A DNA stretch of 37,525 nt, taken from contig CAIKBD010000278.1 in NCBI GenBank assembly GCA_903825565.1, positions 1 to 37,525 of the forward strand. The letters are read 5' to 3'. The translations under genes were made by a program, and so were the position numbers. The notes below the pieces were generated by a model. It saw nothing but the letters and a program-made list of their open reading frames with translations. It searched no databases and had not been told where the DNA came from. This document shows positions 1 through 37,525 of this stretch, piece after piece; positions within the stretch are counted from its first letter, which is position 1, and each line of letters opens with the position of its first letter. This DNA comes from an uncultured Anaerolineales bacterium (GTDB lineage Bacteria; Chloroflexota; Anaerolineae; UBA4142).

Positions 1-1281
1 CACTTCGTTGCCGCGCAAGCTCGCCGCGCTGATGAACGCGCCGGCGGCGAACAGAAATGTGAGCGCGGGAATCGTGACCCAGCCCCACGCCAGTTTACGC
101 GCGCGCGCCAACACGAGGTAGTTGATTGGGCCCACGAGCAAAATATACGCCAGCAGCCAAATGCCCAACCCGCGCAGGGACGGCAAGGCGAGCGCCGGCA
201 AATTTTGTAGCGAGTACGCCAAGTTGCTAGCAAACATCGCGCGCGGCGACACATCCACCGGCGCGTCTGCCGGGTACGCCGCGCCGGGCGCGAGGAGTTT
301 TTCCCAAAAGCGCAACGCGCCCGCCCACGCGTCGAACGGACTTGCCGCAAGATCGAGCGCGCAGTAATCCACAAACCCTGTGCCCAGCACGTATTCGGCG
401 AGCCAGGTTTTGCCGTCCTGCGCGATCAGCGGCGCGCCCCCCGCGGCAAACGTAGCGGGAAAGGGACCAGGCACGCGAATGGTTTGCGCGGCGAATTTTT
501 CCAGCGCGTCAAGCGTGTTCACGTCGGTGGGCGCGGCGGCAATCTGAAATTCGGCTTGCCACTCCGCCGGCAAGCCGCTCAACGTGCGCGCCGCACTCGC
601 GCCGCCGCCGAGAATCAGCCGCCCGCCTTGCGCGACCCAGGTTTGCAACGCGCGGCGTTGGTCGGCGGAAAGTTCGCTCGTGTCGGTGTCCGTCACGATC
701 AACGCGTCGAGCGAGCGCAAGCCCTCGCCGCGCTCCGCAATGTCGGCGAGCGGGATCGGCAACACGACGACCGAGCGATTCGTTCGCACATTATTCGGAT
801 CGCTGGCGACCGCGGGCTGAGTTTGGAGCGTCATGCCGCGCAACGCGGTGAACGCGGCGCGGCGCGGCGCGATCACGCCGATCACGTAATTGACGTTGCG
901 CTCAACGACGACCGGCACAAATACGGTAGCAAGCGTTTGCGTGCCGGCTTGCAATTGCACGAGGATGCCTTGGGCGAACGAGGGCGGCTGGGTGTACAGG
1001 GTGACGCGTTTGCGCGCGCCAGCGGGCAATTCGACGGGGACACTGTAAAACGTTTGATTGCCGGCGGCGACAATATCCGCGCGAATTTCGGCGCGCACTG
1101 CCGCGCCTTCGTTGGCGAGCGTGACGCGCAACGGCAACCATTCGCCGTACTTGAAATGCCCGTCGTAATACGCGGCGACGCTCATCGTCACGCCCGCCGC
1201 GCGCGCGGCAGAGGTCAGCGTGATCGCGCACCACAACGCCGCGCCAATCGCCAGGAGGAATGAATGGGGTTTGCCAAACAT
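1..1281 (-). CDS. Partial large membrane/secreted protein of unknown function (C-terminus off the window)
   Basis: Open minus-strand frame from ATG at 1281 (MFGKPHSFLLAIGAALWCAITLTSAARAAGVTMSVAAYYDGHFKYGEWLPLRV...) to the window edge; signal-like N-terminus, segment ALIVTDTDTSELSADQRRALQTWVAQGGRLILGGG typical of glutamine-amidotransferase-like domains in such proteins, and a TM-like GIWLLAAYILLVGPINYLVLARA. Absent from the ORF track because it is open at the edge. Confidence 0.75.
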   Translation of the reverse strand, partial: MFGKPHSFLLAIGAALWCAITLTSAARAAGVTMSVAAYYDGHFKYGEWLPLRVTLANEGAAVRAEIRADIVAAGNQTFYSVPVELPAGARKRVTLYTQPPSFAQGILVQLQAGTQTLATVFVPVVVERNVNYVIGVIAPRRAAFTALRGMTLQTQPAVASDPNNVRTNRSVVVLPIPLADIAERGEGLRSLDALIVTDTDTSELSADQRRALQTWVAQGGRLILGGGASAARTLSGLPAEWQAEFQIAAAPTDVNTLDALEKFAAQTIRVPGPFPATFAAGGAPLIAQDGKTWLAEYVLGTGFVDYCALDLAASPFDAWAGALRFWEKLLAPGAAYPADAPVDVSPRAMFASNLAYSLQNLPALALPSLRGLGIWLLAYILLVGPINYLVLARARKLAWGWVTIPALTFLFAAGAFISAASLRGNEV

Positions 1282-1394
1282 ACGCTCGGTGTTTCCTTGC
1301 GCGCACGCTCGCGCCACACAAGCACGAACGCACGCGAAAAACGAACCCGCGCCGATGAAGGGATTTTACTCGCAAGCGGGCGATTGGTCAATCA

Positions 1395-1569
1395 GGGCTT
1401 TTCAAAAGTCAGGCGACCCTCATCCCAACCTTCTCTCTCAAAGGGAGAAGGGGTAAATTCCCTCGCCCCTATTGGGGAGAGGCGCTAGCGCGTCCGTAAC
1501 GCGGCGGGACGCCGCACGGATGTCGCGCGAGCGGGGTGAGGGGTGATGTCAAGCGACTTTTGAAAAGCC
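1395..1569. repeat. Candidate MITE-like/intergenic repeat with terminal inverted repeats
   Basis: GGCTTTTCAAAAGTC at 1396-1410 and its exact reverse complement GACTTTTGAAAAGCC at 1555-1569; non-coding interior. Confidence 0.4.
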
Positions 1570-1654
1570 GTGTTAGTCAATTGGCGCGCAAATCCGTCGC
1601 CTTAAAATTTTCATCCGGCGACGAATTCACTGCGCCGCAAAAGAAAATCTGTGC

Positions 1655-1660
1655 TATAAT
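1655..1660 (+). promoter_or_regulatory. Extended -10 promoter element upstream of dnaE
   Basis: TGCTATAAT (TGnTATAAT) at 1652-1660. Confidence 0.45.
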
Positions 1661-1755
1661 GCGGACGGTTGTGCGGCGACGCACCACCATTTTCTTGTCC
1701 CATCGTTCGGCGTCCGCGCCAGCTTGCGCGCCCATCACGCCTCGCGCATCTACCG

Positions 1756-1803
1756 TTCGTCATTCGCCATTCGCATTTGTCATTTGCTCATTGGTCATTC
1801 AAT
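1756..1803. repeat. Heptameric repeat tract upstream of dnaE
   Basis: TTCGTCA TTCGCCA TTCGCAT TTGTCAT TTGCTCA TTGGTCA TTCAATA: strict 7-bp period. Confidence 0.7.
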
Positions 1804-1813
1804 AGGTGTTGCC

Positions 1814-4800
1814 ATGTCTGATTTCGTGCATCTTCACGTCCACAGTGAATATAGTTTGCTCGACGGTTTGCCGCATCCAAAGGATCTCGTCGCGCGCGCG
1901 GCGGAACTGCAACAGCCCGCGCTCGCGCTCACCGATCACGGCGCGATGTTTGCGACGATTGAATTTTACGATGCGTGCAAAGCCAAAGGCATCAAGCCGA
2001 TCATCGGCATCGAAGCGTATCTGGCGCGGCGCGGCATGAAAGACCGCGACGGCAAAGATGATCGTAGCTCGTACCATTTGTTGTTGCTCGCCGAAAATAA
2101 CGTGGGCTATCAAAATTTGTTGAAACTCGTTTCGGCGGCGGAACTCGAAGGATTTTACTATTACCCGCGCATGGACAACGAGTTGCTCGCCCGGCACAGC
2201 GAGGGCTTGATCTGTACGACCGGCTGTCCGTCGGGCCAAGTGCCGCGACTGTGGCACGACGGCAGAAAAGACGAAGCGCGCAAATGGCTCGGCTGGTACA
2301 AAGAAGTTTTCAAGGATCGCTTTTACGTCGAACTGCAAGAGCACGGCATCGCCGAGTTTGCCGGGATGAATCGCGAGCTGATTGAACTGGCACGCGAATT
2401 TGATCTGCCGCTGATCGCCACGAACGACGCGCATTATATCCGCTCCGAGGATGCGCCCGCGCAAGACGTATTGCTCTGCATTCAGACCGGCACGACGATC
2501 ACCGACGGCAAGCGAATGCGGATGGACGGCGCAGACTATTACCTGAAATCGTCCGACGAGATGCGCGCGATTTGGCGCGAGGTGCCGCACGCCATCGCCA
2601 ACACCCTTTCCATTGCCGAGCGGTGCAATGTGAACCTCGATTTCAAGGGCTTTCACTTGCCGGTGTTTCCGCTACCCGACGGCTTTACACCCCAAACGTA
2701 CCTGTTGCATTTGTGCGAGCAGGGCTTTCAAAAACATTTTCCAAACGGCAACCTAGCCGCGCGCGAACGACTCGAATACGAATTGGGCGTCATTCACCAG
2801 ATGGGGTTCGATACCTACTTTTTGATCGTGTGGGACTTGATTCGGTTCGCGCGCGAGGCGAACATTTGGTACAACGTGCGCGGCTCCGCCGCCGGCTCGA
2901 TGGCGGCGTACTGCGCCGGCATCACCAACCTCGATCCGCTCGAGCATCGTTTGATCTTTGAGCGGTTTCTCAACCCCGGACGCGTGACGATGCCGGACAT
3001 TGATCTCGACTTTCAGGATGATCGCCGCGCAGAACTGATCGAGTACACCGTGCGCAAGTACGGCAAGGACAACGTCGCGCAGATCATCACATTCGGCACG
3101 CTCGGCGCGAAAGCGGCGATCCGCGATGTGGGGCGCGCGCTCGATTATCCGCTCAATGAAGTGGATCGCGTTGCCAAAATGATCCCGACGGGACCCAACG
3201 TCAAACTGGGCGACGTGTTGGAAAATGTCGCCGAGTTCAAAGACGCGTACGAATCGAGCGATTACATCCGCCGCCTGATCGATCACGCGCGCTTGCTCGA
3301 AGGCGTCGCGCGCAACGCCGGCACACACGCGGCGGGCGTCGTCGTCGCGGATCGCCCCATCGTCGAGTATGCGCCCCTGCATCGCCCGACCAAAGGCGAC
3401 AGCGCGGGCGGCTTTCCCGTCGTGCAATTCGAAATGAATCACTTGGAGCGCGTCGGCTTGCTCAAAATGGATTACCTGGGGCTGGCGTCGCTCACCGTGA
3501 TGCGGCGCGCGTGCGAGTTGATCGCGCAACGGCACGGCAAACATTTCGATTTGAGCAATATTCCGGTCGAAGACCCCAAAGCGTTTGACTTGTTCGCGCG
3601 CGGCGACGTAACCGGCGTCTTTCAGGTGGAAGGCGCGGGGCTACGCAAAATGTTGCAACAGATGAAGCCGACCAAGTTCGCGCACATTGTCGCCGGCATT
3701 TCGCTGTATCGCCCGGGTCCGATGGCGTACATCCCCGATTACATCAGCCGCTTGCACGGCGAGCAAAAAATCGAATATCGCCATCCCAAATTGGAAACCG
3801 TGCTCGAAGAAACGTTCGGGATCATTGTGTATCAAGAACAGATCATTCAAGCGGCGGTCACGCTCGCGGGCTATAAACCCGGCGAAGCAGACGAAATCCG
3901 CAAAGCGGTCGGCAAAAAGATCAAGGAAAAGATCGAAGCGCACCGCGAAAAATTCGTCAAGGGGTCGGTGGCGAACGGCATTGACAAGGCGATTGCCGAA
4001 GCGATTTACGGCGACATTGAATTTTTTGCGCGGTACGGGTTCAACAAATGTTTGACCGCTGACACGCGCATCGTGGATGCGGACACGGGGCAGTGGCTGA
4101 CGATTGGCGAATTATTTGCACGCCAAGCCACTTGCATGACGCCTTCACTCGAAGCGGATCTCCGCGTCGCGCCGCGCGCAATCTCCGCCGTTCAGGCGAA
4201 CGGGCGCAAACCGGTGTTCCGCCTTCGCACCCGGAGCGGACGTGAAATTCGCGCGACGGCAAATCATCCCTTCCGAACCTGGGAAGGGTGGACACACCTA
4301 GACGATTTGCGACCGGGCGATTTGATTGCTGCGCCGCGGCACATTCCGTACACGCCGTCCACCCATCTAAGCGACGCAGAATTGGTCGTGCTTGCCGCCG
4401 CGCTCACCGAGGGAAATTTGTGTCACCCTCACTCGTACTACGTGTACGCCAAAGACGAAGCCTATCTCGCAGATTACATCGCGCATCTGGAACGTTTCGC
4501 CAACACGGTGGCAGTGATTGATCGTTCCAAATCCGCCGCCGCCGTGTACGCGAAACGCGTCAACCGGTTGCGCCCCAGCGCCGCCGTCGAGTTCATTCAA
4601 AACGCGGGCTTGCATTATAAAAAGGCAATCGAAAAAAAAATTCCCGCCGTTGTATTTGGTTTGCCCATCCAGCAGTTGCAATTCTTTCTCGGGCGATTGT
4701 GGAGCGCGGACGGGTGCGTGCACCCCAAGACCCGCGCGATCTATTACGCGACCTCGTCCCGTGAGTTAGCGCGCGGATTGCACCATCTGCTTTTACGGCT

Positions 4801-6883
4801 TGGCCTTGGCGCAACGCTCCACACAAAACGCTTCAAGTATCGTAATTCATTCCGCCCAGGATACACGCTGAACTTGTTGGGCGGGCGCGATGCCGCGCGC
4901 CGATTTGCGGAACGCGTCGGCCCTTATCTCGTGGGACACACGCGCGAAAATCTTGCGACACTCTTGGCAGATTATGAAGCTGTCCCGGTGAATCGCGCGC
5001 GCGGCACTGTCGAGATTGTCCCGGCGCAAGTCCAAACGCTCATTCGCGCCGAGATGGTCAAGCAAGAATTGACGCCCACGCGCTTTAGCCAATATTTTAC
5101 CGGCGCTGAACGCTTACTTTACCAAGACAAGCACAAGCGCGGCTTGCGGCGCGACACGCTCGCCGACATTGCGTCTGCGCTTGCCGCTCCAACTTTGCGC
5201 GCACACGCCGAGTCGGATATTTTCTGGGACGAAGTGATTGCCATCGAACCGGATGGCGTCGAGGAAACCTATGACCTCACGGTTCCCGGAACGCACAATT
5301 TTGTGGCAAACGATCTGATCGTTCACAACTCACACGCCGCCAACTACGCCGTGCTCACTTGTCAGACCGCGTACCTCAAAGCGTACTATCCCATCGAGTA
5401 CGCCACCGCGCTGTTGATCAACGACACCGGCAACGCGGAAAAGATCGGAATGCTTGTCGGCGAGGTGCGGCGCATGGGCGTTGACCTTGTGCCGCCCGAT
5501 GTGAACACGGGTGACGTGAATTTTCAGATCGCGGCGACCAACCAGGCGATTCACTTTGGGTTGAGCGCGATCAAGAATGTGAGCGCGAACGCGGTGCAGG
5601 TGATCGTGGACGCGCGCAAAAAAGGGGGCGCGTTCAAATCGCTCGACGATTTTTGTCGCCGCGTAGATTTGCGGCTCGTCAATCGTCGCGTGCTCGAATC
5701 GCTGATCAAAGCCGGCGCGCTGGACCAGTTCGGGCGGCGGGCGCAGTTGCTCAAAGTGTTGGATCGCATGATGGCGGCGAGCCAAGCGGCGCACCAAGCG
5801 AGCGACCGCGGTCAACTTTCAATGTTCGGCGCGGTTGCCGCCGCGCCCGGTTTGAGCGCGGACACATTCGGCACGTTGCCGGATGAGCCGGAAATTCCGA
5901 ACCGCGACAAACTCGCGGCGGAAAAAGAATTGACCGGCGCGTACTTTTCGGACAACCCGTTGATGCGCCTCGCCAAGAGCGCGCGCCGCAACGTGACGCA
6001 TCTCGTCAGCCAGCTCGACGAATCGCTGGCGAAGCAAAGCGTCACGCTCGCCGGCGTCGTCACGGCGGCACGCGTCATCACGACGAAAAAGGGCGACCCG
6101 ATGGCGTTCGTCGCGCTCGAAGACCCGACCGGCACGACCGAGATCACCGTCTTTCCCAAAGTGTTTGAACGCACGCGCGATCTGTGGACTGTCGAAACGT
6201 TGACACTCGTGCGCGGCAAGGTGGAATTACGCGAAGGCAAACTCCAAGTGTTGTGCGATTCCGCCGAAGAGTACGTGCTGGAAGACAACCCGGAAGACGC
6301 GATTCCTTTCAATCGGCACACACCGGCAACCCAGTATGCGATGCCGGACGCGGAAGAAGTTGCACAGATCGAAAATCTGCCGCCGGATGAATTTGCGGAT
6401 ATGCCACCGCCCCCGCCGGAACCGCCGGACGAGATCAGTGAACAGTGGACAGTGAGTAGTGAGCAGACTGGCGCGGCGAATGGTGCGGTTGCGCCGCCGG
6501 CAAAAACGAATGGCAACGGGCACGCGCCGGCGAAACCGAACGGGAACGGGAATGGCAACGGGCACGCCAAACCGGCACACGCACCCGCGCCACCCCGCGC
6601 GGAGCCGACACGCGTGGCGGAAACGCCCGCGCGGTACGGTCCGCCGAAACACCTCCGCATCTTTTTCACGCGCACGAACGATCAGGACGAGGACTTGCGC
6701 CGCATGCGCGAACTGCTGTCGCTGTTGGCGAGCGTGGACGGGCGCGACCGGTTCACGTTTTATGTGCGGAATCCGCAAGGGATCGTTCAACTCGATTTCC
6801 CGAATCACTCGACGAATTACGGCGCGTTGCAAGGCGTGTTGGATCAAACGGTGAGCGAGTGGGGATCGTTAGAAGTGCAGTAG
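1814..6883 (+). CDS. dnaE: DNA polymerase III alpha subunit with in-frame intein
   Basis: MSDFVHLHVHSEYSLLDGLPHPKDLV (PHP domain start), DIDLDFQDDRR, YRPGPMAYIPDYI, FNK...SHAANYAV; ends with an OB-like domain. The annotated 1724 start is probably too far upstream; ATG at 1814 fits conservation. Confidence 0.96.
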   Translation: MSDFVHLHVHSEYSLLDGLPHPKDLVARAAELQQPALALTDHGAMFATIEFYDACKAKGIKPIIGIEAYLARRGMKDRDGKDDRSSYHLLLLAENNVGYQNLLKLVSAAELEGFYYYPRMDNELLARHSEGLICTTGCPSGQVPRLWHDGRKDEARKWLGWYKEVFKDRFYVELQEHGIAEFAGMNRELIELAREFDLPLIATNDAHYIRSEDAPAQDVLLCIQTGTTITDGKRMRMDGADYYLKSSDEMRAIWREVPHAIANTLSIAERCNVNLDFKGFHLPVFPLPDGFTPQTYLLHLCEQGFQKHFPNGNLAARERLEYELGVIHQMGFDTYFLIVWDLIRFAREANIWYNVRGSAAGSMAAYCAGITNLDPLEHRLIFERFLNPGRVTMPDIDLDFQDDRRAELIEYTVRKYGKDNVAQIITFGTLGAKAAIRDVGRALDYPLNEVDRVAKMIPTGPNVKLGDVLENVAEFKDAYESSDYIRRLIDHARLLEGVARNAGTHAAGVVVADRPIVEYAPLHRPTKGDSAGGFPVVQFEMNHLERVGLLKMDYLGLASLTVMRRACELIAQRHGKHFDLSNIPVEDPKAFDLFARGDVTGVFQVEGAGLRKMLQQMKPTKFAHIVAGISLYRPGPMAYIPDYISRLHGEQKIEYRHPKLETVLEETFGIIVYQEQIIQAAVTLAGYKPGEADEIRKAVGKKIKEKIEAHREKFVKGSVANGIDKAIAEAIYGDIEFFARYGFNKCLTADTRIVDADTGQWLTIGELFARQATCMTPSLEADLRVAPRAISAVQANGRKPVFRLRTRSGREIRATANHPFRTWEGWTHLDDLRPGDLIAAPRHIPYTPSTHLSDAELVVLAAALTEGNLCHPHSYYVYAKDEAYLADYIAHLERFANTVAVIDRSKSAAAVYAKRVNRLRPSAAVEFIQNAGLHYKKAIEKKIPAVVFGLPIQQLQFFLGRLWSADGCVHPKTRAIYYATSSRELARGLHHLLLRLGLGATLHTKRFKYRNSFRPGYTLNLLGGRDAARRFAERVGPYLVGHTRENLATLLADYEAVPVNRARGTVEIVPAQVQTLIRAEMVKQELTPTRFSQYFTGAERLLYQDKHKRGLRRDTLADIASALAAPTLRAHAESDIFWDEVIAIEPDGVEETYDLTVPGTHNFVANDLIVHNSHAANYAVLTCQTAYLKAYYPIEYATALLINDTGNAEKIGMLVGEVRRMGVDLVPPDVNTGDVNFQIAATNQAIHFGLSAIKNVSANAVQVIVDARKKGGAFKSLDDFCRRVDLRLVNRRVLESLIKAGALDQFGRRAQLLKVLDRMMAASQAAHQASDRGQLSMFGAVAAAPGLSADTFGTLPDEPEIPNRDKLAAEKELTGAYFSDNPLMRLAKSARRNVTHLVSQLDESLAKQSVTLAGVVTAARVITTKKGDPMAFVALEDPTGTTEITVFPKVFERTRDLWTVETLTLVRGKVELREGKLQVLCDSAEEYVLEDNPEDAIPFNRHTPATQYAMPDAEEVAQIENLPPDEFADMPPPPPEPPDEISEQWTVSSEQTGAANGAVAPPAKTNGNGHAPAKPNGNGNGNGHAKPAHAPAPPRAEPTRVAETPARYGPPKHLRIFFTRTNDQDEDLRRMRELLSLLASVDGRDRFTFYVRNPQGIVQLDFPNHSTNYGALQGVLDQTVSEWGSLEVQ
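4049..5329 (+). other. Intein (427 aa) with LAGLIDADG-type homing endonuclease domain inside DnaE
   Basis: Starts with Cys1 (CLTADTRIVDADTG), block-B-like GREIRATANHPFRT, DOD-like ALTEGN and FFLGRLWSADGC motifs, block F/G VEETYDLTVPGTHNFVANDLIVHN followed by Ser+1 (SHAANYAV). Confidence 0.93.
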
Positions 6884-6884
6884 C

Positions 6885-6910
6885 AGTCAGTAGTCAGTAG
6901 TCAGTAGTCA
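6885..6910. repeat. Heptameric repeat tract (AGTCAGT)n after dnaE
   Basis: AGTCAGT AGTCAGT AGTCAGT AGTCA immediately after the dnaE stop codon. Confidence 0.7.
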
Positions 6911-6926
6911 GAAAGTAGAAGGCAGG

Positions 6927-6949
6927 AGGTCGCGCGCGAGACGCGACCT
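6927..6949 (+). terminator. Candidate dnaE terminator
   Basis: AGGTCGCG...CGCGACCT stem followed by TTCATTTTG. Confidence 0.6.
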
Positions 6950-6973
6950 TTCATTTTGCTTTAGCACAAATCC

Positions 6974-7001
6974 AAGGCGGGATACGTTCCCGCCTTTGTC
7001 T
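6974..7001 (+). terminator. Second hairpin/terminator in the dnaE-ftsY spacer
   Basis: AAGGCGGGA-TACGT-TCCCGCCTT followed by TGTCTTTTC; overlaps the probable ftsY -35. Confidence 0.6.
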
Positions 7002-7054
7002 TTTCTTTCGCATTGTGTATAATGCACGGCGCAAATTCATCACCGGGAAAACGC

Positions 7055-7975
7055 ATGTTTAATTTTCTAAAACGCAAAGAGCAAGTCAAAGAAGGACTGA
7101 CAAAAACGCGCACGTCGTTTCTGACCAAGCTCACGTCGCTGGTCGCCAAGAACGATGTCAACGAGGAATTTTGGAGCGGGCTGGAAGAGACGCTGATCGG
7201 CGCGGATGTCGGCGTCGAGACGACAATGGCACTTGTAGATAAACTGCGCGGGCGCGCAGACAAGGAGCGCGTGCGCCAAGCCGCGCAAGTTCAAGAGATG
7301 TTGAAAGAAGAATTGCTGGCGATCCTCCGCATTCAGAATTCGGATTTCGGAATTTCGAATGTTACGCCGCAAGTCATTCTGGTTGTCGGCGTGAACGGTT
7401 CGGGGAAAACGACGAGCATCGGCAAATTGACCAAGTATCTCAAAGCGCAAGACAAAAAAGTGACGCTCGCGGCGGGCGATACGTTTCGCGCGGCGGCGAT
7501 TGATCAGTTGAAAATTTGGGGACAACGCGTCGGCGTGGATGTCGTCGCGCATCAACCGGGCGCAGACCCGGGCGCGGTGGCGTATGACGCGTGGCAAGCC
7601 GCAAACGCGCGTCACGCGGATTATTTGATCGTAGACACGGCGGGGCGGCTACAAACCAAAATCAATTTGATGAAAGAGTTGGAAAAGATCGGGCGGGTGA
7701 TCAAAAAATGCGATGCAACCGCGCCGCACGAAACGTTGCTCGTGCTCGATGCCGTGACCGGGCAGAACGGTTTACAACAGGCACGCGAGTTCAAAAAAGC
7801 GACACCGCTCACCGGCTTGATCCTGACGAAACTCGACGGCACGGCAAAGGGCGGTATCGTGTTTGCGATTGCGAAAGAATTGCAAGTGCCGATCCAGTAC
7901 ATCGGCACGGGCGAAGGCATTGACGATTTCGCCGAGTTCGACGCGCAAGATTTTGTGGACGGATTGTTTGCATAA
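7055..7975 (+). CDS. ftsY: Signal recognition particle receptor FtsY
   Basis: MFNFLKRKEQVKEGLTKTRTSF..., VVGVNGSGKTTSIGKLT, AAGDTFRAAAIDQLKIW, DTAGRLQTKINLMKELEKI, TKLDGTAKGG, YIGTGEGIDDFAEFD. Confidence 0.97.
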   Translation: MFNFLKRKEQVKEGLTKTRTSFLTKLTSLVAKNDVNEEFWSGLEETLIGADVGVETTMALVDKLRGRADKERVRQAAQVQEMLKEELLAILRIQNSDFGISNVTPQVILVVGVNGSGKTTSIGKLTKYLKAQDKKVTLAAGDTFRAAAIDQLKIWGQRVGVDVVAHQPGADPGAVAYDAWQAANARHADYLIVDTAGRLQTKINLMKELEKIGRVIKKCDATAPHETLLVLDAVTGQNGLQQAREFKKATPLTGLILTKLDGTAKGGIVFAIAKELQVPIQYIGTGEGIDDFAEFDAQDFVDGLFA

Positions 7976-8043
7976 GGAGCGTCACCGACCGCCGCGCGAA
8001 ATTTCTGCGGGTAGCCGTCGGTGGTCAGCAGTCAATTGGAGAA

Positions 8044-9145
8044 ATGATGGAAGACCTCAAAGCCAAACTAACCGAATTGAACACGCGGCTCGCCACACTC
8101 CTGGAGCGTCTTTGACATTGCGGGCAAGGAAAAACGCGTCGGCGCGATGGAACACGCCACGGCGCAACCGGATTTTTGGAGCGATAACGCCGCCGCGCAA
8201 AAAGCGATGCGCGAGCTGACCGCGCTCAAAGACGAGACAACCACCTGGCGCACGCTGGCGAATCGCGCGCGCGACGCCGCCGACATGCACGAACTCGCGC
8301 TCGCGGAAAATCACGCCGAACTGATCGCCGAGATCGAGCGTGAAGCGACCGCGCTGGAAGCACAACTCGCCACGCTCGAATTTAATTTGCTCTTCGCCGG
8401 CGAATACGATCACAACGGCGCGATCCTCTCGCTTCATGCCGGCGCGGGCGGCACCGAATCCCAGGATTGGGCGGCGATGCTGTTACGCATGTTCCTGCGT
8501 TACGGCGATGCCAAAGAATATCGCACCGAAATTTTGGAAGAGATGGAAGGCGACGAGGCGGGGATCAAATCGGCGACGATCCAGTTCACCGGCGAGTACG
8601 CCTACGGGCGGCTGAAAGCCGAGCGCGGCGTCCATCGTCTCGTGCGGCTCTCGCCGTTCGACGCGAATCACCGGCGGCACACGTCGTTCGCGCTCGTCGA
8701 GGTGTACCCCGAAATTGACGACTCGGTGCAGATCGAGATCAAGCCGGAAGACATCAAGATCGACATTTATCATGCGTCGGGACATGGCGGGCAGAACGTG
8801 CAAAAAGTGGCGACCGCCGTGCGGCTCACACATACGCCGACCGGGATTATCGTGACGTGCCAGAATGAACGCTCGCAGTTGCAGAACAAGGACAACGCGT
8901 TGCGCGTTCTGCGGTCGCGCTTGGTCGAACTCGAAATCGAAAAGAAGGAGCAAGAGCGGTTGCGCCTCAAGGGGCACCACGTCGAAGCCGGCTGGGGCAA
9001 CCAAATTCGCTCGTACGTGTTGCACCCGTACCAAATGGTGAAGGATCATCGCACCGAGTACGAAACGGCGCGCACCGATCTGGTGCTCGACGGCGATCTC
9101 GACGCGTTCGTCGAAGCGTATTTGAAAAGTCTGGTGGGACAGTGA
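8044..9145 (+). CDS. prfB: Peptide chain release factor 2, with +1 programmed frameshift
   Basis: Upstream frame ATGATGGAAGACCTCAAAGCC...CTCGCCACACTCCTGGAGCGTCTT TGA C (TGA 8113-8115), continuing in +1 as LDIAGKEKRVGAMEHATAQPDFW...; GGAG lies 3 nt before CTT TGA C. Downstream HASGHGGQNVQKVATAVRLTH is the RF GGQ motif. Confidence 0.95.
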
Positions 9146-9173
9146 GGCAGTAGGACAGTGAATAGGAGCCACG

Positions 9174-9677
9174 ATGACGACGAGTGAATTGCAGCGACTC
9201 GTTCAGCAAGCGGACCAAATTGGCATTCGATTGGAAATTATCGGCGGCGCACAAGTCTGGGAAGCGTCTCCTGCCGCGCGGCATCAAGAAGCGTCTTTTC
9301 GGATTCAATCCTCCATCAAACCAATTGCACTGGGAACGGCGAAAGAGTGTGGATGCTTTCACCTTGCCGATGTGTTGATTCGCTTTCCCGATGACTCGCT
9401 CAAGCGGCCAGACATTGCGATCTTTTGTCGCCGCCCCAACGAGCAAGACGAAGCGATCACGCTGGTGCCCGAAGCGGTCGTCGAAATCATCAGCAAAGGT
9501 TCCGAGGCGAAGGACCTGGAACTCGCGCCGTACTTTTATCTCGCGCAAGGCGTGAAGGATGTCGTCATCTATGATCCGTTCACGCTGTTCGTGCTTCACG
9601 CGCGGCGCGACGGCAGAAAAAATTTCACGTCGCCGGTGACGATTCAGTTCGAGTGCGGGTGTCAATGCGAAGTGTAA
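9174..9677 (+). CDS. Uma2 family (DUF820-like) putative PD-(D/E)XK nuclease-fold protein
   Basis: ADVLIRFPDDSLKRPDIAIFCRRP ... VPEAVVEIISKGSEAKDLELAPYFYLAQGVKDVVIYDP fits the Uma2 pattern. Confidence 0.8.
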   Translation: MTTSELQRLVQQADQIGIRLEIIGGAQVWEASPAARHQEASFRIQSSIKPIALGTAKECGCFHLADVLIRFPDDSLKRPDIAIFCRRPNEQDEAITLVPEAVVEIISKGSEAKDLELAPYFYLAQGVKDVVIYDPFTLFVLHARRDGRKNFTSPVTIQFECGCQCEV

Positions 9678-9682
9678 ACCAA

Positions 9683-9718
9683 GACCTGGAAGGTTTCCGA
9701 AATCTTCCAGGTCTTTTT
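9683..9718 (+). terminator. Bidirectional-looking intrinsic terminator between convergent genes
   Basis: GACCTGGAAG (9683-9692) / CTTCCAGGTC (9704-9713) followed by TTTTTC. Confidence 0.8.
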
Positions 9719-12129
9719 CATTTCACGGTGAGCGTGCCGAGGGTGATCGTTTCGCGCGGCGCAAAACTTTCGTCGAGCAACAACGCGTCTACCCCAAGAT
9801 CGGCTTGATACAGCAGCACCTGGATCGCGTACTCGCCCGGCGCAATGCCGCGGGGCACATCCAGCGTGAATGAATCGGCGACCGCAACGCCCGGCGTCCA
9901 CAGCAAAGTTTGCGTTGCCGGCTCGCGATCCACGTTGGCGCGTTTTTCGCCGTGGGCATCCACCAAACGGACGGACGCGGAATAGTACGCGTCGATCTTG
10001 TTCAGCGGCAACCAATCGAGTGCAACGGAGATCGCGTCGCCCGGCGCGTACCGCGCGGCGAGCGGCGCGCGCAATGCCACGCGCGCCGGCAGCACAACTT
10101 GGCGCGCCGGCTCGCCCTCCGCCACGCTGACCTCACCCGCAAGATTCCACGCGCCGATAGCCGCGCTCGTCACGCGCAGAGCGAGCTGGTGCGATCCCAG
10201 GTTTGGCGGCGCGCGCAATTTTATCGGCACGACCGCAACGCGCGACGTGACGAGCGGCATTGTCGCCGTCGCGCGCTGGAGCGCTTCGCCATCCCAGCGC
10301 GCGTCAACGCGCAACACCTCGGTCGGCTTGAGCGCAAAACTCGTTGCGGCGCGATTCGTAACAATGAGGTACGCCAAATAATTCTGGCTCGGCGCGGCGG
10401 GGTTCGGCAGGTAGAGTTGCGCGTTCAATGTCGTGGCGTCCGGGGTGTGCGCCGGCAAGTGATAAATGCGCGTCGCGCCAAACTGCTGCACCAACGACAG
10501 GTCGTTCCCTGCAATTTGTCCATCGTGCACCACCACATACCGCACGGCGAGCGCGGCGAGCAGACTGCGCGCGCGCTCGTTCGGAAACGTTTGCATCGCG
10601 TATGCGATCTCGCCGCGCCGCGCCGGGTTAAACCCGCTGTAACCATCCGGCGTGGTGTGCCAGTGGTACGTCGAAAAATATTGCGGCGTCAGATCAAGCG
10701 GCTGGGTTGGATCGCTCGCGAGCATCGGCAATTCGAGAATCACGCCGGGCGGTTGCGCGCGAAGCCAGCGCACGTACTCGGGTAGCGCGTTCCACACCGG
10801 CACGGGCGTGATGTTGGCGGCGGGAAGCGCAAGGTATTCGAGCGCGACAAGGGGAAGGATGAAGGATGAGGGATGAAGAATGAAATTTTTTTTCGTAATT
10901 CGTAATTCGTAATTCGTAATTGCAGAAACACCCAAGCCGGCGAGAACCGCGAGCGCAAACATCACGAGCGCGTCGAAACGCACCGGCGCGCGCAACGCTT
11001 TGAGCAGCGGAAACCCATCGTAGAGCCAGCGGTACGGCAGGGTGATTTCGGTTGGTGCGTTCGGCGCGAGAAAGAGGCGCGGACCGAGCGAAAGTAAAAA
11101 GCCGAAAGCTAAAAGTAAAACGTAAAACCAGCGTTCCCGATTGTGGGTTGCGGCGATGCCGACAATTGCGAGCGCGACGGCGGCGACGCCGGGAAAGAGA
11201 TTGTCGAGCGGATAGCCGCCGATCCACACCGGCGGATTCGGCGCGAGGAATTTTCCGTACACGACATTTTGCGGCGATACTTCTGTGTACAATTTCAGCG
11301 ACGCGCTAAACGGTTCGCTTTCCGTGACCTTGCGCTCAAAGCCCATTTCACGTTGCACCTGCAAGTACGGAATGAAAAATGGGACGACGATAATCGCGAT
11401 GAGCGCGGCAGAGATGGCGAGGCGAGTGAACAGTGAACGGTAAACAGTGAACAGTGAAACGTGAAACGTGAAACGTAAAGCGGGCGGCGTGATGAAGAAC
11501 CAGATGACATGGAGTGCGATGGCGAACCCGGCGAGGAACGCGTAGTAAAACGACGACAGCGCTTGCAGTGAAAAAAGCAATGCGAACAAAAAGCAATTTC
11601 GCAATTCGCAATTCGCAATTCGCAATTCGCAATTCAACATTCTCCGCAGATACATGAGCGCGACCGGCATCCACCCGAACGAGAGCAATTGCACCTGCGC
11701 GAGGTTGCCGAGATTGTACGGGTTGAACGCAAAGATCACGCCGGCGACGACGCCGGCGCTACGCGAGCGCGTGAGGTCGAACACGCACAGGTACATCGCA
11801 TACGCGGCGAGGAAGAACGACGCGAGCAGAACGAGGTTGTAGCCGAGCACGGTGTTATCAAAGGCGAGGTTGAACGGCAGCGCGAACAGACCTTGCGGCA
11901 AAAGCGTTTCGGAAAAGGCGAGTGTGTTCGGATACGGATAAAAAATGTTCGCGTTGAACAGGTTGAGCGGATCGGTGATGAGCGCGTGCCCCACCCAAGC
12001 GATAATCCACACGTTGAGCAAGCCGTCCTGCTTGTCTTCGACCGCGTGGGCAAGGTGCAGAGCAAGCGGGTTGGTCAGCGCAAGCGTCAGCGCGGCGAAG
12101 ACAAGTAGCGCAAACGCGTCGCGGCGCAA
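9718..12129 (-). CDS. Large polytopic membrane protein (YfhO/GT-C-like), function unknown
   Basis: ORF runs to 12306 in the track, but the upstream gene stops at 12195, so the true start is probably lower (TTG at 12129 is one option). Multiple hydrophobic helices plus a beta-rich C-terminal domain (YAPGDAISVALDWLP...GIAPGEYAIQVLLYQ). Confidence 0.75.
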   Translation of the reverse strand: MRRDAFALLVFAALTLALTNPLALHLAHAVEDKQDGLLNVWIIAWVGHALITDPLNLFNANIFYPYPNTLAFSETLLPQGLFALPFNLAFDNTVLGYNLVLLASFFLAAYAMYLCVFDLTRSRSAGVVAGVIFAFNPYNLGNLAQVQLLSFGWMPVALMYLRRMLNCELRIANCELRNCFLFALLFSLQALSSFYYAFLAGFAIALHVIWFFITPPALRFTFHVSLFTVYRSLFTRLAISAALIAIIVVPFFIPYLQVQREMGFERKVTESEPFSASLKLYTEVSPQNVVYGKFLAPNPPVWIGGYPLDNLFPGVAAVALAIVGIAATHNRERWFYVLLLAFGFLLSLGPRLFLAPNAPTEITLPYRWLYDGFPLLKALRAPVRFDALVMFALAVLAGLGVSAITNYELRITKKNFILHPSSFILPLVALEYLALPAANITPVPVWNALPEYVRWLRAQPPGVILELPMLASDPTQPLDLTPQYFSTYHWHTTPDGYSGFNPARRGEIAYAMQTFPNERARSLLAALAVRYVVVHDGQIAGNDLSLVQQFGATRIYHLPAHTPDATTLNAQLYLPNPAAPSQNYLAYLIVTNRAATSFALKPTEVLRVDARWDGEALQRATATMPLVTSRVAVVPIKLRAPPNLGSHQLALRVTSAAIGAWNLAGEVSVAEGEPARQVVLPARVALRAPLAARYAPGDAISVALDWLPLNKIDAYYSASVRLVDAHGEKRANVDREPATQTLLWTPGVAVADSFTLDVPRGIAPGEYAIQVLLYQADLGVDALLLDESFAPRETITLGTLTVK
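10853..10921. repeat. Two abutting heptameric repeat tracts inside the membrane-protein gene
   Basis: GGAAGGA TGAAGGA TGAGGGA TGAAGAA then (TCGTAAT)x4; read in-frame on the minus strand as NYELRITKKNFILHPSSFILP. Confidence 0.75.
11090..11124. repeat. Degenerate heptameric repeat tract within coding sequence
   Basis: GAAAGTA AAAAGCC GAAAGCT AAAAGTA AAACGTA. Confidence 0.55.
11425..11480. repeat. Heptameric repeat tract within coding sequence
   Basis: AGTGAAC AGTGAAC GGTAAAC AGTGAAC AGTGAAA CGTGAAA CGTGAAA CGTAAAG; read as FTFHVSLFTVYRSLFT on the minus strand. Confidence 0.75.
11597..11638. repeat. Heptameric repeat tract (ATTCGCA)n within coding sequence
   Basis: TTTCGCA ATTCGCA x4 ATTCAAC; read as LNCELRIANCELRNC on the minus strand. 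Confidence 0.8.
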
Positions 12130-12194
12130 GGGCGAAACATTCTTCGCTTGAACTTGAGGCGAAAAATGCTTCGCCCCGACCGGGATAACCTGAT

Positions 12195-12440
12195 TCAACT
12201 CAACAAACCTTTGCGCCAATCGCGCGCATCCCATTTCGCCTTTAACTGCTTTTTGAAATCGGCAAGCCACACCGGGTCCTGCATTTTTTCGTGCAAGAGG
12301 GGCCACACGGTTTCGCTATCCGCGTCAATCGTGCCGAGAATTTCTTGGATGTAACGATCCACCTCGATGCGCGCCGATTTGATCGTGGGAATATCCAGTT
12401 CTTCGAGAAGGGGATCGAGATTCACGGTATAAAAAGGCAT
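12195..12440 (-). CDS. Small conserved-looking hypothetical protein
   Basis: MPFYTVNLDPLLEELDIPTIKSARIEVDRYIQEILGTIDADSETVWPLLHEKMQDPVWLADFKKQLKAKWDARDWRKGLLS, preceded by a GGAGG-type RBS. Confidence 0.7.
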   Translation of the reverse strand: MPFYTVNLDPLLEELDIPTIKSARIEVDRYIQEILGTIDADSETVWPLLHEKMQDPVWLADFKKQLKAKWDARDWRKGLLS

Positions 12441-12513
12441 TGTCGCCTCCAAAAGTAGTCTCGCGGCGCATTATAACGCAGATGCGAGGACACGGCAAAA
12501 GCGCGCTGCGCTT

Positions 12514-12542
12514 TTTACAATTTCCGCGTTGTATGCTATAAT
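12514..12542 (+). promoter_or_regulatory. Sigma-70 type promoter for the hydrolase/esterase cluster
   Basis: TTTACA - 17 nt - TATAAT. Confidence 0.7.
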
Positions 12543-12596
12543 GCCTGCCGAAGTACCAAGGTACTACCCCTATCACTCACTCGGCATAGAGGATAG

Positions 12597-13769
12597 ATGA
12601 AAGCATTTACACGTATCGCCATCCTGATTGCGATTTTGCTTGGCGTGACGTTGGGCGTTTCCATATTCTCCCACACAACTGCTCCGCACGAGATTGTCCA
12701 ATCCGCACGCTTGGACGCCTTGCCCGCCAGCACGCCGTTCATAGATGCGCCGGTCGCCATCCCGCCGGTTGGAACGTCCGAAATACCCGTCCTGCGTCCC
12801 TCTCCCGCCGAACCCTTCCGCCCAAGCCCCAACGATTGGGAAACCGCTCTGCCCGCCGTACCTTCCTCTCCCTCCATCACACCCGCCATTGGTCTGCCCA
12901 TCACCGGCAACAAAATTGCGTCTGCCTCATCCCTACCCGAATCGCTCAAAGATGTCACCAGCCCGCGCAGTGTGCCAGCGCCGCTCGCCAAACCGGCAAA
13001 CCCGTTCGCGCCGCATGAATTGTTCGTGCGTTTGCCATCCAAGTTAAACGCCCAAAGCACTGTGCGCGTGCTCGTCGTTTTGCATGGTATGGGCGGGCGC
13101 GGTGAGCCGTTTTCGCAAAACCTTATCCAGGACGCCGAGAAGAACAATTGGTTGCTGATCGCGCCCAACTTGCCGTACCGCAACTGGCTCGATCCGCAAC
13201 TGTTGATGGAAGACGATATTCTCCTGTCCAAACGTTTGCTCGATACGCTCGATGTCTTGACCCAGCGCTTGGAAGTCAAGACGCGCCGCCGCGTAATGCT
13301 GTACGGCTACTCGCGCGGCGCGCAACTCGCGCATCGGTTCGCCTATTTTTACCCGGAACGCGTGGCGAGCGTGGTGACAATCTCGGCGGGCACGTATACC
13401 TTGCCCGCCGAAAAACGCACGAACGAGAAAGGCGTAACCCAACTGATCCCGTTTCCGTACGGCGTGGGCGATTTGAACGAATGTGTGGGCAAACCGCTCA
13501 ACTGGCAAGAACTGAAAAAAATTTCCTTCTGGATCGCCGTGGGCGAGCGCGACAATCAGCCGAGCGACGTACCGCGCGCGTTCGACACGTACGTCGGCGA
13601 CAACCGCGTGGCGCGCGCGCAAACTTTTCAGCGCGCCCTGCAAGTCCTGGGCATCAACGCGCGACTCGTTGTCTTTCCGAATATGGGGCACGAACCCGTG
13701 CCCGATGCACCGCGGAGCGCGATGGAATTTTTGCGCGCCGACGAAATAACCAACCGCACGGACGATTAA
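12597..13769 (+). CDS. Membrane-anchored/secreted alpha/beta hydrolase
   Basis: N-terminal TM/signal MKAFTRIAILIAILLGVTLGVSIF, low-complexity linker, VRVLVVLHGMGGRGEPF, nucleophile elbow LYGYSRGAQLAHRFA, C-terminal FPNMGHEPVP. Confidence 0.85.
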   Translation: MKAFTRIAILIAILLGVTLGVSIFSHTTAPHEIVQSARLDALPASTPFIDAPVAIPPVGTSEIPVLRPSPAEPFRPSPNDWETALPAVPSSPSITPAIGLPITGNKIASASSLPESLKDVTSPRSVPAPLAKPANPFAPHELFVRLPSKLNAQSTVRVLVVLHGMGGRGEPFSQNLIQDAEKNNWLLIAPNLPYRNWLDPQLLMEDDILLSKRLLDTLDVLTQRLEVKTRRRVMLYGYSRGAQLAHRFAYFYPERVASVVTISAGTYTLPAEKRTNEKGVTQLIPFPYGVGDLNECVGKPLNWQELKKISFWIAVGERDNQPSDVPRAFDTYVGDNRVARAQTFQRALQVLGINARLVVFPNMGHEPVPDAPRSAMEFLRADEITNRTDD

Positions 13770-13775
13770 ATCGTT

Positions 13776-14888
13776 ATGCGCTCCGTTCATCGAAGCGTGG
13801 GGCTGGCGCTGGGCGTTTGGCTGTGGCTGACCGGTTGCGCCGCCCCGCTCACGCCGACGCCCCTGCCCACCGCCACGCGTCTCGCCAGCGTTACACCGTT
13901 GCCCGCCGCAACCGTCACCCGCACCGTACCGATCCCAACTCCCACCGCGATCACTTCATCACCCAAGCCCGCCGCCCTTCCGCCGCCGGTCACCGCATCA
14001 CCGCGCCCGCTCACCCCAACGCCCACGCGTCCGCCCTCGCCCACGCCATCGCCGACACCGACCCGCACTGTCACGGCTTGGGCGCCGCTTTCGCTCTTTG
14101 CGCGCAGTGAGTGCGAAGAGATCAAATTCAACAGCGTCGCGCTTTCCGGCGCGATGCCGTTGATGCTCTACTTGCCGTTGGGATACGCCGAGCAAACGCA
14201 ACGCCGCTACCCCACGCTCTACCTGCTGTCCGGTTTGGGCGGCAATTATAAAGAGTGGGCTTCGTACGACTTGTGCGCGAAAATGGATCAACTCGTGCGC
14301 GCCGGCAAAGCACAACCGATGATTATCGTGATGCCCTCCGGCAACGAAAACCAGTACGGCGGGATCGGTTCGTACTGGTTCAATCACGCGCCGCCGCCGC
14401 AAGGCGACGGCAAACGCTGGGGCGATTACATTTGGCAAGACCTCGTCAGTTTCATAGACGCCAAGTACCGCACCCTCCCGCGCCGCGAGAGCCGCGCGAT
14501 TGGCGGACTCTCCGCCGGCGGGCAAGGCGCGCTGATGCTGGGATTCACGCAACCCGACACGTTCAGCGTCGTCGGCGCGCACAGTCCGTCTATGCGGCAC
14601 GCCGATGGCTCGATTGCTTTTTTCGGCGACCCAGCTTTTTTCAACCAGTATGATCCGGTTTGGCTCGCGCAAAATTCGGACGCGTGGAAACGCCTGGCGA
14701 TTTGGATTGACGATGGCGACGCGGACAAGCAGTGGGGCGGACCGATTCGGGAATTTCACGAGTTGCTCACCGCGCGAAACATCCCGCACGAATACACCGT
14801 TTTCCCTGGCACGCACGATCCCTCGTACTGGTCGCCGCTCGTGCCGACCTATTTACAATGGTACAGTTCCAAATTGGCAAGCCCATGA
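13776..14888 (+). CDS. Lipoprotein esterase-D family hydrolase, paralogue 1
   Basis: Lipobox-like LTGC, Thr/Pro linker, [41 protein letters not shown]. Confidence 0.88.
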
Positions 14889-16009
14889 AAATCTTTTTGC
14901 TCTTGTGTCTGCTCGTAAGCGCGACCGGTTGCGGCGTGGCATCGGCGTTTCAGCCCACCGCCACCCCAACCCCAACCGCAACACTCACCGCCACACCCAC
15001 CCACACTTGGACGCCAACACCCAGTTTGCCCACTACCACCGCCACGCGGGGTCCTTCGCCGACGCCGACGTTGACGCTCACGCCGTCGCGCACCCCATCG
15101 CCAACGCCGACCCCAACGCGCACGCTCTCGCCAACGCCGCCGCCCACCATCGCGCCGTCGCGCACGCCGACACCCTGGGCGCAACCTGCGCCGGGCAAGA
15201 TCACGCGGATTGACACGAAATTTCGGAGTGCGGCTTTGGGCGAAGATCGCCGCATTGTGATCTACCTGCCGCCGGGGTATAATCAACAGACGCAACGTCG
15301 GTACCCGGTGCTGTACATGTTGCACGGGTACGGCGGGTTCAACCTCACCAGCACGACGGAATGGGAGCAATGGGGTTTGCAATCTCAAGCCGAGTTGATG
15401 ATCAGCGACGGTAGAATCCAGCCACTGATCATCGTGCAACCGAGCGGCTATATGGACAAGGGCGAGCCGTCGTACTTTTTCAATCACGGACCCGGCACGG
15501 ACGGCAAACGCTGGGGCGATTACATTTGGCAGGACGTGGTCAAGTACGTGGACAGCACCTATCGCACCATCCCCGCGCCCGCGAGCCGCGCGATTGGCGG
15601 CTTTTCGCTCGGCGGGCAAGGCGCACTCTCGCTCGCGCTTGCGCATCCCGAAGTCTTTCAGGTCGTCGCCGGACATAGCCCGTCGTTTCGTGGCGCGGAC
15701 GGTTCGATTGCGTACATCAACGATTGGAATTGGTTCAACCCCTTCGATCCGATTTGGCTCGTCCAGAATACCGAGCACGCGCGCCAATTGAAAATTTGGC
15801 TTGACGTGGCGCAGAGCGATACCGCCGTGCGCGAGTGCGGTCCGGGATCGGATCGCTGTGTGCACGCGTTCCACGATCTGCTCGTCGCAAAAAACATTCC
15901 GCACGAGTATCACGACGATCAGCCCGGCGTTCACGACGGATTGACGTACTGGCGATGGCAAATTCCCGATTATCTGGAATTTTATTCGCGGAGTTTGATC
16001 GGACAATGA
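14885..16009 (+). CDS. Lipoprotein esterase-D family hydrolase, paralogue 2
   Basis: ATGA overlap with the preceding gene; SATGC lipobox-like, TPTPT linker, [38 protein letters not shown]. Confidence 0.88.
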
Positions 16010-17040
16010 AACACTTGAGAATTTGGATTACACTGTTCGGGGTGGCAACGCTTGGGGCATTTGTTGCCAGTTGCCTTGCGCCCGACACCACGATGCAACT
16101 TGCGCCGGTGCGCGAGGAATCGCTCACCGCCATTTCGCGCGCCGCTGTGCCCTCCGCTACGCCCACCGCCCCCTGCGATGTGGTGCCGAGTCTCGCGCCC
16201 GACCGCCCGACGATTCCCGCGCCATCCGCCATTCCGCAATTCACGCTTTCGCCGATTCCAACGCTGGGCACTGCCGCCAGTGACTTGGTGGACGCCAAGT
16301 TTTACAGCAAACTAATCGGCAAGGAAATGAACGTGCTCGTCTATTTGCCGCCGGGGTATCACACTTCGACGCAACGCTACCCGGTGATTTATATGCTGTC
16401 CGGGTTTGGCGGCGATTACCGCGAGTGGGCAATCTACGGCTTGTGCCGCGTGTTGGACGCGCTTGTGCGCAACGGGCAAGCCCAACCGATGATCTTGGCG
16501 ATGCCGGAAGGCGCGTTCTCGTACTGGTTCAATCACGCGCCAGCGCCGGGCAGTGACGGCAAACCGTATGGCGATTACGTATGGCGTGAAGTCGTGCAAT
16601 TTATGGACACGAACTATCGCACCCTCCCGCGCCGCGAGAGCCGCGCGATTGGCGGACTCTCCGCCGGCGGGCAAGGCGCACTGATGCTGGGATTGACACA
16701 CCCTGAAGTGTTTAGCACCGTCGGCGCGCACAGTCCGTCGTTTCGCGGCGCGGACGGCTCGTTGCCGTTTTTTGGCTCGCCCGAATATTTCAAACAGTAT
16801 GATCCGGCATGGCTGATTGAAAACACAACCACATGGAAACAGTTGACGCTGTGGATGGATATGGGGCACGAGGACAAGCAGTGGGGCGGCGTGATCCAAG
16901 AGATGCACACGCGTTGGGAACGGCTAGGCGTGCCGCACGAATTTCAGGACACGTGGCCGGGCGTTCACGACGCCGATTACTGGAGCGCGCACACGCCGGA
17001 CTATTTGCGGTGGTACTCGCGCAACTTGGAAGGTGAATGA
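16006..17040 (+). CDS. Esterase-D family hydrolase, paralogue 3
   Basis: Overlaps paralogue 2 stop (ATGA); [41 protein letters not shown]. Confidence 0.88.
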
Positions 17041-18683
17041 GCGCGGGGCGCGTCGGCGGTTGACAGCACGCGAATGACACCCGCGCTCCCATCCACCTCG
17101 ATCCATTCCCCCGTTTGAATCTCCGCGCCAATGTTCGCGATCCCCGCCACCGCCGGCAGACGATACTCGCGCGCGACGACCGCGCTGTGCGACAACATGC
17201 CGCCGCGCGCGACGACAAGCCCGGCGAGACGCGCAAACACCGGCGTCCATGCCGGGTCTGTTGCGGGAGCGATCAGAATTTCGCCCGGCAACACCGCCGC
17301 CAATTCCTGCGCCGAGGTGACGACCCGCGCGACGCCGCGCGCGATCCCAGGACTGATCGCGCGCCCATGCCATTCGCGCGAAACGCGCGCCACGCGCGGA
17401 CGATCATTTTCGACGGGCGCATCGTCGAGCAAAAACGTTGGGTAAGCGGTCGCCGGCGATTGCTCGAACTCGCGTTGGTACACGCGCCACTCGCTTTGCC
17501 GCGCGGCAATCGTTTGGGTGAGCGCGGCGACGTTACGGCGAACGTCGCCCCCATTCGGCGCGGCGAAATAATCGGCAAGTTCCGAATGGGTTGCGTAGAA
17601 CACCGCGGCGCGCTCGGCGATCACCCCCTCCGCGACGAGCCGCTCCGCGAGCAGCCCATACAATCGCCGCGCCACGGCTAGCGCTTTCTGCCAATAGTAA
17701 CGCTGGTCTTCGCGCAGTCCGACGTACCGACGCGTGAGATCGCAGAGCCGGTTGAACCACGCACCACGCGCGCCGGTCGGCAAGCGAAATGTTACCGCGC
17801 AATTTTCCCCTGTCGCATTTTTTTCTCCACCGCTGTTTTGCGCCAATAACTGCGTCACTTGCGTCGGGTCGTCCGCAAACGTCGGCACCGCCAGGTCGAG
17901 CGAAAACGAGCGGTGCCCATGTTCCGCCAAAAATGCGCGCAACGGCGCGCTGGAAATTTCGATCTGCCCGGCGGCAATTTCCCGCAACGCACGATCCACC
18001 TCGCGCGTCTTGTGCGGCACATCGGCGACGAGCCGCGCGGCGATTTCGTTCGCGTGCATGGGATCGATCCACGCGGCGCTCAACCGTTTGAGCAAACCGA
18101 AAGCGAGATCGGCATCCACCAAACTCCAACGATGAATTCGCAAAAAATCGCGGTGGCTGTCTTCGATGACGCGCAACGCACGAAAAATTTCGTGCGGCGG
18201 TGCATCCTGCAACGCGGCGCAGTGCGCGTGCACTGCGCCGATGCGCGCGTCGTGTTCGCGCGTGTAGCGCACCCAATGCGCGTGATTCGTCAGCGGCGAA
18301 ACATTGAACGGATCGGCACAAAACGCGCGGAGGAGCGAGGCGAGCAGGCGCGGCGCATCCACCCAGCGCGGGTACGGCGCGCGCTGGCGAAACGCCAAAT
18401 CGCCGGCGGGGAAATAGCGTGCTGCGTCTTCGGGCACAAGCGCATTGGGAAACACCTTGTAGATGATCTGAAACGCGCGGGCATTGGCGTAGGGGTGCCC
18501 GCGCCACAAACGCAGGAGCGGAATAGTTTCAGCGGCAGGATAGCCGAGAAAGCGCAACGGGTCGCGCAGTGCGGTGGCTTCAATCGCCGGCGCAAGGTGC
18601 GACCAGCCGAGCGGCGAAACGGGCGCCGGGAACCGCTCGTTGAAAAATCCGCTCGTCCATAAAACGGCATCGGGGTTTGACAT
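17001..18683 (-). CDS. PEP-utilizer-type (phosphohistidine swivelling) domain protein
   Basis: C-terminal AISPGIARGVARVV...GEILIAPATDPAWTPVFARLAGLVVARGGMLSHSAVVAREYRLPAVAGIANIGAEIQTGEWIEVDGSAGVIRVL is the PEP-utilizer mobile domain with the swivelling His (GGMLSHSAVVAREY). Confidence 0.9.
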   Translation of the reverse strand: MSNPDAVLWTSGFFNERFPAPVSPLGWSHLAPAIEATALRDPLRFLGYPAAETIPLLRLWRGHPYANARAFQIIYKVFPNALVPEDAARYFPAGDLAFRQRAPYPRWVDAPRLLASLLRAFCADPFNVSPLTNHAHWVRYTREHDARIGAVHAHCAALQDAPPHEIFRALRVIEDSHRDFLRIHRWSLVDADLAFGLLKRLSAAWIDPMHANEIAARLVADVPHKTREVDRALREIAAGQIEISSAPLRAFLAEHGHRSFSLDLAVPTFADDPTQVTQLLAQNSGGEKNATGENCAVTFRLPTGARGAWFNRLCDLTRRYVGLREDQRYYWQKALAVARRLYGLLAERLVAEGVIAERAAVFYATHSELADYFAAPNGGDVRRNVAALTQTIAARQSEWRVYQREFEQSPATAYPTFLLDDAPVENDRPRVARVSREWHGRAISPGIARGVARVVTSAQELAAVLPGEILIAPATDPAWTPVFARLAGLVVARGGMLSHSAVVAREYRLPAVAGIANIGAEIQTGEWIEVDGSAGVIRVLSTADAPRAHSPSKLREYHRK

Positions 18684-18713
18684 CGCGCCGGATTATACTG
18701 CCGCGCGCCGGGT

Positions 18714-18742
18714 TTGACAAACTGGATGCAAAAATTTATAAT
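18714..18742 (+). promoter_or_regulatory. Consensus sigma-70 promoter of the tRNA gene
   Basis: TTGACA - 17 nt - TATAAT. Confidence 0.85.
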
Positions 18743-18759
18743 GCGCCCCGTAAAGTAAT

Positions 18760-18787
18760 TTGGCATTTGCACATTTGTCATTGAGAC
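18760..18787. repeat. Degenerate heptameric tract immediately 5' of the tRNA
   Basis: TTGGCAT TTGCACA TTTGTCA TTGAGAC. Confidence 0.5.
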
Positions 18788-18860
18788 GGGCGAATAGCTC
18801 AGCTGGTAGAGCGCTTGCTTTACACGCAAGATGTCACGGGTCCGAGTCCTGTTTCGCCCA
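18788..18860 (+). tRNA. tRNA-Val (anticodon TAC)
   Basis: GGGCGAA acceptor pairing with TTCGCCC; TAGCTCAGCTGGTAGAGC D-arm, CTTGC-TTTACAC-GCAAG anticodon arm (TAC), GGGTCCGAGTCCT T-arm; CCA not encoded. Confidence 0.96.
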
Positions 18861-18872
18861 CAAAGGTGACAT

Positions 18873-18908
18873 CACGAGCGGAGCACTGTATCTAGCGCTC
18901 CGCTCGTG
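18873..18908 (+). terminator. tRNA terminator
   Basis: Perfect 12-bp stem CACGAGCGGAGC / GCTCCGCTCGTG followed by TTCTTTT. Confidence 0.85.
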
Positions 18909-19052
18909 TTCTTTTGCGCTTGTGGTAGACAACAACAACCATTTCCGCAGACCGGTTGGCGATGTCGAATCTGCCGCGCCATGCCAACGGCGGACATGGC
19001 TGGGTAATACCAACCACGCCCGCCGTTGTATCAATTCACTATGGCTTGGCGT

Positions 19053-19409
19053 TCAATCCGGAATACCGCACATCTGCCACTCGTTCGCGGCGCGGTCAAT
19101 CGGACGCAAATGCAGAACCGTCCCAGCGTGCCGCGTCGGTTCCAGCAAAGGACGCGCTTGCTCTGGCGTGATGTTCAGCACGGTGAGCGTCTTGCCCTCT
19201 GGCGTGTAAATCCACATACGATACAGCGCAATCGGCTCACCCCACCGCGAAAGCGAATACGTCGGATACGTGAACGTTTCGCACGGTGCCGTGGTCGGAA
19301 CACCCTGAGCGCTTGGCACTTGCGCCGGCGGAGCCAACACCAGCCCCAACACCAGTCCCAGAGTGATAACGACAACGCCGACGCCCACAACCCCCACAAG
19401 TCGTTTCAT
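19053..19409 (-). CDS. Small membrane-anchored hypothetical protein
   Basis: MKRLVGVVGVGVVVITLGLVLGLVLAPPAQ... TM helix then soluble domain; RBS upstream. Confidence 0.6.
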   Translation of the reverse strand: MKRLVGVVGVGVVVITLGLVLGLVLAPPAQVPSAQGVPTTAPCETFTYPTYSLSRWGEPIALYRMWIYTPEGKTLTVLNITPEQARPLLEPTRHAGTVLHLRPIDRAANEWQMCGIPD

Positions 19410-19564
19410 TTTGCTACCTCCGTTTGTTCCACTTGAGTAGCCGCTTGGCAATCCGCACAGCCACACCCGCGTTCATGCAGTTCCACCTGCACGCCACACG
19501 CGCGGCACTCCCAAACATTGTGCGCCTTTTCGGTCAACGGCACGTTGCAATTCGGACACCACAT
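19406..19564 (-). CDS. Zinc-ribbon small protein
   Basis: MWCPNCNVPLTEKAHNVWECRACGVQVELHERGCGCADCQAATQ; two CxxC pairs; AAGGAGG RBS. Confidence 0.65.
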   Translation of the reverse strand: MWCPNCNVPLTEKAHNVWECRACGVQVELHERGCGCADCQAATQVEQTEVAK

Positions 19565-19679
19565 ACAAAACCTCCTTGTCTCAAAGATGTACCACGACTT
19601 TCGCGCCGATGACATCCCCAAGTCAAGCACAGTGGGGTGATATGGTTCGCTTGTGGAAGAGATGGCTTGGCATGCCTGT

Positions 19680-20024
19680 TTATTCTACTGGGTCACCATA
19701 GCCATCGGCGGGCTTGCCTTCGGTAAGCATGGCACCGCACCGTTGGCAGAGAGTCAAGCCGGTACGTTTGGCAACGGCAATTGCCGATTGCGGGTGGTCA
19801 CAGTGTTCCAACGGCGGGAACGCTTGACCGCATCGGCATCTGCGATTGCGAGTTTTCAAATCCACGCAACGAATCCAATAATCGGGATGCGTGCAGGGTT
19901 GGCGGTGCGAACCCTTGCCCGATTTACCCTTACCCTTACCTTTGCCTTTGCCAGGAACGCCTGGCTGGGTGGCTTGGAGCACGGCTTTAGCGGCGCGGAT
20001 GGCGATGGCTTTTTTCGTAATCAT
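19680..20024 (-). CDS. Hypothetical Cys-rich protein with GKGKGK basic tract
   Basis: MITKKAIAIRAAKAVLQATQPGVPGKGKGKGKGKSGKGSHRQPCTHPDYWIRCVDLKTRNRRCRCGQAFPPLEHCDHPQ...LCQRCGAM. Confidence 0.55.
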   Translation of the reverse strand: MITKKAIAIRAAKAVLQATQPGVPGKGKGKGKGKSGKGSHRQPCTHPDYWIRCVDLKTRNRRCRCGQAFPPLEHCDHPQSAIAVAKRTGLTLCQRCGAMLTEGKPADGYGDPVE

Positions 20025-20189
20025 TTTGCATCCTGTTCAATTTGGATTGGTTTAATTTTCTGCCGTCACTTTCGCACAGACAAGACCCAGGGTCAATCTT
20101 TTTTTCCCCCAGTTTTAACCCACACGTAAATTGGCTTTGAGAGACGCAAAAGGATTTTGGGCGGGGAAAGATAGGTCTTGGGCGAAATA

Positions 20190-20349
20190 AATGCCTGAGA
20201 AACACCCAGAATGAACGGGCACGATTGTAGACTTGGGAGAACCGAGAAAAGCAAGCGTTGCGGGATTTAGGATGTGGCGGGCTTGGAAAATGCCTGTGAA
20301 ACACCCAGAATGAACACAGACGATTGTGGACTTGGGAGAGCCGAGAAAA
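20190..20349. repeat. Two diverged 61-bp direct repeats at 99-bp spacing (20190-20250, 20289-20349)
   Basis: AATGCCTG(A/T)GAAACACCCAGAATGAAC...CGATTGT(A/G)GACTTGGGAGA(A/G)CCGAGAAAA in both copies. Confidence 0.8.
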
Positions 20350-20540
20350 CCACTGCCCGCGAGTGTAGATAGGGCTGGAAAAACAAGTTGCCCGGAGAAA
20401 CCGCGTGAATCGGCGGTAGGCATTGGTTTTGGGATTGTAGGTGTTTGGTGCGGAAGCGTACCGCCGAAGCGGACTGGGTTGATGATACTGACCACCTCGG
20501 CGGCATACCGGCTGTAGCGTCGCCACTACAAGCAGTCCAC

Positions 20541-21752
20541 TCAACGTTCGGCTTCCTGCTCCAAGCCCGGCAATGTGGGCATACTGGGCGCACAAACGCG
20601 TTTGCGAAGCGCGTGGACGGTTTGCTTTGCGCGCTTGCCCAGCACCAAACGGGACCCGGTTATTTCCGGCGGCAGAAGCCGATCCAGACTGGGCGCGGCA
20701 AGCAGGAGCGGCGCAGATTCTGCCGCTGGAACCGACTGCCCAACGGACGCGCTGGGCACAGACGTTTGCGCTTCTGCCCGCGCATCAACCGCAAACGGTT
20801 CCGTGAGGGCATTGCCGTGAATCACATACGATTTGTCAGTAGCAACTGCGGCGAGCACGTCGGCAAATTGGGCGTCGGTCACGCCATCGGCGGGGCGCAG
20901 TTCGTACAACGAACCGTTCAAGCCATACAACCGCAGGTTGATCCGCGCCATCTGCACGCACGTCGCATCAATGTCCATCCCGAAAAAACGCACAATCGGA
21001 TAGCGCCGTTCGATTGCCCAACGCGGACACAGCGACGCGGATGCCAAGAGCATGATGCCACTACCACAACCGGCGGGGTCAGCAATATCATACGGCTCGA
21101 ACTCTGCACCCAGTTGATCGACCAACGCCAACTTGGTTTCCCATTTCATGGATTCCGCAATTCCCAGCACTTGCGCCATTTTGTAGTAGCGCGATTTGGC
21201 TGCCAATTCCGCGTCAATGTGCGCACGCAGGTCCGCCGCAATCTCGGACAGGGAAATTTCAGCCATCATCCGCGCGACTGTCCACGGCGTAAAGAACTGA
21301 CCGCGAAACTTGGAGTCGCTGGGACACACAAATTCCATAAACACATTCCCGAGGCAATCCGCATAGGTGTAGTTGGGCTTGCCTTCTGCCATGACGCCAT
21401 CCGTAGTAGCCGTGAGCAGGATGGCATACGCTTCGCTAAAATACTCAAGCGTTTGCGGTTTCCAGCGTTTCTTGAGCGCGGCGAAACGCGCTTCGATTGG
21501 GTCGGATGCCTTGAACGTGGCGGCGACCGCTGGGGGACACGCCGCCTGGTGTTCGCGCACATACGCGGCGACTTGGTTCCAAAAATAGGGGAGCGCATCG
21601 AGCGAGATTTCGATCACATCGAGGAACGCGCGGAAAATGTCGATGTACGCGTAACCTTCGTAGCCGCATTTTTCGAGCAGGCGCGCGATTTGCGCGTGGG
21701 CTTGGTGCGGGTCACCGTGAGTCAGGGCTGGCTTCTGTTTGGACTTGGACAT
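20541..21752 (-). CDS. N6-adenine DNA methylase-like (HsdM-type) protein, apparently lacking the NPPF/Y motif
   Basis: FRGQFFTPWTVARMMAEISL, IADPAGCGSGIMLLA (motif I), FFGMDIDATCVQMARINLRLYGL, ...SYVIHGNALTEPF; no NPPF/NPPY follows. Confidence 0.8.
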   Translation of the reverse strand: MSKSKQKPALTHGDPHQAHAQIARLLEKCGYEGYAYIDIFRAFLDVIEISLDALPYFWNQVAAYVREHQAACPPAVAATFKASDPIEARFAALKKRWKPQTLEYFSEAYAILLTATTDGVMAEGKPNYTYADCLGNVFMEFVCPSDSKFRGQFFTPWTVARMMAEISLSEIAADLRAHIDAELAAKSRYYKMAQVLGIAESMKWETKLALVDQLGAEFEPYDIADPAGCGSGIMLLASASLCPRWAIERRYPIVRFFGMDIDATCVQMARINLRLYGLNGSLYELRPADGVTDAQFADVLAAVATDKSYVIHGNALTEPFAVDARAEAQTSVPSASVGQSVPAAESAPLLLAAPSLDRLLPPEITGSRLVLGKRAKQTVHALRKRVCAPSMPTLPGLEQEAER

Positions 21753-21881
21753 GGTTTCCTCCGTTTGCAAAGTTGGTAGCGACAACTTGAACCAGAGGAA
21801 CTGGTGGGTCAAACGCAATGCCGTATGCCGTAGACGCATCCAGTTCCGAGCCACGCGCTACGCCGAAGGTTGTGGAAAAAT

Positions 21882-21911
21882 CAAGCCGCTCAGTCAACAG
21901 TGAGCGGCTTG
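21882..21911 (-). terminator. Intrinsic terminator downstream of the recombinase gene
   Basis: CAAGCCGCTCA / TGAGCGGCTTG 11-bp stem; on the minus strand followed by ATTTTTCC. Confidence 0.7.
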
Positions 21912-22048
21912 AACCGAACAGTTAGAATGGGTTTGGATGGCACGAATCCATCCCAATTTTGGATATTTAACGAATCCAAGCGGCTGGGCGCGAGCGACGC
22001 CACCGCGCTCCGCCGAAGCGGACTGGGTCTGGTGATACTGACCACCAC

Positions 22049-23227
22049 TCACTTGCCAAACGCCTGCTGATGCGCCGCGTGCAAACGCGCACTGGACACT
22101 TTGGCATAAATCCGCGTGGTCACCGGCGAGGAATGCCCAAGCAAGTCTTGCACGACCGAGAGATCACCCGTAATTTCCAGCACCCGGGTTGCGAAGGCGT
22201 GCCGAAGGGCGTGCGGTGTCAACGGCGCATCGAGCCGGGCGCGGCTGGACAATTCCGCAAAGATGCACTGGATTTGATGCGTGGTGAGCGGTAAACGTTT
22301 CTTGGCGCTGGGCAAACTGTGGCGGGTAAAGACCGGCAGTTCGCCGAGCGCGCGCGTCAGCGTGCCATCTTTGCGCTCGCGCAAGTACGCTTCGATAGCG
22401 TCCCAGGCGGTCGCGTCGAAATAGACCACCCGTTCTTTGTTGCCTTTGCCAATCACGCGCGTCGAGTGGTTGCGCTTGACCAGGTCGCCGCGCGTCAGTT
22501 TGACGATTTCGCCCACGCGCATCCCCGATGAGCGGAGCGCGTGGATCAGGGCAACGTCGCGGAGTTGGCGCAAGCGCGCCTGTTCCGCGCGGGCAGGGGA
22601 CGCGTGTGGTGCTTGGGCGTCGTAAGTCGTGGCTTCGAGCAGGGCGGCGATGTGGTCGTCGTCGGGGGTCTTGGGCAAGCGCGACCGTTTGGAGCGATTG
22701 TCGTGCACGAGTTTGAGCAAGCGTTCGGTATCCACCGCGTCGAAGGCGACGATGCGTTCGAGGACGCACCAGCGCACGAAGCGCACGACGGCGGTGAGGT
22801 AGGTCTCTCGCGTGACCGAGGCAAGGGGTGGGGCTTCGTTCTTCATGGCGACCGCGAAAGCAATCACATCATCCACCGTCACCGTGGTAGGGTCTTGACA
22901 CTGGGATTGGGTGAAGAAGCGTGTGACGCCAATGCCGTACAGTTTGACGGTGTTATCAGACTTGCCGGTGCGGAGATAGTCGAGAAAGCGGTGAATGGTC
23001 AACGGCACGGAACGCCGCACGGCATCACTAGCGTTCGGGGTGTTGCCACGTGGCGCGTTGGCTGGCTCGGCGTGTTGAGCATCGGCGTGCGTGGCATCGT
23101 TGGCATGTGCGGTACCGTCGCGTGGCGCATCGGCGTTCGGTGTGCCGTTACGTGTACGTGGCGCACGCTCGGCATCGCGCGCCAGATTTCCAGACTGCTG
23201 AATTTGAAAAACCATAGAGACATCCAT
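22049..23227 (-). CDS. Tyrosine recombinase/phage integrase (XerC/D-like)
   Basis: HALRSSGMRVGEIVKLTRGDL, TPHALRHAFATRVLEITGDLSVVQDLLGHSSPVTTRIYAKVS (RxxH...H/W...Y box); low-complexity N-terminal extension. Confidence 0.95.
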   Translation of the reverse strand: MDVSMVFQIQQSGNLARDAERAPRTRNGTPNADAPRDGTAHANDATHADAQHAEPANAPRGNTPNASDAVRRSVPLTIHRFLDYLRTGKSDNTVKLYGIGVTRFFTQSQCQDPTTVTVDDVIAFAVAMKNEAPPLASVTRETYLTAVVRFVRWCVLERIVAFDAVDTERLLKLVHDNRSKRSRLPKTPDDDHIAALLEATTYDAQAPHASPARAEQARLRQLRDVALIHALRSSGMRVGEIVKLTRGDLVKRNHSTRVIGKGNKERVVYFDATAWDAIEAYLRERKDGTLTRALGELPVFTRHSLPSAKKRLPLTTHQIQCIFAELSSRARLDAPLTPHALRHAFATRVLEITGDLSVVQDLLGHSSPVTTRIYAKVSSARLHAAHQQAFGK

Positions 23228-23273
23228 CCTTGGGGTAGGGGCGTGGTACGTGTCGGCTTGGCGTTGCGTTCAT

Positions 23274-23313
23274 GTTTCTATGTCGCATAACTGTCATTAA
23301 GCGACATAGAAAC
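23274..23313. promoter_or_regulatory. 40-bp palindrome with dif/attP-core-like layout
   Basis: GTTTCTATGTCGCATAA-CTGTCA-TTAAGCGACATAGAAAC: 17-bp arms with one mismatch, 6-nt centre. Confidence 0.75.
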
Positions 23314-23423
23314 AGAAGCGCATTAACGCGATTTTTGATGTTCCACGCTCGATCTGGCGCATCGCGCGATACGCAATGCGCGAGCACGGGATTCACGGCT
23401 TGCGTCAATCCGCCAGCGCACGC

Positions 23424-23891
23424 TCAACCATTCGCGTTTGGCGGCGTGGCATCGAGCGTGCCAGTAGACTCGTCAGCCACTTTGCGGCGCATCTTGTTGA
23501 GCAAGGCTTCCAATGGATTCAAGCCCGCTGTGAACCAAGCCGCCGCGAACGCCATCATGATTACGTCGCCGCACTCTTCCGCAAACGCTCGTTCCGTGTA
23601 CGGTTTGTGGCGCGCCGGATTATTCCGCTTCCACTTGCCAGCGTCTTTGGCATTCTGTTGCTCGAAACACTCGCCGAGTTCGCACACGGCAAAACCCAGC
23701 GCCTCCCGTGCGTCTGGAATCGCCAAGCCGCGCACGGCGTAGTATGCCTGGATAACTTGCGCCAGTTTGTTTGCGTGCGGGAACGCCTCCGCAATCAGTG
23801 CCTCGAACTGACCAGAGGTCGCCGGTGCCGCCGGACGAGCTGGCGCGGTTGCCGGTTTTCGTTTTGACTTTGGTTTGGGCATGTCGGTCAT
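23424..23891 (-). CDS. MazG-like nucleotide pyrophosphohydrolase-family protein
   Basis: LGFAVCELGECFEQQNAK...FAEECGDVIMMAFAAAWFTAGLNPLEALLNKMRRKV matches the all-alpha NTP-PPase pattern (ExxE...ExxD). Confidence 0.7.
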   Translation of the reverse strand: MTDMPKPKSKRKPATAPARPAAPATSGQFEALIAEAFPHANKLAQVIQAYYAVRGLAIPDAREALGFAVCELGECFEQQNAKDAGKWKRNNPARHKPYTERAFAEECGDVIMMAFAAAWFTAGLNPLEALLNKMRRKVADESTGTLDATPPNANG

Positions 23892-23931
23892 CCTTTTATA
23901 AAGTTAGATTGTGGAATTTTTAGAATCAACC

Positions 23932-24270
23932 CTAGAATATATCTGGCGCATGTTCCTCCACTCGCCCAGTGCTTTGGGCGGGTTGCTCAGTGCTTTGGGC
24001 AGGTAACAAATGCCGTAATTCCCAAACCTGGATCGGTTTGGGCTTGTCGTTCAGTGCGATTTCGCGCGCCACTTGCTCGGTCGTCGGAATGACCCGATAG
24101 ATCGACGCGCCACCGAACCACTGCGTTACCAGCGAGCCGTCAGATTGCGGAATATCAATCCGCCCCACGACGGAGCCAAAATGATTTTCCTCCGTGATCC
24201 GCCCTGCCAAGCGGATGTGTCCCATCAATTCAACGACTGCCCACGTTTCGATGTGGGTTTGCTCTGCCAT
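23932..24270 (-). CDS. Phage/plasmid-type conserved hypothetical protein
   Basis: MAEQTHIETWAVVELMGHIRLAGRITEENHFGSVVGRIDIPQSDGSLVTQWFGGASIYRVIPTTEQVAREIA. Confidence 0.7.
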   Translation of the reverse strand: MAEQTHIETWAVVELMGHIRLAGRITEENHFGSVVGRIDIPQSDGSLVTQWFGGASIYRVIPTTEQVAREIALNDKPKPIQVWELRHLLPAQSTEQPAQSTGRVEEHAPDIF

Positions 24271-24534
24271 AATCCATCTCCTTCGTGCCAAGCCGTGTCA
24301 CCAACCGTGCCAACGGCATATTATATTTGTGAAAATAATCGCAACCGGCGCGTACCGGCGCGTACCGGCGCGGATTTTTTTGGTCTTTTTTTCAGAAAAC
24401 CCCACAAATACCGAGGCAATATGCATGTGGAGGCAAAAAAAATCTGAAAACCCGCGCCGGTTATGAAAAACAGAGCAATGCCCTGCTCTGACCGTGTTGC
24501 TCAACCGATTTCACACGCATCCACGTGCATCGGG

Positions 24535-24810
24535 TCAACTCGGCGGGCACCACTCAAGCATATCCGCCGAGAAGTACGCGCCATACGCATCATGACTTTC
24601 GACCGCCCAACACAGCCAGGTGTCACCCCGTTGAAAGACGGCTTGGGCTTCGTTGCCGATGCGAACAATATCACCAATGGCTGGAAACCCCCAGCCCTGG
24701 GCACGATGGAACGTGTTGCCGTTCAAACTCGTTCTAACCACGCGATAGGTTTTACCTCTAACCAGCACAACTAGGTCAGAGACCTTTGCTCCAAATACTG
24801 GTGCACTCAT
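24535..24810 (-). CDS. Hypothetical protein
   Basis: MSAPVFGAKVSDLVVLVRGKTYRVVRTSLNGNTFHRAQGWGFPAIGDIVRIGNEAQAVFQRGDTWLCWAVE...; in line with neighbouring genes, RBS-like AGGGAGG upstream. Confidence 0.6.
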   Translation of the reverse strand: MSAPVFGAKVSDLVVLVRGKTYRVVRTSLNGNTFHRAQGWGFPAIGDIVRIGNEAQAVFQRGDTWLCWAVESHDAYGAYFSADMLEWCPPS

Positions 24811-24832
24811 AAACGCTGACCTCCCTCTTTTC

Positions 24833-25051
24833 TCACCGTGTGACGACGCACAATATTCTTACGTCGTGGCGGTGTAAACACTGCCAGTCTGCCGCGTTGA
24901 TCCGCCGCGTAGCCGGACTAGCCGACTCGCGGACTGTGACGATACCTCTGAACGAATCCACGCTCACCACCACTCCCGTGATTGGAGCGTTGGTCTGGGG
25001 ATCGCGCCACACGACCCGCTGATTTTCGTAGCAACCTTTTGCGTTCACCAT
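24833..25051 (-). CDS. Small hypothetical protein
   Basis: MVNAKGCYENQRVVWRDPQTNAPITGVVVSVDSFRGIVTVRESASPATRRINAADWQCLHRHDVRILCVVTR; start overlaps the stop of the upstream GTG-start ORF. Confidence 0.55.
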   Translation of the reverse strand: MVNAKGCYENQRVVWRDPQTNAPITGVVVSVDSFRGIVTVRESASPATRRINAADWQCLHRHDVRILCVVTR

Positions 25052-25224
25052 CCTCTCCTTTCTTCTTCGTCTTTTGTCTCCACGAACAACATGCGATTCA
25101 TTTGCCGGGCGCGTTCGAGTTGGCGATAGAACTCGTCCAAGTTGCCGCGCTCGGTGGCTTGCATGGCAAGGTCGTGCGCCTCGCACCACCATTGATACAG
25201 TTCGGCTCGGCTGGGTTTGAGCAC
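25045..25224 (-). CDS. Small GTG-initiated hypothetical protein not in the ORF track
   Basis: GTG at 25224: (V)LKPSRAELYQWWCEAHDLAMQATERGNLDEFYRQLERARQMNRMLFVETKDEERRGW*; ends overlapping the ATG of the next gene. Confidence 0.55.
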   Translation of the reverse strand: MLKPSRAELYQWWCEAHDLAMQATERGNLDEFYRQLERARQMNRMLFVETKDEEERRGW

Positions 25225-25263
25225 AATGGGTCTCTTTTTTACGATGACTCATTAGCATCATGA

Positions 25264-25773
25264 CTAGAACAACGCAATCTGCCGTTGAATCCGCAAATGC
25301 GTTTCGATTTCGACGTGTGGCACGCCACCGGTCGCGGCGCGCCAAAAAAAATCAAGGTCAACGTACTGAGAAAGCAATTCGCGGTCAGTAGCATTTACGC
25401 GCCGTTCAAAAAACAACTCGCCTTTGGTTTTGGTTGTGCGTTCATTTTCCGCAAGCATCAAGTCCTTGCGCTGGGCATTGGTTCGGCGCGCAAGTGTGAC
25501 CAAACGGCGCAAGCGGCGCGGCAACAACCTTTTTAGTTCGTCGCGTGCAACCTTGGCGCGCGCCGCTTTGGTTTTCAACGAGTTTGACCACACGAGAATA
25601 AGGTACGGGTCAGTCGGACACCCGTCCCACGCCGGCACAATCTCCGTGAATTTGCCCAACTTTCTTTCACCCCATCCCAGGTTTGTCAGGACGCCGACTA
25701 CATCGCCGATGATGTATGATTCGGTCATCCCGTTAATGCCTGGGTCGTGCTCAAACACCGCGACAACAGTCAT
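25264..25773 (-). CDS. Hypothetical protein (full-length copy of a duplicated N-terminus)
   Basis: MTVVAVFEHDPGINGMTESYIIGDVVGVLTNLGWGERKLGKFTEIVPAWDGCPTDPYLILVWSN... Confidence 0.65.
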   Translation of the reverse strand: MTVVAVFEHDPGINGMTESYIIGDVVGVLTNLGWGERKLGKFTEIVPAWDGCPTDPYLILVWSNSLKTKAARAKVARDELKRLLPRRLRRLVTLARRTNAQRKDLMLAENERTTKTKGELFFERRVNATDRELLSQYVDLDFFWRAATGGVPHVEIETHLRIQRQIALF

Positions 25774-25787
25774 AATCAAAATAACCT

Positions 25788-25991
25788 TTATTCTCCACGA
25801 ACAGGTTCGACGGCTACCCAGCCTTCGCCACCGCAAGTTGAGCAGGACTCGCCATCACATTCAGGGCAGGACATAGTACCACCCTCGGGGTCGTCAACCC
25901 ACCCGCGACCGTCACACTCATCGCAGTCGGGGAACTCCATTTTCTTGCCGTGACAATTTGGACATTCAACCCATTTGTTTTCGTCTGACAT
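25788..25991 (-). CDS. DnaJ-type zinc-finger small protein
   Basis: MSDENKWVECPNCHGKKMEFPDCDECDGRGWVDDPEGGTMSCPECDGESCSTCGGEGWVAVEPVRGE; CxxCxGxG-like repeats. Confidence 0.75.
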   Translation of the reverse strand: MSDENKWVECPNCHGKKMEFPDCDECDGRGWVDDPEGGTMSCPECDGESCSTCGGEGWVAVEPVRGE

Positions 25992-26049
25992 ATTTTACCT
26001 TTCTTTCGGCTGGAAGGCGCCGAACGGCGAGCGTTAACTGCGCCGCGCA

Positions 26050-26253
26050 CTAATTACCGTCCGATTCAACCGCCGCCTGCGCGGCGTCCGTTGCACGCAA
26101 TGTTGGAGCGCAATTCGGGCAGTAGTCTTTACCACTGCGGAACACCCAACCATTTTTACGCGCTTCTCTACGTGCTTGCTCCGACGTGTGACTAGCAAAG
26201 CCCATATCGCCACACTCATCACATTTGACCCAAACATCCTTTTGAATACTCAT
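26050..26253 (-). CDS. Zinc-ribbon small protein
   Basis: MSIQKDVWVKCDECGDMGFASHTSEQARREARKNGWVFRSGKDYCPNCAPTLRATDAAQAAVESDGN. Confidence 0.7.
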   Translation of the reverse strand: MSIQKDVWVKCDECGDMGFASHTSEQARREARKNGWVFRSGKDYCPNCAPTLRATDAAQAAVESDGN

Positions 26254-26275
26254 TGTCGCTCCAAGGCTCGCGTTA

Positions 26276-26323
26276 GGCGCAAGGGCGGTAGAACTTTGGC
26301 AGTAATGAGCCGCCCTTGTCGCC
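26276..26323. repeat. Imperfect inverted repeat with a bulged base, flanked by GTTAGGC and GTTAGAC
   Basis: GGCGCAAGGGCGG (26276-26288) / CCGCCCTTG(T)CGCC (26310-26323). Confidence 0.6.
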
Positions 26324-26329
26324 GCATTG

Positions 26330-26521
26330 TTAGACCGCGTGCCGTTCGCTGAAAGTTTCCATCCAAAATAACAGAATCTTGCGAGCCTGTTCTTGCGATA
26401 ATTCAGGAAAGTCGCGGAGCAAATACGGACGCGCTCCGAACATATTCGTTACGCCACTCTCGCGTAACTCATCAAGATATTCGAGATGCTCATCTGTTAC
26501 AAATTCAGGACGTTCTGACAT
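26330..26521 (-). CDS. Small phage/plasmid-type hypothetical protein
   Basis: MSERPEFVTDEHLEYLDELRESGVTNMFGARPYLLRDFPELSQEQARKILLFWMETFSERHAV. Confidence 0.7.
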   Translation of the reverse strand: MSERPEFVTDEHLEYLDELRESGVTNMFGARPYLLRDFPELSQEQARKILLFWMETFSERHAV

Positions 26522-26536
26522 GGGAAACCTTTCTGC

Positions 26537-26662
26537 TCACAACGAGCGGTATAACTTCTTTTCACCCAGGTTTGTCAGGACGCCGACTACATCGCCGATG
26601 ATGTATGATTCGGTCATCCCGTTAATGCCTGGGACGTGCTCAAACACTGCGACAACAGTCAT
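26537..26662 (-). pseudogene. Truncated duplicate of the 5' end of the 25264-25773 gene
   Basis: MTVVAVFEHVPGINGMTESYIIGDVVGVLTNLGEKKLYRSL*; near-identical DNA to 25672-25785. Confidence 0.8.
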
Positions 26663-27188
26663 AATCAAATAACCTTTCTTGACGTGGTAGTGTGTGATAC
26701 ACGCCGCGCTCAATTACTGTTACCGTGTTGGTGTCGTCGGTCGCCATTGATACGACTTTTCCATCGCGCGCAATGCACTCATGGATAAAACCCAACTGCG
26801 TGTCACGGTATTTGCCGTCGCTTCGGAACGGCGTTCGATCTGTTTCGATAACCGTGAGCGTCCAACACTTGAGTAAATAGCAATACTCGCCGGTTTGGTC
26901 TGCCGCTGGGTGAGCGGCTCCGATCCGATTCGCGCAAAATTCGTTGTTGCAAGTGCAATCGGTTTGTGGCGATACGTCCACTACAACGTTCTTGCGCGGA
27001 GCACTATAATACGTGGCAAACACGGCAACCACGTCTCCAACGTGAACGATGTCGGCGACGGTTTGCGCGACTTCCTGATAGTACGCGTTGCCATCGGCTC
27101 CGAAAACTACTCCATCCTGCTCGATGCGGATTGGTTGGATTGGCAGATAGTCGTCCGGGTCAAGGCAACGGATAAAACTATTTGGCAT
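26640..27188 (-). CDS. Hypothetical protein
   Basis: MPNSFIRCLDPDDYLPIQPIRIEQDGVVFGADGNAYYQEVAQTVADIVHVGDVVAVFAT...; C-terminus reads into the duplicated segment. Confidence 0.6.
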   Translation of the reverse strand: MPNSFIRCLDPDDYLPIQPIRIEQDGVVFGADGNAYYQEVAQTVADIVHVGDVVAVFATYYSAPRKNVVVDVSPQTDCTCNNEFCANRIGAAHPAADQTGEYCYLLKCWTLTVIETDRTPFRSDGKYRDTQLGFIHECIARDGKVVSMATDDTNTVTVIERGVYHTLPRQERLFDYDCCRSV

Positions 27189-27197
27189 GTTGTGCCT

Positions 27198-28070
27198 CTA
27201 CGCTATGGGTTGGAGTCTTGGAAATTCTGTCCACGCCTTGCCATCAAGCAGTGGAATATCGTGCTCGTTTTGTGGTGATGCGATAAGCCGATCTGGTTCG
27301 CCGGGCATGGGCATCCACCTGCCCCACTGCTTGAAGAAGAATGGCACTTGCGACTTGAGACAATCATCGCGGAGCGACCGCGCCCAGTCTGGACGCATCG
27401 GGCGGGCGTTGGGTCCCGATTCGCCGCCGGCGATGACCCAGTGAATCAAACCAGACGCGATCCACGTCTTTGGGTGGGTGTATTGCATCCACACATCCAG
27501 ATTCACATTGTCCAAAAGCGGCTCGCAACTCACAAATCGCACCGCCGCCGGAATTTGCAATAACAGCGGGATACGCCGCTCCGCCGCTTTTTGGTGCTCA
27601 ACGCTGACGCCAAACCAGACATTCGGCAGGGGCAAGCCGATAAACCCACCGCCAAACGAAATTCCCGGCGTTTGGGTCAATGCCCAATTGCGCTCAAAGA
27701 ATTTCAGAGCGCGCTCTGGTCGCTTGGTCAAAATTTGGAACGTGTGCTGTGGCGCATCGCGCATCACCTCGAACAACCGATAGATAATCCAATCCGAAAC
27801 CTGGGGATGAAATAGATCGCTCATCGAATTGACAAATATCATGCGCGGCTTTTTCCACCGCAACGGTTGGTCAAACCGCTCTGGGTGCAAGCGCACATTG
27901 TATTTCGCGTTCGATGCAGACCATTCGCGCCACGCCTGACCCGCCGCGCCGCGAAGCCGTTTATCCGTGCGCTCGGCGTAGCAGTGCGTGCAACCGGCAG
28001 ATATTTTAGAACAACCAGTCACCGGGTTCCAAGTCGCATCCGTCCACGCAATTTTAGATTTGTCTCCCAT
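27198..28070 (-). CDS. Phage Gp37/Gp68-like (DUF5131-type) protein with three-Cys cluster
   Basis: KIAWTDATWNPVTGCSKISAGCTHCYAE...MIFVNSMSDLFHPQVSDWIIYRLFEVMRDAPQHTFQILTKRPERA...WVIAGGESGPNARPMRPDWARSLRDDC...FFFKQWG. Confidence 0.9.
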   Translation of the reverse strand: MGDKSKIAWTDATWNPVTGCSKISAGCTHCYAERTDKRLRGAAGQAWREWSASNAKYNVRLHPERFDQPLRWKKPRMIFVNSMSDLFHPQVSDWIIYRLFEVMRDAPQHTFQILTKRPERALKFFERNWALTQTPGISFGGGFIGLPLPNVWFGVSVEHQKAAERRIPLLLQIPAAVRFVSCEPLLDNVNLDVWMQYTHPKTWIASGLIHWVIAGGESGPNARPMRPDWARSLRDDCLKSQVPFFFKQWGRWMPMPGEPDRLIASPQNEHDIPLLDGKAWTEFPRLQPIA

Positions 28071-28145
28071 TGGTGTATCCTCCTTTGCCGTTTCGGATTT
28101 GCTCTGTCGTGAGCAGAAAGGACATATTGTTGCGCGCCATCGGAC

Positions 28146-29612
28146 TTACCTCAACAAATCCGGGTTGAACCGAATCATCCCACTCGCACGCACAATCAAG
28201 CGTCGTTTCGCAAGCCGTGCCAGCGCGCCACCGAACGCGCCGCCATTCGCAGAGTAGCGCGATTCGACCGCTAGTTGTTCCACACGCACGCCGCTTGGAA
28301 ACATCGGATACAAGTCGCCTAACGTTTCCAAAATTTTCTTTTCGGTCTTGTCGAGTTTTTCGCTCGCTTTTTGCACTAACGCGGTAACGCGATTCGCCGA
28401 TGCCATGTGGCTCGGCAACGATGCGGATTCCGCCGCCGATTCGCCGCCAAGCGCAGTTTTGATTTGCTCATTGATTGCCGCCAGCGCGCCAGTGAGTTTG
28501 GCGATTTGCGCGTCGCGTTCGTTCACGGCGAGTGCAATTTGTTGTTGCACATCTTCATCGGTGATCGTGTCCGCTTGTTGCGTCTCGAGCGCAGTACGCA
28601 ATTCGTCATTCTCTTTTTGCAACCGCTCGGCGCGTTCCACGATTGCCGCTTCGACGCGCGAAGATTTGGTCAATTGCGTTTTAGCCGGTATGAATTTGGC
28701 GAACGCTTTTTGCAACGAGTCCGTGTCAACGGCTTGGGCGATGTTGCCCGTCGCCGTGAACGCATCCTCGTCCGCTTCTGGGTCATAGTGAAAGGTTTCG
28801 CGGCGGTGAAACTGCACACAGTCGAACGTCTTCAACCAGGCGGGGGAGAGCACCAAACCAGTCCCGTCGGCGAGCGCGGGCAACCTGCCAATGAAGGTGT
28901 TCACCAAATCGCTCTCCGCACCTTGCGCGTCAAGCCAATCCCGCGCCGCGTCAATACTGCCCGGGTCGGTTAAGCGCATCACGATGAGCGCGTTGACCTG
29001 GGACAACGCATCCTTGTTGATCATCTGCGGGCGTTGCGCGATCAACGTCATACCGATGCCCTTATTGCGTCCAATGCGAATGAGTTTGTCCATCGCACCG
29101 TACACGCCGGCAACGGATTCCATCACCCGTTGCGGAACGAACTCAGGCGCTTCCTCGATGACGAGATGCACTGGCGCATGATTGATTTCAAACAATGTAT
29201 TACCAAAATCCGCGACGACTTGCCGCCAATGCGACTTGCTTCGCATTTGCGACAGGTCAATCACAGTCGGAACACGCATCTCGGCGACGTACCGCGCAAT
29301 CGCACCGCCCATTTCCGGCGTGAGTTCGATTTGCCCGCGTTGCCCGCCGATGACGGCAATCGGCAACCCTTTGCCTTTGCCGTCTGCGCTGATGCCCAAA
29401 TCCCACCAACGCCCAACCGGATCGAAGATGACTACGGGCACGCCCTGGCGAATGAACTGCTCGACGAGGACCGCCGAGTTGTGGGTCTTGCCAGAACCCG
29501 AAATCCCGACGACGCCCAGTTTTTTCGTCGCGGCACGCGCCAGCGAAATTTCAAATTGCTTGTCGTTGAGTACACTTCTCCCAAGGGTTAGCACTTTTGT
29601 TTGAACCATCAC
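28146..29612 (-). CDS. HerA/DUF87-type ATPase
   Basis: KLGVVGISGSGKTHNSAVLVEQFIRQGVPVVIFDPVGRWWDLG (Walker A), HLVIEEAPEFVPQR (Walker B), RNKGIGMTLIAQRPQMINKDALSQVNALIVMRLTDP (RecA-like C motif). Confidence 0.9.
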   Translation of the reverse strand: MMVQTKVLTLGRSVLNDKQFEISLARAATKKLGVVGISGSGKTHNSAVLVEQFIRQGVPVVIFDPVGRWWDLGISADGKGKGLPIAVIGGQRGQIELTPEMGGAIARYVAEMRVPTVIDLSQMRSKSHWRQVVADFGNTLFEINHAPVHLVIEEAPEFVPQRVMESVAGVYGAMDKLIRIGRNKGIGMTLIAQRPQMINKDALSQVNALIVMRLTDPGSIDAARDWLDAQGAESDLVNTFIGRLPALADGTGLVLSPAWLKTFDCVQFHRRETFHYDPEADEDAFTATGNIAQAVDTDSLQKAFAKFIPAKTQLTKSSRVEAAIVERAERLQKENDELRTALETQQADTITDEDVQQQIALAVNERDAQIAKLTGALAAINEQIKTALGGESAAESASLPSHMASANRVTALVQKASEKLDKTEKKILETLGDLYPMFPSGVRVEQLAVESRYSANGGAFGGALARLAKRRLIVRASGMIRFNPDLLR

Positions 29613-29627
29613 GATGCTCCTAAGATT

Positions 29628-29861
29628 TTATGCGGTTTGGGCAATTTCGAGCAGACACTCGACGCACAACGCCTCTAGTTCCAGGGCGTTGAATAGGGCG
29701 AGCGCTTTACGCTCGGGCGCGGTTTCCAGATACCGCTGTTGGGCACAGTACGTGGCAAACCACAGCGGGTTATTCAACGAAGCCGTGTGCGTCAGGTGCC
29801 ACAGACCGCCCGGATAAAGCCGGGCGGCTGTGGTTTGACGACTGGATACCAGTGCGCTCAT
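29628..29861 (-). CDS. Small hypothetical protein
   Basis: Start overlaps the stop of the upstream gene (29858); MSALVSSRQTTAARLYPGGLWHLTHTASLNNPLWFATYC... Confidence 0.5.
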   Translation of the reverse strand: MSALVSSRQTTAARLYPGGLWHLTHTASLNNPLWFATYCAQQRYLETAPERKALALFNALELEALCVECLLEIAQTA

Positions 29862-30478
29862 GCGTCCTCTGCGGGTTCATCGTCCGAATCGTCGGCGTCG
29901 TCATCGCCGGCATTGTCGTCGTCGCCAGATTTCGCGCCGGCTGATTCTGTCAATGCGCTGGCAAGTTTGGCAATAATGGGATGCGCTTCCGCGTCAGCCG
30001 CGTTGGCAGTTGCTTGCGCTGGAGCCGCTGACTCGGCGCCCGGCTTGCCACCCTGGGTTCCGTTTGCAACATTCGCGTCCTCTACTTTGCCGATGACGTA
30101 AATCGGAAACATCATTTCGCCCGCCACTTCTTTCGGGCGCACCTCGAACACAATGCGCTTGCCCACGCACGAGTGCATATCATTTCCAAACAACTTGTTG
30201 AGTTTCCGGCGATTGGCGGTGATGGTCACCGGGAAACCTTGCGTCGCTTCTTTGAAAAACAGAACGGGCGTGGGCACATTCGCTTGAGCGCGTTTCATGT
30301 ACACCGGCAGGATGTCTACCCGCGCGACCGTGAGCGTGAACTTTTGGTGCGGCGTGATATATTCCCCGCACAAATATCTTTCAAAGTTGCTCCACTTGGG
30401 TTTGGCGGCATTGCCATTCCCGTTTCCGTTCCCTGCACGCGGCGTTCCTGGTTGGTTAGACATTGGTTGGTTAGACAT
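29858..30478 (-). CDS. OB-fold-like protein with highly acidic C-terminal tail (possible ssDNA-binding role)
   Basis: MSNQPMSNQPGTPRAGNGNGNGNAAKPKWSNFERYLCGEYITPHQKFTLTVARVDILPVY...VLFFKEATQGFPVTITANRRKLNKLFGNDMHSCVGKRIVFEVRPKEVAGEMMFPIYVIGK...GDDDNAGDDDADDSDDEPAEDA. Confidence 0.7.
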   Translation of the reverse strand: MSNQPMSNQPGTPRAGNGNGNGNAAKPKWSNFERYLCGEYITPHQKFTLTVARVDILPVYMKRAQANVPTPVLFFKEATQGFPVTITANRRKLNKLFGNDMHSCVGKRIVFEVRPKEVAGEMMFPIYVIGKVEDANVANGTQGGKPGAESAAPAQATANAADAEAHPIIAKLASALTESAGAKSGDDDNAGDDDADDSDDEPAEDA

Positions 30479-30540
30479 TGGTCTTCTCCTTTCGGTTGAG
30501 ATGGGTGACGATGCGTTCGTCATCTGGGATGACTGTCGCA

Positions 30541-30939
30541 CTAATGAACTGAAGGGTCAAGCCGTTTGGATTTAACTCGTTTGGTTGTGGAAGATAGAGC
30601 ATCCACGCGCGCACTCGCCTGACGCCGAATCGGTTTGGCGCATTTTCGGTGCATCATGTTATAGCCCCGTTTGGGTTTCGATGTGAGCGCGTTCGGTTCT
30701 GCATTGGCTTGCCGCAACCGCAAATTCTGCTTTTCCAAAAACGCGGCGATTTGTTCCGGCGTTGACTTGACCAGGCAATACGGATTCTCGGCGTGCGCCG
30801 GTTCGCACTCGGCGCAATACGCGTGCAAGGGCTTGCCGTTCCGCTTGACGCCGAGGGGACCGCGACACGCATAATTCTTTAGGTTGATGTTCGTGTTAAA
30901 GCCCCTGTACGTGGTGAGCCAGATTTTGGAATTTGCCAT
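30541..30939 (-). CDS. Hypothetical protein
   Basis: MANSKIWLTTYRGFNTNINLKNYACRGPLGVKRNGKPLHAYCAECEPAHAENPYCLVKS...; AGGAGG RBS. Confidence 0.55.
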   Translation of the reverse strand: MANSKIWLTTYRGFNTNINLKNYACRGPLGVKRNGKPLHAYCAECEPAHAENPYCLVKSTPEQIAAFLEKQNLRLRQANAEPNALTSKPKRGYNMMHRKCAKPIRRQASARVDALSSTTKRVKSKRLDPSVH

Positions 30940-30940
30940 T

Positions 30941-32203
30941 CTAGACCTCCTGTTCAAAATTCAATTGAACCGCACGCTTGGTGCGCCGCACCGCGAGCGG
31001 TTCCGCTTGGTCGGGAATGCCGACCGTCCGCCCACTGCGCGGCGTGACCCCCAAGTTCACCAAGTTCACACGCGCGGTCAGCGCAATGTCACGCAACACC
31101 TCTTGCACCTCACCTACCGTTCGCCGTTCGGGGGCTGCCATCATGCCCGCAATGCGGTTGATTTGCGCTTCCACGTCTTGGTTCTGGGTCAGATTCATCG
31201 CGCGCCACGTTTCAATCGTGTTTCGCACTTGCAACGCCGAACGCCCCACGAGTTTACCGTTATTCTCCCGCATCCTTTCCAGCACATTCACAAACCCTTC
31301 GTAAATCAAACTCAGCGCTTGTGTTTCCAGGTCGCGCATAAATCCATCCACCAATTGCTGTTTGCGTTGGCGCGCCTCCTGCACAACATCCTCGTTCATC
31401 CGCCGGAGCATGGCTTCGCGTTCGTTGGCTTTTTTCAAAGCCGTGCGTTCGTGCACACGCTCAATTTCGCGTTGCGCCTCGATGCGTTCCTTCTCCGCCG
31501 CATCTTCGGCAAGCAACGACGGGAGCGGAATGAACGACAACTCGGTGGTAAAGCCAAATGAATCATACACTTCGCGCTGGGTCGGAATGGCGTTCTGAAT
31601 GCGTGCCATGAACACCTCTACAAAAGCATCTTCGGTGAGCCGGGTTGCCCCGACGTCGAGCGACTTGGGGTTGAGTCGAACGAGCCGCTTGTAAGCCACA
31701 CGCGCCGCAACAGCATACGCATCAATCAACTGACCCAGGATGGGTTTCCAGTCGCGCTTGATGCGGTCGCGCATTGCAAAATAGCGACGCTCGTATTCCG
31801 CGTTCGTGGCTTTCCATTCCGCATACGCGCCCAGGGGCACGAACTCGCCCCAATAGGTTTTGTACGCGCGGGCGCTCAGCCCCTTGCGCGCGCCGCTCTC
31901 AATCGAATCGAGTTCGCGCAGGATGCTGGGGGGCAGGAGCCGTTTCGCGCCCAGGGTCATCAGTTCGTCGTAGACGCGTTGCTCGCCCGCGTCGCGCGGT
32001 GTGGGCAGACCCAGGTCTTGCAGGTTGATCCGCGCGGTGGCACGCCAGCGGCGAATGTGCAGGCGCACAATGACGCCGGCTTTCATCAGCGTCAGCCACG
32101 CGGGGGTTTGCGCGTTGACCGTCGCGCCGGTCGCCGCGTCGAGTTGCGCTTGCAGGGCGGCGAGTTGGGTTGTTTCGTGTTTGGGTGTGGATGATTTGGA
32201 CAT
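30941..32203 (-). CDS. Charged, coiled-coil-rich protein adjacent to AAA+ ATPase (tentatively DUF3150-like)
   Basis: MSKSSTPKHETTQLAALQAQLDAATGATVNAQTPAWLTLMKAGVIVRLHIRRWRATARINLQDLGL...; AAGGAGGTAACC RBS. Confidence 0.75.
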   Translation of the reverse strand: MSKSSTPKHETTQLAALQAQLDAATGATVNAQTPAWLTLMKAGVIVRLHIRRWRATARINLQDLGLPTPRDAGEQRVYDELMTLGAKRLLPPSILRELDSIESGARKGLSARAYKTYWGEFVPLGAYAEWKATNAEYERRYFAMRDRIKRDWKPILGQLIDAYAVAARVAYKRLVRLNPKSLDVGATRLTEDAFVEVFMARIQNAIPTQREVYDSFGFTTELSFIPLPSLLAEDAAEKERIEAQREIERVHERTALKKANEREAMLRRMNEDVVQEARQRKQQLVDGFMRDLETQALSLIYEGFVNVLERMRENNGKLVGRSALQVRNTIETWRAMNLTQNQDVEAQINRIAGMMAAPERRTVGEVQEVLRDIALTARVNLVNLGVTPRSGRTVGIPDQAEPLAVRRTKRAVQLNFEQEV

Positions 32204-32299
32204 TTCGGTTACCTCCTTGTGAGGCAACATTCGGTTGAGAAAACTGGTAGGTCAAGCAATTACAAATAATTGCACTGACGGATAGATGCGTAGTTGCGT

Positions 32300-32581
32300 T
32301 TACGAATAGTTGCGCGGCACAGAACGCCGCTGTCTGAGTTCGGTCAGGGCTTGGCGAAACAATTCGCGCTTGCGGGCGCGCGTGCGATGCGCGCCAACGC
32401 GTGACGAGACCAAGGTCAAATCTGATTCCGCAAAATACATTCCAAATGCCGCAAAATCGGTGATGTAATAATTGCCGGTGCGCCGATCCCGATACAGAAT
32501 CATGGCAACATCACCCAACACCGTACACACAATGTCGCCGATGTAAAAGCGCGGGTGGCGACTAAAGCGAATCCCTCTCAT
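32300..32581 (-). CDS. Small hypothetical protein
   Basis: MRGIRFSRHPRFYIGDIVCTVLGDVAMILYRDRRTGNYYITDFAAFGMYFAESDLTLV... Confidence 0.55.
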   Translation of the reverse strand: MRGIRFSRHPRFYIGDIVCTVLGDVAMILYRDRRTGNYYITDFAAFGMYFAESDLTLVSSRVGAHRTRARKRELFRQALTELRQRRSVPRNYS

Positions 32582-32664
32582 AATCTACCTCCGATTGCCA
32601 AGTGACCACACCAACCTGGCTATGTGGTGGGTGAACGCGTGCCCGCTCACCCACCACCGAGTAG

Positions 32665-34497
32665 TTAAAGTGACCGCACCGATTTGCCGTTGCCGCGCGG
32701 TTGCAATTGCTCAATCTTTTCTTCGACCGCCTCACGGTTTTCCCATTCCCGCCGATACCGTTCGGGAAGCAGGTCCGGGTCATTGCACTCGCGGAGCGCA
32801 ATCGCCGTCATGAATTCGATTTCGCGCGTCGAGGGACGAAACCGCTTGACCGCACTGGTGAGCGCGGCGGCGGGTGCCAACCCATCGAAATACGCCAACT
32901 GGCACGCCTTGCCAATGAGATTGTTCAATTCCGAACCCGTCCACCCAGCCGTTGCCGCGATTATTTCATCCGCGATGCCAGCACTCCCCAAGTCCAACCC
33001 CCGTTCACGCGCCCGCACTTGCAGGATGCTCCGCCGCTCTGGGTCTTCGGGAGCCAGGAACGGAATTTTCAAATCAAACCGACCGTCGCGCCGAAATGCC
33101 GCGTCCAGATTGTCCGGGCGATTGGTCGCCCCGATGAACAGAATGTCGCCGCGATGCGATTCGTCCGCTGTGAATTCCAGCAGACCTTTCAAGAGCCGAT
33201 TGCCAACCCCCGAATCGCCGCCCCCAGTCCGCGACACGCCGAGCTGGTCAATCTCGTCAATAAAAATCAGCGTCGGCGCCATCGCAATCACCGCCGCTTT
33301 GAACCGTTCCCAATTCCGTTCGGTCTCGCCCACAATCCCACCGAACAACTGCGCGGGATTCAACGCCAGCGCATTGATGCCCGATTCGCGCGCAAACGCT
33401 TTTGCCAACATCGTCTTGCCCGTGCCCGCCGGTCCCGCAAACAAAATACCCATCGGCACCAGGTCTTTGCGCCCTTCTCGAATCGCTTGCGCGATTTGAC
33501 CCAGCCGGGCTTTGATACGGTCGTGCCCCCCAATAGCCTCAAACCCGAACGTCAAATCCATCGAATCCGCCACCTTGCCGAACTCGGACGCCATCAGCGA
33601 GTGTTTGCGTTCCCGCACCAACGCGCGCGTCATCACCCCACCCGTTTGCCCCGCGCGGAGCGCAATGTCCTCGATGTGGATGCGTCCGAGCATCGCGGTT
33701 TCGTTGGCAATCCCTTTGACCGTCAGCCCCTCTTCCAATTGCAAGGCGCGCAATTTCACTTGCCCGGCAACGAACGTTTCGCGTTCGTCCGCCGTGGGCA
33801 GTGGAATTTCGACTTGCTCGTATTTGCTGGTAGCGCGGCGAATCGCGGGATGCAAGTCCGCCACGTTTTCGGTGACAAGAATGACCAAGTTGCCGGTGTT
33901 GGCAATCACGGGGTCGGTGCCCCACCGTTCGAGCGTGACCAACACGCGCCGGTCATCGGGGGACATGAACGCCAGGTCGGTTTTGGGGCAGACCATTTCG
34001 GCGTATTCGATAATCACCGCAACCTGCCCGACCAATTGATCACCGTTCGCGTCCACGCCCTTGCGGAGCAAGGTTTCGAGAAGCGGCAACGCGGCGGCAG
34101 GGGCTTTGGGCAAGGGCGGTTCAGGTTTCTGCGCGGGGTTCGTGCCCGTGCCGGCGAGGTTGCCGACGAGCGCGGCGAGCGCATTCGGGTTACTGGGGTC
34201 AGCGGTGGGGGCGGTCGCGTCATTGGTGTACGCGTCAAAGTCTTGGCGCATGGCGGGCAAGGCAAACGTGATGCCTTCGCTAATATTGTAGCGGACGACG
34301 ACTTTTTTATTGACCATTCGGCTGAAGAGAAACGTGGTCAGCGGGATGCACCCCGTTTCGTTCCAGGTCACGTAATCGCGCACGTTGAAATGGACGATGA
34401 ACGCATGACTCTGACTCGCCATATACGCCTCACTGAGCGCGCGCCACCACGCGGGCACAACCCCGTTGACCGGTTTCTTGGCAATGCGGTTAGACAT
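32665..34497 (-). CDS. AAA+ ATPase (CDC48/Ycf46-like) with degenerate N-terminal ATPase-like half
   Basis: FEAIGGHDRIKARLGQIAQAIREGRKDLVPMGILFAGPAGTGKTMLAKAFARES (Walker A), PTLIFIDEIDQLG (Walker B), GDILFIGATNRPDNLDAAFRRDGRFD (sensor 1/Arg finger). Confidence 0.95.
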   Translation of the reverse strand: MSNRIAKKPVNGVVPAWWRALSEAYMASQSHAFIVHFNVRDYVTWNETGCIPLTTFLFSRMVNKKVVVRYNISEGITFALPAMRQDFDAYTNDATAPTADPSNPNALAALVGNLAGTGTNPAQKPEPPLPKAPAAALPLLETLLRKGVDANGDQLVGQVAVIIEYAEMVCPKTDLAFMSPDDRRVLVTLERWGTDPVIANTGNLVILVTENVADLHPAIRRATSKYEQVEIPLPTADERETFVAGQVKLRALQLEEGLTVKGIANETAMLGRIHIEDIALRAGQTGGVMTRALVRERKHSLMASEFGKVADSMDLTFGFEAIGGHDRIKARLGQIAQAIREGRKDLVPMGILFAGPAGTGKTMLAKAFARESGINALALNPAQLFGGIVGETERNWERFKAAVIAMAPTLIFIDEIDQLGVSRTGGGDSGVGNRLLKGLLEFTADESHRGDILFIGATNRPDNLDAAFRRDGRFDLKIPFLAPEDPERRSILQVRARERGLDLGSAGIADEIIAATAGWTGSELNNLIGKACQLAYFDGLAPAAALTSAVKRFRPSTREIEFMTAIALRECNDPDLLPERYRREWENREAVEEKIEQLQPRGNGKSVRSL

Positions 34498-34557
34498 GAC
34501 AGACTCCTTTCTTTTCTTTGTGGGTATGTTTCGGAATGGATAGATTGGGTTAGATTA

Positions 34558-34584
34558 ACCGGTCGGACAACTTACCCGACCGGT
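34558..34584 (-). terminator. Hairpin between the 34595 gene and the AAA+ gene (terminator/attenuator candidate)
   Basis: ACCGGTCGG (34558-34566) / CCGACCGGT (34576-34584), perfect 9-bp stem; no long T-run. Confidence 0.5.
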
Positions 34585-34594
34585 GTAAGTGACA

Positions 34595-34801
34595 CTAGGT
34601 TTGCCCAACCGTCGTGTGCGCGGTTTCGTGTTCGTGGTCGTGGCGATGTTTCTCGATGTCGCCCATGCTCTCGAAATTCACACCACGCATTTGCAGTTCA
34701 CGCGCAATTTGCTGAAGCGCGGCGGACGCTTGCTCGAAATCGCCCTGCCCGACCGCGAACGCTACCGAACCGGCTGTGCCGATAACCAACGAGACCAGCA
34801 T
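34595..34801 (-). CDS. Small membrane-anchored hypothetical protein
   Basis: MLVSLVIGTAGSVAFAVGQGDFEQASAALQQIARELQMRGVNFESMGDIEKHRHDHEHETAHTTVGQT; abuts upstream stop. Confidence 0.55.
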   Translation of the reverse strand: MLVSLVIGTAGSVAFAVGQGDFEQASAALQQIARELQMRGVNFESMGDIEKHRHDHEHETAHTTVGQT

Positions 34802-35314
34802 TTAGACCTCCACCGTGAGCACCAGTGCGCCGTTCGCGGCATACTGGGCATTTTGAAGCGCGAATTGGGATGCGACAATTTGTTGCACCTTCTGTTGGAA
34901 CAAGACCCCCAGCAATTGATTGAACGCGGCGTTGAGTTGCGTCAAAATGGCGTCGGCTTGCTCTGGGGTGAAATGCTTGGACGCCGGCAAGTCCCAACCA
35001 TCGCGGAATGTGAGCGTGCCGTCCCGTTCCAGCCGAACGGCGCACTGGTCGCAGACCCAATCCACATACGCACCGCCGACCAGTTTTTCTGCGGGAATGG
35101 TTTCGGTGATAGTGTGATTCTGTCTCCACTGATTCCAACCTTGCCCCCAAGCGGTTCCCCGCTTGTCATTGTAGGCGGTGACGTGTTCGGGCTTGGTGCC
35201 GACGATTTGGGCAACGAGCGTTTTCACGCCTTCAAGCATTTGGGGATTGTCGAGGACCAGGCGCGGGTCTACGACGGCTTTGGCGGTACGCACCGCCACG
35301 AGATTACACGGCAT
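34802..35314 (-). CDS. Hypothetical protein, first gene of the AAA+ module
   Basis: MPCNLVAVRTAKAVVDPRLVLDNPQMLEGVKTLVAQIVGTKPEHVTAYNDKRGTAWGQGWNQWRQNHTITE...; AGGAG RBS. Confidence 0.65.
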   Translation of the reverse strand: MPCNLVAVRTAKAVVDPRLVLDNPQMLEGVKTLVAQIVGTKPEHVTAYNDKRGTAWGQGWNQWRQNHTITETIPAEKLVGGAYVDWVCDQCAVRLERDGTLTFRDGWDLPASKHFTPEQADAILTQLNAAFNQLLGVLFQQKVQQIVASQFALQNAQYAANGALVLTVEV

Positions 35315-35408
35315 TTGCGTTTCTCCTTCTGACGTGCGGTCAGCACGTCGGGTTTGATTTTCTGCCGCTGACATTCGCGGGAATGAATGAGTGTGTCAAT
35401 CGCATATA

Positions 35409-35431
35409 ATAGTATATTTGAGATATACCAT
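35409..35431. promoter_or_regulatory. Operator-like site ATAGTA-N11-TACCAT
   Basis: ATAGTATATTTGAGATATACCAT; matched in layout by 35748-35770. Confidence 0.6.
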
Positions 35432-35499
35432 TTAAGCCAAAAAGAACGCCCAAGCCAAGCATCTTGGGCGGCGGAGACCGAGCGCGCCGAGTTGCGGAG

Positions 35500-35745
35500 T
35501 TAGGATGTCTTGGGGCGACCGACTGCGCGCCGCTGGCGCAAAAATGTGGCGATGTCTTGCCGCGTAAAGAGTGGTGTGCGCCCGTAGCGTTTGGACGGCA
35601 CCAGGTCGCCGATTTGGTAGATATGTTTTTTGACGGCGGCAGGTTTCATTTTGAGCAGGGCTTGGACTTCGGCAATCGTGAACAATTTTTCCTCGGCGTT
35701 GCCCGCAGATTCGAGTGCGGTTAGGATTTTGCGAGTAGTCATCAT
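35500..35745 (-). CDS. Helix-turn-helix DNA-binding protein (excisionase/MerR-like)
   Basis: EEKLFTIAEVQALLKMKPAAVKKHIYQIGDLVPSKRYGRTPLFTRQDIATFLRQRR. Confidence 0.85.
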   Translation of the reverse strand: MMTTRKILTALESAGNAEEKLFTIAEVQALLKMKPAAVKKHIYQIGDLVPSKRYGRTPLFTRQDIATFLRQRRAVGRPKTS

Positions 35746-35747
35746 AA

Positions 35748-35770
35748 ATAGTATACACCAAATTTACTAT
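35748..35770. promoter_or_regulatory. Operator-like site ATAGTA-N11-TACTAT upstream of the HTH gene
   Basis: ATAGTATACACCAAATTTACTAT, symmetrical ATAGTA/TACTAT half-sites. Confidence 0.65.
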
Positions 35771-35816
35771 ATTTCCAAGCCCAGGCGCACGGCTGCCCGC
35801 CTGCCCGCCTGGCAAC

Positions 35817-35845
35817 TTGACCAGAGCGGGCGATGATGCTACACT
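35817..35845 (+). promoter_or_regulatory. Sigma-70 type promoter for a small RNA
   Basis: TTGACC - 17 nt - TACACT. Confidence 0.65.
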
Positions 35846-35851
35846 CTAACT

Positions 35852-35922
35852 AGCCTCAGGTGGTCTATCACCTCGGGCTTGCATGCCTCGCGGGTTCCGT
35901 CAAAACCACGCGGGGCTTTTTA
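35852..35922 (+). ncRNA. Candidate ~70-nt small RNA with two hairpins and intrinsic terminator
   Basis: GCCU-C-AGGTG(GTCTAT)CACCT-C-GGGC then GCCTCGCGGGTT(CCGTCAA)AACC-A-CGCGGGGC followed by TTTTTATTTCT; promoter directly upstream. Confidence 0.6.
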
Positions 35923-35958
35923 TTTCTCTCCGCCGATTATGCAAAAAAGAGCAACCAC

Positions 35959-35989
35959 ACACCACACCGCGTCCGGCGCGGTGTGGTGT
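35959..35989. repeat. Perfect 13-bp inverted repeat
   Basis: ACACCACACCGCG-TCCGG-CGCGGTGTGGTGT. Confidence 0.85.
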
Positions 35990-36227
35990 GGATGCTGTGC
36001 TGGCTTCTCGCTCTACCCGCCAACCCGTTCCTTTTCAGCGTCAGGCGTGGCAAGTGGGTTTGTGGTTTGATTATAGAATTTATAGAAATCAGGCACAGCG
36101 CATATGTTGCGGCATATCTGCCGAATCGCCACATGCCAATTGAGTTCTCACCAAGGTCTTTGCACGGCGTGAGAGACCAAGCCGGCAAATTTACAAAGCT
36201 TGCATGCGGATGCATTTAACTTGGCTG

Positions 36228-37286
36228 TTATTGACAGTCCCAGAAGCATTGTCCTGCGGCATTGCAACCGTAGAAACAGATCCCTCCCGGGCGGGGCGGC
36301 AGATTGGGCTGTGAGGTACTGGGGGATTGGGGTTGACTAGGCTGCGCTGCGCTGGGTGCCGGTGGCTGACTACGTTCCCCAAGTGTCATGAGGAATGGTG
36401 CGCCATCACAAGTTAGGTCTGTCCCATTCGTGTCGCGAATGCGAACGATCCAATAAAAGTTTCCAGTTCTTCCGGCAAACGCCCACTGGAAAAACTCGAC
36501 CGCAAGGAGTTTGTCGCGCGTAGTGCCAATCTTGGTCGGCGTACCGTTTTCGGGCCAAGCCATCACATCAAACACTTCATTCGGTTGCAACTGATAATTG
36601 GTTTGCCAACGGAAGATGGTTCCAAGCGGGGCAAAACTGCGACCATTCGGCGGATCATACTGGACAGGAGGTGGAATGCAGGCGCGAGCTGGTTGCGCCT
36701 GGGTGACCGAATCGGTTCGCCGCCAAAAACTTACGGCATCGCCGTTTGGAACAAAGACGACACTGTCGGTCACATTGTCACAAGCGCCATCCGATAACAA
36801 CGTAACCGCCCAGTTGCTTGACCAATTCGCGCTACGCATCAGAATCAACCAGCCGCCCCAATCATTTGAATATTCGGCTTCTGCCACGACACCAACGTGA
36901 CCAGCGCCATCTCCAATGTTGGAAACTTCAATTAACTGATCTGTCTGGGGGTTCCAAACGTAGACCACGGCATCGGGTTGCATAATGATAATGTCGCCGC
37001 GTTGGGCGGTGTTACTGCGATTGCGCAACTTGGTTTCGCCGACTACGGCTTTGTTGCCCCAGTAGAGCGGAGTTGCCATCTCGGCAGCAGTATCCCAGTT
37101 ATGTCCGGGAATGCTTGGACGCGGACCACCAAACAATTTGTTGACCACGTAGGTTACACATTGGCAAGCACCGGTACCTTGGGTGTTGGATGCCGCAGAT
37201 GCTGGGAGCGGGAAACCGACAATGGTCGCCCATCCAGCCACGCTCAGTAACAAAAACATTCCCAGTGTGATGGCTTTGTCTTTCAT
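36228..37286 (-). CDS. Secreted CHAP-domain protein with Cys-rich C-terminal tail
   Basis: Signal peptide MKDKAITLGMFLLLSVAGWATIVGFPLPASA; GACQCVTYVVNKLFG (CHAP Cys), GHNWDTAAEMA, QRGDIIIMQPDA, GHVGVVAEAEYS; tail CFYGCNAAGQCFWDCQ. Confidence 0.85.
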   Translation of the reverse strand: MKDKAITLGMFLLLSVAGWATIVGFPLPASAASNTQGTGACQCVTYVVNKLFGGPRPSIPGHNWDTAAEMATPLYWGNKAVVGETKLRNRSNTAQRGDIIIMQPDAVVYVWNPQTDQLIEVSNIGDGAGHVGVVAEAEYSNDWGGWLILMRSANWSSNWAVTLLSDGACDNVTDSVVFVPNGDAVSFWRRTDSVTQAQPARACIPPPVQYDPPNGRSFAPLGTIFRWQTNYQLQPNEVFDVMAWPENGTPTKIGTTRDKLLAVEFFQWAFAGRTGNFYWIVRIRDTNGTDLTCDGAPFLMTLGERSQPPAPSAAQPSQPQSPSTSQPNLPPRPGGICFYGCNAAGQCFWDCQ

Positions 37287-37401
37287 AAATTCAGGTGCGG
37301 GATGCTCCGCGACCCGCTTCTAGCGGGTGGACGCTTCGTGACGCACCTTCCCCCTTCTGTGATAAAATCTGGATATGGATCAAAATGCTAAACGGCATGA
37401 C

Positions 37402-37525
37402 GCAGAACGCCATAGCGCACCGACCGCGCCCAAAGTGACTTGCGAATTGAAATCACCTTCCAACCGCGCCAACCCAGTTCGCCAAAAGGCGCGTACGTGG
37501 CGCGGTCGGTGCGCGCGTGTTCTGC
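37402..37525. repeat. Long inverted repeat reaching the window edge
   Basis: GCAGAACGCCATAGCGCACCGACCGCGCC (37402-37430) versus reverse complement of 37499-37525 (GCAGAACACGCGCGCACCGACCGCGCC). Confidence 0.7.

What the first reader, a model, noticed from the sequence alone, without database searches (positions are those of the whole stretch)
35817..35922. Candidate small RNA with complete promoter and terminator and two competing hairpins
TTGACC-N17-TACACT is followed by a short segment folding as GCCU-C-AGGUG(GUCUAU)CACCU-C-GGGC and GCCU-CGCG-GGUU(CCGUCAA)AACC-A-CGCG-GGGC, then U-rich tail. Both hairpins share GCCU(C) left and GGGC right outer arms, so the 5' GCCUC can alternatively pair with the terminator's right arm. 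It is divergent from the HTH gene in the regulatory end of the putative element. No convincing downstream ORF follows, so it is more likely a stand-alone sRNA than a leader. Function (antisense control, attenuation, copy-number control) is inference.
Basis: partly seen in the sequence, partly recalled or inferred. Interest (0 to 1): 0.66.

Follow-up and report, generated by a model that had tools for sequence, protein, structure and literature searches.

The report
Antisense RNA switch beside defence genes
The short RNA gene seen here is real and belongs to an undescribed RNA family of Chloroflexota bacteria: it is made from the strand opposite the control region of a neighbouring operon, very often an operon that fights viruses, and probably acts as an antisense switch that stops that operon's transcription early.

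Summary
Promoter TTGACC-N17-TG.TACACT (35817-35845), two hairpins and a T tract lie at the stated place. Covariance searches found 95 members, mostly across one class of Chloroflexota (Anaerolineae by record titles); the loci scanned match no Rfam family. The plus-strand promoter (TTGnnn-N17/18-TGnTAnnnT), both hairpins and the T tract are conserved, so a ~71-nt sRNA (about 35852-35922) is very likely.

There, a conserved -10 box precedes the antisense of the two hairpins, followed by a covarying third hairpin (P3) with a T-rich tail. Wobble pairs show polarity: P3 is a minus-strand RNA (138 G.U against 13 A.C), while the two sRNA hairpins favour the plus strand or neither. So the module is a terminator-ended leader with an antisense sRNA whose promoter lies inside the terminator, the layout of pT181 and RnaG/icsA attenuators. 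In many relatives the gene after the leader is a defence gene: HsdM, HsdR, BrxA, DruE, DUF499/Hma, type IIG, TIR, PLD-helicase.

The window copy sits at one end of an integrase-bearing region; its P3 has lost the T tract, so attenuation here may be weakened. No transcript was tested.

The parts
35817..35845 (+). sRNA promoter: TTGACC (35817-35822), 17-nt spacer, extended -10 TGC TACACT (35837-35845)
   Evidence: Sequence; consensus scan; conserved with 17/18-nt spacing in 95 members
35852..35922 (+). Predicted antisense sRNA, about 71 nt; start inferred 7 nt after the -10
   Evidence: Inference from promoter and T tract; fold z -5.25; covariation
35852..35879 (+). sRNA hairpin 1 (complement of leader hairpin P2)
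   Evidence: Covariation; isolated mismatches are wobbles on the plus strand (A.C 41 against G.U 8 in minus reading)
35885..35921 (+). sRNA hairpin 2 and T tract: intrinsic terminator (complement of leader hairpin P1)
   Evidence: Covariation; family A fraction 0.69 in the 9 nt next to it on the minus strand, background 0.22
35936..35941 (-). Leader -10 box CATAAT; relatives mostly TATAAT/TAnnnT
   Evidence: >=5 of 6 matches with TAnnnT in 71% of members against 11% of shuffles; one base off consensus here
35793..35929 (-). Predicted leader RNA: P1 (35916-35885), P2 (35879-35852), core, P3
   Evidence: CM hit 35793-35921 minus, 112.2 bits; start inferred
35803..35831 (-). P3, leader terminator-like hairpin (5' arm 35831-35821, loop 35820-35813, 3' arm 35812-35803); here bulged, 3' arm repeated, no T tract
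   Evidence: Covariation in family; G.U 138 against A.C 13; window sequence
35750..35778 (-). Possible separate promoter of the HTH gene, TTGGAA-N17-TATACT, a few bases before its start codon
   Evidence: Consensus scan; sequence
35500..35745 (-). First gene after the leader: 81-aa HTH_17 protein (just below the curated cut-off)
   Evidence: Pfam 1.1e-05

Best explanation
A two-strand RNA control module. From the minus strand a promoter starts a leader RNA that forms hairpins P1 and P2 and then can form terminator P3 before the downstream operon. From the plus strand, a promoter placed inside the core and P3 makes a ~71-nt RNA that is the exact complement of P1 and P2 and ends at its own terminator. 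The antisense RNA pairs with the nascent leader and favours P3, so transcription of the downstream operon stops early; when antisense RNA is scarce, P2's 3' side can pair with the 5' arm of P3 and let polymerase pass. Shown by comparative sequence: both promoters, the hairpins, strand polarity of P3, the two tails, frequent defence genes downstream. Suggested: the antiterminator pairing. Inferred: transcription of both strands, direction of the effect, trigger. In the window the P3 tail is lost and the HTH gene may have its own promoter, so this copy may attenuate weakly.
For: Covariation of P1, P2, P3. Wobble polarity: P3 G.U 138: A.C 13, P1+P2 59: 77; strand-neutral recount P3 71:11, P1 12:23, P2 8:41. 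Plus promoter conserved with fixed spacing. Minus -10 conserved. Tails on both sides. P2 3' side: P3 5' arm complementarity -13.1 native against -10.9 +/- 0.24 permuted, other segment controls flat or explained by shared arms. First ORF within 300 nt belongs to, or opens an operon with, a defence gene in 17 of 29 loci of the first set and 11 of 33 of the later class-level set (hand tally). 5 of 38 HsdM_N genes in the order have the RNA directly upstream on the same strand, about 0.004 expected.
Against: No RNA data. Fixed-register antiterminator helix only weakly supported (66.5% paired against 63.4% shuffled, 5 of 500), and predicted folds of the nascent leader keep P2 in most members. Many members have no defence gene close downstream, and nine have a tRNA gene 80-170 nt downstream. 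The window copy has lost the P3 T tract.
Confidence: 0.55

Rival explanations
1. A stand-alone sRNA that acts in trans on other mRNAs. P3 on the other strand is only a terminator that protects the sRNA promoter or closes upstream transcription; the defence genes have their own promoters or are read through.
For: P1 and P2 mismatches lean to plus-strand wobbles. Several members lack a near downstream gene or sit by tRNA genes. In the window the HTH gene has its own promoter candidate.
Against: A conserved -10 lies just upstream of P1 on the minus strand, and the RNA end to gene start distance is often under 100 nt, leaving little room for another promoter. Defence genes recur on that side.
Confidence: 0.25
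2. A minus-strand riboswitch or protein-binding leader with a terminator; the plus-strand promoter match is incidental to a conserved aptamer core.
For: The core AGUGUAGCAY and the UCAA loop of P3 are conserved, as an aptamer might be; P3 is a minus-strand RNA hairpin.
Against: The conserved positions are those of an extended -10 and a -35 at 17-18 nt, and they vary as promoters do; the T tract of the plus terminator is conserved; hairpins P1 and P2 carry plus-strand wobbles.
Confidence: 0.12
3. A duplicated repeat or mobile cassette whose palindromes have no regulatory role.
For: Three similar copies in this genome; blast also finds upstream homology between two copies.
Against: Compensatory changes across many families of the class, two oriented promoters and two oriented tails are not expected of a neutral repeat.
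Confidence: 0.05

Closest known systems
pT181 RNAI/RNAII antisense attenuator (e.g. PMC3753616)
   Same: Layout: leader with hairpins and a terminator; a short counter-transcribed RNA complementary to the leader hairpins
   Different: pT181 controls a plasmid replication gene (own knowledge); here the downstream genes are mostly defence or unknown, and no Rfam family, pT181 included, matched the scanned loci
RnaG/icsA of Shigella (PMC5394118)
   Same: Antisense RNA shifts the nascent mRNA to an intrinsic terminator; an antiterminator forms otherwise; the antisense promoter is the stronger one
   Different: RnaG is 450 nt and controls a single virulence gene; here ~71 nt, one family reused before many genes
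EcoRI Rna0 and Eco29kI reverse promoters (review PMC3874152)
   Same: Short antisense RNA (88 nt) with a reverse promoter regulates a restriction-modification system; weakening it raised phage restriction
   Different: Lies within the R-M genes and acts by convergent promoters and pairing; no conserved attenuator hairpins are described in the passages read
BrxR/CapW and RptR (PMC12255303, PMC9122589)
   Same: One small regulator family reused beside defence systems
   Different: Proteins binding DNA; here the regulator would be an RNA

Membership tests
Antisense-RNA transcription attenuators (pT181/RnaG type) | Antisense promoter on the opposite strand inside the leader region | tested here: met
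   Conserved TTGnnn-N17/18-TGnTAnnnT in 95 members
Antisense-RNA transcription attenuators (pT181/RnaG type) | Short antisense RNA with hairpins and its own terminator | tested here: met
   Covariation and tail; RNA itself not observed
Antisense-RNA transcription attenuators (pT181/RnaG type) | Intrinsic terminator in the leader before the gene | tested here: met
   Met for the family; the window copy has the hairpin but no T tract
Antisense-RNA transcription attenuators (pT181/RnaG type) | Antiterminator (preemptor) pairing that competes with the terminator | tested here: inconclusive
   Register-free complementarity supported; fixed helix weak; folds favour P2
Antisense-RNA transcription attenuators (pT181/RnaG type) | Antisense RNA raises termination | not testable with these tools
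   Needs in vitro transcription or reporter assay
Plasmid copy-number control RNA | Downstream gene encodes a replication initiator | tested here: not met
   Downstream genes tested are defence, unknown or other; no replication-initiator family among them
Any Rfam family, ctRNA and pT181 models included | Match at the curated threshold | tested here: not met
   Only tRNA in the window and in 20 further loci at the gathering score; in 10 relatives at E<=5 only tRNA and one unrelated snoRNA model far below its cut-off

The most novel reading that the evidence does not exclude
One RNA-only antisense attenuator family is reused through the class Anaerolineae to hold unrelated anti-phage systems (type I R-M, BREX, Druantia-like, Hma/DUF499, type IIG, TIR, PLD-helicase) at a low level, and may release them when a phage disturbs host transcription and the short-lived antisense RNA decays: an RNA counterpart of BrxR/CapW and RptR.
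Probability: 0.4. Interest if true: 0.88.

Novelty: new variant of a known kind. Interest (0 to 1): 0.72.

Why it matters
How defence systems are kept quiet and switched on is poorly known; the described shared regulators are proteins. A conserved two-strand RNA module before many unrelated defence operons would give a simple, testable control circuit and a sequence tag for finding defence genes in a poorly studied phylum. It also adds a family to the short list of antisense attenuators.

Tried and rejected
First working view (minus strand only, riboswitch-like leader; plus promoter an artefact of a conserved core) was dropped when the core proved to be an extended -10 with fixed spacing and P1/P2 mismatches proved to be plus-strand wobbles. 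A SAM or other known riboswitch: no Rfam match. Pattern hits in Betaproteobacteria, Amycolatopsis, Planctomycetota, Thiopseudomonas, Streptomyces and Oscillatoria: chance, no model match. Phage, plasmid and viral collections: nothing. BrxA profile as a reverse test: two other BrxA genes in the order, neither with the RNA. First-set context tally is partly biased, since three of nine seeds were hsdM-linked; the class-level set was not chosen by context, though its ORFs were annotated selectively.

Full report
Observation. The sequence has the stated features: TTGACC at 35817-35822, an extended -10 TGC-TACACT ending at 35845, hairpins at 35852-35879 and 35885-35916, and TTTTT at 35917-35921. The fold is far better than shuffles (z -5.25). 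Rfam finds only a tRNA in the window.

Relatives. The same genome holds two close copies, on C204 and C380, and the family more. A covariance model from nine copies (R1) found matches in 18 of 20 genomes of the order; 36 were aligned. A second model (R2) found matches in 71 of 396 class genomes, and ten of 400 phylum genomes, so the family centres on one class of Chloroflexota (record titles of matching contigs say Anaerolineae or Chloroflexi). A pattern scan of 84,980 species gave six hits in other phyla, none supported by the model. Phages, plasmids and viral contigs gave none.

Structure. In A5 (36 members) 26 of 31 pairs show double changes, 90.2% of cells pair, covariation 0.42 against 0.17 shuffled and at most 0.10 when slid. 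In A6 (59 members) it is 31 of 31, 91.4%, 0.53. These alignments were fitted to the model, so the counts lean towards it; the slid and shuffled controls do not share that size of effect.

Which strand. A real RNA helix tolerates G.U, which reads A.C on the other strand. P3 has 63 G.U to 7 A.C (A5) and 75 to 6 (A6), so it is a minus-strand RNA. P1 and P2 together have 59 to 77 in the same alignments, which were built with minus-strand pairing rules. A recount from Watson-Crick-only stems, neutral for strand, gives P3 71:11, P1 12:23, P2 8:41. So hairpins P1 and P2 serve a plus-strand RNA, perhaps both strands, and P3 a minus-strand RNA. Related sequences are counted more than once in these tallies.

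Promoters and tails. In the 95 members the best plus-strand promoter between P2 and the P3 loop scores 9.9 against 6.4 for shuffled segments; spacing is 17 in 66 and 18 in 17; TG of the extended -10 is present in 65 (21% in shuffles). On the minus strand, upstream of P1, TAnnnT with at least 5 of 6 matches occurs in 71% against 11%, perfect TATAAT in 29% against 1.1%. The plus terminator tail (A fraction 0.69 on the minus strand, background 0.22) and the P3 tail (T fraction 0.61, background 0.21) are both present.

Mechanism. The two transcripts would overlap over P1 and P2, and the sRNA promoter lies inside the core and P3. This is the layout of antisense attenuators. In RnaG/icsA the antisense RNA meets the nascent mRNA and promotes an intrinsic terminator, while an antiterminator forms otherwise (PMC5394118). 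Here the loop and 3' arm of P2 are complementary to the 5' arm of P3 beyond expectation: -13.1 kcal/mol native against -10.9 +/- 0.24 when partners are exchanged between members; P1, core and P2-loop:P3-3'-arm controls are flat, and the P2-5':P3-3' signal follows from the shared arms. A fixed helix is only weakly supported, and predicted folds keep P2, so this step stays a suggestion.

What lies downstream (minus direction). First set: HsdM (L009, L010, L073, L076, L090), HsdR (L080, L085), ResIII helicase (L067), PLD-SNF2 helicase (L069), BrxA (L070), DruE-like (L074), DUF499/HmaC (L078, L101), methylase with nuclease domain (L087), type IIG (L093), Cas3 544 nt away (L079). Later set: BrxA (L141), BglI-like nuclease (L142), TIR/ThsB-like (L158), type I MTase (L161), SAVED/STAND-like (L163), BrxP/DndC-like (L167), methylases (L169, L170, L181), HmaA/DrmD-like (L176), PLD-SNF2 (L180), HsdR (L192). 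My hand count of loci with a first ORF within 300 nt that is, or leads an operon with, a defence gene is 17 of 29 and 11 of 33; no measured background was run for this count. Reverse test: of 38 HsdM_N genes in the order, five have the RNA directly upstream on the same strand and two more head the same operon; from about 55 RNA hits in roughly 100 Mb, 0.004 would be expected by chance. Other members precede unrelated genes (acyl-CoA synthetase L091, penicillin-binding protein L086) or tRNA genes, so defence is frequent but not universal.

The window copy. The leader -10 is CATAAT; P3 has a bulge, a repeated 3' arm and no T tract. The following HTH_17 gene has a promoter candidate of its own, TTGGAA-N17-TATACT, a few bases from the start codon. 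The operon beyond holds an AAA ATPase, a HerA-like protein and DUF5131, with a tyrosine integrase at 22049-23227, an N6-methylase and tRNA-Val at 18788: probably an integrative element. Here the antisense RNA is likely intact while attenuation may be reduced.

Verdict. No expression data exist here, and the regulatory effect is inference.

Noticed in passing
window 18788-35745: Likely integrative element: tRNA-Val 18788-18861, integrase 22049-23227, N6-methylase 20541-21854, DUF5131 27198-28070, HerA-like 28146-29612, AAA ATPase 32665-34497. No exact repeat of the tRNA 3' end (14 nt or more) elsewhere in the window.
   Followed up: partly
window 35967-35995: Strong inverted repeat (CACACCACACCGCG..CGCGGTGTGGTGTG) followed by a T run on the minus strand, just before the leader -10; C204 has a shorter version.
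   Followed up: no
window 37282-37393: Second stretch alike between window and C204 (86% over 113 bp), upstream of the 352-aa ORF and rich in palindromes; may be another repeat or control module.
   Followed up: no
L144, L148, L151, L152, L166, L177, L186: In nine class-level members a tRNA gene lies 80-170 nt after the leader, mostly on the same strand.
   Followed up: partly
L148 1032-9225: Three copies of the RNA on one contig, two followed at about 120 nt by tRNA-Gly, with an integrase, a Dam-like methylase and a possible nuclease between.
   Followed up: no
L074, L081, L090, L094, L101: A subgroup has a longer P2 (GGUGCC....GGGCACC), perhaps a distinct subtype.
   Followed up: no
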